Source: Antedon bifida
Lineage: Eukaryota; Echinodermata; Crinoidea; Comatulida; Antedonidae
Direction of reading: 5' to 3'
Assembly (NCBI GenBank): GCA_963402885.1
Contig: OY727102.1
Location: 11,594,001-11,658,000, forward strand
DNA length: 64,000 nucleotides
This document shows positions 1 to 64,000 of this stretch, one piece after another. The first letter of the stretch is position 1, and the number at the start of each line of letters is the position of its first letter. The position numbers and the translations under genes were made by a program. The notes below the pieces were generated by a model. The model was not told the origin of the DNA and made no database searches. It saw only the letters and a list, made by a program, of their open reading frames with translations.

Positions 1-978
1 ACACGAACCACGACTCAAGAGTAGATACATATTATGAACTTGCTGGAAGGTAAATATAGCATTAATTTCTTATTTTTTCATTTGCGCGCATGCGCAGTAT
101 TTTAAAGGGTGCCTAGTCTTGTGTTTTTAGAATTAGGTCTCAATTCTCGGATATTTCCGCACGAATTGCGTCATATCTGACTTGGTGCAAGATTATTCTC
201 GGATATGCATTTCCAATCTGCGTATACTGTTTTTGTTTATATTTAGTGACATTTTATAACAACCATTGTTAATATTATTATCATTCAAATTACAGTACTA
301 ATTGGATCGGAGAAACTCCTGTACCCACAGCGTACTATTACATCGTGACACGATGTCGTGTTAGTAACAGAGTATTTTCGTCATGTGGAAAAAGACCGGA
401 AGATATTGATATCCTATCTTTCATCCTGCCTCACTCAAACGAATCACCTCCTAATTGCAAGGTAAATGATACAAATAGTTTAGAGGGGTTTTTGATAATG
501 ATGATACGGTTATATGGATTGTCAGCGATATGAATTTCATATGCTATTTTTCTCTGAGAATACAATAAACCCACCGAATACAAAATCACAGTTCTTTCTA
601 ACTTCTGCTTTTTCTCTACATTTCTTTACAAGTGTGTAGAAAATAGAAAATACAATTTACCTTATTTATTCGAATAAACGTTTAGAAGGGGTTTTAGGAG
701 GCGTTTATTCCAAACGATTCCATGTGAGAGCTTCTTCCAAACGATTCCATTGGCCGTTTTTTCAAGGCGTTTAATAGAATGAACACGTAACAAAATGGTT
801 TTTCTCATTTCGTTAGAATTTTGATGAAAACCTTGCCGATCACCGGGCAACAATCAGAGACATTGAACAGCTAACGGGAATTGTTTTCTTCTGGGATCAG
901 ACACTCGACTCATCCGAAGCAGAGGCTATGATGTTGAAAAAGCTGTTATACCCTGAAATGTGGTCCGTAAGGAACTAA
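1..978 (+). CDS. ENPP-family (ectonucleotide pyrophosphatase/phosphodiesterase-like) gene, 3' end, three exons
   Basis: Three spliced coding blocks: 1-49 (donor GGTAAAT), 296-461 (after TTACAG, donor GGTAAATG) and 817-978 (after CGTTAG, stop TAA at 976-978). The phases join: AG from the first exon plus T from the second makes Ser. The peptide reads YYELAGS, then TPVPTAYYYIVTRC, DIDILSFILPH, ATIRDIEQLTGIVFF, and ends MWSVRN. In ENPP1-3 the C-terminal nuclease-like domain carries matching blocks (VPTHYYVVLTSC, LDVLPFIIPH, ARVRDVELLTG), so family assignment is good. That domain has no catalytic role in ENPPs; the phosphodiesterase domain would lie left of the window. ENPP proteins are usually membrane-anchored or secreted and hydrolyse extracellular nucleotides or lysolipids. 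A possible poly(A) signal AATAAA lies at 1312-1317. The gene converges on the ABCA gene. A different DNA/RNA non-specific nuclease relative is possible but less likely. Confidence 0.82.
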
Positions 979-1683
979 AACACCGTGGATATCAGTCCTG
1001 CAACAACTTCGGGTTTAGCTGCATCAATTTTTTAGTTAAAATATTTAATTTTCCCGCCGTTTTCCATTATTTCTTACTTTAGTACAGAGTACAGTACACT
1101 ATTGTGGCCAATTCTCTTGTGTGTTTCTTTAGTTTTAATAGGAGTCGAGATGATGTATTTAGATGGTAGGGTTATACCAGAATCATTTTAAAAAGCAAGA
1201 ATATACTTTATTTACCAAAATGGTACCCATTATGACCCTTTTGGGCAATAAGCAATTTTTCCAAATGCGCTAATGTGTGACGTCATAGGAAGAAAATACT
1301 GTATGTCGAAAAATAAAAGAGACGAAATTTCTTCAAAAAATTCCCTACTATTTTTGTATAATCACGCAAAAAAAAAACTTTATCAGATGGAATCTGCAGC
1401 CCTCTTTACTTAATTAAAATGTGGATTTTCTGCAGTTATAGCAGCAGAATATTCCCAGTAGGGCCTACTTTATGTGTGTAATTATGCTAACATACATTTA
1501 TTCCAAAAGTTGACTGTTGGATATTCTACACGAATTATTTCCAAGTAGAGAATGAATTTTATCTTAATTTTTCTTGTGAACTTTATTACAAAATCATAAT
1601 AATTTGTCATAATAATGATAACCATAATAAACATGCAGTACAGTAATTTTTTGAAATTGTACTTATAAATAATCAATATTGTA
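979..1683. other. ENPP 3' flank and intergenic DNA
   Basis: AT-rich sequence after the ENPP stop codon, probably partly 3' UTR. One AATAAA lies at 1312-1317. I see no further open frame with gene-like content. Confidence 0.5.
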
Positions 1684-1872
1684 TATTAAAATAAAATATA
1701 ATAGTTATGTCTCAACCGTAATAGTAATAGTAAATAACGATTATTTTATTTACCTGACGTTTCGCCAACTATCAGTTGGCTTTCTCAAAGTGTAGTGTGA
1801 CACGTATGTCACAGTTGACCACTAGATGACGGGGTCAACACATTGAGACATAATTAACTATTATATTTTATT
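1684..1872. repeat. Foldback element with about 30-bp terminal inverted repeats and a hammerhead-like stem
   Basis: The left arm at 1684-1715 (AATAAAATATAATAGTTATG, then TCTCAA) returns inverted at 1841-1872 with few mismatches. Inside, on the - strand, a perfect 7-bp stem (GCCAACT/AGTTGGC) is followed by GAAACGTC. That arrangement is found in hammerhead-type motifs of Penelope-like elements, but the CUGANGA core is not intact here. I call it a short non-autonomous element; the ribozyme link is weak. Confidence 0.5.
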
Positions 1873-2179
1873 TGGAATACCAACCGAATGAATCTTTTTA
1901 ATGAATATTGTATATTTATTATTTTTATTGAAAATAATCACTGTAGTATATTTTATAATTATTATGAAGTACAGCCAATAACCAATGAAAAATAATATTG
2001 ACTTTTAAATATTGAAAAATTAATGAAATACCAGAATTACAAGTTGAAAAATAAAATCTTCTTCATACATGCCAACTAAAATAATTTAAAATAGTGGTTC
2101 TTGTATATGTTTGCTAGTTTCCAAAATATCTCACAAAATCATATGCTATTGTTCATTCTATGTAGGATTTAGTCGCCTT

Positions 2180-3770
2180 TAACTGGTGTCAAGACGACTA
2201 TTTCTATAGTACAGGAAAATTGCCATATAAAAAAGGGTCGAAAAATGGCCAAAATTCGACCCTTTATTTTTCTATATAAATGGTTACTATAGCACAATAG
2301 ACATGCCCAGAACGCCATATTCGACTCTGCGCATGTTAATTATGATATAGTAAGCAATTATATCAAAAAATAAAAGGGTCGAAAAATGGCCAAAATTCGA
2401 CCCTTTTATATTTCGATATAAATGGTTACTATAGCACGATAGACATGCGCAGAACGCATTATTCGACTCTGCGAATGTTTATTATGATATAGTAAGCAAT
2501 TATATCAAAAAATAAATAGGTCGAAAATTTGCCATTTTTCGAAAATTTCCCTGTACTATAGTACAGAATTTTTTCGAAAAATTGCCAAAATTCGACCTTT
2601 TTATTTTTCGATATAAATGGTTACTATAGCACAATAGACATGCGCAGAACGCATTATTCGACTCTGTCCATGTTTATTATGATATAGTAAGCAATTATAT
2701 CAAAAAATAAATAGGTCGAAAATTTGCCATTTTTCCGAAAATTTCCCTGTACTATAATAGTACAGAGATTTTTTCGAGAAAAAAAATGGCCAAAATTCGA
2801 CCATTTTATTTTTCGATATAAATGGTTACTATAGCACGATAGACATGCGCAGAACGCATTATTCGACTCTGCGAATGTTTATTATGATATAGTAAGCAAT
2901 TATATCAAAAAATAAATAGGTCGAAAATTTGCCATTTTTCGAAAATTTCCCTGTACTATAGTACAGAATTTTTTCGAAAAATTGCCAAAATTCGACCTTT
3001 TTATTTTTCGATATAAATGGTTACTATAGCACAATAGACATGCGCAGAACGCATTATTCGACTCTGCCCATGTTTATTATGATATAGTAAGCAATTATAT
3101 CAAAAAATAAATAGGTCGAAAATTTGCCATTTTTCCGAAAATTTCCCTGTACTATAATAGTACAGAGATTTTTTCGAAAAAAAAATGGCCAAAATACGAC
3201 CCTTTTATTTTTCGATATAAATGGTTACTATAGCACAATAGACATGCGCAGAACGCATTATTCGACTCTGCGCATGTTTATTATGTATATAGTCATGGTG
3301 CTATAATAGCTCCATGCAGGGATTTTTTCGAAAAATTGCCAAAATTCGACCCTTTTATTTTTCGATATAAATGGTTACTATAGCACAATAGACATGCACA
3401 GAACGCCATATTCGACTCTGCGCATGTTAATTATGCTATAGTAAGTAATTATATCAAAAAATAAAAGGGTTGAAAATGGCCAAAATTCAATCCTTTTTTT
3501 TTCCCGATATAAATGGTTTACTATAGCATGCGCAGAACGTATTATTCATCTCTGCGCATGTTTATTATGAAATAGTAAGCAATTATATCAACAAATAAAA
3601 GGGTCGAAAATTGACCATTTTTCGAAAAATTGCCAAATTTCAGCCTTATTATTTTTTCGATATAATGGTTACAATAGCATATAGCCCTTTTAGCAGAACG
3701 CATTATTCGACTCTGCACATGTAAATTATGATATAGTAACCAGTTATGTATAAAAATAGAAATCGAAATT
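2180..3770. repeat. Satellite-like tandem repeat with two unit lengths (about 147 and 200 bp)
   Basis: Nine units, each carrying ATATAAATGGTTACTATAGC. Their anchors lie near 2275, 2420, 2617, 2817, 3015, 3217, 3364, 3511 and 3657. The first spacing and the last three are about 147 bp and the middle ones about 200 bp. Long units contain an extra segment of about 53 bp holding CCCTGTACTATAGTACAG. Each unit can form a hairpin from CATGCGCAGA and TCTGCGCATG, and a second from the TCGAAAA/TTTTCGA arms. The last two units are degraded. No coding potential. Confidence 0.85.
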
Positions 3771-4983
3771 CAGCAAATTTGTTGTGTCATGACGAAGTTA
3801 GGTGGAAAAAGGGCAAAAAACGAAATTGGAGAACGAATTCATGTAATTTGTATCAAAATTATTTATTTGATAAAAATAACTAAAATCAATATAAGAAAAC
3901 TAACATTCACACAACAAACTGAGCAATACTTACAATACAAATTTGTTCACGTTGGGATAAATTAAAATGCTGACGCCAACATTTATAACGTAATGTTAAT
4001 TAAGTTTGTTGAATGTCTATATAAGAGAAACAACCCTACTCAACAGCCATTAGAAAATATAGAAATCTGAATATATTTCTGATTAATTGATCAAAATTCA
4101 AAAATCATATTTATATCATTTGCATTGGTATATGCTATTTTTCAAGAATAAATAAAATAAAAAGCATTGCTAAAACAGGCAAAGCTAACTAATATTACTT
4201 TTGTTTATATATTATTTAGATATTTATTAGATATTACCGCTAATATTAGGTTGCTTTTGAATTACGACAACCGCCTTAAAATAAAAGAAAATTATCTTAA
4301 AAATGTAAGCAAACCCTTGAAAGTATTGTATCAAATGATTCAAAATGTTTATTTGTTTATCAATTTTTCATGATTAATTTACTTTATCTTAAAATTCTAA
4401 TCTATTCATTAATTTCGCATTTATCAAATTTGTATTCATTAACAGAGAATCTATACAACCAATGTTTTTGTTTAAATGAAATAGTATAAAACTTATATAT
4501 AAAGAGATATTATGAATAAGTTATATACTATGCTAATAATCTATAGTTATTTTAGTATTTCATATGATTTGGTAATTTTCTGATATTTCTAGTCAAAATA
4601 ACAATATGTATCGAAAACGAAATAGTAATACAATTACTGTAACTTTACATCATGTGGCTCTTCTAAATATAAAAATAAGATTTTTAGGTTCTCCACAATA
4701 TTGACCTGGTTATTAAACATTCAAATTCAATCAATTCCTTTAAATATCAATATTTTTCTTTTATAATTAATTCTTATACTTATGATTAATTAGTACTTCT
4801 GATTATTACTACCGTTGTTTTTGTGTGTTTTTTGTATGTATTGGCCCATCTGTACTTTTTATAAAAAGCCATTTTGGGCTTCATGTGGGTTGTCTATGGT
4901 ACTTTTTATCGGAATTTATTTTATGTTTTTTGACGAATAAAGAATGTATGTATTTGTTTTATTTACTATAATATTTCATGTTT
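3771..4983. other. AT-rich intergenic DNA and ABCA 3' flank
   Basis: Mostly featureless AT-rich sequence. Positions 4840-4950 (+ strand) resemble a non-LTR element 3' tail ending in GAATAAAGAATGTATG. On the - strand, AATAAA lies at 4958-4963 (about 20 nt after the ABCA stop) and at 4915-4920. Either could serve as the ABCA poly(A) signal. Confidence 0.45.
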
Positions 4984-6164
4984 CTAAACTTTTTCAGCTT
5001 CAACTGCAAAGTTATCGTACACGTTGGCACTAGGTTCTTCAATACCATCAGTCTGTTTGCTTGCAAAGTTAAGGAAGACCTGCAAATACCATTTATACAT
5101 ATTTATAGTACCAATTTTACAAGAAAACAAGTAATAAGAAAAGTAAATAAGAAAATAATATTGATGAATAAAATCTAAGGTAGAAAAAATAAATGAATAG
5201 ACAATGTAATGAGTGAAGATGAAAAGGAGGTAGAACAAAGGAATTGTTGTGGTAGAAAGAGATGAACGAAGATATGTCAACATGATATATATAGATAGAT
5301 AGAATGAAGAAACTAAATGCCAATGCATTTCAAATAAACAAAATAAAGTATGGTTGACCAAAATGGGATCGACTGCAGGGAAATTTGCTGCCAAGTAGGT
5401 AATTTTCCTAATTAAGAATGATACCCTTTTATTTGTTAAAACAAGATATTTTGTACAATATTTTAATTTTTTAAACTTATAAGATTAGAAATGGAAACGG
5501 AATTATTTAGAAATAATTTTATTTTCTTTTGTTGATTTTAAGCTTTTATATTTTCACTTTGTATAAATCTACATTCATGTTTAATTTGTATCCCATTTCA
5601 TTTGCCTGTTTTGTAATATTTTATTTTATAATGTATTATTTTTTATCTTTGAATAAAAATGTCAGTAAAAAAAAAAATAAAACATAAAACTGGGCACTTA
5701 CTTGTTCAAGACTGGTTTGTGTCACCGAGTAATCTTCAATCATAAGCGCTCTTTTATTGTGTTCAAGTTTCCCAAAGATATCCGCAAGTGTGGCACTCTT
5801 CATTGGAAGTTCATACTGAATCAAATTCAAATGACATTCCTGAAAAACAAAATTGAAATATTTAAGATTTATTTCCGGTAATTTCTTCAAATTGGGTAAA
5901 ATTTTATAACAATTCATATTTCCCGATATTACTCAAAACAACAAAAAATGCTTTCTAAAATAGCGTACCTTCAGGACAGCAGTTGGGTAATGTTGAATGA
6001 AGAATGCTGTTATTTGTCGAACAGCCTGTTCATCAGTTCCACGAATGATTATTGTAAAATTATCACCAAACCGACTCTTCACGTGTTGTGGACTTCCGAT
6101 ACACTTGAATTGACCGTTAACCATGATTGCTAAACGGGTACAAAGAGCTTCACATTCTTCCATG
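4984..6164 (-). CDS. ABCA12-like: ABCA C-terminal tail (3 exons)
   Basis: Exons 5969-6164 ([28 protein letters not shown]), 5702-5839 ([26 protein letters not shown]) and 4984-5079 ([12 protein letters not shown], ending VEAEKV and TAG). The VFLNFA motif is the conserved ABCA C-terminal element that in ABCA1 supports lipid efflux. The spacing and wording of this tail are closest to ABCA12 among the human proteins I can recall. Confidence 0.95.
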
Positions 6165-9100
6165 CTAGTAACAAATAATGAATGTTTGTTGAATGCAATG
6201 GTACAAATATTTCCATGAGGTGAAAGAGGAAATGCTCTATTTTCATGAGGCGAAAGCATTATAACAAATTTGCACTCAAATTATAACGAAAAGTGCACTG
6301 TTGATTTGGCATGGGTTCAATGTAGAATTTCTTTTTATGATTTTTTTACGAAAATCAATATATATCGCCTGATATGAGAGTGCATCTTATTGAAATTAGT
6401 CATTACATTTAAAAAAAAAAAATTTACGTAATGTTACTTTCAATGGAACAGAGATTACGAATATTAATATCATGTTACCCACAATCCTCCCATCAAATGA
6501 CAAGGATCTATACTTAACCTATCTTAACGTAATAAGCCTTGCCCTTATCACTTTGATTTTAGTTTTCTTTACTTCATTAAATAGTGAGATAAGACACTAA
6601 CCTATGTGAGGTAAGTACAACAGATTTTCCCGCTTTCAATTCACTACTGATCATCTTCCAAACCTTGCGTCGACTGCCTGGGTCCATACCAGTTGTAGGT
6701 TCATCCTAAGAGAACAGAAATAAGCCATTCAACTATGAAGTAACATATGGGTTCAAACAACTTAAGATCCTAAAGTTTATATTGTACAGTTGGTATACTG
6801 TAGGAAAACTACAACTGCATTTGGAGAAGTTAGAGAAGAAACAGTCGCTAGCATCATGCATAATTTTGCAGCGAGTAGGCTAGCCTAACAAGAGTGAAAA
6901 TAAGCAAATGTGATGTTAGTATAGGTCTAATTCAACATTAAAGTACAAATCAATATCACTTACCAAAAATACAATATTTGGATTTCCAATAAGAGATATA
7001 GCAGTTGACAGTGATCTCTTCATACCACCACTGTATGTATTGACTTGTCTATTGATGTAATTATCCATTCCCAGTCTTCTTGTGATGACTGGAACAACCT
7101 AAAAATACAAGAATTGTTATATTCCTAAATCTACATATGGTTACAATTAATTCCTCCACATACTCCTAAGGCTCTATCTATTTTATCAAACTAATTTGAC
7201 AAAAAAGTGTGATGTACCCAAATATGGTAGTGATATGCTCAAATATGGTAGTGATATGACATCATCATGGGTTTGAGCATACTATGCACACATTACAGTA
7301 TGTCTACACTTTAAAGCTCTGTCTAACTTTATGTGACAAAAAAAGTGTGATGTGCCCAAATATGGTAGTAATATGACATCATCATGTTCATATATGGGCA
7401 CATGACATAAAGAGTGTCTATTTATTCATTCTATAACAAAGCATGGTTATCGATATTTTTAGACTAGTATTATTTCATTTTTTATTGTGAAGCACATTTC
7501 TATAATGTGCTATACAAGCCTAAATTATTAGTAAAAAATGCATTGAAATGTTTCTAATTCCATTTTCTCTTGGGCATTATGGTTCTACATTTCCAAGACT
7601 AATTTACAGAGCTTAAGAAAGAACCTTTACCTTTTTGATTTCTTTTGATGACATTCCTTTGATCAACCCATAACACACCAGCATCTCTTTTCCAGTTGTC
7701 AAATCACAAACAGCATCCTTTTGAGGACAATATCCAATTCTAAATACATATTTTTAAATAAATATAAATAAAATCTGTGTCAAGAATGTTATGAGCGAGT
7801 CCAAAGGCCGAGCGGTTAAGGCAGAAACTACGATGATAAAAGTGTGTCCCATATTTATTCTGAATGTAGAAGAATGAGCTGTTAGGAGCTCATTGTACTA
7901 AGTATCAGCATTATTTGCTAGAGTCGGCAGTTCCTTTCCAAGCTGACTTCATCCTCCCAAAGTATTTTTTAACCAGGTACTCATTTACAGAGTACTGAGA
8001 GTTCTTATCAGGAATTGAACCTGGGTCATTCTGTATGATAGTCAGGCATCCTAAGACTACTCAGCTACCTCGTTCTTTTCACAGTGTTAACTTAAATGAC
8101 TGTGCTACGGTAACATAAACATAAACAGATGTTCACTGGTGTTGTCATATGATCATACCTGCTTTTTTTGTTGATGCTGACTTTACCAGCAGTTGGTTCT
8201 ATATCGCCTGTCAATATCTTAAATGTAGTAGTCTTACCAGCTCCATTTACACCCAATAGCCCGAAACACTACAAGAAGAAGAATGTTATACATAGCTTAT
8301 AATCTGACATTTTTCATTGAAACAACTGTATACAGTATCATTAATCAACAAAGATATGCAGATAGTAGATTGTATTACTTTCTCACATTAGTTTATTTGA
8401 TTTTAAAATCTGGTAAAATTTACATATAAGACTATTATGTTGCATTTGTCATAGGCACAAAAATTATTGCACAAATTAATCCGCTTACCTCTCCCTTTTG
8501 TATTCCTACACATAAGCTATCAACTGCAACAATTTTGTTTCCACCAGTTCGATAAACCTAAGAAACAAACATACCAAATAAATGTAAACATATAATATAA
8601 TTATTTACATATCTGATTGTATTTAATTAATAATTGCTTCCAATATTGATGTCTTATAATGTCGGCCAGATTTGACATTTTCAACTATTTTGATTGGGTG
8701 CACAGTAATGGATATATGTACACTGTTATTATTTTAATTATGTACCTTTTTGAGATTTTTAACTTTAACCATAGCATCGTTGGCGGCACCACTCATAACT
8801 CGCTCCCTTTCAAGCCTCACATCTTCATCCTCACCAGTTAATGTTGTATCTGTCATGCATCTTTTACTAAAAGTAAAATGTAAGAAAAACAATTGTTATA
8901 AAGCAATAGCTTTAAGTTTTGTCTACACTATCAAACTTTATATGACAAAAGAATGTGATGTGCCCATATATATATGGATATGATGTCATATTACTACCAT
9001 ATTTGGGTATATCACTACCATATTTGGGCACACACTTTTTTGTCAAACTAGTTTGATAGTGTAAGCAGACCTTTAGAAACAGTTTTATATTAGGCATCAT

Positions 9101-12100
9101 GCAATAATCAATTATGAATATCATATTTCATAGTTTACACTAAAATTAACTAACTAATAACTTACCCACAGTTACAGTTGCAAATAAATATATATTCTAC
9201 CAGGATAGCGATAATCAAGAAAAACATGCCCTGGGCAGCCAAAGATACATAGTTCCAAAAAAGCATATCTTTACTGAATGGATCAAGAAAAGTGTCAATT
9301 CCAAATCGTGTGTACATGTCTGCCTCCATTTGATTGTAAATAAGGGTTGTCAAACCACCAGCCAAACAGTATTGTGGGAATATCAAACTGTAGTTATTGA
9401 TCTCCTCGTAAATGTTTTCATGATCAGAATTCTGAAAAATCATAAAATATGTGCTATTTCAAAGATGGTACCTAAAACAATTTGTATTAGCTCAGAGGGC
9501 AGATTAGACTTTCCATCGCACTTGGGTGCTTAAGAAAATAGATTGACTGCTTTATTCATTAAAAAGAAATGTTTTTATTTATTATTTTTTAGTTTTTCGA
9601 CGAAGATGTGTATTGAAAAACCTTTAGGAACAGTTTCATAGAGGCATCATGCCATAATCAATTATAATATTTCATAGTTTGTTACACTAACATGTTAATT
9701 ATGTTAATTTTTGCTTGTTTATTCGGAAATAATAATTAGTAAATAAATAAGAAATTAGGCTGGTCTTTTAGAGACATAGAAGTATTTCTTTTTTTTTTGT
9801 CTTGTGTGAGTTCTTCTTACGTTTATTTAAATTCTCATTGATGAATATATTATATACATATAAATACATTTGTGATAATTAAAAGTAAGTGTTTAAAGTA
9901 GTTAAAATACAGGTATATTTACATAATAAGATGCCAGAATTCAGTATTAACCATATTTGTTTCTCATTTAAAATTTTAGATACGATGTTAATTAAAATGT
10001 AGAAAAAAAAAATGGCGGTAAAATACATGATTAAAATTTTCTTATTAAACTATCTTATTTGTGTTCTTATTTGTGTTCGAGTAGAGAGGCTATAAACTCA
10101 GGGGAGGAAAATGTAGTATCCTCCCTTTTCACCAAGATAAGATGGATGGAATGAAAAAAGAGGAATGCAATAGTTTGAAAGTTAGTTATTTAGAATGATA
10201 GCATGAAATGGTATATTTAATGAAAACCGTAAGGTTAGAGTCCATACACTGTGCAAGTCCAAGATGTGATTTTGGCTCTGTGTGTATGTGAGACGCTTCA
10301 TACCCGATGTCATCTTAGTACAACTACTACTTACAATTTGTATTTACGGTATAACATATTGCAAATATATAAAAATATATAGAAGTATATATATTGAACA
10401 AATACACATACCTATAGATTACATTGACATGTATACGATATAAAATATTGCAAATATAGAAAAATATATATATTAAACAAATACATACAGATTATATTGA
10501 CATGCTACATGATAGTATTTGAACTATTGTCATCTTAAAAAGTATATATGATGCACAGTTTACGTTGATATACAGGATTTGTGTCCATTATGAAAAGGTA
10601 AGAAAGAAAAAGGAATCAATAAAATAATTAAATTATTAACATCAAGTCTTTTGATAGTTGTAATAGTTTATCTTTTAAGTTATTCGTCCATTTCTTCTGA
10701 GCCTTATGTAAATTATGCATAAATTCATTTGTTAATAAATGCTTTAATTCATAGTAAAATAATCTCCAAATTATTTTTGATTCCTGGTTTTGTTTCTTTT
10801 CTTTTCTTATTACTAAACACGATTCATAAATGCAAAAAGTAAATATTGAAATAAGTTCATTTACAGTTTTCGTTTCCGATCCTTTAACAATATTAAGCCA
10901 GGTTATATCAATCTTTTGTACAAAACAGTTTGAGATCAAAAACTTAAATACAATCCATATGGGTTTAATCTTATTACATGAAAATAACAAATGTTTTTCA
11001 TTTTCAATTTCACTATTACATCTTTCACATATGTCATTTATAGAAAGTTTCCAAATTTTTAACTTACTTTTACACGCAAGAATACGATGTAGTAGTTTGA
11101 AATTGAATTGTGCGACTTTCGTGATATGTTTCATAGAAAACACCTTGTTATACCATACGGTATCCCATGCAAAAGTGTAATTTTGAAATTCTATCTCCCA
11201 TTTTCCTTGTGCTATAGGAGTTGATATTATATTTTCCACAAATAAATTATAAAGTAGCTTTGCATTAAGTTGTTTTGTATGAAGCCAAAAGCAATCGGTG
11301 TTTGTTTGATTATTTACATGTTCACCATTCAAAATAATTTCCTTCCATGATTGTGGTATGGCATTCATTAGCCCTATATATTCAATTAATCCATTTTGTT
11401 TCTGTGATAGTAATGGTAACACTTCATTCATTGGTAATAATATATTCTCCTTAATTATGTCATTCATTGTTCTAAAGCCTGCATCAAGTAAAAACTTTGA
11501 AATAGATTGACTTTCCATTTAACTGTATACATTTATTTTCCCACAATTGTTGGTTTTTAACATCTTCAATGTTTTGTGGGTCAGACCAGTTAAAGTTGTT
11601 AATATTAACTATAGCAATTAGCATTTCTCTATAGAAAACAGGCAATAGTTTTAGATCAGAATGATCTTCATTGTTAATTTGAGTGATATTAACAGTATAC
11701 TTAATAGGGTGCATAAAATAATTTGGTATACATTTCCATTTTCCTGGATCTGGGCTAAGGAGTCGCTTAACCCAGTTTAGCTTCAATGCTTTGACTTTTG
11801 CATTAAAATTAATCATATTTAAACCACCTTTATCTGTTTTTCTATTGAGAAGTATTTCTTATCAGTATGTGAAGGAAGATGACAACTTCACCACTTGTGG
11901 TTACAGGTCTGTTTACTGTATTGCCTATCACCAATTTTTGATAAAGTTTGCTGAAAGAACGTGGTTAAAAAAAACAGTACAATAACCTACCGGAAACAAT
12001 TCTTTGATGATCAGTGGAAGATTGGTGAGAAGAGCAATGAAGATATTGGCACAAAACAGTGTAATAAACGCTGTACCAGAATCTTTGAATAATCGTACGG

Positions 12101-15100
12101 TTATGTACATTACTGGAATCACAGCCCATCTGTTGGTTACAATAGGTAATTCAATTATTATAGAGAAATACATTTATAGAAGATTTTTCAGGCTAGCCCA
12201 AAGAGCTATGTAGCTTATTTTCATTTGAGATAGAAATTAAAAAAGCCAAGGAGTTATCAAGCTTGGAGCAAGTGAGTGGCCGAGCGGTTAAGACAGTGGA
12301 ACCGTAATATGTAGCCATAATATCGGCAAGTGTTCAAGGCTCACTCGCTCCATATGGTACTGGTGGTAGAACAAGTCTTCTCGGATAAGGACTATAAACC
12401 ATAGGTCCAGTGTACACATCTAGCTCATGTGTACTTTAAAGAACCTAGTACATCTTTCGAGACGAATAGGGGATTACCCCGGTGTACTAGTCCACACAGC
12501 CACTACTTAAACGTAGGCCTTCTAGTAGGCCTCATAGTTCCGTAATAATCAATTTGTTGATTGTGGAACTTACGACGATGAAGATAATAAGTAATAATCA
12601 GGGATAATAAATATTTAGAAAACCTACCCATAAAGCACCAACAATGTAGCAAATGCTGGCAAGTTGTCGGTGGATGCAAATGATTTGGTGTCAAACAGGT
12701 ACACAATCAGTAGTGTAATTCCAACTGGTATCAGGTAATACAACTAAAGAAAAACATTAAAATCATTAATTTACTTAATGATAATGCACCAATAAAGTTT
12801 CCTTATAAGCATAAACTAATTTTTGAATGACCGCTATGCTTCTTTTTAAAATTACCTCACACTAGAGACCAATTTATACTACGATGGTACATAAAACAAA
12901 TAAATCGAAAAAGTCTTTATCTAAAGCTCTGTCTACACTATCAAACTTTATGTGAAAAAAACATTTGATGTGCCCATATATGGATATGATGACGTTATGG
13001 TTGTAAAAATATTGATATTATTTTTCTTGATTTTTCGTCTGCATTTGATAAGGTGTCTCATAAAAGATTAATTAAGAAACTTAATAACTGTGGCATTGGT
13101 GGAAACACTAATGCATGGATTACAGATTTTCTTTCAAATAGACGCCAAAGGGTTATTTACAGAGGAGAAAAGTCAGAGTGGGTAAATGTTACTTCAGGGG
13201 TACCACAAGGGTCAGTTTTGGGCCCTCTTTTATTTTTGATTTATGTAAGTGATATTGTAAATAATATTTCTTCTTCACTTTTTCAATTTGCTGATGATCA
13301 CACATTATCACGTCCTATTTATAACAATAATGATTGTAAATTGCTTCAAAAGGATTTAGATTTAATTGCTAAATGGGCAAATGTAAACAAACTTCCCTTA
13401 AATCCTGTCAAATGCGCCGTAATGCATGTTACAAGATGTAAAGAGATAGTTAACTGGGATTATACCATAGAATCAGACAATATTCCTAAAGTTACAGAAT
13501 TCAAATTTCTAGGTGTTTATGTAAATAGTTCGTTGTCTTGTCATACACAAGTTAATTATATATGTTGTAAAGCAAGCAGATTGCTTGGTTTCATTTCAAA
13601 ATGTAGTAAAAATATGTCCTGGTTAGCTATGTTGAACTTATACAAAGCTCTATTACTTCCAGTGGTTACCTACTGTTGTTCAATGTGGGCACCATTTGAG
13701 AAATCATATATTAATAGAATAGAAAGTATACAAAGGAAAGCAACAAGGATAATAATGTTTAGAAAGGAAGGTTCCTGGGACACATCTTATTTTCATAGGT
13801 TGAAAGTGCTTGAATTATTATCTATTGATGACTTGTTTAAATTAAATAGACTTTCATTAGGATTTAAGGTGTTGAAAGGTTACTGTCCCCATTCTTTCAA
13901 TGAGTATATTAAAACTAGTGAAAGATGTCCGGGTAGGCTTTTACGTTGGAATTCGAAAGGCAATACTTTTCATAATTCTGTTTTTGTTTCCTTTCCTAGA
14001 CTATGGGAGCAAATACCAAATGACATAAAAGATTCACAAACAATTTCAATATTTAAGGCTGCTCTAACAAAACACTATATTTCATGTTATGTATAATTTA
14101 TTTGTATTTTTCTTGTATATGGTTTTATCTTTAACTGATTGTATTGTATGGAGTGAGTGCAGAATCTGTTTGGGCTTTAGCCTATTCTCATTCCTGGTTA
14201 TTTTTACATTGATGACCGAATAAATATTATTATTATTATTATCACTACCATATTTGGACATATCACTAGCATATTTAGGCACATCACACTTTTTTTGTCA
14301 AACTAGCCCTAGTTTGATAGTGTGTAGACAGAGCTTTAGAACTAGGATAACAATTTATGCTGCCTTTGTCCAAGTCCAATCAAACCAGAAGGCTTATTTG
14401 AAATTATAAAATTATACTCACAAGATCCCAGAAGAAATTGCTGAGGATATACACAATCCTAGGCATGCCACTGACATAATGAAGTCTCTTGGTTCCGCTA
14501 AGGTTTTCACTCACAAGGTACATGATGAAGGTTGCTGGGATCATTGAAAAGGCACAAAGGATCAACATGGATATACCATAATTAATGCCTGCCTCCAGCC
14601 TAAAAGTATCAATATTACATGAATTATTTCAACTATTTGTTGACAAAATTGTATTTTTACAGTATGTGTTGTGTACCTTATTACTACAGTAATTCTGTTA
14701 TGTGTGAATACAGCTATATTCATGTAGTAAAACAAGCTCCAGATTATCAATATTGTGGCACCAAACTATAAAGCTCTGTCTATACTATCAAACTTAATGT
14801 GCCCATATATGAACATGATGATGTCATATTACTACCATATTTGGGCATATTACTACCATATTTGGGCATATCACTTCCATATTGGGCACATCACACTTTC
14901 TTTGTCAAACTAGTTTGATGGTGTAGACAGAGCTTTAGAGTTGGTTGTAAATGACATACAGTAAATCCATATATTTCTGATAAACTGCACTTTAATTATA
15001 ATTCAATAAAAAAAAAAACATGAATAAATATTCTACTCACAGAGCATCGACTGTAACATAAGACTTGGTAAACTGGAGTGGGTGGTTGTATGCAGTTATA

Positions 15101-18100
15101 CCTAGAAAGAAATCAAACAAATTTATACACAGTACAATAAATGCAATGATTACATAAAAAAATTAATTTATTAATTTGAAGAATTAAAATTTGTTTTTGT
15201 ACTACTCTGTCTATACTATCAAAAATGTGCCCATATATGGACATATATAGTCATATTACTATCATATTTAGGCATATCACCACCATATTTGGGCACATCA
15301 CACTTTATTTGCCAAACTAGTTTGATAGTGTAGACAGCTTTAGGTACTACAATACATGAATGTCACATTTGCTACTATACACTCTAGGGATTAAGGTTCT
15401 CTTTTATATTTCAACTTCTTTTTTTGTTTTTACATGAGACATGAATTTGCATCATTTTAAACTAAGTTAGCAAAGAAATATAACACTTTTCATGCTAGTT
15501 GTAAAATAATAATAGTTGATATGGATAAATGTCGTTCAGAATAAGGTTTTTTTTCCGTATATTTTGGTCCTCCCAAATCGACAGGAATAATAGGAATATT
15601 AATTTACCGTATGTAGGAGCAGTACTTCTTGGGAAGCTGGCTCTCAATATAACATTGTTAAGCACATTTAGAGATGTTGGTAATGCATGTAAACCATTGT
15701 TGTCATACCAAGCCTGAAATCAAGATATTATGTATAAAGCTCTGTCTACACTATCAAACTAGTTTGACAAAAATGTGATGTACCCAAATATGGTAGTGAT
15801 ATGACATCATCATGTCCATATATGGGCACATCACATTTTTGTTTTTACATAAAGTTTGATAGTGTAGACAGAGCTTAAGTTGGTAAAGTAGTAACAAATC
15901 AAATCATCTAGACAACATAATGAGAATAATAAGAGTAGAATGTCCACATAGTATTATATTAAATTCAAGTAGTAGTAGTAGTATTAGTAGACAGAACACA
16001 ACATTCAATTACTACATACAAAATAATAGATAACATTAATACTAGGAAGCTTTCTAGTTGTGACAACCGAGAATTGAAGACCAACCTAGGTCTGGTCAAT
16101 CGGTGTGTCATTGGTCACCTAGACCTATATGACCATCAAACCTGTGTCTTGGTGAGGAGTGGGGACACATGTCCCAATATTCCTGGATGCGTACAATGAT
16201 CTGACATGACATAGTTTGGTCATTGGTCAACTCAAACCAAAAGCTCCCTAATATTTAAAACAAACTATTGCTCATACCCTGGCTACATTCTCCATTCCAT
16301 TCGTGGTCTTTTTGATGTCATCAAAAGTAACACCAATATACCTATAAAAAAACAAATTACAACATCATTTTTTTCTTCAGATATATATATTTATACATAT
16401 ATTTCTATAAAATGATTATAGCTCAATTAAAGATATATTGGTATTATATGCCATTTTAATGTCACATAATAGTTATTCACTTTGACCAAAAACTGGATCA
16501 AAAAAAAAAAAATTTTCCTGAAAAAAATGTAATTTAAAGCAAAAAATACCTAAATTAAATTAACCATTTCTTTTGTCTTTTTATAAGTGAAATAATTATT
16601 TTTTGTTATTTCTTTTTTTAAAAGTGAATAACTTTATTAAAACTGCAAAATGGCCTATTCAAAGTCTGATTTTATCAATTCTTATTTTTCAGGTTTTTTG
16701 GGGACAATACATCTTTAAGTTAAAGTGAAGTCCACAATACCAATTACTGTTTGAACCAACAGCGTTAGTTTTCTGAATTATTTAACAGTATTAAGGGTAA
16801 TCATATTGTTTAAACTACTGTACCTCCTTTCAACAAAATCTCCAGATGTTCGTAACAGATACTCATTAATATCCTGTTTAAAACTCAAGTCTTGTAAATA
16901 AGTTGTCGTGTTTGTTTCCCACGATGGGGGCATCGCTCCACCTGCTCCGTTAGGACATATGGAATGCCCATCACTGCACGAACATGGCGGTGCATCTCGG
17001 TCTTGTTGCTGGGCGGAGAATTTATTTTCTGTTTCACTTGCTAATTCAGGTGGTTGGCCAATGATACATGGGTACTCGCTCCTAAAAGATACATCATATT
17101 TACAATCAAATAATATTCTTATCATATTATTCTTTTTATTGCTGAAAAGTGTCAGACAGACATTTCTATAGAAGAATTATGAATGAATGTGATAATAATA
17201 ATGTTGAGTGAATACGATCAAAGCATATTGATCGAAACGTCGAAAAAATAAACAGTTCCTTTAAGATATACGTGGTGTACCGCAAACTTTATATCAACAT
17301 TTGATTTCGCCATACAAACCTTCAATCAACATAATAACCTTTTTACATATGAGAAATTAATAAACTATAATTAAAAACTCACAAACTTAATAAAAACACA
17401 TGGAAAATTAGCTTAGTATACCTTGTCTGAAAGTAATTTTACTATAAGGTAGGATAAGGCAGAAATAAAAAAAAATGATTACGTGTCAATATCGTCAGTC
17501 ATGCAACTAGTTCCGATGCCTGGCTTGTAAACAAGACTGTCAGTCATGCTGTTTACAAATGGATCATCAAGGTCACCGTTACTATAAAATAAATACAATG
17601 ATTGAAAATTAAAGAAAAATTATGTAAACATATATAATGGTATTTTATTGAACAAGACAAATTGCGTACAAAAAATCTGATTTTGTTTTTTTAACTTTCG
17701 TAAGAATTAGTGACAATCTTAATCTGCAAAAGTAAATGTTATAAGTTTAGAATTTCACAATGAAAAGTGTTAAATATGTATTACATATAATATTTATAAT
17801 AATATTTATATATCATTACATAGTTAATATTGTTTTTTTATATACTGTATCATTGCTACCTAAACTGAAATGTATATAAACATGTTATAATACAAGGAAC
17901 TTATTTTAAAATCTCACCTAAAGAAGAGGTAATTGGGTGATTCAAACATAGCTGGGTCAAGCCTCAATGACGGGAAAGTTCTTGTTGGTCGGATATCCTT
18001 GATGAGCAGAGCAACTGCGATCAACAGAGCCGGGAAGATGATACTCCAGAAGAATGCTTTAATGTCACGCCTGGCGCTATTAAATCGCTTGTAGAGGACA

Positions 18101-21100
18101 GCTTGGAACTGGTGAAGAACTAAGAGTATTCCCGTAATGCGAATAGCGTCATCAACGTCAACGAATGTTGATTTTGTTGGTGTGGTCAATGTCGTGTTTG
18201 AAGCTAAAGTGTTAGTGTGTCAAACATAAAGATACCAGTGACAAAACATACATTCAGAAGTGATTTAGTGACATAAATTATACAAATAAGGAAGGATAAA
18301 CTTAAAAATAAAAAATAATCAGTGCTGCGTACTAAAGGCTAGTTCCACTCTCTATGCGCCTATGCTAACACACCCAATTTGAATTATCACAAGTGACGAC
18401 TCTTTGACAAAATTTGTACATCAAATCTCTTGCATTAGCGTAGACGCATAGCTAGTGGGAACCATGTTAAATTGTTATGGGCTGTATACTTGCTATTCAA
18501 TGCATAATTGAGTAGCGTTAACTGTTAGAAATTGTTTAATTGGGAATAAGATTTTGTACGGGCCATATATACTTTCCATAATGAAAATATTGCTTAAAAG
18601 GTTTGCAATAGCAAAGTCAGAAAAGAAAATATATTAATGTTGAGATATCTTAAACTTGTTTGTTATGTTACATACATTACCCCAGAAGAACATTAACAAC
18701 CAATCGAGACACTCAACTTGATCTTATTTCAAATTTTGAAACACATAGTGCTACCGCAAAGCTGACTTTACTACTAGTCTTGTGGAAACATAATTATGTA
18801 GCATTATGTATTAAATCATTGTCCTGATGCACTGTGAGCTTTATACCAAGTTGTAACCTAAGATCTATTTATTAAATGTTTTCATACAAGCATTTCTGAA
18901 CCTTGCAAAGTCTCGGGATGAAGTATAGTTGGAGAGCTATTATTATGCATGAACTGTGATTGGTCAGTTAATTACCAGGGCAAGTATACATGCACAGGTA
19001 GCATCTCAAAACAAAAAAAAGGCCTCACACTGGTGTGTTTTATTATCGAGATTTCACAATTGTCCCACAAAATTGCCTACATACTACGCAAACCTGGTTA
19101 CAACTTGTTAATACAAGTTGTTGCTTTTTGCAGACGTGAAAAGGGTTTTAGAAACATAAGAGGCATGAATGTTTGAGAGAAAAACAAAAGAAATTATCTT
19201 GATGGCAACCGATATTTTTTGCTAAATTAATCCCACAATGCATCATTCCTTGAAACATGCAGTCGCTACTAAAGTAAAAGTGTTTCCAAATAAAAGCAGA
19301 GCATTCTCATTAGATTACACATATAGTACAGTTACAATAAATGTACAATAACCACACATGCAGACATGTTCATGCATATTAAAATACAAAACAGACAAAA
19401 ACATTGGAACTAACCAGTTAGTCAACAAACACCAATGTGTGTATTGTATGCAGTTATAAAAAGTATAATAATAATATATACAATGTTAGTGTATTAAAAT
19501 ATATGGATATGTGCGAGTGTGAATGTGTGTAACAAAAATATGGTATATTGTAGTTAACTATGTTTTATGACTGTTGTTGTAAACATGGTACAATAATCGG
19601 GTATTTTATAATAATAAACAAGAAGTAACATTTAAAATTACAAATCATTAATTTATCCAACATGACAATAAGGATTACATAATGCTATATCAAATATCAT
19701 TTAGTTACAATATTTACAATTATTAATATCAAACATAAGAAGCAAACAATACATTTCAATATTTATAAAAGCTAGGTACAGTATTATTTATTTAATTTAT
19801 TTAATATTTATTTTAATTTTATTTTATTCATACACTTCTTTGTCATTAGGGCATACGTAGCAAAGGTTAATCATCCAAAAGTAGCAAAGTTTATTAACAT
19901 TTCTAAAATTGAGATTTTATTAACAACTTAAAAGTTACGTACGCACTGAGCCCAATTCCAAACAAAAAATCGTGAAAATGGGTGTATTTTTAATAGAATC
20001 TCATTCTTTAATCCGTATGACACTTGTGTGTGTAAGATTTGGGAAACATAAAGTATCCCAAAATTATTCTTCTGCCAACAAACTGAACTGTTCTCAGTGT
20101 GAACGTAGCTTAAGCCTTACTTTTCAAGCTTTAGTTTTAATAAAATAAACAGATTTATTACCTCTGAATGATACGTCACTATTGTCACTGTATTCATGGT
20201 TAAATGCCCAGTTGTCCTTTGGTTTTTCTTCCTCCTGAGCAGGTTTTTTCTTTTTCGGTTTTGGAGATTTTATTTTTTCTTCATCTCTGGTTCCACATAT
20301 CTTAAAAAAGACCTGTAAGAAAACATAGTCACAATATTGATTTTCAGAATATATATGTATTTTTATTACAGTATATTATTAACTGTGTATTGTTATCTAA
20401 ATTCAATGTTATCAAAGTTAAACCTAAAGCTCTGTCTACACTATCAAAAAAATGTGATGTTCCCGTATATGGACATGATGATGTTTACCATATTTAAGCA
20501 TATCACTAATATGTTCAAACCTCATCAAGTGTTGCATTTGAAATACCGTAGCTGGTTACATGTAGGTTCTCCAACTCTGCATCAAGCACGTTGAAAAATG
20601 TCTCAAACTTTTCGGCTTGACCATTTTCAATTGGCAAATTATAAGAAAGTTCCGATGAAATATCCTCACTTAGCTTTGCGCCCTCAATGTAAGATCCAAC
20701 AAACTGGGTGACTGCTTCTGTATCGCATACATCTAATGATAACAGCATTTGTATTGTAAGTTGTTGACAGAATTTATTTTTATTACAGTAGAAGAGAAGT
20801 GGTAGAAGGACATTAAGATCCTTGGTAACCAATCCCAGCGTCTTTGGTTTCAGATGCAAGGATTTTTGAAAAGTAAAAAACAACTTCACTTTGAAATACT
20901 TGTATTATACAGCTTTGCTTAGTAAAGGTATCTTGGTTTGTCTAAAATCAGAAGACAGTAAGAAAAAGTGGAGTTGTGGCTTGTTGGTTATGATGCTTGG
21001 CTGTTTCTAATGACAAATTACAACTCCACTCCCAAAGACTTGTAATAAGACTTTGTTTATGTTTATTTATGTACAGCATCTTGTGTATATGTTTGTCTTG

Positions 21101-24100
21101 TGAACAGGATTGCAACCTTTTAGAATGATAGTGAATGAATTTGCTTATGGTTATCCTTGGCAATTTCCCTAAATATATATAAAAAAAACCCCAAAAAACC
21201 AATTGTTTTACTGAAATGGACAAAATATACTGGTACCTCTGTTAGAGCCAGAGCTTTGTAGAGCAGCAGATGAACGGTTACTAGCTGAAGTTGACTGTTG
21301 GTCTTCTAATGCGGGCTCAATAATATACTCATTTTCAACTTTAGGTTGAGAATCTTCTGCACTGTTCGGCTCAATGTTAAAAGTCGAAAGATTTGTAGGC
21401 GTTACTGCACTACTTGCACGGGTTGTGCTTGGTGTTGACACGTAGCTCGGCGTTTCTTTCACAAGGGTGAGTTTGTAGCCACTTCCGTATTTGTATTTTA
21501 AGAACATCGGTGATCCGCAGCACTTCAGACGGCCATGATCCATGAAGGCAATTCGATCTCCCAAAACATCAGCTTCATCCATAAAATGGGTGCACAGTAT
21601 AATTGTACGTCCTAGGAAAATGTTGATAAATAATATTTGTAAACATTCTAATTATTAAATACAAACTTATTTCCATCTACTAACAGCTAATTTGATTATT
21701 ATTTACAAGATTGTTGCACATACAGTAAAATACCTCTTTTGGGACAGTCCTATTCAGGAGCATCACTGTAAAAATAATTCTCTGTTTAATGGATTGTTAC
21801 TATGTTGGTTTTTAAAAGCACTAGTGGTGGTTTATCATGTGTTTCATTGTTCTTGAGTTGAAGTGTACATTAGGGTATGTGAGGAGTTAAACCAAATTGT
21901 CATGTTATTTATAGGGAGAACAAGGCCCTCCTGCCCCAAAGGAAACAAGAGTAAATCTATGTTTTAACACTATAGGTGAACCCCTCTTTAGGGGGAAAAT
22001 ACTTATTAAGAGGGCACTTCACTGGGTCCTGAACGTATTACATAAGCTATTATTATATAAGTATCCTAATATAAGGGTTTAACTGTATTTCAATGTAATT
22101 AATTAACAATTTGAGACTAACATGCTGGATGGTAGCAAGAATGAAATACAACAAAAAATACCTTCTTTGTACTGGGAAATAAGATCCCATATAGCTCTTC
22201 TCGCATTTGGATCAACTCCACTTGTAGGTTCATCTAGAATGACAACCTTTGAGCCAGCGAAAAATGCAATAGCAACGCACAGTTTGCGTTTCATACCACC
22301 CGACAAATTCTTTGCAAGTTGATTTATCATATCTGTCATCTCCAGTGTTTCTAACATACTAATTGTTAAAGAATTAAACTTTATTACATACAGGTATATA
22401 TAACTATATTTTATTTATTTATTCTGTCTTTATACTGAATGACACTTTCAGTGCTAAAGCATTGATTTCCAAAGTGGTTCAGTAGAGAAACATCAACAAT
22501 ATAACTATAATAAAAACAATTCAAAGACAACTGACAAAGTAATTATTATATTTATTGGAACTATGACAGATTTATTCAATGGAATGATTATGTATAAAAT
22601 ATAAATGCTTACAGTTTGGTTTCTTCTTCTATTCTAGATTCCGACACGCCCTTAAGTATTCCATACATACGGAGATGCTCCTTTACTGTTAAACTGTAAA
22701 ATAGAAAATTCCATACTGAACAATCTGCCATTCTTAGCTCTGTCTACACTATCAAAAAAGTGTGATGTGCCCAAATATAGTAGTGATATGACATCATCAT
22801 GTCTATATATGGGCACATCACATTTTGTTGTCACATAAAGTTTGATAGTATAGACAGAGCTTTAGTTATTGTCATTAAAGTAAGATATATATATGGAATG
22901 CAAGTATATAATTTTATTCTGAATAGGGGTTGGCGGTAGCGTTTCAAATGTCCCCTTAATAGGTGTGGGTGTCTGCATAGGTGTGTTCTAAAGGACAGTT
23001 TCTACTGTAAAACTGTAATATGTACCAAGTTTCTGATCTATTTGTATATATATATATCTATTTGTAAATATTCTTAAACGTTTTTTTTCATAATTGTGAG
23101 ATTACATACTTATCATAAAGAGCATCGTGCTGTGGACAGAATCCGAGATCCCCTCGAATAATCTTGGCATCTTTTTTGATATTGTATTCGCCGACATAAG
23201 CATCTCCAGAAGTGGATGAATAAAATCCAGTCAACATTGACCTGATGTATAAGAAAATATATATAAACAACAATGAATACAATGACATGGTTGCTGGCTG
23301 TGCATTTACCTAAACCACTAAACTAGAATTAACAAGCAACAGCAGTACATAGGCTAAGAGAAATTCCCTTTAAATCTAGACATTCTCCTATCAAGGGAAA
23401 ATATTTTTATTTTATTTTTTTATTTTATTTTACATTCACATCCAACAGCCAAAGGCCAAGACACAATATAATAACAGATATATAATAACAGAAACAACAA
23501 TAACAAGAAGACGAAAACAACAGGCAGAAAGGCTAATAGAAATACCCTTTAAATCTAGACATTCTCCTATCTAGGGAAAATATGTAATACTGACTTTAAG
23601 GAAAATATCTCACTTAAATTAGATTAGTTAAATATATACATAATAGAGAGAAGCAAAGTTGGATTACCAGTAACATATTCACACATGTCGTAATTACTGT
23701 ACTTACATTAAAGTTGTTTTTCCTGCACCATTATGTCCCAAAAGTACGGAAACTTGTCCCTCGTAGAAGTTAAAACTGAAGTTATCGACTGCTAATGTTT
23801 TCTTACGCTTGTACTTCTTAGTAAGATTAACACAGGAAACTCCAAGTGGTAAATGTGTTGGTTCCGGTTCCATATCTGCTTCTATATTAACACAATAATA
23901 CACGAAATAGATTTATTCTAAAGAATTTTGGAAGATCAAAATTCCAATCATATGATTGTAATGCATGTCTAAGTTAACAATAAAGACTTAGTTTAATTTA
24001 AACAAGTCAGTGGGAACAATTATAAATAAAGCTTCATAAACTGTTCTTCGTTCTGTTTGTGAATTTTGTCTATTGATGTTGTACAGTTTTTTTATATAAT

Positions 24101-27100
24101 TATTGACGCGAGTAGAGATAAATAGTTTCTATATATCCATTGAAAAATAAGTATAGTTTCTCAATATCTATTTACCAAATCAAACTAACCATACATACTA
24201 TTATTAAATCAACAAAACACTTGATATTTACGTTCACCTTCTTTGTTTTATAAAAGAAAACAAAAATTATACTGTTTTATGCTATTATTCATTATTATAT
24301 TCATTTATTTTTACCTGATTCTATAGGATTCTTTTTCTTATATTTCTTTGTTCTGGTTGTTGAATTATCTTCGCATGAGCATCCGCACCAATACGACAAC
24401 GTGAGTGGGAAGTACCACGGCTTACCGATACCGTAAGTTCCTGTAAAGAATGATTTATGCAGTAATATTTAGCAAGCCTTGTGGGAAATCATTCTGTTTA
24501 TCAAAGTGACAAAAAAAAAAAATCATACGTAATTGCAGTAAAAAAACCATGTGCCAGCAAAGGTGGAAAAATAGCTTGTCAAAAAATATACACCTCTATT
24601 CAGAGGACACTCCTATTATGGGGACACTTTCCTGTGAAACAAACAAGGGCCAACAATACAGACAATCCCTATTCAGGTGACACCCGTATTAAGACACTTC
24701 ATTAGGCCCCAAAGATGTCCCCTTAAAGGGTTCTACTGTATACAATTAATACAGACAACCTCTATTCAGGGGACACCTGTATTAAGACACTTCATTAGGC
24801 CCCAAAGATGTCCCCTTAAAGGGTTCTACTGTATACAATTAATACAGACAACCTCTATTCAGGGGACACCTGTATTAAGACACTTCATTAGGCCCCAAAG
24901 ATGCCCCCTTAAAGGGTTCTACTGTATACAATTAATACAGACAACCTCTATTCAGGGGACACCTGTATTAAGACACTTCATTAGGCCCCAAAGATGTCCC
25001 CTTAAAGGGTTCTACTGTATACAATTAATACAGACAACCTCTATTCAGGGGACACCTGTATTAAGACACTTCATTAGGCCCCAAAGATGTCCCCTTAAAG
25101 GGTTCTACTGTATACAATTAATACAGACAACCTCTATTCAGGGGACACCTCTATTCAGGGGACACTTCATTAGGCCCCAAAGATGCCCCCTTAAAGGGTT
25201 CTACTGTATACAATTAGAAAAGAACAAATTATATAATCAAAATAAAAATACCTACCAGGAAAAACATTCTTTATGTACCAACCAATGATGAAATAAATGA
25301 GACCATCTACAACCATAATGGCACAGATAACACCAAAGGTTAATTTGGCTCCTTCAAGCGGATTGGTGTCAAAATTACTCCATGTTGCTCCCACGACCTG
25401 CTCTTCGAATCTTGATAATATTTCACATCCGTAGCAAAATGCAGAAGGTGATAACAAACACTGTAATATCAATATTATATTGCATTGAATATTGTGTAAT
25501 TAACACAGAATGTTTATGTTATCAGAAAAAAATAAACATTATGCTTGCCAAAATTTAAAACAGTTTTTTAGCAGGCTCTGTTATCTAGAAATAGTTTTAC
25601 TACCTGTCAATATTTATTAGCAATAACTTATAAATAAATTATATTATTATAGATTATATTTTTTGGAACTAAACTCATCCTACATGTATTTAGTCCAAGT
25701 TACCCATTTTCATTTAAAATTTTGAGTACTATTATTATTATGAAATTATGCCAGATAAAAAAAACAACTTAAGCAGCCCTTTTCTTTGGAAAGAACACAC
25801 TCCTAAACTGCCATTGAGGAGTGTGATTTACAACACACTTAAATTTGGTAAACTTCTACACACCAAAATACAAATGGCACACCTACAGCACCCCTGAATG
25901 TATTGAGGAGTGCAATTTGTAGCACACCTATAATTTTAAAAAGACAAGGCCTGCTTAAGATTCTAAAAATCTGTCTACACGATCAAACTTTATGTGACAC
26001 TACCATATTTGGGAATATCACTACCATATTTGGGAATATCACTACCATATTTAGGCACATTACACTTTTTTTGTCAAACTAGTTTGATAGTGTAGACAGA
26101 GCTTAAAGCAACTTGCATGAATACAGTATAATATGCTTACTAGTGCAATTTCCATCCATAATTCCAATTCTGATTCTAATAGGTACAATATGAATACTGG
26201 CAGGAACGATATACTGTAAACCAAAGCGCCAACGAGAGATGCAATGTTTGGACGCTGACACATTGAGCCGACCATGTAGCTAAAAATAGAATACAATATA
26301 AATGAGTTAATAAAATGTTAGATTGAGTCAGTCACTGTTGATATTATTGTAATAGAAGAGTGGACTTAAGCGCATTTATGAGGTAAGGTAAGACTACCAC
26401 AGGTTAAAAAAAATAAAAATCCTACAGACAAGTGGCCATACACTATTCACAAAAGCAAAGGAAAACACTTACACATTCTCCTATACCTATGTGAATACCA
26501 CTTAGTGGAAACTTTTATGTGAAATACTTTATACCATTTAAGTGAAATACTTAAATACTAGGGAACTTTAGATTAAATTTAAGATTTGCTCAATCAAGAC
26601 CAGTGACATAATGCTTACAATTTATAACATATCTTCATTTTTATTTATAAAGGTTTATTCCTGTTTAACATCTTTTAGATTTATTATACTGTTTAATAAT
26701 GGATATAGTAATTATCTGTTTTTAATTTAAAGTCATATTTAGAAATCTGTGAAAAAAGCAAGTCTTCAATGTGAAGCTGATGCTGAAATCAAAAACATAA
26801 AAAGGAACATATAATACTAATATTCATAAATATAATTACCTTAACATTATGATAGAAAACACAAAGCATTCAAGAAAAACAAAGATAACCAGTACATCAC
26901 TCCTTGACAGTATCTCTCCATATCTCAAAATGACTGCAATTGCTATTGCCAGTAGAGTAAGCAAGAAGAAGTTGACGATAAACCAAGAAATGGCGTTTAT
27001 CTTGCTCTTCAAACCCATTATCATCATAGCCTATTGACAGAAAGAAAACATGGTTAAGAAATTACATATAACAAATGCTTGGATTGGACGTAAGCACAAC

Positions 27101-30100
27101 ATAAATGATTTGAACAGTCATAAGCGATAGATTATTCAAACTGTTGCTTGTCATTGATCAACTTGCTTGTGATCTGTCAACACACGTGCAGTGGCGTAAC
27201 GCACAGGGCTAAGGCCTCTGGTTTATCACTCTTAAGGGCCCTCCAACACTGGGTAGTTGCATTGAACTGCTCATGCTCTGGGGCCCCTGGATTTACCCAG
27301 TGAGCGCTCATAGCCTAGTGGGAATATTTCAGAATACTTTTGAATTCCTCCCAAGTTGTTCTTGGGAGGAAGATGAGATATGATCACATCCAGATCACTA
27401 GCTTACTTCATTCTCTGACTAAAAACAGCGATAGTTTAGAGTCTTTGCTCGCTCATAGTATCCATCCGTCAACAAAACTTTATGGTTATTTTGGCCTCTG
27501 TTTTCCCTTGGAATTGTTTGGCTATTTCTATACATCAGGCATCTTAACCTGCTTATTTTAGGGCATCTTCAAAAACTCACCTGATACTTTTCTTACTTCA
27601 GATATGATTTAAAAGTAGTTTCATTTTCCCTCAACCCCCGCCCTCCCCACACACACACACACAAAAACAAACAAGAAAAGAATGTTGCTTGATAACATTG
27701 TTAATACTTCTATTTTACCTCTTCTAATCCATTCTCCTTTTCATAAACTTGACTGTATGACATCACAGCAATAATGACAATAAATGCAATTGTTAAGAAA
27801 ATTGGTATTGCATAAGTAATGTAGTAAGCAAACCTGAAAAATAGAGTAAGAGTAATGTTATAAAAGGTAGGAAAAAATATTAATAAAACTCGATTTTGGT
27901 TATCTTCGATCATCTCCAATTGCTATAATAAAGCCAAAACTATTTTTTATCTATCATAATCATCTTAATGTGATGGTATTCTGTAAATTTAAATGGTACT
28001 ACATTTCTTTCATAATGAAAAATAATAATAATGAAATGACTGAAAATGATCAAAATGATAATAATATGACGCCATATGCTGCAATATGAGTTCTTAGGTT
28101 CCTGCAAATCTCAAGCTGTTTCTTCATTATAAATAGATTGTCAGTTTTTTAATACTTTTTATTTGAATACTAAAATGAATGTACAAACATCATTCAAATT
28201 GCAAACCATTACAAGTCAATTACATAAAATAAATACTAACTCATCTTCTTGGTAGCATGGGTATGGCATCTGCTGAACATAAGTCGTTGGTTGTACCGCC
28301 GTATCACCTGCATGTAGGTTTATAATACCACGGTCTAACATGTCCTGAACTATTATAAAAACGCGTTGATACTGTTGATCAGTATGGAAGTTATTGTTTG
28401 GACCTGGTCGCCACAAACTGTATAAAAACACAAAATATTAGTGTTTACACTGACATAGGGTATAAAGTTACTGTATTATCTGTTACACTATTCGTCTTGG
28501 GCAGACTTTGTTTCCATGACTCTTTTTCAGTAGATAATGTTTTCAGATAGTCCTGTGTGTTTCCATGTATGCCTAAATCCATATTTTCAACCTTTCATTT
28601 TTGGGATGGTAGACAATACCATAACAAAATGTGAAAAGTGGAATGTGCCACGATACATTAAATTACTCCATTCACTAGTGTTGTTCTAGCTAATATATAA
28701 TCTCTTTCATATCGCCTAGCACTGTAAGCAAACAGAGATTGCAATCAGTCAGCAGCTGTATTTTGTATGGTGTATGATCCGGGGTGTGCAACCTCCAGTA
28801 TTTTGATATGCCTCGTGAAAGGGGTAATTTTGTAATGTTAACTTTGCACTCACTAATCTTTGACGATCTCAGTACTTGGTGTATTATCAATTTCAACTCG
28901 AATCTTGTAGGCAACATGGTGTGGAACTTCAGTTGCATCATCAATACCCAGGAATCTTACAGCTAGAAATCAAAATTCATAATTGTTTTTTAAAAAAACA
29001 TACGGTAATTTGTGTTATTTCATCTTTATAAGCCTGTACACCCAGAGTGGACAGGAGAATGATCAGTAAACCAATCCCTTACTCTTTTTAAATAGTATAC
29101 TAAGAACATGGGCAGTGTACACAGCTTTATGTCCCATCTGAAAGATGAGGCAATTACAATAAAGTATTTTTCCTAAGGATACTACAGACAGTGTCTCAAA
29201 ACCTGTGTCTCATATGCCAGTCCGATATCCCTATTATGCCATATCGCTCAATTAAAGGCCCATACAGCAAAAACTGGAGTAAATTGGAAAAATATAAGAA
29301 TCATAATTTGATTACAAACCAGCAAACAGTTCATTGCTGTCGTAGAGACTTTCTGCAGCTGCAACCATGTCTTCTTCCGTGTCGTATCCAACAAAACGAT
29401 CCAATTCTATGCAGTCTGTAATATTCACAATAAACTCTGCTAAGAGATTGATTTCTTCAATCTCCTCGGTTGTGAGTCCAACACCATTTTCAAGAATGGA
29501 AGTTAAACTTTCAGCATCGATGTTTGCTTGTTGAACCAGCAGATCCTGGACAAATGTATTGTCCAACAATTCCTTAAAAATTAACAATTATAAGATATTA
29601 ACATATTGTTTTGATTTGTTAAGTACTCAACAGATTGCCTCTATGCACAAATTAGCTTAAATTTGATTTTTATGCGACTGTAAAAACGCATGATTATGCC
29701 ATCGACAAAGCTGGACTCTCATACTTCATCAGTATTTCCATATTTGTTTCTGATTTTGATTTTAGTTTTTACAGCTAAATCTAGCACAAAGTAGTTGATA
29801 AACTGCCTTATATAAGTTAGTTCTACTATTGTTGAATTGAATAAATTCTCATATATTATTTTAGTGTTTATGAATGTTACTTGTGTACTTGAGCTATGAT
29901 AGCATTAGTATATTGACGTACTGAGCTATAAGCTTTGTTAATTTCTATTTTTCTACAGGTTAGTTGGTATATAATGAAGGGGGTGGGTTTTAAGTGGGTA
30001 GTTATAGCATAATGTCATATGAACGTTGCTTAAAATGAACAATAATAATTTAATTGGTATCTCATACTGTTTATTATTATATGTATTTTATTGGTATATA

Positions 30101-33100
30101 TAACAATTATGCCTTGAATATACATACCAATAGGCTTTCATAATCGTCTGAGTTGAATGTACTTAGTTCTTTAGAACCAACAAGCCAGGCTGCACTGAAA
30201 TCACGTATCCCCTTGATCTCATCAAACATATAACTTGCCTATAAAAACCAAGTCAAGATTTAATAGCTTCATCTCCTTTTATAAATCGGGATTCCACTAA
30301 AGTTACATGTCTATAGCCTTGCACAGTTGTACGTCACACACATATCTTTTTGTCACATAAAGTTTGATAGTCTACAATTTCTTGTATTTTGCAAGACAAC
30401 TTTTTAAGTAAATGCTCTTATAACATCTAGATCTTTAAGCTAAGTAATACTTACTTCTTTAACTAATTTCTGAGCTGCTGGGCTGTTAGGTGAGTATGGT
30501 ATTTTTCCTAATAAAATAGGCTTTAAGTACGTCCAAGCAATGACACCGTCATTTCCATTATTGTTGATGTAGCGATAGAGATCATCACAATATTTCGCTA
30601 GGATAAAATAATCAGAACATTAAATAATAATCTTTTTTTTTAATTACTTGTAAATATAAAGCACTCGCCCAAAATATCATTAGCATGATGTTTGTTTAAT
30701 TTGCTCAAATATAAATTTCCTATTTCGTAATCCGTTACTGGTCCGATAAAAGTGTTTTCTCAGAGAAAAATAGTTTTTTCTTGTACTATAATTTACAGTA
30801 TCAACTTAAAATGGCTTAGTACAGACAGTTTATTCTATAAAATATTTTACCATTTTTAAATCTAGTACATACAGCTAAGATTATTGAAACAAATATATAA
30901 AGTAAACATTCCCTTCAATAAATGCATAAACAGGTTACTGCAATAACTGCAGTAGAATAAAGTTGACATGGTCAGTACATACTTTTTGCACCTGATATAT
31001 AATCTCCTGTTGCTCGTTTGTGTCTACCATTATTCACAGTTTCTTGAATTACTTTTGCAACTGTAGGAAAAAGAAAGCATTATCATACTCTAATGCAATG
31101 TAATACAACTTTATGCCATAAAGGCTTTCAACCAATGGATTGAAATGATCCATGGGGTGCAGTTCACCAACCCACAATCATTTAGAAATAAGATGAGACC
31201 AATATACACAACATTTCCAACATGAGTAGAAAAGAGAGAAGAAGAAAAGAAATTTTGCTGGTTCAACTCGAGAATTTTTCTTGTGATAAACACCACATTC
31301 AAGGGCGTAGGATGGGGAATTGGATGTTTAAAAAATCAGAACAGCTGATACCACTAGTACAGCATTCATTTCTGGATGATATGGTGCAGATTGGTTTGTC
31401 CCATGTTGAAATAAAATAAAAATTTCATCATTCACCTCATGCCATTCATTATACTATTATATAGCAGTTATTTGTAGAAGATTCAAAAGAATTTCAAATT
31501 ACTTTTTTTCATCCCACTCATCTCAGAACTGCTCTCTGCATCACGGCGTTTCATGTGCGTTTCATGATGTGCTTCGCGCCTTCGTCTACTGGGTGAATTT
31601 TCTATGTCTTCGACAGTGGCGCCACAAACAAACACTTGCAACACTTCATTAGCTGTTTGTGCAGAAACTGTTCCCATCAGGTCTTCTAAAATGTCGTCAG
31701 GTATTAACATACTGATATTCATTGTTGAAGAGAGAGCTGGCAGGGCATCTTCGAGCTGGTTTACCAGATCGTTAATTTTTTTAACGCTTTCTGTCGCATT
31801 TGCAATTTGGTCGTTGATAGAGAAGGTAACAATCTACAATTTAAAAAAAAAATTTGGTTAGTATATCATAATACACTATGACACCTGATAAGGAGGGGTT
31901 AATGTTAATATATTTATATAGTGCATTCTACAAACAATGTTGTCTCAATGCCCTGTGAACTTGGATGTTCAACTTCATCCTTCGCCACAAAGGGTTATGT
32001 CATGTCCGTGCTACCAAAGACAGCACTATTCCGTCTGTCCACGACTGTATACTGTAAAATAAACCATTTATCCGAATTTTCCAATTAGCCAACATTATAA
32101 TAAAGATTTTCCTTTTATTCCCACTTCACCATTGCTGATTTAATCATCATTATCATATTAAGTAACTCACATCTATTACAATCTCAGCAACATCTAATTC
32201 TTTATACAGGAATTCTGCAAATTCAAGGAATACTTCAGGATCCAAACCACACAGCGTCTCTGAGATTTCTGAGATGTCTGACATACTTGTATTTGGTGGG
32301 AATGTCAGCAGCATATCAATCTGGTCTTCATCACAGAAGGCACTGGACAATGAATCAATGTATTCCAGATCAAGAATCTAAAGAAAAGAAACGTAAGCTG
32401 TTAATGTTATACTTATATAGTGCTTTTAAAGCTCTGTCTACACTATCAAACTAGTTTGACAAAAAATGTGTCCAAATATGGTAGTGATATTCCTAAATAT
32501 TGTAGTGATATGACATCATCATGTCCATATATAGGCACATCACATAAAATTTGATACTGTAGATAGAGCTTAACAATAGATTATTGTTTAAACAATTGTT
32601 TATTATAAATTTATTATCTTATCCTAAAGATCTTTTCATACAGTCTCTCTATCGTCGTTCTATTCATATCTGAGTACTTGTGACCATTGTGATGACATCT
32701 CTCTAAACATGCTGATCTTGCGCTTTTTGGAGCAACTGCTTATTGGGAGTATTCCATATTCCCTTTATCGATACAGTCTACATTGTCCCTATTCAAATGC
32801 TTCCATTGCTGAATAAGGATAACTATGAACTACATATGTAAATGAATGTATTGTATATAATGTATGTACTGTATGTAACAATCAAATATGTAGAGCAATA
32901 TACAGATACTGTAGTAAGCACCATGATAGGTTCATGGTTTACATGGAGAAGCCGGTATGGCTAACGCTGATTAGAAAAATATGTTATGCAAGGCTTCATT
33001 TTATTTTTGTGAACGTTCAAAGGTGTATTAACTATTATGTACGATTTGCTGTGGGCAATCTGCCTCGGTGGAGCCCAACATGTATATGGAGAAGCAAATA

Positions 33101-36100
33101 AAGGTTATTGTATACGTTTATGATTGATTTGTGACTATCTACGCTTGTTATATAATCACAGTAAACATTGAATCACATTGTATGCTGGAAAAAATTAATT
33201 AAATTAAATTAATTTTTATGCTTGTTTATTACTTACGTTTTCAAGAATAACAAATGATTGAAGGAGATCTTCAGCCGATTCTTCTGACAAGCCTAGTTCA
33301 TTAATCAAGTATTCTTCCACCTTATCAACATCATGGAACATGTTGCCAAATTTGAAGGCTAGTAGAAATAAGAATAACTATTATACAATTGCATGAAATT
33401 ATTTTATTGGTTTTCCGCACTTGGCGTTTGTATAACCTAGATGAGTACAAACAGATTGTTTTTCTAGTTCTTTTTTTTATCTTATCTGTCTTGTACAACA
33501 TTTTTATTGTGTATTGTTGGCACCTCATTGCTAAAGCTGCATTCTGTGAGATGCAGAAATCTCTGACAATTATTTTAGTTAAAAAAATAAAATAATCTGA
33601 GTTTTCAAAATGATTACGGCATAAGATAACATTTTAATTTAAAATTCAATTGCAATAAATAAATTGCTTCAATTACAGTAACAACTATGAAATATTTGTA
33701 CTTTCTTATTTGGCTCATAATATAACAACATTATCTATGTAATAATTATGGTAACTTACTAGGCAATTCCCCAAGCAGATTGCGAATAAATCCTAGGTTT
33801 TCCAGTGCATCTAAAAATGATGCAACCTGTTGATACAACTCATTTTCACCAAAGATAGGTTCTAGGTCATCAAGGACTTTATCAACACTGTGAATATAGA
33901 AGAAACAAAAATAAAAGTCTCTCTTCAATAAATAGAAGAGCTAACTATTAAAACAGTTCAATATTATGTTCTCTATTTCTTTAATAAAAATAGGGATGTT
34001 CAGATAAGTCAGAAAATAGCTACTGCATACAAAAATACTGTATCTGTTCTTATATAGCACTTATTGCACAATGCTGCACATTATTACCACGGTCATTTAT
34101 TTTTATCAAACGCTTATGGAAACATACTCCCATAATGCAGCTAGTAATCAGCACAAATTTATGTCTTGATTTAACTATAGGTCCCCATTTATACATCTGG
34201 GTCGCGAGAGGCAAACATAAGTAAACTATCTTGCCTAAGGATAGAGAGTTGGATTCAAACTCACGATCAGTAATTCAACATCCAACACACTACGCCACAC
34301 TCCATACCAGAGTTGTACTGGTGGCGGCCAAAATGGTGTCAGATTCCTCATTTTTACTTAGGCTGTGTTTGTACGTTTGTTCATACAAACTTTTGCTATT
34401 GTCGCATCAACACACTTGGGGCATCAACACACTTGGGGTATCAAAATGACTAGAAGGTCTTAAACTACATTTAAAACATGCACTCAAGTTATAAATTACC
34501 TTTTAAATATGTCCGAGAATTCACTACCGGTGGAAATTATCTCAACCAATTCATATACACTGGAGATACCATTCTGTACTTCTGTTGGGATTTTAAATAG
34601 TTCTTCAAGATTTTCATCACTTATGTTCAAAGAAAGACGAAACAATTTTGCCAAGTCTTCTAACAGGGACGAATGCTCTGTCTCGTTCTTCATCTAAAAG
34701 AATAATACAAAATAGTGTGTGCCATTTCTAATACTATAATTTTTTTAGGCCTATTTAAGAATGTACCAAATATTATCTATATATTGTTTGAAGGTTTGCA
34801 TGGCAAAAATCAATGATAGGTATACAGTTTGTAGTACACCACATACTGTATGTAGTCCTTTGATAGTTCTCAGCATAGTGATCGAAAATAATTATTATAA
34901 TGGGTACCTCTCGAATCAATTTCAAAATGTCAATAGATTTATAAATTTGCTCGATTATTTCATGGTTTTCTTCAGAACATAATTCACTGTACATGAGATC
35001 GGGAGACAAATCGGTAAACATGAAAATGTCGTCAAATGTTGATTTGTTGCACAGAAGATCATATATGTTGCCATCATACTCATCCAAATCAGACAACTAA
35101 AAAAGAACGATTCTTATTAACAAATTTTAAAATACAATAGAATCCACTCCTTTGGGGCACCTCTATTAAGCCCTGTCTACACTATCAAACTTTATGTGAC
35201 TAAAAAATGTGATGCATGTGCCAATATATACATGATGATGTCATATCACTACCATATTTGAGCATATCACCACCATATTTGGGCACATCACACTTTTTTG
35301 TCAAACTAGTTTGATAGTGTAGACAGAGCTTTACAGTGAATAGAACGAGTGACAATAAAATATAACTGTTATGTACTATAACCTACCCCTAATTAAGAAA
35401 CACAATTAAGAGGCCAATTCGTGTTTCTACTGTAAATAAAAGGTATTCCAAATAAGGAGATGGAATTTTCTACACAGGATACTTAATAAAATATGTTATT
35501 AAAGTGTAAATAACTTCAATTCCTTACCACATCAGCATCTAGGAATACTTCCAAGATCTGCTCAATAAACTCTGGCGATACGTTCAATGTTTCATTGAGC
35601 CATTCCGCAAACTCGGTGGAGTTCTTCAAAATGTCAGCAAGTTTTACTAGTATTTCAGCTGTAGAATAAGTTAACATAACATCAAAAACATATTTACAGT
35701 ATAATTTAAAGTTTTTGATAATTGAAAAATAAACTACATATACATGGCACTGCTTCACAACAAACCCCAGAAAACCAGACATATCATAAGAGTAAGACAA
35801 ATCTCATTACTAATATACTTGTAATTAGTCAAAGCACTATCCTAATACAGGTATGGTTCTGGTAAAAAACTCACTTGAATTGTCCTGAGGCATTTCATAA
35901 TCTTCAAACAATTCAACGATGATTTTAAGAAGATCAGTATTCAGACTACCACCTGAAAACTGCTCAATGAGAGAAATTATTGACGTCAATCTAAAAAAAA
36001 AAAACACAATAAAAAAAATTATATCAGAAAATTTGGTTTTCAAAATTATACATTTTGGAAACATGCTAAACGTTTTGCAATTTTTATATCAGCTACTGCT

Positions 36101-39100
36101 TTTACGGATTTTTCTAGGGCTTTTCCAACTTTCGTATTAGTCCTTGATTGACACCAAAGTGTTTAAGGTGATCGTCGTGGATATAAATGTGACATATACA
36201 TATATATCTACAAAGGCAACAACAAACCATACCCATCTACATCATCGTTACTCAGTTGACTGAGGTAAGCCATGAATTCAAATATATCTCCTAAGTACTC
36301 CTCTAGAATCCATTCTCCGTCTGTTAACAGGCTGGTAAGGTTACCAGACACCATGATGGCATCATATAGAAATCTTTCAATATCACTGGAGAACACAGAA
36401 CAGTTAAATGGCCGTGTTGACACCTCTTCAATCTATTCAAAAAGAAAAATGATTCGATGTCTCGTTTCTGAAAATTGTAGGTGTGTTACACTTTGCGCTT
36501 CTCACATACATGGGTACTGTAGGTGTGTTGTTTGTATTGTAGCGTGTATTAAATTTAAATGGCACACTTCAGGGCATTTTAGGTTTGTTAGGTGAGCGAT
36601 TAACTAGTTGGGTTGTTCAGTAGAACAAAGTATATAATTTTGTAAAATTCCAACATTTTGTCACATTTAAGAGTAATAGGTAAAAGAAATTCTTAAATTT
36701 AAACACAAAAGATATGTTTGTGTGACGTTTTCTTGATGATTTCTTATCAGACCAATGAATGATTTCAAGAAATGTTTTGTCTTGTTTTGGTTTATTTTTC
36801 TTTTACCTATACTAATATTTCATTCTTATATAGTGCATATAAGCAAGCTCTCAATGTGCTGCACATTATTACCCCCTATAATTAGATTTAGGAAACAGCA
36901 TAGTACAATGAGGTCATCAGTGTTGAGGTCTTTAACAACTCACCAATAACCACAGTAATACACAAATCTTGGTGAATGAGGTCACACAAAACAATTGTTT
37001 TATCGTCATGTCATTATATGGATTTCTAATCTATGATATAACTTTGATCTACTTACATCCTTTATTAAAGTAGTTGCATCAATAATTTTATACATCTCTT
37101 GAACGAATTCAGTTTCTCTGATCTTATGTAAACTACACATTGTGGTTACTAAATATCCAAGATCAACTGATTCGTCGATTCCAAAAACAAGTTTGAGAAG
37201 TGTTTCATTACAAAGAATACCTTCAAATTGATCATAATTGCTGTAGATGTACGACATCTATAAAAAAAACAGTATAACAAATTTGCTATTTCTAGATATA
37301 TAAATTATAGGCTTATCAGCAAAGAAGCACCATAGATTAGTACATACCACAGAGTACCATGGTGTACATGCTAATATTGGTTGTAATGGACTAGGTGTGA
37401 TCAGGTGTGACATAATTTTGCAAAGTTAATCATTTTTATGTGCACCCATTAATTTAAACATTCTTTGACAAAAGATTACTACTTAGCCAAAATACACTAA
37501 TGGCATGCAATTTCAGCTAAATAAAGATATTCTTATAACAGATCAAGGTTTAGGATTAGACGGTGTCCAAGAGAGGTCTAGGCTTTTTTTTTTATTCCAA
37601 CAATATTTTACGAGGGTGGTCCATCCAGCCGAAGCTGATCATTAGGGACCCTCACAAAAATACAACATGACGAGACATAAACATGTAACAATAAAAATCA
37701 AATAAAAATAAATATAATTTATAAAGATAACCAAAAGGTCTAGGCTTAGATGGTGTCTAAGAGAGGTCTACTGTACGTAACCATTTTTGTAGGCCTAAGC
37801 ATTTGTTATTTTGAAATATAGCTTACTAGATTAAACTGATCAGTATCCATCAATACAACTGGTAGAGACTTCATTAGACTAGGCCAGGTATCGATCAATA
37901 CTGTTCCGAGTTCTACGGTTGCATCTGTATTGGCCAATAGGGCTTCCATTTCCTCCATCTTTTCTGTTGATCACAACAATTTAAGATGTATGTTAATAAT
38001 CAAGAAAAATATCATATTATCAATAAAACTACCCAATGCTTGCTTGTTGGGTACAGTATACAGTATAAAGGATTTTGTTTAAATATTTTAGCAAATCAAT
38101 TTTACGGTTGAAATACATACCTGGCAGCTGTAAAATGCTGTGCCTTGCCACGACCATGAAAACATCCATCTGAACAATCATGCCATGAACCATCTCGTAC
38201 AATGTACTATTCATTGGTAACATCTCAACCATATCACAAATCATAGATGAACTTAACAAAAGCAAGTTGTTGGGAAAGCGTTAACTACTGGTAACATCTC
38301 AATTCAGTAAAGATTAAAATTAATAGATTTAAACAATATTTCCTTAGATTATTGAATTACAAGATACAGTGGCATGTCCTGGATTTTAAAACAAGGGGGG
38401 TGGGGGAGGCCTAAAAATGGTGAGCTTAATTTGACAAATTAATTGTCCTATCTTTTGCATTACAATTTGCAACATTTGGAGGGGGGTGGGTTAGAATAGC
38501 CGGGGTGGCTGGGATTTTAAAAATACCATATGTCGAAAAAATAAAATAAATGTTGGTTGACTTCAGTGCAATTAGAAATATACATGCAACGGTACATACA
38601 CTGACTAAAAAAAGTAAAAAAAGTTTATGAGATATTTTGATGGTATAAAACCTTTACCTGATATTCTGGAAGTTTGGTAGGCCTATCATATCCATTACAT
38701 TTCCACTAGAATTCATCATATCCATCATCCATGGGAAGTCATTCAGGTATGGAAGAAAGTCTTCAATGATTTGCATTAAACTGTTGTGGGGAAAGAATTG
38801 TTTTGAACAATTTGTCTAATGGTAGCACATCTACAGTAGCATTCTTAAAGAAGAGACACCTTCATGACCCCACCAAAATATCTCCTAGAGTCCTCTGAAC
38901 AAGGGTTACCTATTATGTGTTATAACATATAGTCCTTTTGCATTTTACCCCCTTAATAGGGGTGTCCCAAAGGAGAAGTTGTATTGTATAAGGACCTAAC
39001 TTCGGGTCTCAAAATGATTCACAGAATATCTCATTTATATCAGATATGTTTACTTCCATTTTGTGATTTAGGGTTTCCATATATTTATTTACTACTTAAT

Positions 39101-42100
39101 ATATAACTTTGTACTAAACTGGAATTTGTTTATACTGTGTAACCTTTTCAGTCAGGGTCCAGTTATGATCAGTGGTTGTGTGTGTACTAGTACACCAGGG
39201 TAACACCCTACTACTAGTCTCGAAAGTTGTACTAGGTTCTTTAAAGTACACATGAGCTAGATGTGTACACGGGACCTGGTTTATAGTCCTTATCCGAGAA
39301 GACTCGCTCTACCACCAGAACCATGGAGCGAGTGAGCCTTGAACCCTTGCCAATGGCTACGTAATTACAGTTCCACTCACGTACTCACTCACTAACTTCT
39401 TTAATAATAACAGATAGTACTTTTAGTATTACAGTAAAACCCCTATTACTGTAGTAGAAAACAACTTTAAAAAACACAGCATTAACTCTCTATACAAGGG
39501 CTATTTTATAAATCATTATCTGTTCCATTTTCTTGTTCAAATTCCTCTAGTGGTAAGTTATCTTTAAAAGAACTACTCACTCTTCAATATGTTGAGCAGT
39601 CTGTTGTTGCTGTAGTGCCTTTAGACGTGCCATTATCTCATAATAATCACCCATATCTGGAGAGCCATATAACGTGCTGAGCCATGAGAGGAGTTCCACA
39701 GCTTCTTGTGTTCTTTCAACCACTTCTGACCACTCCGTATCTTCTAGTGGATTCATCGGAGATGTCTGATATATAATTCTATCAATCTAAGAAAGATAAT
39801 CAAGTGTTTATTCCACTTCATAATTGATATCATAGTTGATTATAATTATGATACTATAGTTATAAGTAATAATTTGAATTAGTATTCAAATAAGTAATTT
39901 TATCTATTCTTTATTTCGTAATCAAATAATACAACAATACAATAAAAAAACAAAAGCCCATGGACCATAAACTGGTAATACGTGTACATTAAATCTTTTG
40001 GAGTAAAAATCCCCAGTTTGCATCCATTGCTGAGCCGTAAAAGGCATTTCTCATAATTGAATTGAAATATTTTATTTATACTGGGCGACCTCTTCAGTCA
40101 AAGACTAGTCTCCCAGAGGGCCCAGTTATGATCAGTGGCTGTGATGTACTAATACACATAACCAGGATATTATTAGAGTTGTTGACTCTTAGTGAGAAAC
40201 CATAATAAAAAAACCGTAATAATAAGTTTATTTGATATTGTTTAAAGGTTTGCATGGCAAATAACAAAAAAAAAAATAAAAAAATAAAAAAAATAAATAA
40301 ATAAAAAAGAAAAAAATTAAAAAAATTAAAATTAATTTAGAAAGTTGTTGTAACTTTTGGTCAAAGGTTCTAAGGACATATTATTGCAAGTACTTGTCTT
40401 CAATGGATATCAATTTGTACCTGTGCTGTAAATTGTAGAATATCTATGTTATGTGCATTACTGGCATGGATGAAGAAAGCGGTGGTGTTCATTCTGCACA
40501 TTGTCTGTTGAATAGCAGTTGAATCAAATACTTCAAGAATATTAAATGTCTCGTCAAATGTTGTGGCGTTGCAGAATACGTCATCCCATGCCCCATGGTT
40601 ATAGATGCTCGCAAGCTGAAACAATAGATTTATGATTAATATAACAATACAGTTATTAAGACATCGAGGGCAACAAAACTAAGCTTCTATCACAAACTGG
40701 AGTAACAACGATAAGGGCATTATTACATACACTAAAGGTCTATTTAATTATTTCACAAACTGGAGTAACATCGATAAGGCAATAGTTTTTTTCATATAAT
40801 GAATCTAATCATAGTGTATGTCATATGTTGTGTATTTACCAATAAGAAAAGAATTTTCATTTTGGGTGTACCCAGAGAGTTGTAACTCCCTGGTGTACAC
40901 AATTAAAAGAAATTATATTACCTGTACTTGACTGATATAAATATACTGTACCTACAAAATTCCTTATTCAGTTTATATTTAAGGTACAGTATGACAATAT
41001 ACTGTATCAACTCTAACTTTAATAAGAATTATAAAAATAATAGAGTACATTTTTCTTATAATCATGATAATAAAATTCCTCATTTTCTACTGTTTTTTAT
41101 TTTCTTTTGATTTGTGTCTTTAATTGTAATACATTGTGTTTCATTTAAAACTTATAGACAGTAGTTAGCACCGAATCAAAATCAGTACATTTGAGTGTAA
41201 AGCTCTGTCTACACTATCAAAAAAATGTTATGTGCACATATATAGACATGATGTAGTCATATTACTACCATATTTGGGCATATCACTGCCACATTTGGGC
41301 TACTTTGATAGTGTAGACAGAGCTTTAGTGTGAGTTAATCTAAAGGAAAAAAAGAAAAGGAGATGAGGAGAGATTGGACATACCTGGTACACTGAGATGA
41401 ACTGAGAAAGAATGGAAGTCTTGAGTTCCTCAATGGGGACATTCATCTGTTCATTCAAAGTTTCAATAGGTACACTGGTGTTAAACAATCCAATTAAAGT
41501 CTTTCCTACATAAATAGAATATACATGACATTTTAATTAACCAGAATTATATAGTTCAATATCAATTTAATAGAAAAAGAAATGGACTCATTTGTATTTA
41601 TGTTGGCCTATATGAATAGATATTCCGTGAGATAATTACACACTCTATAACAAAACACTCGCATCCAATTCTAAGTACATAACTAGATTAATAGAACTAA
41701 CATTGAACAATAACACATACCCCTGTCTTCTGTCTGTTTTATAATCGATTCCAGAATCAGGTTATAAATCTCTATGTACGGTTGTACCTGTTCTCGTAGA
41801 CCAGCGTCTTCAAAATATTGTTCAACATCATCTACGATGTTTGTTAGACTATACAAAAGGAGAAATAAAGAGAAAAATGCTAAAGAAGACAACTAATAAA
41901 CTAATAGAATAACTGTTACTAACTGTGTACTTTAACCATCCAAACCAATTAGACATAATGAGTTTTAAGGATTAAATATAAATTGACAACCTCATAAATC
42001 AAAGCATTTAGTAATAGTATATAAATAACAATTAAAACATATGGTATTGCTTTTATACATATCATACCTAATATTACCAGATGAATACATTTCTTGTAGT

Positions 42101-45100
42101 TTCATGGCTGTATGTAAATATCCATTGATAAGTTCTGACACGTTACTATTGGACAAGGAACTTAGTAGAACATGAAGCCTGGTTACATTTCTATAAACAA
42201 ATATCATGAAAAAGTGGAGTTGAATGGAGATGATAGTTATTAGTGTTTTATAAAACAGAAAAACATTTGATTAATCTTTTGTAAACAAATGCAGAAAATA
42301 TAATTTGTGTAACGTGAATACAGACATACTTACAATTCATTAACTGAAGTATTCAATAATGCAATTATCTCATGTAGAGTTTTTTCAAGATCTGCTAAAT
42401 GTCCGTCAGATACAATTGGTTTTATCAGTTCAACAATAGCCAGTAGCTCTTGAATTGCATCAAAATCGATAGAGTCCATTGCTGACTCATTAAATAGAAC
42501 AGATAGAAAACCATCAATCTGAAAAAAAAAACAACACAGTCTGATAACCTGTTGGTAGCTTATACAAAGCTATGGGATTGGGTGCAGTGAATACTGATAG
42601 AAAGAGCAGGCCCACATAATTGCTGTAACATTGGCATAGCTGAATTTGAACCAGCGCAGTGAGGCAACCCTCTACTATTATGAAAGTACATACAAGGACA
42701 TCCGTTTTGAAGTCATTAAAAAGTTGTTCAACCAGTAAAACTAGGAGAAGTGCCTTAGGCAATGGTTTTTGGTTAAAATTAATAGTTTCTTTTGTCTTTT
42801 GTAAGTGAACTATTTATTATTATTTTTTAACAGAAGTGAATAACTTTATTAAAACTGTAAAATTGCCTATTTAAAGTTTGATTTTATTAATCTTCATTTT
42901 TCATGTTTTTGGGGACAATACATCTTTAAGATGATGCTAACCTTATGAATCGAATCCAGAACATCAAATCCATAGTGAGCACTTGCGTTCCTAAATAGTA
43001 CTTCAGTACTCAGATTACAGAGAGCCATTTGGAGAACAGATACATCAACTGAATCAGTTAAATCAAACATTTCAATGAAGGTTGACTGGTTGCACATGAC
43101 ATGTTTCCATTTATCTGAGTTCTCTATCTGTGCAAACTATAAACATGCAAACGATTAGTAACTTAAAATTAAATTAGTAACACGTTTATTTAAAAAAAAG
43201 TGTGTTTATAAAACAATGTAAAGAAGGTAGTTTATGTCCAGCCTTAATTTCATAATGAAAAATTAAAATTTGCTATGATACACTATTTATTGTCAAACAG
43301 ATAACTTCTTTTACTTTCGAGATATATTAAGCTCTGTCTACACTATCAAACTTTATGTGATGTGATGTGCCCAGACATGGAACATATTTGGACATATCAC
43401 TACTATATTTGGGCACAAATTTTTTTGTCATACCAGTTTGATAGTCTAGACAGAGCATTTAAGCTCAGTCTACACTATCAAACTTTATGTCACAACAAAA
43501 TGTGATGTGTCATATCACTACCATATTTGGGCATATTACTATCATATTTGGGCACATCACACTTTTTTTGTCAAACTAGTTTGATAGTGTAGACAGAGCT
43601 TTAGATTAGACATTTTGTTTTGCTAACTCAAGTGCATAAAAAGAATAAAAAATGCAATTTAGTTTTACACACTGTATGTACCTTATATATCAACAGTAAA
43701 TTGTCTATGATGGCATGAGTTATGTTTTTTTCTGTCCATTCATTACTTTCTATCATTTCCATCAATGTTTCTTTCAGTAGTTGCTCTATAATTAATGAAG
43801 TAAAGAAAACAAATTTAGACGATTCCAAACACATACACTTTTTTTATGTTTTAAAGTTTTATCAAGGTGAAATGTAATAAATTAATGATGATTTGTTTGT
43901 TAATTGACGAGAAAGCCGTGTTTTGAATATTAGATTGGTTTAGGCCTATTAGCGTAAACACATCATCTTTGATTTTTGGCGATAGTCTGTATTTTCAGTA
44001 ATGCTTTACTTTAGAGTTGGAAATGGAAAATATACACCCACATTTGTATGTTAAATGATGATATCAACTCATAATGATAAGACCTCATTTCATCATTTTC
44101 TTGAATCATTGTACATACTATTATTTTATTGTGATTTGATGAATAAATGTATTTGTATTTGTACCTAGTTCATCAGGGTCTGTTATGGCAAGCATTAAGA
44201 TCTCTGTGACATGTTTAAGCATAGGTGACATTCCTTCTAGGAAATCTTCATCTGAAAACTCTCCAAGAAGTTGTTCCAAAACATCAGTCAAGCTAAAAGA
44301 GAAAACAATTTATAATTGAAAAACTATGCAAAAACTGAAACTCTTTCTGTTGAACACTGTAATTAAACACCAGCCTCTGTGACCACCAGAGGTTAACACA
44401 AAATATAAGGATAATACCACAAATTGCATTGAAATCCTACAACTGTTTATACTATACAGTGGCGGATCCAGGATTTTTAAATAGAGGGAGGGGGTAGTGG
44501 GTGGGGCCGGGCCTAGAAATGGTGAAATGAAAGGCTGAGTGTAATTGGATGTCCTATCTTTTGCATTACAATTTGAGAAACTTAGGGGGGATCTGCACCT
44601 GCTATATGCTCACCAGAAAACTACTTTCAGTAACAAATTTACTACTTTTTCATTGTATAGAATACTTCCCGATTTATTTTTCTTATTTTCTTCCTCCATA
44701 TGAATAAACGTTTTAAATTATTAGTTATAAATTTAATCATCACCCTATTGATGAATATACTTACTTAAGATGTTTAATTTCCATTGAGTAATTTCCAAGA
44801 AGTTCTAAGATTGATTGAAAATTGATATCTTCTGGATCTATTCCAACATGGAACTTTGGTGGATTTTCTAATATAGCTTCAATGTTACTGAGTAACTTCT
44901 CAACATTTGCATGGAACTCTACCCAATCAAACGTTGCGTTTAGATCTATATTTTTGGAGAACTGAAAATAAAAATGAAATTAGCAGATGAGAAATGATGA
45001 ATATAACCAAATGCTAAATTATAGATTGTGCCCCAAAACATGAAAAATAAATATAAATAAAATCAAACTTTGAATAGGCCATTTTATATTTTTAATAAAG

Positions 45101-48100
45101 ATATTCACTTCCGCAGAAGATGAAAAAAACAAAACGAAAAAATGATTTCACTTAAGACAAAATAAATGGTAAAGTAAAAATAGGCTTCCTGTTTTTTTTC
45201 AGTTAAATATTTTTATTTTCTCGATCGATTTTTGGTCAAAGTGAATAGCTATAATTCTCATTCCCAACTACAGTACTAAATTTTTAAATACAATTTTACT
45301 GTATAAAAAATGGAATTAGTGTTTCCTACAGTACCTCCATTGACCACAAGTCAAGTAAAGAATTTGTTGAATTGAGCCATGCTTGTAAATCCACGCTGCA
45401 TAGCATTTCTTGTACTCTATCCACATCTACATTTTCTTCAAACTGGAGTAACGTAAACAAAATTTCCTGATCTCCACATAAACTGGTGATGAGATTATCT
45501 TCAATATAAGCTTTGATGATCTAATTTTAAAAAAAAGAAATTTTACATTCTATTAAAAACAAAGCTAAAAAAAATTACTTAAATTACAATAAAATGCATG
45601 TGAAGCGTTAATAACATCTTCTAATCTACATACATTTACATTTTATCTAAACATATAAAACAAAGACTTGTAAGGCCTACATGGATTATATTCATTTAAA
45701 GATGTACCCTTTAACCAATTCCAAAAAAATTGTAAAAAATATTTCGAAAAAAAGTTGGTAATTTTGAAGTATCATTATTATTATTAACTTTCACCAAAAA
45801 TTTGTCGAAACATTTTTAACTGAAATACAGACGTTTTTTTGTTCAAAGTTTTCGATCAAAACATATCTTATAATGCAACGCGCTTATTTGGCTACTCTGT
45901 ATGCATAATCATAAAACTTCCTCGTGATCTGTGTGAAAACACCTTCTCAACCATGGCGAGTTGTACACAATCCTAATTAGCATCATGCATGCATACTCGT
46001 GGTTCGAAATCTTTGTTTACTTTCGCTCGCAACGATTTTCCAGACGAAATATAATCAAACTAATTTACCTGTTATTTACGTAAACTTGTTGTTTTTGGCT
46101 CGAATTTTCGACTTAAAGTGAATAACTTGGCCAATTTAAATTTAGAATATTTTGACCTTCATTTTTTGTGTTTCAAGGGACAATACATCTTTAAGATAAT
46201 ACACAAATAGGTGCTCACATATAGTTCGAACCCAGGATATGGATTTGGCAGTCAGTATCTCTACTCTAATCTGCAACTCTTGTTATTAAAGTTTGGTATT
46301 GTGAAATAAACATTTAATTATTTTTAATTTTTTAATTAATTATTATTATCATTAATATGTCTTTACATAGATAAACATTAAACATACCATTCCTGGGATA
46401 AAGGTAGCATTTTCAAAGGCTTTTATGACATCTTCTTCAACACCTTCAGCTTCCAAATAATCAATTAAACTTGTTATCAGTAAATCTACAAACGTTTTGT
46501 TTGTACCTATAAAGATATTGAAACAGTAATTTTCCAAGCACCTTCTAATGAGTTTTTTTAGGGTAAAACAAAATGACGATGCTGTGGGTATCAGTGGCTG
46601 GATCTCAATGGAGATACAAATACAATAAGCAAAACGCTAAATCAAAACAATAACACTAGCATTATAGACTTTCATTCAAGGTCCACATAAAAAATAATCA
46701 ACGTCTATAAATGTAAATTAATGAATCTATCTCTATTGCATCTGTAACTATATGTATGCATTTAATAATCTGATAATAATTTCATGTTAATTTAGAAATT
46801 TAATTTTGTACAAAAGGCACAAAGAGACCAGTCTCATTTAGATATAAAAAATAAATAAATGAAAATTGAAAATAAATAGAGAGTATTTTATAATCAAGTA
46901 ATAAAGGAATTAGTTTAGATTCTGCTTGATGTGCTTTAAACAATGATCAAATCAAGCTATAAAGCTCGGTCTACACTATCAAACTAGTTTGACAAAAGTG
47001 TGATTTGCCCAAATATGGTAGTGATATGACATCATCATGCCATATGGGCACATCACATTTTTTGATAGTGTAGACAGAGCTTTAGTAGAAGCACTGGTCT
47101 TACCTATCAGTTCCTCCAGTTCTTGGTTGATAAATTCAATATATGCATTGGTTGTGTGAAATATGAGAGATAATTCTTCACCTAGATGAGTACCGCGCTG
47201 ATTTCGTAATAATTTCAGGATATTGGTACTAAATGATAAATCAATTCCATGATTAATTAAATTTTTTATTTTATTACAACTTATTTATAGAGGGTGACCC
47301 TAAACAGCATATGCTGATAATCAAGGGGTCCTCTTGATGAGTGACATGGCTGTGTATATACTAGTACATCAGGGTAACCCCCTACTTGTCTTGAAAGATG
47401 TACTAGGTTCTTTAAAGTGCACATGAGCCAGAAGTGTACACTGGACATACGGTTTTACTCTTTATCCGAGAAAACTCGTTCTACCACCAGAGTGAAACTC
47501 GAACCCTTGCCGATGTAAATATGGCAAGGTATTACGCTTCCACTGTCTTAACTGCTTGGCCAATCACTAGCCATAGAAAAGATAATTGATTTTTCAATCA
47601 ATGTTCAACAAAAATAATATCTATTATCTATATCTATTCTATAGAATTAATATTTTAAAATTCATATTGTAATTTATATCAAAGATCAATAAACCTACGT
47701 TATATCAAGCTCTCCTGTCCATTCATCTTCTAGGTCATTTAAAATTTCCAAGATGTCATTCAATTGGCTGTCTATCCATTCTTCATTCAACATTTCAAGA
47801 TTTGGCGGATTTTCAATCAGAGCCGCAACAGAGGTAATAAACTGACTCACTACAATAGAACTCGCGGTTAAGTTGAATGACGATTGAGGCTGATGAAATA
47901 AAATAATTATTTAAGCTTGAGGAAGAATACTATACTAATGGATCGATTTTTGCATGCCTTTATAGATATTTGTGCGCATAACTTTGTCATGGTAGAAAAC
48001 AGTGACTCAAATTGGGAACAGTTTTATGTGTATTGTATGTATCTAATAGTGCAATGATATAATACACATTTTGAGTAACAAAATAAAATTAGTTAAACAT

Positions 48101-51100
48101 TTGTGATATTATATCACGTCATCCTGTGCTGATCTGGGAGGTGCAGTACTGCTGGCTACCACGGGTGCATACAGGGCATAATCAAAATTATAATTACATT
48201 TATTTTTACATATTCACTATGCTTTTTGCATGCCTAGATATAGATATTCGTGCGCATAACTTTTTCATGGTTGAACATTGACTCAAACTAATGGGTACCT
48301 CAAGTAGTTGGCTGTATGTTGCAAATATATTTCCCCATTCAGCTTCCAATGTAGGGAGATCAAGAGAGCACAGAGCAGTATGTAGTTCAGTCACATTAAC
48401 CCCTTCCACTATGGTCACAAAACTTTCCAAAACAGCTACATCAGAGCAGAAGGCAATCAACGGATCCGTTTCATTCATGAGGAATTCCATAAACTATAAA
48501 TATAAAAATGTACATATAATATCTTGCTTCTTGGGGCCTGTCTAGATCTGATTCGGTACCTGACATTCACCTCACAAACTTTCACAGAGACCTGTATGAC
48601 AGCGATAAATCTCCTTACTTTTTGGATACTGTACTAATAATAGACATTCTTATAAAGAAAGATATAGCAGTTTGTAGAGCTATACTCTTTAAAACAAGAA
48701 AACAACCATATAATTTTCATGATTTCCAAGTATCATTTACAATACATGCATAGCTTTTATTGGCGCTGCAATAAGTATTATCACATCACAATACTTTATT
48801 CCATGTGCACAACTCATTTGATAACACTTCCATGATATTTTAAAAATATCTCTACCCTTCATCTTCACACATATTGTAGACTAGTAACAAACTATCAACG
48901 TACCGCCTCAGTATCGATTTCAGAGCCTAACTGCAGACCAATGATATTTGAGGTTTGGTCTAAAACAACTTCAAGATAATCTGCTGTTGCGGGTGGAAAT
49001 ATATCAGCAAACGTCAAGTTTTGACCTAAAAACGCAATTATACAAACATGTTGATGTATTAAGTTATTATAAAATGCTTTTAAATGTTACAGTCCCATCA
49101 AGTATTTTTCTATATATAGACAAGTTTTCTTTCAGCTAATGACATCTCTATACTACGGAAGCCCGTTCGGGCCACAAGTTAACTATATTTTAAAAGCTGT
49201 TATCTGGCGGCCGCCACTTAATTATCTGGCCACCACTTAATTATGCAATCATGATTATGCACATGCTACGATGGCAGGTTGCCTAAACATTATTATTATT
49301 AAACTTATTATTAAACATTTATTCCTTAATAAGATTAGTAGGCCTAATCGTAAATACAAATTATTTTCCGTCTTTTTCCTTATCAAATATCACCGTCATA
49401 ATTATCGGATAAAAATAGCAAATTTCACCCTGACTCTTTGTGTTGATGTGTTTATTTAGTTCTTTCACTGATGTACGTGGAAACTGAGATTTTGGTATTG
49501 AGCCTGTTTTAACAAGCATAAGAACAATTTACTAAAATAAAAGGCAGGCAATGCAATCATGATTATGCACATGCTACGACGGCAGGTTGCCTAAACATTG
49601 CCTGCCTTTTATTGCATGCAACATCGCCTCTGATCCAATGCACGTACATGTCACGTGACGGGACATGTACTAATTATTAAGTGGCGGCCTCCAGATAATT
49701 AAGTGGCGGTCGCCAGATAATTAAGTGGCGGCCGCCTATTTTAATGTTGATAATGCAGATAATTAAGTAGCGGCCGCCAGATAACAGCTTTTAAAGTATA
49801 GTTAACTTGTGACCCGAACGAGCTTCCGTACTATACAATATGATTTAACATAAGACATACTGTACCTGGTAAATCATATATTTCACCATTCAGGTGTGCA
49901 AGTATCTGAGTTATGACAACTGAAATATTCCTAATAGATTCCACCTCTTCTGATTCAATTAGTGATTCCAATAAAGCCTGCAAACTGAGATTTAAAAGTA
50001 TGTTATTGAACTTTTTTAATTTAAATTGTTGTAAAAATCAAGTAATTATTACTACCATGCTTACTAATATTAATTTGTTTCAATATTTGAAGAATCTGCA
50101 TTAGTAATTTCTTGTAAAAAAAAATTGCAATTGTGAAAACAGATGTAGTGTATTGTCCCCGCAAAACATGAAAAATAAAGATTAATAAAATCAGACTTTG
50201 AATATGCCATTTTATAGTTTTAACAAAGTTAATCACTTCCGTAGAAAAAAAAAACCAGAAAAAAATGATGTTTTCACTTATAAAATAACAAAATAAACAG
50301 AAAAATTCAACCAAAAAGCAATTGGCTGGCAGCCAATTTGACTATTTTTTGCTTTAAATTACACAAACCAACAGTGGTGTTGGTAGTCTATGAGTGAGAT
50401 ACCTACCTGTATAGACTCTACATATGCCATTATTCCCAATATGGACACCCCTCGAAAGGAAAATGGAATAGTCCAGGCGCCGTAGCGGGCCGTACAAACG
50501 TCTCTCACGCATGACATCGTCCTCATATTCCGAGATCCACGTGATCACGGCGAGGGGAGGCGGGAGGGATTGCTATACAGGTAGGTATCTCACTCATAGA
50601 CTACCAACACCACTGTTGGTTTGTGTAGTCTATTTCGTGAGATCCCTACCTGTATAGACTCTACATATGCCAGAGTAGCACCGGCATCAGGAGGAGGGCG
50701 TGATTGTGACTAAAACCAAACTTACCCTACTTAGAAGGCCGACAAATCGCCGACGCTACGGTCGCCTGGGACGAGACAACGTCCTGAAGGTAGCACGATG
50801 AAAAAGTGGTCTGAGCTCTCCACCATGCCGCCGCTAAAATATCCGAAACGGGCACACCCCGAAATAACGCCCACGAAGCCACTGAGCCACGCACCTCGTG
50901 CATATGAGCTGGCGGCGGCAAGCGTGAAGATGCATACGCTGACTTGATGGCGGAAACGACCCAACGGGCTATCGTATCCTTAGAGGCGGGGCCATGGGGT
51001 TTTATTGTCGTCACAAACAGATGTGACGTTCCGTTTCGTAAATGTTGCGTGCGATTAACATATATTTGTATCGCACGCACTGGGCACCAAAGCCTGTCTT

Positions 51101-54100
51101 CTCGCACAGAGGAGTGCGAGGAAATTTTAGAAATAAAAATGGTTGGTGGAGAGTGATTCAGGGTTTGGGTCTTTGCTAAGAACCCTGCTCGGAAAGTGAG
51201 ACGAACACCGTTGTTCTCAAACCGAATATGGCCAGGGTCTAAGGAAAGTGCGTGAATCTCACCCTTACGCTTACATGACGCTGCGGATACTAGAAACGCA
51301 GTCTTAATAGAAACATCGAGCAGAGATGCTGAACCAAGGGGTTCGTATGGCGGTTTTGTAAGGGCCTCAAGGACCGAGTTTAAGTCCCACCGGGGAAGCA
51401 AAGACCGCACGGGAGGTCGAACATTAAACATTCCTCTTATCAGCATCGATAGTTCTAAAGAGGAGGATACTGACGATCCGTCGGGAAACCTCGGTAATAC
51501 TACCGCAATAGCTGACCGGTACCCCGCTATGGTTCTGACCTGGAGTCCCGACTCAAATAGGTCATGGAGAAACCGGGAGACTTCGCCTAGAGAGGCGGAA
51601 TGAGGATCGATTTCATAACCGGCACACCATTGATAAAAACGCTTAAGGCGGCTGTTGTATAGTGTTCTTGTCGACTCCCGTCGAGACTGGGCTGCCAACA
51701 AGGCAGGCCCGTCTGGAATTCCTGCACTTCTGAGGCGATTCCTGACAAGGGCCAGGCAGTCAGCGTCAGGGATTGCAGGTTGTGAAGGCCCAGCCGGGCC
51801 CGGGATTGAACTAAGAGATCGGGCCGAATTGGCAGGGTCCTGGGCTGAGAATAAAGCAGACTCAGCATTGTGGGAAACCAAGTTTGGACCACCATGGAGC
51901 TACCAGGAGGATTTTGCATTGATGGCGGCGAATGTGAGATATGACCCGAGGGATGAGGGAAAGAGGCGGAAAGGCATACGCCCACATCCCGTTCCATGAG
52001 ATCGACAGGGCGTCGGTGGCCCAGGCCGTGGCTTCTGGGTACCGGGAGCAAAAAATCGGAAGTTGAGCATTCCGGTTCGTTGCAAACAGGTCGATGAGAG
52101 GTCGTCCAAACGTGTTGAAGATCTGTTGGACGACGGCTGTCGATAACATCCACTCGGTCGGCGGAAGGACAGAGCCCTTGCGACGGGAGAGGGCATCGGC
52201 AATCGTGTTGAGTTTGCCGGGAATGTGAAATGCTTTTAGGTGGATCCCCTGCTGGTGGCACCAGTTTAGGAGCTGCCATGTGTAACAACACAGGGTTGGG
52301 GAGTGCGTCCCGCCCTGACGGTTGATGTAAGATACCACCGTGGCGCTGTCGGACAGCACCAAAACAGCCTCCCCGTGACATAAGTGGAGCAGGCTGTGTA
52401 GAGTATTTGAGACTGCAAGAAGTTCTAGGACATTTATGTGGAGGGCTGATTCCAACATGGTCCAGGTTCCCGCTACCTGCTCGGAGGGCGCATGACCGCC
52501 CCACCCAGAGAGGGAGGCGTCGACGGTGACTCGCACCGACGGAATAGGATCGGAGAAAGGTTTTCCCCCGTCCAACCCTCCTGGTTGAAGCCACCACTGA
52601 ACGTGAGAAGCTACGAATGTATTTAGCGGGACCTGGGCCAGAATGTTTCTGGAGGAAGGGGAAAAATGATAAAGGAGGTGGAGTTGCATCGGACGCATGT
52701 GAAGTCGGCAGTCCGGAACTAAATCTACGAAACTCGCAAGGTATCCCAGAACTTTCAGCCACATCAGGGCTGGAGATGATGGTCGGGACAACAGGAGTTT
52801 TATCGCTGCCCGACAGGTCTCTATGCGAGCTTGTGATGGGAACGCCAGGGACCGAATGAGATCTAGACGGGCCCCAAGAAACAGTGGGGACTGAGACGGG
52901 GTGAGAACTGATTTTTGATAATTGATAATGAAACCTGCGGCTTCTGTGATCTTCAATACAAGGCCGACGTGGCTTACGAGGGCCTGTTTGGAATTTGCGA
53001 GAATTAGCCAATCGTCCAGGTACATGAAGATTCTTACCCCCATCGAGTGGAATACTGCCCCCAGTGCCTTGACTACCCGAGTGAAGACCCGTGGGGCAGT
53101 GGACAGACCAAACGGAAGGGCTCTGAACTGGTAAAGTTCCCCGTCCAGGAGAAACCGTAGCCAATGACGGTCCTCTGGGGAAATGGGAATGTGGAAATAG
53201 GCGTCTTTTAAGTCTAGAGATGCTGCCCAGTCCCTGGGACACAGGCCACGTAGGACCGTGACCAGCGTGTCCATTCTGAACCTTACCGGGATTATAAACT
53301 GATTTAAACTTCGGAGGTTGAGAATAGGACGCCAACCCCCCGATGCCTTTTCTGTGAGAAATAGTGTAGAAAGGTAGCCTTTTGTAAGGGATGTGAGAGG
53401 GACTCGTGAGATAGCTCCCTTCTGCATTAATTCTTTGACCCCATCGAATAAGGCCTTCTTCCTGATTGGGCAGGAAGGAATTTGAGTTGGCCTCTGTGGA
53501 CCCATATGCGGAAGTGAGGTGAATTCTATCCTGTAACCCGCGTACAGGGTACTTACAACCCACGAGTCTACTCCCATGGACTCCCAGACCTGTGCGAACA
53601 TCCCTAATCTTCCCCCCACCCGCTCGGTTACAGAAGAACCGAGCCCATCCCCAGGAATGTCACTTCTGGTTCCCACGGCGACCCCGACGCCGCCCTCCCC
53701 CACGGGAGGCATGTTGGGCCGGGTGGGAACTGGCCCGAAAGGGCCGGGGGGAGTAAGTAGGTCCCATGAGCTAGAGTGCGCCAAGGCCCACTCATCGGCG
53801 GTAATGAACTTCGCCGCAGGCCAGCGTATGCAAACCTCGCAGGTCGCAGATTGGCTGCATTTGCGGCAGCGCGGGCACGCCAAATGGCGGTCCAGCTTCG
53901 TGGACGGGCGGGGCCCGCCACACACGGAACAGGCTGCGGCTTTACGAGCAGACATGGCTACAAAACAAGTAAGGATACTGTTGGTAGAAGCTTCCTTCAC
54001 AAGAATGCTAAACACAATAAATCCACAAAGGTATGCGTTGCTAGCCAGGTGTCCTTTGTTATTTTGTTCTTTTAATTAGTTTTCCTTCAAGGTTTCAAGG

Positions 54101-57100
54101 TCACACGTCCGCTTTCCATGGAAAGCGAAAGGAATATGAGGACGATGTCATGCGTGAGAGACGTTTGTACGGCCCGCTACGGCGCCTGGACTATTCCATT
54201 TTCCTTTCGAGGGGTGTCCATATTGGGAATAATGGCATATGTAGAGTCTATACAGGTAGGGATCTCACGAAATAGACTACAGTTTTTTCAGGAAAATAAT
54301 TTTTTTCCCGATCCAATTTTTGATCAAAGATAATAAATATTATGTGACATTAAAATGGAATAATAAAAAAAAAATTGTTTTAATTATTCTTCTAGGGGGA
54401 CAATACATCTTTAAGGAATAATCAAAATATAATAACTGCAGTAATAATTTCAACATGGGTCTCTCACAATTCTTCATAATGAAAAGTGGTTAAAAGATTA
54501 TAATAATAAAGTACAGAAAAATAACATGTTACGCTGCTGTCAAATATTAAGTGCACTGACTATATTACTTACTTTTCCAGATCCTCAACAGTATCTATCT
54601 GGTTGAACAGCGATTCGGTCCAACCATCGTATACAGTCTCCAGTTCCTCAAGGGTCTTTTCTAGCCACTCAAAATCAACTTCAACTTTAGGAGGATTTGC
54701 AATAAGCGTCTGAATTGTTTCTGATAGTTCCATGGCCATAGCAAGATGTGTTTGAAAATCAGCTTCTTTATCCTTTAAAAGAAAAATATGTTTTGATAAT
54801 TAATTAATTGATTATTGTACAGTCAACTCTGCCAATAGTGGACACCTTTGGGCTGGCCAAATATGTCTTGTTTTCTGGAAAGTCTGTATTTGGAATGCGT
54901 TTCAAATGGGAAAAATGAATTTTGGACATTTTGGAACTCAAGAAAAGAGAGAGAGAGAGAGAGTTTCCTGTATTGGAAGAGTTGATTGAAAAAAAATGCA
55001 TGCACGATATTAAAAAAAGGTTGTAGGAAATAGAAAAAGTTAATCCAAATCTAGACCTAACTGTGTCTTGCCTAAGGACCGAAGCAATGCACAATACAAA
55101 TATTACCTGCATAAGCACATCAGTTATTCCAAATACATCGAGTAATTGATACTGAAGCACTGTCATATTGATTTTACAAATAGCCTCTTCAACTTCACCA
55201 AGATCAGTCATACTATCTGGTGGCAACATAAAGGTCTCGTCAAAGCTTCCTTCTTCACAGAGAACAGTAAACGGATCTTCCATTGCGAGAAGCTCAATGA
55301 ACTGTAAATTTAATATAAAATAGCTCTAAGGTACACAATTTCAGCATCTGTAGATGTCAACTAACATCTGTAGATGCCAATGATACCTCAATTAACATCC
55401 AACTACTGTTACCCACACCACTGTTTGTTTTTTTTTATATATATTTAGGAAAGTTGCCAAGGATAACCAAAGGGAATTCATTCACTATCCTTCTTAAAGG
55501 TGGCAATCACCGTTCATAAGACATATACACAAGATGCTCTACATAAACAAAGTCTTATTACAAGTCTTTGGGAGTGGAGTTGTAATTTGTCATTAGAAAA
55601 AATCCATATGACAGGACTTGGATTGGTAGCCAAGCATCATAACCACCAAGCCACAACTCAACTCCGTTGTTTTTCTAGTATTATTTTGTGTAACTTTTGT
55701 ACCTCCTTGAAAGCATCTGGCACCCTTGTCTTAACACATAATTTTGTCTTTTAATAATAAATTAATTGTAATTGTAATTTGTATTTCTGGTCACTGTGTA
55801 CATACCTTAGATGGTGAGATTGTCAAGCTAAGGAAAACATCAACAATTTCTGGAAGAACATCAGACAGTTCAAGGAAATCCCTGATCTCAGATTCGTCCT
55901 TAAAAAGTAACTCCAACTTTGGAAGATCAATTGTTCCTAAAATTGAATACAAATAAATTAACGTTATCAATAAAATCTGAAAAAAAAAACTACGGTAAAC
56001 CTTAAACTGTGATTAATTCATTCTACGTTTCATCATTTATTTGTCAAGAAAAAATAAATACTCATACTAAAAATAATTTTTTAAAAACCTATGAAATAAT
56101 TGTTTAACACATTACTTGTTGAGCTCAAATACAAAACAATTACATTACCATTGACTAATTTAAGAAGCTGATCATTTAGTGCACTATTAATAGACACAGC
56201 AAGACCAAGTTGTTTTTGGAGATCATTATACCACGATTCGTTAGCAAACATCATGCTTAACTGTTCCAGTGTCATTTCATAGCTAAAATGAATAACAATT
56301 ATAATAATAATTTGTGAGAAATTAATAGAGTTTATACATTTCATAGAATAAAATTTTATACAACTTTTGATCATGAATGGCCATAATATGGATAAAAATA
56401 GCAGTAACATTTTATAATCCATAAATAATTTGGATTGGCTAATAGAATTTCCATAACTAAAGTGGTTTTCAAATTAAAATTGCTTCGAAGTTTAAATTAA
56501 TCTTTTTTTTTTGTCTTGTGTGAGTTCATCTCACTTTTATTTCAATTCTATATTATGAATACATTGTATACAGGATACATAATATGTACATTTGTGACAG
56601 TAAGTTTTTTATATAGTAGATACTTACATATAAGATGCTTGAATTCAGTATTAACCATATTTTTTCATTTACAATTTTAGACACGATGTTAATTAAAATT
56701 TTAAATTAATCTAGTTAATGTAATTTCCATTTAAAACGCCTAGTTTTTTACCCTTTTTAATAGGAAGAATAAACACATCAACTTACTCCATAGTATTTCC
56801 CTCCATTTCTGCAAGCCAGAGATCGGTGACAGCGGTCAAATTTGCCAACGTTGTTTCGAGCCATTGTTCGTCCACCCTTATCTGAGGAGGATACATGGCT
56901 AATGTAGCGTACACGGCATTCACATGCTCCTGAAGTATTATCTGTTCCGTCAAGTTGAACGGTCGTGGTTCTATACTTTTGTTCGACAGAATCGATAACT
57001 GAAAATAAAATTAAAAGGTAAAATATATGTCAATATGAGAATACATGCGAAAATTGAATTCTGCATATGTTATTTGCTTTCATTGCATCAACATCAATCC

Positions 57101-60100
57101 CTTTGTGTACATGTGTAGGCCCGTTGTACAATGATAGGCATAATTGTTACACCAGAAGTAAGTCTGTAAAGAAAGTGTTCACAATGAATTTACATGGCTT
57201 AACTTGTTAAACCTAGGTTGTCACAAAATAGAAATGTCCAATTAACATACCTCGTGCATTATCTCATCAAGATTAATTAGTCCTGCTAATTCAGCTTTAA
57301 TTAGGGAAGCGTTGATTGAGCACAAAGTCTCTTGAACCAATTCAACGTCGGTCTTAGACATATTAGACAGCGTAAAGTAATCATTAAATGTACCAGTCTC
57401 ACAAAGGTACATAAATGGAAATGGAACTGAGAAAAACTCCATCATCTAATGCAATGAAAGACATTTTGGTTAGTTATACTGTTTGGCAGCTGTAGTTTTG
57501 CTATTTTATTATAATTATTCAGCTCTGTCTTCTTATCAAACTAGTTTGACAAAAAAAAGTGCCCAAATATGGTAGTGATGGTAGTAGTATGACATCATCA
57601 TGTACATCCATATATGGTCACATCACATATTTTTGTCACATAAAGTTTGATAGTGTAGACAGACCTTTATCATTAATTCACATTTGACAACACAAAAATA
57701 ATATTTATAAAACAAAAAATTGGAAATTTTTGTTAAAAAGAAGTATATAATATATAATACCTTTTCTTGATCATTTGTAAGACTTAGTATAAGATCGACG
57801 ACCTCTGGTAGAATAAAACTGACTTGTATCAACTTTCGTGTTTCGGTTGCATTCAACAGAATTCCTTCAAACGTAGGTATACTTATTTCCAAACCTGTAA
57901 TGTTGGATATCAATAGAAAACTGAAGAACGACACAAGTAATGCAAAGAGAGTTGGAATCCCGATCTTATGATCAGTAGTCCAATGTCCAACAAACTGCGC
58001 CACATGCCCTTACATTTAGATCGCTTTTTGGTGTTTTTTTTGTTGTTATTTTTGTTCATTGTGTTTTATATGTTTATGAGAGAATGAGGTATTACTCATA
58101 ACCACAAGATAAATAAAAAAAAAATAGACAGAGCTTTACAACTTACCATATAAATGAGGAATGTATTTAATACTCAGTGACGATATATAGTCTTTAATTT
58201 GTACATTTCTTAGAAATTCATAATACCATTCCTGAAATGTGGTATCGTTGCCCATGTATGCCATAATCAATTCTCCAATGTCGGACATACTGAAATAAAA
58301 ATGTATGCATCATCAATAAATAAACATAATTGCTCTAGCATGTTTTGAACGTTCATGTGTTTTTGTATGTATAATGTGATTGGTTGAGTTATAGTATCAT
58401 AAAACAAAGCCATAGTGGATGTTCAAAGCAACAGGTCTTCTTGGATAAGGACTTGGAGGTCTAATGTACAGGCTTGTGTACACTTAAAGATATATTAATA
58501 TATATATTTTTTGAAATTGTTTTGTTTAAATATGCTATTTTAATGTCACATAATAGTTATTTACTGTGACCAAAAATTGGGTAAAAAACCTGATAAAACT
58601 GTAATTTAAAGCAAAAAATAGTCAAATTGTTTATGTTGTCTTTTTATAAGTGAAATCATATTATATTTTTGTTTCTTTCTTATGGAAGTGAATAACTGCA
58701 AAAGGGCCTATTCAAAGTCTGATTATATATACATCTTTAAAAGACCTCAGAAAGAGTAGGGGTTTACCCCGGTGTCTTGGAGTATTTTAACCCCCATTGT
58801 TAATCACTAATGACCTTACCAATCACTTAACTGTTACAGAGATCCTGTGGTCCTATGTCCTAATGGTATGAAAGAGGAATAACTAATAATGAACTATAAA
58901 AGTACACTATGTAATTTTAAACTCACTCCATCATATCCATCATATCCATCGGATTAAAATCCATTTGCATGGAAAATACTGAAAGCAAATTCAAAAGATC
59001 TTCAACTGTAAGGTTATAACGTCCATCAAGTTCTTGAAATATTTCTGGAGCAGTTAGGACATTTCCAGCCAGTTTTTCAATGTTCTGAACAAATTCTTCA
59101 AATGAAACTCGCTCTTCATCATACGGTGGTGGCATTCCAAAGAATATGGTTCCAATCTGGTAAGAAAATGAATTAAATGAAATACTTTAATAAAAGTCAC
59201 AGGAAGAATATTTATTTTCAACATAAAGACTTGTCTACACTATCAAACTTTATTTGAAAAAAAAGTGATGTGCCCATAATATTATGGACATGATGATGTC
59301 ATATCACTACCTTATTTGGGCATACCACTACCATATTTGAGCACATTTTTTTTGTCAAACTAGTTTGATAGTGTAAACAGAGCTTATAGTAGTAATTTTT
59401 ACAGATAAAATGTCTTACAAATTGACATACAGTATATCTTTATTGTTCAAAGGTTTGCATGGCAAATAAACACTAGTAAAGTTAGGCTTGCTGTACACCA
59501 TGTGTTTCCAAAAGGAAATAAAGTATGGTTGATAATTTCTTGAAATTTGGTTGAATGCTGCGACCATTTTCTGAAAAGAGGTACTTATATGTCTTACATA
59601 CCAATGATTCGATTTGTTCCATATTGATTTCTTTTTGAATTTCTAAAAACAAAGCTGTTATGTTCACGCTACAAATTGTGTCAAGATGCAAACTAAGATC
59701 AGCAGCCATTAGAGGGCCGACCAAGGTTTCAATAGCAGTGGTGTTGCACAGGAAAGAATCATACTGTAGACTCACAAGCTCCATTATTATCTTTAGAAAA
59801 AAAAATAAAGAAATTTTTTGTAAGCAATGACATAAAGTAAATTAAAATAGCAAGTAATTCATCATTCTTAAACACGTACAATGAAGGTCTGTTAATGCTA
59901 AGATGTTATAACACACCTTTGTATTCTTGCAATTTGATTGGTTAATTATGCATCACATGTCATTTGGAATTAGCCCTACCTAATAGAAAAGTGATATCTA
60001 ATGGTGATAATTAACGCACTCTAATGCATGTTCATCTTTCTTTAAACATTTTGAGAATGTTTGCCACGCAACGTTGCCGAAATCAACTTGTTGTGCGCGC

Positions 60101-63100
60101 TGTCTATAACTGTTCTAATCCACGCCCCCAAAGTTGGAGCACTGCCCTTTTTAATAGCCTAACTTCCCGGCCTAGCATTCATCGATGATTTATGATGGAT
60201 AGATTGAAAAAAAGTAGGTGTACAAAACAAATAAATGTTTTGTATTCGTGAGAATGTTTTATTCAATGACAAATTGATCTATTTATAACTCTTACCATAC
60301 TCAGTTGACTTTGTGACAAACTACCGTTGCTGTGAAATCTTGATAGTTCTTCAAGAAGTCCAAAACTCCCGTCGATAAATTTCCGAAGTTCTGGTGAATC
60401 TGTTGCATATAAAAAATATGATGAACTGATTAATATTTAAATACTAATTTTGGTTGAAAAGACACGGGAAGAGAGATGAGGGTTTGGTAATAACATGATC
60501 AGATTGGGGAGTAATGGAGTTTCAAATGATAGCAATTGTGCTGGGAAGGTTTTAAGCTATCAATTTGAAAACTGCCATGGAATAGATGTGGGCTTGGTGT
60601 AATGTGATATCAAGATGAATGGAATTATACTGGGAAGGTTTTAAACTACTAAAGTAGTGGGGGAGAGGAGCCAGCTCTGGAGAGGGTATCTCTTTGTGAC
60701 TATAGTTGTACTGGAAAGGTTTTAAACTACATTTGAAAAACTACTATGGGAGGAGTATAACATCAAAATGCCCAAAATGTGGGATTTGTTAATGGAGAGG
60801 GAAGGTGCCCACTCTGGGATGAGCATTTTCTCATAAAATACATACATATTTACCTTCATCAATACAGGTGGTACCACAGCCATGTATACAGCAAATCTGA
60901 TCAGTACCACATTCTACATGGCTCTCACACAGGTAATCACATGTTGTTACTGTTTCAGCATCAAATTCAGGACAAACATTGAACACATTTTCTATAAAAA
61001 GAAAAAGATAATATTTGTTTTTTTTATATGTTAGTTAGTTTATATATTAGTTTAATTATTTTCTTTCCTATCCCTGTGTTTCTTAGAGGGCGTGGGGATG
61101 TATAGTGTGAACAGTCTTATAATAGAAATCTGTAGGCGATTGAAATTCTTGATGATGATGACATCATTAGACTATACTTAATTTTTCAGAGGGGGTCTGT
61201 TCTGCAGTCATGTTTCCAGTGATGATAATCTCTTAGAAGATTTGGGATCATTAAGGATTCAGACATCAATCTGTTAATCTTTGGATTAGAATATTAAAGC
61301 CTTTAAGAGGGGGTATGTTCTGCAGTCATGTTTCCAGTGATGACAATGTCTTCGGAGATTTGGGATCATTGAGGATTCAGACATCATTCTGTTAATCTTT
61401 GGATTAGAATATTTAAGTATTTCGGAAGTGTGTTTTGCAATCATGTCCAGTGATGCATGCTGTCGTCAACAGAAGTAATAAATGAAATAAATATTAATAT
61501 ATCTATAAATATTAATAAATATGTACCTTTCACAGCATCATGGATGTCGTTTAAGCTGACTATTACGGCATTAATAAGGTGAATCAACTCCTGATCCACC
61601 TGGTAAAAGGTACTGTTGAGCCAACTTGATATGGTTCCATTTAATCTACATAGAAAAAAGAATATACAGTACTGTACTGTAAGTATAATAACGTACATTT
61701 TTTTTTATTAAGTGCAATTTACATAGATAATCTAATGTATAGAAATATATCAAATTAAGGCCAATACCAACTAATAAGCAATTAACAATCTAGGTAGCAA
61801 ACTATTGACTATAATACACTTACATGTTACCCGATGAAAGACCATCTTTTGGCATAAGCATATCAAACAACATCTCAATATCTCCACTTTGATAAGCCTG
61901 TATGACATAAAAGAGTGCAAAGACTTCTTGTGGAAGTTCATCTACTTTACTTAGAACATTTTCAAATATCAATCGCAAACCTAAATCATCCTTTGAATAA
62001 TTTTTTGATAATTTTATGATCTGAAAAAAAATTTAATGTTAAAATTAGTAAGGCCCCACTTGGAAAAATGATATGACTTTAAGATCATTTATACATTATT
62101 GGATTTTGTATATCCAAGATAATAGGAAGAATTTGAACTGTAGCCGGGTGAGCAACACAAGGACATATCGCTTGTCATTGGTCAATTTGAACCTTGGGTT
62201 ATCTCTAGTGAGAACCAAGCTTTAATGGACGTCTATGATACTGGAAAAAATTAGCCTACAGTAACCAGTAGCTACAATAAATGTACCATATTATTAGAGT
62301 AGTAGAAATACACAATGAAAGATGGGAATGGGAAACTTTATAATGTTACCTGCTCTATGAGTTCCATAATATCTTCGTGTTTGTTTGGTTCATCAAAGAT
62401 CATTGTAAAATTAATAGAACAAATCTCCATGAGGAATTCGTGTTCATCAACGCTCGGTTCAAACGTTATGAAATCTGATATGTCTATTTCATTTTGGCAG
62501 ATCATATGTGCGACCATCCAAATATCTGTATGATTGGCGGTATCACGGAACAGAGCCATTATCTGTTGAACAAGAAAAAAAAAAAAAGTATGTATGGTAC
62601 AATACTTAATATTGTACACTCAACACCATTTAGGTACAGTCAATGTAGGATCCAGAATTTTGTAATATGGGGTATTAGCCCAGGGCCTAAAGTTGGGGGT
62701 TATACAGTAGCCCATCCCCCAACAGGCACAGATCCATGGGGGGCCCATGCAAAAGATTGGATATTAAATTAAGCTCACCCCTTCATGTCACTATTTTTAG
62801 GGCCCTCCCCCCGCCCCTTATATCAAAATCCTTGATCCGCCACTGACCTAAATGGATCCGGCAATGCAGATTGGATTTCATTGGAGTCAAGAAACAAATG
62901 GATTAGGAAGTACACAACTTTTAATATATAAGTTTTACCTTTTGCAGGTGAAGTGTTGATTCTCTCAATGCATCAATTACAAAATGAGTATGATTCAAAT
63001 ACATATCAAGTAATTTGAATGTAGAGTTACTGCCAAGCAGTCTGTCTATAGGGGTGTCACCAAGACGTACGCCATCTACAAAATAAAAACAACGAAAATG

Positions 63101-63858
63101 TTACAAAACTTGATGGCAAATCTGACTCTACTAATCTTTGTTCTTATTGGGGGAGAAATGTGCGAAATGAAATTTGATAATAACTTTAGAATTTATAATT
63201 ATCTGTACAAATGTATGATTCAATTTACATATATAGCTTACCTCCAAGATTCAGAAAACTTGGCAGGTCATCCATTCCAGTCAGATTAAATAAACTGTGC
63301 AATATTAACTGCCAATCAAGTTCCTCTTCTTTCAGAGTAGATAGGTGTTCTCTAGTCTGTTGGAAAAATGACTTGTCTTTAGGATCAGTTCTTTTGTATA
63401 TCTAAGATAATATGAAGAAATTGAACTGTAGCCAGGCGAGCAACACAAGGACATATCGCTTGTCATTAGTCAATTGGAACCTTGGGTTATCTCTAGTGAG
63501 AACCAAGCTTTAATGGACATCTATGATACTGGAAAACATTTAGGTATAGCCTACAGTAACCAGTAGCTACAATAAATGTTTCTATTAAGGCAGGGTAGTA
63601 GAAATACACAATGAAAGATGGGAATGGGAAACTTTATAATGTTACCTGCTCTATGAGTTCCATAATATCTTCGTGTTTGTTTGGTTCATCAAAGATCATT
63701 GTAAAATTAATAGAACAAATCTCCATGAGGAATTCGTGTTCATCAACGCTCGGTTCAAACGTTATGAAATCTGATATGTCTATTTCATTTTGGCAGATCA
63801 TATGTGCGATCATCCAAATATCTGTATGATTGGCGGTATCACGGAACAGAGCCATTAT
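4984..63858 (-). CDS. ABCA12-like: Giant ABCA12/ABCA13-like ABC transporter, 85 exons in view, 5' end outside the window
   Basis: A full-type ABCA transporter read right to left: ectodomain 1, TM2-6, NBD1, linker, TM7, ectodomain 2, TM8-12, NBD2, C-tail. The start codon, TM1 and N-terminus lie beyond 64000. The 85 exons sum to 13,515 nt, a multiple of 3, with every junction in phase, ending at TAG (4984-4986). The last exons match the ABCA12 pattern (SRFG..FT, HL..I.Y..P, QTSLEQVFLNFA). The very long first ectodomain also fits ABCA12/13, so I place it in that subgroup; ABCA membership itself is certain. Known ABCA proteins move lipids across or within membranes; ABCA12 loads lamellar granules in vertebrate skin. 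The substrate here is unknown. Component blocks are listed separately. Confidence 0.95.
6602..8866 (-). CDS. ABCA12-like: ABCA nucleotide-binding domain 2 (6 exons)
   Basis: Exons 8746-8866 (acidic linker, then VKVKNLKK), 8489-8557, 8159-8268 (Walker [11 protein letters not shown]), 7631-7739 (Q-loop [10 protein letters not shown]), 6964-7098 (signature [10 protein letters not shown], start of Walker B NIVFL) and 6602-6705 ([13 protein letters not shown]). All motifs are intact. ABCA consensus has SGGNKRKLS; here it is SGGMKRSLS, a mild variant. Confidence 0.96.
7170..7419. repeat. M1 MITE, two degenerate copies in tandem
   Basis: Two copies of the palindromic M1 family (GTGATGTGCCCAAATATGGTAGTGATATG core). 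The first (7170-7316) lacks a clean right end, and the second begins AAAGCTCTGTCTAACTTTATG at about 7311. Confidence 0.7.
7905..8076 (-). repeat. tRNA-derived SINE (minus strand)
   Basis: Read on the - strand from 8075, it shows a box A-like TAGCTGAGTAGTCTTAGG and a box B-like GGTTCAATTCC about 40 nt later. The tail runs left to about 7905. A short GGCCGAGCGGTTAAGGC fragment of another SINE lies at 7808-7826. Confidence 0.6.
8911..9077. repeat. M1 MITE copy
   Basis: TTTTGTCTACACTATCAAAC at the left and GTTTGATAGTGTAAGCAGAC at the right, with ACTACCATATTTGGG repeated inside. Confidence 0.8.
9166..18203 (-). CDS. ABCA12-like: ABCA TM7, ectodomain 2 and TM8-12 (10 exons)
   Basis: Exons 17918-18203 (TM7: [33 protein letters not shown]), 17483-17581, 16824-17081 (Cys-rich insert [12 protein letters not shown]), 16278-16341, 15608-15713 ([20 protein letters not shown]), 15041-15101 ([10 protein letters not shown]), 14422-14599, 12628-12743, 11991-12129 and 9166-9431 ([10 protein letters not shown], a helix, CNCNCG). 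The WYNN.G.HSLP..LNV.NN and NHPL blocks are diagnostic for the second ABCA ectodomain. Two LINE insertions lie in introns of this block and do not disturb the frame. Confidence 0.95.
9778..11860 (-). mobile_element. 5'-truncated LINE (L1/Tx1-like ORF2 C-terminus) with 13-bp target duplication
   Basis: Flanked by the exact repeat AGAAGTATTTCTT at 9778-9790 and 11848-11860, with a T run (poly(A) on the - strand) at the left edge. It is a target-primed insertion of about 2.06 kb. The - strand encodes an ORF2 tail in two overlapping frames: 11816-11484 ([11 protein letters not shown]) and 11518-10628 ([52 protein letters not shown]). One frameshift separates them near 11,500. The Cys/His block is typical of L1/Tx1-type LINEs. 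The RT domain is missing. The 3' UTR is about 0.84 kb. It sits in the ABCA intron between exons 11991-12129 and 9166-9431. Confidence 0.88.
12268..12510 (+). repeat. tRNA(Leu/Ser)-like SINE, family S1
   Basis: Head GAGTGGCCGAGCGGTTAAG (box A) and GTGTTCAAGGCTC (box B), then a conserved body (TCTCGGATAAGGACTATAAA, GTGTACTTTAAAGAACC, GATTACCCCGGTGTACTAG). Other copies: 39140-39400, 47278-47575, 40068-40165 and 58427-58850. The body beyond box B and the intron position argue against a functional tRNA. Confidence 0.8.
12921..12999. repeat. M1 MITE, left half (interrupted by a LINE)
   Basis: AAAGCTCTGTCTACACTATC through GGATATGATGACGTTATG; the rest of the same element resumes at 14241. Confidence 0.75.
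13000..14240 (+). mobile_element. 5'-truncated non-LTR retrotransposon (CR1/jockey-type RT C-terminal half)
   Basis: Open from [18 protein letters not shown] through [28 protein letters not shown], the active-site block QFADDHTLS, and the thumb, ending with TAA at 14096. It begins in mid-RT, as expected after 5' truncation. A 3' UTR of about 140 nt ends in GACCGAATAAAT followed by an ATT microsatellite, the kind of tail CR1/L2-like elements carry. The frame has no internal stop over nearly 350 codons, so insertion is fairly recent. The usual FADDT reads FADDH. It lies inside an M1 MITE in an ABCA intron. Confidence 0.88.
14241..14334. repeat. M1 MITE, right half (interrupted by a LINE)
   Basis: ATCACTACCATATTTGGAC to GTGTAGACAGAGCTTTA; completes the copy begun at 12921. 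Confidence 0.75.
14770..14937. repeat. M1 MITE, complete copy
   Basis: AAAGCTCTGTCTATACTATC to GTGTAGACAGAGCTTTA with three internal ACCATATTTGGGC-like repeats. Useful as a full-length reference. Confidence 0.85.
15201..15343. repeat. M1 MITE copy
   Basis: CTCTGTCTATACTATCAAA to GTTTGATAGTGTAGACAGC. Confidence 0.8.
15736..15878. repeat. M1 MITE copy
   Basis: AAAGCTCTGTCTACACTATC to GATAGTGTAGACAGAGCTT, in the opposite internal orientation to the 14770 copy. Confidence 0.85.
16424..16720. repeat. R2 MITE (TTAA-target family), complete copy
   Basis: Starts TTAAAGATATATTGG and ends GGGGACAATACATCTTTAA, so both ends carry TTAA plus an inverted AGATRTATTG. Body shared with the copies at 42763, 45028, 50144 and 58484. 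No coding content. Confidence 0.75.
17210..17255. repeat. Hammerhead-like stem motif
   Basis: GATCAAAGCATATTGATC folds into a 6-bp stem and is followed by GAAACGTCG. Same general form as the motif at 1750-1790; no intact ribozyme core recognised. Confidence 0.3.
18204..20161. other. Long ABCA intron with two weak foldback elements
   Basis: Between exons 17918-18203 and 20162-20312. Positions 18334-18468 form an imperfect foldback (CTCTATGCGCCTATGCTAA against TTAGCGTAGACGCATAG). Positions 19930-20114 pair ACGTACGCACTGAG with CTCAGTGTGAACGT. The rest is AT-rich and shows nothing recognisable. Confidence 0.45.
20162..20732 (-). CDS. ABCA12-like: ABCA post-NBD1 linker (2 exons)
   Basis: Exons 20521-20732 (ends [10 protein letters not shown]) and 20162-20312 (starts VFFKI, then a Lys/Glu-rich segment with KPKKKKP). 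The SxxTLDEVF block is the conserved ABCA regulatory element after NBD1 (compare SLEEVFLKV in ABCA1). The donor of the first exon (GTTTGA) lies at the very edge of a truncated M1 MITE. Confidence 0.92.
20424..20520. repeat. M1 MITE, truncated copy touching a splice donor
   Basis: AAAGCTCTGTCTACACTATC to ATATGTTCAAAC. The final bases are the donor GTTTGA of exon 20521-20732 read on the - strand. Confidence 0.75.
20962..21185 (+). repeat. SINE family S2
   Basis: GTGGAGTTGTGGCTTGTTGG head, GACAAATTACAACTCCACTC body and CCTTGGCAATTTCCC end. An inverted second copy lies at 55440-55685. Confidence 0.65.
21237..23881 (-). CDS. ABCA12-like: ABCA nucleotide-binding domain 1 (5 exons)
   Basis: Exons 23707-23881 (Walker [10 protein letters not shown]), 23110-23241 (Q-loop, [13 protein letters not shown]), 22613-22693 ([11 protein letters not shown]), 22162-22358 (signature LSGGMKRK, Walker [14 protein letters not shown]) and 21237-21611 (H-loop CTHFMDEAD, then [14 protein letters not shown]). 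All catalytic motifs are present, so this half should bind and hydrolyse ATP. The last exon continues into a Ser/Thr-rich low-complexity tail of about 85 residues, a likely regulatory stretch. Confidence 0.96.
22735..22864. repeat. M1 MITE copy
   Basis: TAGCTCTGTCTACACTATCA to GATAGTATAGACAGAGCTTT. Confidence 0.85.
23358..23582. repeat. 46-bp direct repeats around a LINE-tail-like insert
   Basis: The same segment of about 46 bp (CCCTTTAAATCTAGACATTC is its centre) occurs at 23358-23404 and 23537-23582 with two differences. Between them lie about 130 bp starting with a T-rich run. This resembles a short retro-insert, but the direct repeats are too long for an ordinary target duplication. Confidence 0.6.
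24315..27833 (-). CDS. ABCA12-like: ABCA first transmembrane block, TM2-6 (5 exons)
   Basis: Exons 27719-27833 (TM2, then [14 protein letters not shown], matching the ABCA coupling stretch EKE.RIKE), 26840-27030 (AMMIMGLKS, then two hydrophobic helices with the SRSD loop), 26141-26279 ([15 protein letters not shown], a helix), 25256-25460 ([19 protein letters not shown], ending NVFPG) and 24315-24440 ([17 protein letters not shown], the conserved run-in to NBD1). Every motif has a direct counterpart in human ABCA1 at the same place. The last exon adds a Lys-rich cytoplasmic stretch before NBD1. Confidence 0.95.
24655..25218. repeat. 93-bp tandem repeat array, about six units
   Basis: Units start ATACAGACAACCTCTATTCA and end at GTATACAATTA, every 93 bp (24751, 24844, 24937 and so on). 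Inner units are almost identical; the last is rearranged. Because 93 is divisible by 3, the + strand stays open for 203 codons, but the peptide is only the repeat translated. It lies in the ABCA intron beside exon 25256-25460. Confidence 0.9.
25968..26104. repeat. M1 MITE copy with expanded internal repeat
   Basis: Contains three direct CACTACCATATTTGGGAATAT-like 21-mers, then TTTGATAGTGTAGACAGAGC. Confidence 0.85.
26280..26839. other. ABCA intron, nothing recognised
   Basis: AT-rich intron between exons 26840-27030 and 26141-26279. I see no repeat or open frame of note. Confidence 0.4.
27031..27718. other. ABCA intron with a CAGTGGCGTAACGC-type repeat fragment
   Basis: CAGTGGCGTAACGCACAGGG near 27190 resembles the end of hAT-type MITEs; no matching right end was found. 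A CA microsatellite lies near 27650. Confidence 0.35.
28241..32377 (-). CDS. ABCA12-like: ABCA ectodomain 1, cassette 12 cysteine exon and membrane-proximal conserved part (8 exons)
   Basis: Exons 32171-32377 (last cysteine exon, FCDEDQ ... ETLCGLD), 31503-31833, 30983-31060, 30455-30597, 30128-30238, 29320-29572, 28854-28962 and 28241-28417. From 30597 on this is the part shared by all ABCA proteins: [18 protein letters not shown] (compare MKPLLMGKILYTPDSPAA in ABCA1), [15 protein letters not shown] and [11 protein letters not shown]. Exon 31503-31833 holds a basic stretch (SRRRREAHH, then KRRDAE) that looks like a furin-type site. For exon 29320-29572 the donor was chosen at GTTTGT because only that keeps the phase with the next exon. 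Confidence 0.92.
32427..32572. repeat. M1 MITE copy
   Basis: AAAGCTCTGTCTACACTATC to GATACTGTAGATAGAGCTTA. Confidence 0.85.
32600..33125 (+). repeat. Probable LINE 3' end
   Basis: Ends CAAATAAAGGTTATTGTATACG after GGGCAATCTGCCTCGGTGG, the layout of a non-LTR 3' UTR. No readable protein; assignment is tentative. Confidence 0.35.
33237..35096 (-). CDS. ABCA12-like: ABCA ectodomain 1, cassette 11 (4 exons)
   Basis: Exons 34908-35096 ([11 protein letters not shown] ... SELCSEE), 34500-34693, 33760-33887 and 33237-33358; 211 codons. Last of the regular four-exon cassettes before the membrane-proximal part. Confidence 0.87.
34120..34320 (-). repeat. tRNA-derived SINE, family S3 (minus strand)
   Basis: On the - strand: GTGTGGCGTAGTGTGTTGG (box A-like) and GTGAGTTTGAATCC (box B-like), then a body reaching the CTGCATTATGGGAG region. 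A related head lies at 57935-58013. Confidence 0.6.
35169..35332. repeat. M1 MITE, complete copy
   Basis: CCCTGTCTACACTATCAAAC to GTTTGATAGTGTAGACAGAG. Confidence 0.85.
35528..37257 (-). CDS. ABCA12-like: ABCA ectodomain 1, cassette 10 (4 exons)
   Basis: Exons 37057-37257 ([13 protein letters not shown] ... TMCSLHK), 36233-36432, 35875-35990 and 35528-35658; 216 codons. The second exon has lost the NPP motif but keeps the length and the phase. Confidence 0.87.
37574..37747 (-). mobile_element. Short 5'-truncated retro-insert with 12-bp target duplication
   Basis: AGGTCTAGGCTT at 37574-37585 and 37736-37747 flanks about 150 bp starting with a T run, i.e. a poly(A)-tailed insertion on the - strand. 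The body is too short to place in a LINE family. Confidence 0.7.
37827..40615 (-). CDS. ABCA12-like: ABCA ectodomain 1, cassette 9 (5 exons)
   Basis: Exons 40421-40615 ([11 protein letters not shown] ... QTMCRMNTT), 39581-39786 (ends in a QQQQ run), 38658-38780 (the extra 123-nt exon, Met-rich), 38121-38251 and 37827-37963; 264 codons, the longest cassette. All junctions are in phase. Confidence 0.87.
38371..38500. repeat. GTGGCxGATCCAGG-type dispersed repeat
   Basis: CAGTGGCATGTCCTGGATTTT start with a G-rich body and TCCTATCTTTTGCATTACAATTT. The same body recurs at 44455-44605; the family's ends also occur at 62636-62850. Confidence 0.55.
39140..39400 (-). repeat. SINE family S1 (minus strand)
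   Basis: Reverse copy of the 12268 SINE: CCTTATCCGAGAAGACTCG body and GAGCCTTGAACCC (box B complement) near the right end. Confidence 0.8.
40068..40165 (-). repeat. SINE family S1, 3' fragment
   Basis: CCCAGTTATGATCAGTGGCT matches the tail of the 39140 copy; head absent. Confidence 0.6.
41199..41328. repeat. M1 MITE copy
   Basis: AAAGCTCTGTCTACACTATC to TTTGATAGTGTAGACAGAGC. Confidence 0.85.
41384..43136 (-). CDS. ABCA12-like: ABCA ectodomain 1, cassette 8 (5 exons)
   Basis: Exons 42942-43136 ([11 protein letters not shown] ... MALCNLS), 42334-42518, 42068-42190, 41721-41848 and 41384-41505; 251 codons. Compared with four-exon cassettes it has one extra 123-nt exon (42068-42190) that leaves the frame unchanged. 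Cassette 9 has the same extra exon, so the two probably arose from each other. Confidence 0.87.
42763..42932. repeat. R2 MITE, right half
   Basis: Ends GGGGACAATACATCTTTAAG only about 10 bp from the donor of exon 42942-43136. Confidence 0.7.
43329..43605. repeat. M1 MITE, two adjacent copies
   Basis: First 43329-43459, second 43460-43605. Both have GCTCWGTCTACACTATC left ends and TAGACAGAGC right ends. Confidence 0.8.
43682..45520 (-). CDS. ABCA12-like: ABCA ectodomain 1, cassette 7 (4 exons)
   Basis: Exons 45335-45520 ([13 protein letters not shown] ... EMLCSVD), 44765-44961 ([11 protein letters not shown]), 44165-44292 ([12 protein letters not shown] ... DPDEL) and 43682-43785; 205 codons. 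Several of these exons have no internal Met, but all splice in phase. The donor of exon 44165-44292 directly abuts a LINE-like 3' tail. Confidence 0.87.
44080..44164 (+). repeat. LINE-like 3' tail abutting an exon donor
   Basis: GATGAATAAATGTATTTGTATTTG, a non-LTR-type end with short tail repeats, runs straight into the donor (GTACAAATAC on the - strand) of exon 44165-44292. Confidence 0.4.
44455..44605. repeat. GTGGCGGATCCAGG-type dispersed repeat
   Basis: ACAGTGGCGGATCCAGGATT start; body matches 38371-38500. Confidence 0.55.
45028..45270. repeat. R2 MITE, partial copy
   Basis: CCCCAAAACATGAAAAATAA start, ATCAAACTTTGAATAGGCCA and TTTTTGGTCAAAGTGAATAG. Orientation opposite to the 16424 copy. 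Confidence 0.7.
45698..46194. repeat. Longer TTAA-flanked inverted-end element related to R2
   Basis: TTAAAGATGTACCCTTT at the left and AGGGACAATACATCTTTAA at the right, about 500 bp. The interior differs from R2 except near the right end, so it may be a longer family member. Confidence 0.6.
46388..48493 (-). CDS. ABCA12-like: ABCA ectodomain 1, cassette 6 (4 exons)
   Basis: Exons 48299-48493 ([11 protein letters not shown] ... TALCSLD), 47699-47889 (ENPPNLEML), 47104-47228 and 46388-46506; 210 codons. An NLT glycosylation sequon lies in the second exon and an NVT in the first, as expected for an extracellular segment. Confidence 0.88.
46960..47086. repeat. M1 MITE copy
   Basis: AAAGCTCGGTCTACACTATC to TTTGATAGTGTAGACAGAGC; ends about 17 bp before the donor of exon 47104-47228. 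Confidence 0.85.
47278..47575 (-). repeat. SINE family S1, long copy (minus strand)
   Basis: From the CTAGTGATTGGCCAAGCAGTTAAG head (- strand) to a tail near 47280. The head still shows box A and box B positions. Confidence 0.75.
48904..55301 (-). CDS. ABCA12-like: ABCA ectodomain 1, cassette 5 (4 exons, split by a 4.6-kb intron holding a DIRS element)
   Basis: Exons 55107-55301 ([11 protein letters not shown] ... EAICKINMT), 54573-54772 ([13 protein letters not shown]), 49866-49984 and 48904-49025; 212 codons. The AA at the end of exon 54573 joins the T that starts exon 49984 (Asn), so the frame passes cleanly over the DIRS-bearing intron. Confidence 0.88.
49148..49836. mobile_element. Inverted-repeat DNA element with NotI-type subterminal repeats
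   Basis: The element spans 49154-49830 between direct CTATAC repeats. Terminal inverted repeats start TACGGAAGCCCGTTCGGGCC (left) and TACGGAAGCTCGTTCGGGTC (right, - strand) and run about 85 bp. Inside them a 22-bp motif (GGCGGCCGCCACTTAATTAT) repeats two times on the left and four on the right. A 48-bp segment (TGCAATCATGATTATGCACA start) is also present twice, at 49244 and 49550. No transposase. Family unknown. Confidence 0.8.
50144..50363. repeat. R2 MITE, left part (split by the DIRS element)
   Basis: GTGTATTGTCCCCGCAAAAC to TTTTTTGCTTTAAATTAC. The rest of the same copy resumes at 54281. Confidence 0.8.
50727..51881 (-). CDS. DIRS part: tyrosine recombinase
   Basis: A phage-integrase-type recombinase of about 380 residues with an N-terminal core-binding part ([20 protein letters not shown]) and a C-terminal catalytic part. 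It would act in DNA cutting and joining of a circular cDNA instead of an LTR-type integrase. Confidence 0.9.
   Translation of the reverse strand: MVSHNAESALFSAQDPANSARSLSSIPGPAGPSQPAIPDADCLALVRNRLRSAGIPDGPALLAAQSRRESTRTLYNSRLKRFYQWCAGYEIDPHSASLGEVSRFLHDLFESGLQVRTIAGYRSAIAVVLPRFPDGSSVSSSLELSMLIRGMFNVRPPVRSLLPRWDLNSVLEALTKPPYEPLGSASLLDVSIKTAFLVSAASCKRKGEIHALSLDPGHIRFENNGVRLTFRAGFLAKTQTLNHSPPTIFISKISSHSSVREDRLWCPVRAIQIYVNRTQHLRNGTSHLFVTTIKPHGPASKDTIARWVVSAIKSAYASSRLPPPAHMHEVRGSVASWALFRGVPVSDILAAAWWRAQTTFSSCYLQDVVSSQATVASAICRPSK
51862..54015 (-). CDS. DIRS part: RT / RNase H / methyltransferase-like region
   Basis: Family-typical order: zinc-ribbon-like Cys pairs near the start, reverse transcriptase in the middle, RNase H, then a DLFA-type methyltransferase-like stretch. 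It overlaps the start of the recombinase frame slightly, which is usual in this group. Confidence 0.9.
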   Translation of the reverse strand: MFSILVKEASTNSILTCFVAMSARKAAACSVCGGPRPSTKLDRHLACPRCRKCSQSATCEVCIRWPAAKFITADEWALAHSSSWDLLTPPGPFGPVPTRPNMPPVGEGGVGVAVGTRSDIPGDGLGSSVTERVGGRLGMFAQVWESMGVDSWVVSTLYAGYRIEFTSLPHMGPQRPTQIPSCPIRKKALFDGVKELMQKGAISRVPLTSLTKGYLSTLFLTEKASGGWRPILNLRSLNQFIIPVRFRMDTLVTVLRGLCPRDWAASLDLKDAYFHIPISPEDRHWLRFLLDGELYQFRALPFGLSTAPRVFTRVVKALGAVFHSMGVRIFMYLDDWLILANSKQALVSHVGLVLKITEAAGFIINYQKSVLTPSQSPLFLGARLDLIRSLAFPSQARIETCRAAIKLLLSRPSSPALMWLKVLGYLASFVDLVPDCRLHMRPMQLHLLYHFSPSSRNILAQVPLNTFVASHVQWWLQPGGLDGGKPFSDPIPSVRVTVDASLSGWGGHAPSEQVAGTWTMLESALHINVLELLAVSNTLHSLLHLCHGEAVLVLSDSATVVSYINRQGGTHSPTLCCYTWQLLNWCHQQGIHLKAFHIPGKLNTIADALSRRKGSVLPPTEWMLSTAVVQQIFNTFGRPLIDLFATNRNAQLPIFCSRYPEATAWATDALSISWNGMWAYAFPPLSLIPRVISHIRRHQCKILLVAPWWSKLGFPQC
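54281..54414. repeat. R2 MITE, right part (split by the DIRS element)
   Basis: AGTTTTTTCAGGAAAATAAT to GGGGACAATACATCTTTAAG. Confidence 0.8.
55440..55685 (-). repeat. SINE family S2 (minus strand)
   Basis: Inverted relative to 20962-21185, with an extra piece in the head (GGACTTGGATTGGTAGCC on +). Confidence 0.65.
55806..57445 (-). CDS. ABCA12-like: ABCA ectodomain 1, cassette 4 (4 exons)
   Basis: Exons 57251-57445 (LCETGTF ... ETLCSINAS), 56787-56998 ([13 protein letters not shown]), 56149-56282 and 55806-55936; 224 codons. The NPP/YPP-containing second exon and the cysteine exon are clear paralogues of those in cassettes 3 and 5-7. Confidence 0.88.
56491..56712 (-). mobile_element. Short 3' fragment of the same LINE as 9778-11860, with target duplication
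   Basis: TTTAAATTAATCT at 56491-56503 and 56700-56712 flanks 196 bp that match the LINE's 3' end (TTGTCTTGTGTGAGTTC, GAATTCAGTATTAACCATAT, CGATGTTAATTAAAAT). Confidence 0.85.
57521..57668. repeat. M1 MITE copy
   Basis: AGCTCTGTCTTCTTATCAAA to GATAGTGTAGACAGACCTTT. Confidence 0.8.
57761..59790 (-). CDS. ABCA12-like: ABCA ectodomain 1, cassette 3 (4 exons)
   Basis: Exons 59602-59790 (cysteine exon, FLCNTT ... DTICSVN), 58927-59156 (230 nt, the longest second exon, with Met/Asp-rich MDMMDMM at its end), 58147-58289 and 57761-57894; 232 codons. The second exon carries MPPPY in place of the usual NPPK. All phases join (0-0, 0-2, 1-1, 2-0 leftover pattern). Confidence 0.88.
57935..58013 (-). repeat. 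SINE family S3, head fragment
   Basis: On the - strand GGCATGTGGCGCAGTTTGTT then GATCGGGATTCC; matches the 34120 SINE head. Confidence 0.55.
58427..58850 (+). repeat. SINE family S1 copy interrupted by R2
   Basis: SINE body CTTCTTGGATAAGGACTT to GTACACTTAA at 58427-58487, an R2 copy at 58484-58737 (AAAGATATATTAATAT to ACATCTTTAA), then SINE body AGTAGGGGTTTACCCCGGTG. The TTAA of the SINE sits on both sides of R2. Confidence 0.75.
59225..59387. repeat. M1 MITE, complete copy
   Basis: CTTGTCTACACTATCAAACT to GTTTGATAGTGTAAACAGAG. Confidence 0.85.
59791..60295. other. ABCA intron, nothing recognised
   Basis: Between exons 60296-60399 and 59602-59790. I see no repeat or open frame of note. Confidence 0.4.
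60296..62562 (-). CDS. ABCA12-like: ABCA ectodomain 1, cassette 2, interrupted by a WAP exon (5 exons)
   Basis: Exons 62350-62562 (cysteine exon, 213 nt), 61824-62020, 61527-61645, 60854-60991 (WAP) and 60296-60399; 257 codons, or 211 without WAP, the normal cassette size. The cysteine exon differs from that of cassette 1 at one base (Val for Ile). The WAP exon sits between the usual third and fourth exons and has the same phase at both ends, so removing it would leave the frame intact. Confidence 0.88.
60530..60760. repeat. Degenerate tandem repeat, about 85-90 bp period
   Basis: ACTGGGAAGGTTTTAAACTA-like motif three times, near 60541, 60629 and 60712, in the intron next to the WAP exon. 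Confidence 0.55.
60854..60991 (-). CDS. ABCA12-like: WAP (whey acidic protein, four-disulfide core) domain exon inside the ABCA ectodomain
   Basis: A 138-nt exon with splice phase 1 at both ends encodes about 46 residues with eight cysteines: [25 protein letters not shown] and TTC. The order and the central D-Q-I-C-C block are the WAP four-disulfide signature. WAP domains are small secreted modules, often protease inhibitors or antimicrobials, usually carried on symmetric phase-1 exons that shuffle easily. Flanking exons (61527-61645 and 60296-60399) join it in frame, which makes it part of the transporter's extracellular region. I know of no described ABCA protein with this domain. Confidence 0.85.
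61187..61455. repeat. Tandem duplication, period about 118 bp
   Basis: GTTCTGCAGTCATGTTTCCA to TTAATCTTTGGATTAGAATA occurs twice, with a partial third start near 61430. Confidence 0.75.
62056..62114 (-). pseudogene. Decayed copy of the first part of ABCA exon 63242-63401
   Basis: TTGGAAAAATGATATGACTT and TTTTGTATATCCAAG align with the corresponding start of exon 63242-63401 and its acceptor. The acceptor AG is gone here (CTTGG in place of CTTAG on the - strand), so this is now intron. Confidence 0.5.
62636..62850. repeat. MITE with CAGTGGCGGATC-type ends
   Basis: GTAGGATCCAGAATTTTG at the left and AAAATCCTTGATCCGCCACTG at the right are inverted. The left part recurs at 63934-64000 as part of the tandem duplication. 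Confidence 0.6.
62939..63858 (-). CDS. ABCA12-like: ABCA ectodomain 1, cassette 1 (3 exons)
   Basis: Exons 63646-63858 (213 nt, phase 0-0), 63242-63401 (160 nt) and 62939-63075 (137 nt); 170 codons. The first exon holds the cysteine pair (ICQNE ... MEICSIN). The second replaces the usual two middle exons with a single one (IYKRT ... FLNLG). It is the most N-terminal part in view; the transmembrane anchor must lie to the right. The cysteine exon is nearly identical to that of cassette 2. Confidence 0.85.
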
Positions 63859-64000
63859 CTGTTGAACAAGAGAAAAAAAAGTAAGTATGTATTGTACAAT
63901 ACTTAATAAGTTAAGTTCACTCAACACCATTTAGGTACAAATCAGTGTAGGAATGTTGTAATACAGGGTATGGGGATTGGCCCAGGACCTCAAGTTGGGG

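What the first reader, a model, noticed from the sequence alone, without database searches (positions are those of the whole stretch)
60854..60991. WAP domain captured inside an ABC transporter ectodomain
An exon with splice phase 1 at both ends and the full eight-cysteine WAP pattern sits between two ordinary ABCA ectodomain exons and splices in frame with both. Symmetric phase-1 exons are the classic carriers of shuffled extracellular modules. I know of no ABCA protein with a WAP domain. It would place a possible protease-inhibitor or antimicrobial module on a lipid transporter at the cell surface.
Basis: partly seen in the sequence, partly recalled or inferred. Interest (0 to 1): 0.82.

Follow-up and report, generated by a model that had tools for sequence, protein, structure and literature searches.

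The report
WAP module inside giant lipid transporter
In an echinoderm (probably a crinoid), the gene for a giant fat-moving membrane protein appears to carry a small cysteine-knotted module borrowed from another protein family, probably as an extra outside contact point and probably not as a protease blocker.

Summary
On the minus strand, exon 60991-60854 is open, has phase 1 at both ends, and encodes a WAP domain: Pfam 31 bits, cut-off 20.8, all eight cysteines. It joins in frame with exons 61645-61527 and 60399-60296. The host gene is an ABCA transporter. Its first extracellular domain is about 3,300 residues long in my approximate model, giant like ABCA13's, and contains about 14 repeats, mostly of four exons. 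The WAP exon sits in one repeat's phase-1 intron. Of 65 other WAP matches in this genome I examined 52; 43 have phase 1-1 sites, which fits exon shuffling. No other WAP match lies within 6 Mb of an ABCA match. The suggested functions are weak: only three residues separate cysteines 2 and 3, too few for the SLPI/elafin inhibitory geometry, and the core has charge -7 with no Lys or Arg. I read it as a rigid binding or spacer module; that is inference. It lacks one Asp that 16 other WAPs compared here all keep. No transcript and no second species could be checked.

The parts
60854..60991 (-). WAP (four-disulfide core) exon, phases (1,1), 138 nt
61527..61645 (-). upstream ECD1 repeat exon, phases (2,1)
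   Evidence: open frame, splice sites
60296..60399 (-). downstream ECD1 repeat exon, phases (1,0)
   Evidence: open frame, splice sites
60992..61526 (-). intron upstream of the WAP exon; only its own place was matched in the genome; holds a 2-copy 118-nt tandem repeat
60400..60853 (-). intron downstream of the WAP exon; holds a dispersed repeat (48 matches listed in the genome, its own place included)
61824..62020 (-). ECD1 repeat exon (0,2) of the unit that carries the WAP
62350..62562 (-). ECD1 repeat exon (0,0) of the same unit; near-identical copy at 63646-63858
62939..63075 (-). ECD1 repeat exon (1,0); a copy just outside the window at 64247-64383 is identical
32171..64000 (-). ECD1 repeat array inside the window (about 14 units in all, the first beyond the window end, up to about 68028)
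   Evidence: paralogous (0,0) exons share two invariant cysteines
30992..31833 (-). exons after the array, with the only two RX(K/R)R motifs of the model protein
28340..29572 (-). membrane-proximal ECD1, aligns to positions 459-609 of a solved ABCA1 chain
25256..27833 (-). rest of the first transmembrane domain (TM2 onward, ABCA1-like)
21237..22357 (-). parts of the first nucleotide-binding domain and what follows it
8746..18108 (-). second transmembrane half with its extracellular domain (ABC2_membrane_3)
5702..8557 (-). second nucleotide-binding domain and R1_ABCA1-type regulatory domain

Best explanation
This is most likely a real exon of a giant ABCA lipid transporter gene in an echinoderm (probably a crinoid). 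A WAP module carried on a symmetric phase-1 exon entered a phase-1 intron of one repeat unit in the first extracellular domain, by exon shuffling; because both ends are phase 1 it adds 46 residues without disturbing the frame, and it lies at an exon junction of the unit, so it adds to the array without replacing any of it. Shown: the exon, its domain, its phases, the ABCA host, the repeats, and that most WAP domains examined elsewhere in the genome have the same phases. Inferred: that it is spliced into the mature message, that selection kept its eight cysteines, that the junction is a linker, and that the module works as a small disulfide-stapled, acidic unit giving the array a rigid spacer or a binding surface for an extracellular or luminal partner. 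It probably does not inhibit serine proteases in the SLPI/elafin way and is not a cationic antimicrobial.
Against: No transcript was available. The gene model is home-made: some exons are wrong or missing (no canonical first exon before TM1; the core of NBD1 is lost though present; other small (1,1) exons in it are doubtful). The WAP is the weakest of the 66 WAP matches, its nearest relative there is only 43% identical, and no donor gene is identified. It has His where all 16 other WAPs compared have Asp, and departs from two of three further columns that 14 or more of the 16 share; relaxed constraint is therefore possible. The 16 were chosen by me for variety from 65. The fold model is of middling confidence (mean pLDDT 75, pTM 0.50), leans on an alignment of WAP domains, and the best Foldseek E-value is only 0.16. 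No second species could be searched, so conservation is not directly shown. Function is inferred from spacing and charge only; acidic cores are usual among this genome's WAPs (median -3, 46 of 52 negative), so the charge is not special; WFDC2 is reported as a cross-class inhibitor (PMC11408880), and I recall that its spacing is short too.
Confidence: 0.7

Rival explanations
1. The WAP exon is a cassette exon, spliced in only in some tissues, stages or individuals, so most of the transporter lacks it.
For: Both ends are phase 1, so skipping keeps the frame...DAVK-D-SPELRK.... The upstream donor 61527 (score 1.0) and the downstream acceptor 60399 (0.8) are not strong.
Against: The WAP exon's own acceptor is among the strongest in the model (6th of 95) and its donor is above the median (33rd of 95), which argues for regular inclusion.
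Confidence: 0.3
2. A protease inhibitor or antimicrobial module held on the transporter.
Against: Three residues between cysteines 2 and 3 where SLPI domain 2 and elafin have eight; core charge -7 and no Lys/Arg, whereas the antimicrobial effect of SLPI and elafin is put down to cationic charge. 44 of 52 WAPs examined in this genome share the short spacing, so it is the ordinary layout here.
Confidence: 0.1
3. A dead or unused exon: a WAP exon copied into the intron that is not spliced in, or belongs to a nested gene.
For: No transcript evidence; the downstream intron carries a dispersed repeat, a possible vehicle; it is the lowest-scoring WAP of 66 and has lost an Asp that 16 others keep.
Against: Open frame, all eight cysteines and both splice sites intact although at most 43% identical to any other WAP matched in the genome, so it is not a recent copy of one of them; a dead exon of that age should have decayed. 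No upstream start exon lies in the intron; right strand and right phase.
Confidence: 0.12
4. The sequence only resembles a WAP by chance, or belongs to another cysteine-rich family.
For: Weak cross-match to conotoxin-type Toxin_11 (11.9 bits, below its cut-off 25) and to two conotoxin structures in PDB at E about 0.1.
Against: WAP 31 bits over its cut-off, exact WAP spacing, and seven of the ten best Foldseek rows are named WAP proteins, the other three being chains of 6atu.
Confidence: 0.02

Closest known systems
ABCA13 (and ABCA12) of vertebrates
   Same: ABCA transporter with a giant first extracellular part; [quoted passage not shown] a review lists ABCA2, ABCA12 and especially ABCA13 as having abnormally large ECDs (passages of PMC13161189).
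   Different: The ABCA13 N-terminal region is said to have no homology to known human proteins and no well-conserved domain (passage of PMC7948424); its extracellular domain is coded in part by one 4.8-kb exon (title of Prades 2002 in reference lists). Here the domain is made of many short exons in a recurring phase pattern and holds a WAP domain. Orthology was not tested by a tree.
ABCA1/ABCA4/ABCA7
   Same: TM1, membrane-proximal ECD1, TM2 onward, and the second half align.
   Different: In this gene a repeat array of about 3,000 residues lies between the parts that align to about positions 26-83 and 459 onward of the solved chains; no WAP domain is known to me in those proteins (recalled).
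Waprins (nawaprin, omwaprin) and short-spaced WAPs
   Same: Eight-cysteine core; nawaprin, which also has 3 residues between cysteines 2 and 3, is the best PDB sequence match (E 0.069), omwaprin the highest TM-score among the fold matches (0.68).
   Different: Those are small secreted proteins (recalled); this module is inside a polytopic transporter and is acidic.
SLPI and elafin (WFDC4, WFDC14)
   Same: WAP fold by model.
   Different: Eight residues between C2 and C3; here three, and no basic residue in the core.

Membership tests
WAP / four-disulfide core domain (PF00095) | profile score over the curated cut-off | tested here: met
   31 bits against 20.8; 23 bits within a 1414-aa joined piece
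WAP / four-disulfide core domain (PF00095) | eight cysteines with the CC and C-x3-C-x3-C ending | tested here: met
WAP / four-disulfide core domain (PF00095) | Asp three residues before the fourth cysteine, invariant in the 16 other WAPs compared here | tested here: not met
   His in this domain; a feature of my comparison set, not a rule of the family
WAP / four-disulfide core domain (PF00095) | WAP fold with four disulfides | tested here: inconclusive
   model pLDDT 75; best rows are WAP chains but best E is 0.16; disulfides not measured
Anti-protease WAP (SLPI domain 2 / elafin type) | 6 residues between C1-C2 and 8 between C2-C3 | tested here: not met
   10 and 3 here (counted on the sequence); rule from PMC11408880 section 5
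ABCA transporter subfamily | TM1-ECD1-TM2..6-NBD-RD twice, with ABCA1-type regulatory domain | tested here: met
   the Walker region of NBD1 is incomplete in the model
ABCA12/ABCA13 group | abnormally large ECD1 | tested here: met
   about 3,300 residues in the model
ABCA12/ABCA13 group | orthology by phylogeny with ABCA12/13 | not tested
   no ABCA12/13 sequence was among the solved-structure matches and none was fetched
Exon-shuffled module | symmetric intron phases matching those of the same module elsewhere | tested here: met
   (1,1); 43 of 52 WAP domains examined, of 65 others, likewise
Exon-shuffled module | identified donor gene | tested here: inconclusive
   nearest WAP 43% identical; no intron DNA shared with another WAP place recognised

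The most novel reading that the evidence does not exclude
An ABCA transporter whose giant first ectodomain serves as a landing site for extracellular modules and is then cut loose: the model protein's only two RX(K/R)R furin-type motifs lie within about 45 residues of each other, between the repeat array with its WAP and the conserved base of ECD1 (model residues 3085 and 3125), so a lipid transporter gene may also release, or hold by non-covalent or disulfide contacts, a roughly 3,000-residue WAP-bearing extracellular protein.
Probability: 0.12. Interest if true: 0.8.

Novelty: new variant of a known kind. Interest (0 to 1): 0.46.

Why it matters
The extracellular part of the very large ABCA proteins is unexplained; in ABCA13 it is needed for cholesterol uptake into vesicles yet has no recognised domain (PMC7948424 passages). 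A relative whose giant ectodomain is visibly built of recurring exon units and has taken up a known extracellular module gives that region a readable plan, suggests that it is a protein-contact surface, and points to a place where an insertion is tolerated. I found no ABCA with a WAP in print in the searches made (for the pair; and 54 more broadly, listings seen), but these cover open-licence papers only and no database of protein architectures was available.

Tried and rejected
Nested gene: looked for an ATG frame in the upstream intron reaching a phase-1 donor; none. Donor search by DNA: the upstream intron matched only itself; the downstream intron matched 48 places including itself, a dispersed repeat, none recognised as lying beside another WAP match; that tool skips simple and very common words. 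Second WAP-bearing or repeat-bearing ABCA gene: the genome has 9 R1_ABCA1 matches; no WAP match other than the window's lies within 6 Mb of one of them (compared by eye; both lists are lower bounds); the two ECD1 queries hit only this locus, though repeat units diverge so far that a distant paralogue could be missed. Literature: no paper holds WAP domain + ABC transporter + domain architecture (0 papers) or whey acidic protein + ABCA + exon shuffling (0 papers); ABCA13 + WAP gives 1 paper, a mammary gland review, listing seen only. A tree of WAP domains was not built (about 40 residues each). VIA lists 8 entries: six named WAP proteins, 6atu and one other, 8g4y; families not listed there are not excluded. 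A gene model without masking ran through a retroelement and a zinc-finger-like gene and was replaced.

Full report
What was checked. The finding is a minus-strand exon, 60991-60854. Reading the strand gives an acceptor ...TTTTTATAG and a donor GTAAAT, 138 nt between them, and, in the frame fixed by phase 1, the peptide [45 protein letters not shown] with split codons at both ends. Pfam gives WAP with 31 bits (cut-off 20.8, E 3.2e-7). In a search of the whole genome with the WAP family it is one of 66 matches and the lowest (29.3 bits, E 4.0e-4). The neighbouring exons 61645-61527 and 60399-60296 join it in frame, and also join each other in frame without it.

The host gene. The window is G000:C15:11594001-11658000 of a 315.6-Mb genome in 27 contigs. 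A small gene finder with generic splice matrices, with transposon open frames masked, gave one minus-strand model of 96 exons and 4,665 residues from beyond the window's right end to about 5.3 kb. It is approximate: the first exon is probably wrong, the Walker part of the first NBD is missing although one search had it, and a few short exons are doubtful. The transporter identity does not rest on its details: the exons with TM1 align to positions 26-83 of an ABCA7 chain (E 8.8e-9) and to ABCA1 and ABCA4; the stretch before TM2 and the membrane part after it align to ABCA1 positions 459-857 in pieces (E 2.5e-41); the second half matches ABCA1 best (550 bits), then ABCA4, ABCA7 and ABCA3; Pfam finds ABC2_membrane_3, ABC_tran and R1_ABCA1.

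The first extracellular domain. Between TM1 and TM2 lie about 3,300 residues in the model, most of them coded by exons whose phases recur as (0,0)(0,2)(2,1)(1,0), with exceptions. I count about 14 such units from that table; the 14 (0,0) exons, two of them near-identical copies, align with two invariant cysteines at a mean column identity of 31%. A typical unit has a phase-1 intron between its (2,1) and (1,0) exons; the codon split there is Gly in 4 of the 11 junctions printed, 2 of which I think are mis-modelled, so a linker is plausible but not shown. The WAP exon lies in the phase-1 intron of one unit. The family search found no other WAP in this gene. The gene appears single: ectodomain queries find only this locus, with the caveat that diverged paralogues could be missed.

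Is the exon used? There is no transcript in reach. Indirectly: its acceptor scores 6th of 95 and its donor 33rd of 95 in the model; forbidding it lowers the model's score by 9.7 nats even when its codons are left out of training; no separate start exon lies in the upstream intron. Compared with 16 other WAP domains of this genome, which I picked for variety, it keeps 10 of the 11 columns that are invariant in those 16, all eight cysteines among them, at 23-36% identity; it has His in place of the eleventh, an Asp, and departs from two of three nearly invariant columns. Keeping all cysteines at that distance is hard to explain without selection, but the lost Asp leaves room for relaxed constraint. 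A cassette exon remains possible because it is symmetric.

Where it came from. Of the 65 other WAP matches I examined 52; 13 were not in the stretches fetched. In 43 of 52 the best-scoring splice sites around the domain are (1,1); in all 52 the best donor is phase 1; 4 have no acceptor over the threshold and 5 a best acceptor in another phase. So the module mostly travels here on phase-1 exons, and an intron of phase 1 could accept it. The nearest WAP is 43% identical (C14:5028713). Intron DNA gives no donor: the upstream intron matched nothing else and the downstream intron holds a dispersed repeat.

The organism. The mitochondrial contig reads best with the echinoderm code: AAA as Asn and ATA as Ile at positions I recall to be conserved. 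Its length is 15,844; its nine genes on the major strand that I measured have 46-53% T and 9-13% C; and nad4L lies beside nad5 (the genes were named by eye from their translations). A crinoid paper read in full reports 15,792 bp and about 45% T and 12% C as crinoid-specific, and cites a paper whose title speaks of a unique nad4L rearrangement within crinoids (PMC7748595; the cited paper was not read). Probably a crinoid; not settled.

Novelty. The parts are known kinds; the combination is new to me, and the searches of open papers found no earlier report (and listings). No protein database with domain architectures was available, so I cannot exclude that databases already hold such proteins unremarked. 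I rate it a new variant of a known kind, of moderate interest, because it is one exon in one genome without transcript evidence.

Noticed in passing
window 31833-31503 and 31060-30992 (minus): The model protein's only two RX(K/R)R motifs ([17 protein letters not shown]) lie close together between the ECD1 repeat array and the ABCA1-like base: possible furin sites that would free the array.
   Followed up: partly
window 62104-64383 (minus; last copy beyond 64000): Tandem duplication of ECD1 exons with about 1.3-kb spacing: 289-nt block 99% and 149-nt block 94% identical, one exon identical over 137 of 137 bases; the array seems still to be growing, or the assembly duplicated it.
   Followed up: partly
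window 50727-54075 (minus): A GC-richer (up to about 0.55) retroelement in an ABCA intron, with frames that look like reverse transcriptase/RNase H and a tyrosine recombinase, DIRS-like by eye (name recalled, not tested).
   Followed up: no
window 12993-14096 (+) and 10628-11858 (minus): Open frames that look like pieces of LINE reverse transcriptases, by eye, inside ABCA introns.
   Followed up: no
window 24638-25288 (+): Tandem repeat read as an open frame of a repeated 31-residue unit ([31 protein letters not shown]), mostly within an ABCA intron, on the other strand.
   Followed up: no
window 60400-60853: Dispersed repeat in the intron next to the WAP exon, 48 matches in the genome including itself, several in tandem on C10 near 24.479 Mb.
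   Followed up: no
G000:C7:34.295-34.313 Mb and C15:19.744-19.761 Mb: Large tandem arrays of WAP domains, some with identical peptides: looks like recent expansion of WAP genes in this animal.
   Followed up: no
window 61184-61419: Two-copy 118-nt tandem repeat (91% identical) in the intron upstream of the WAP exon.
   Followed up: no
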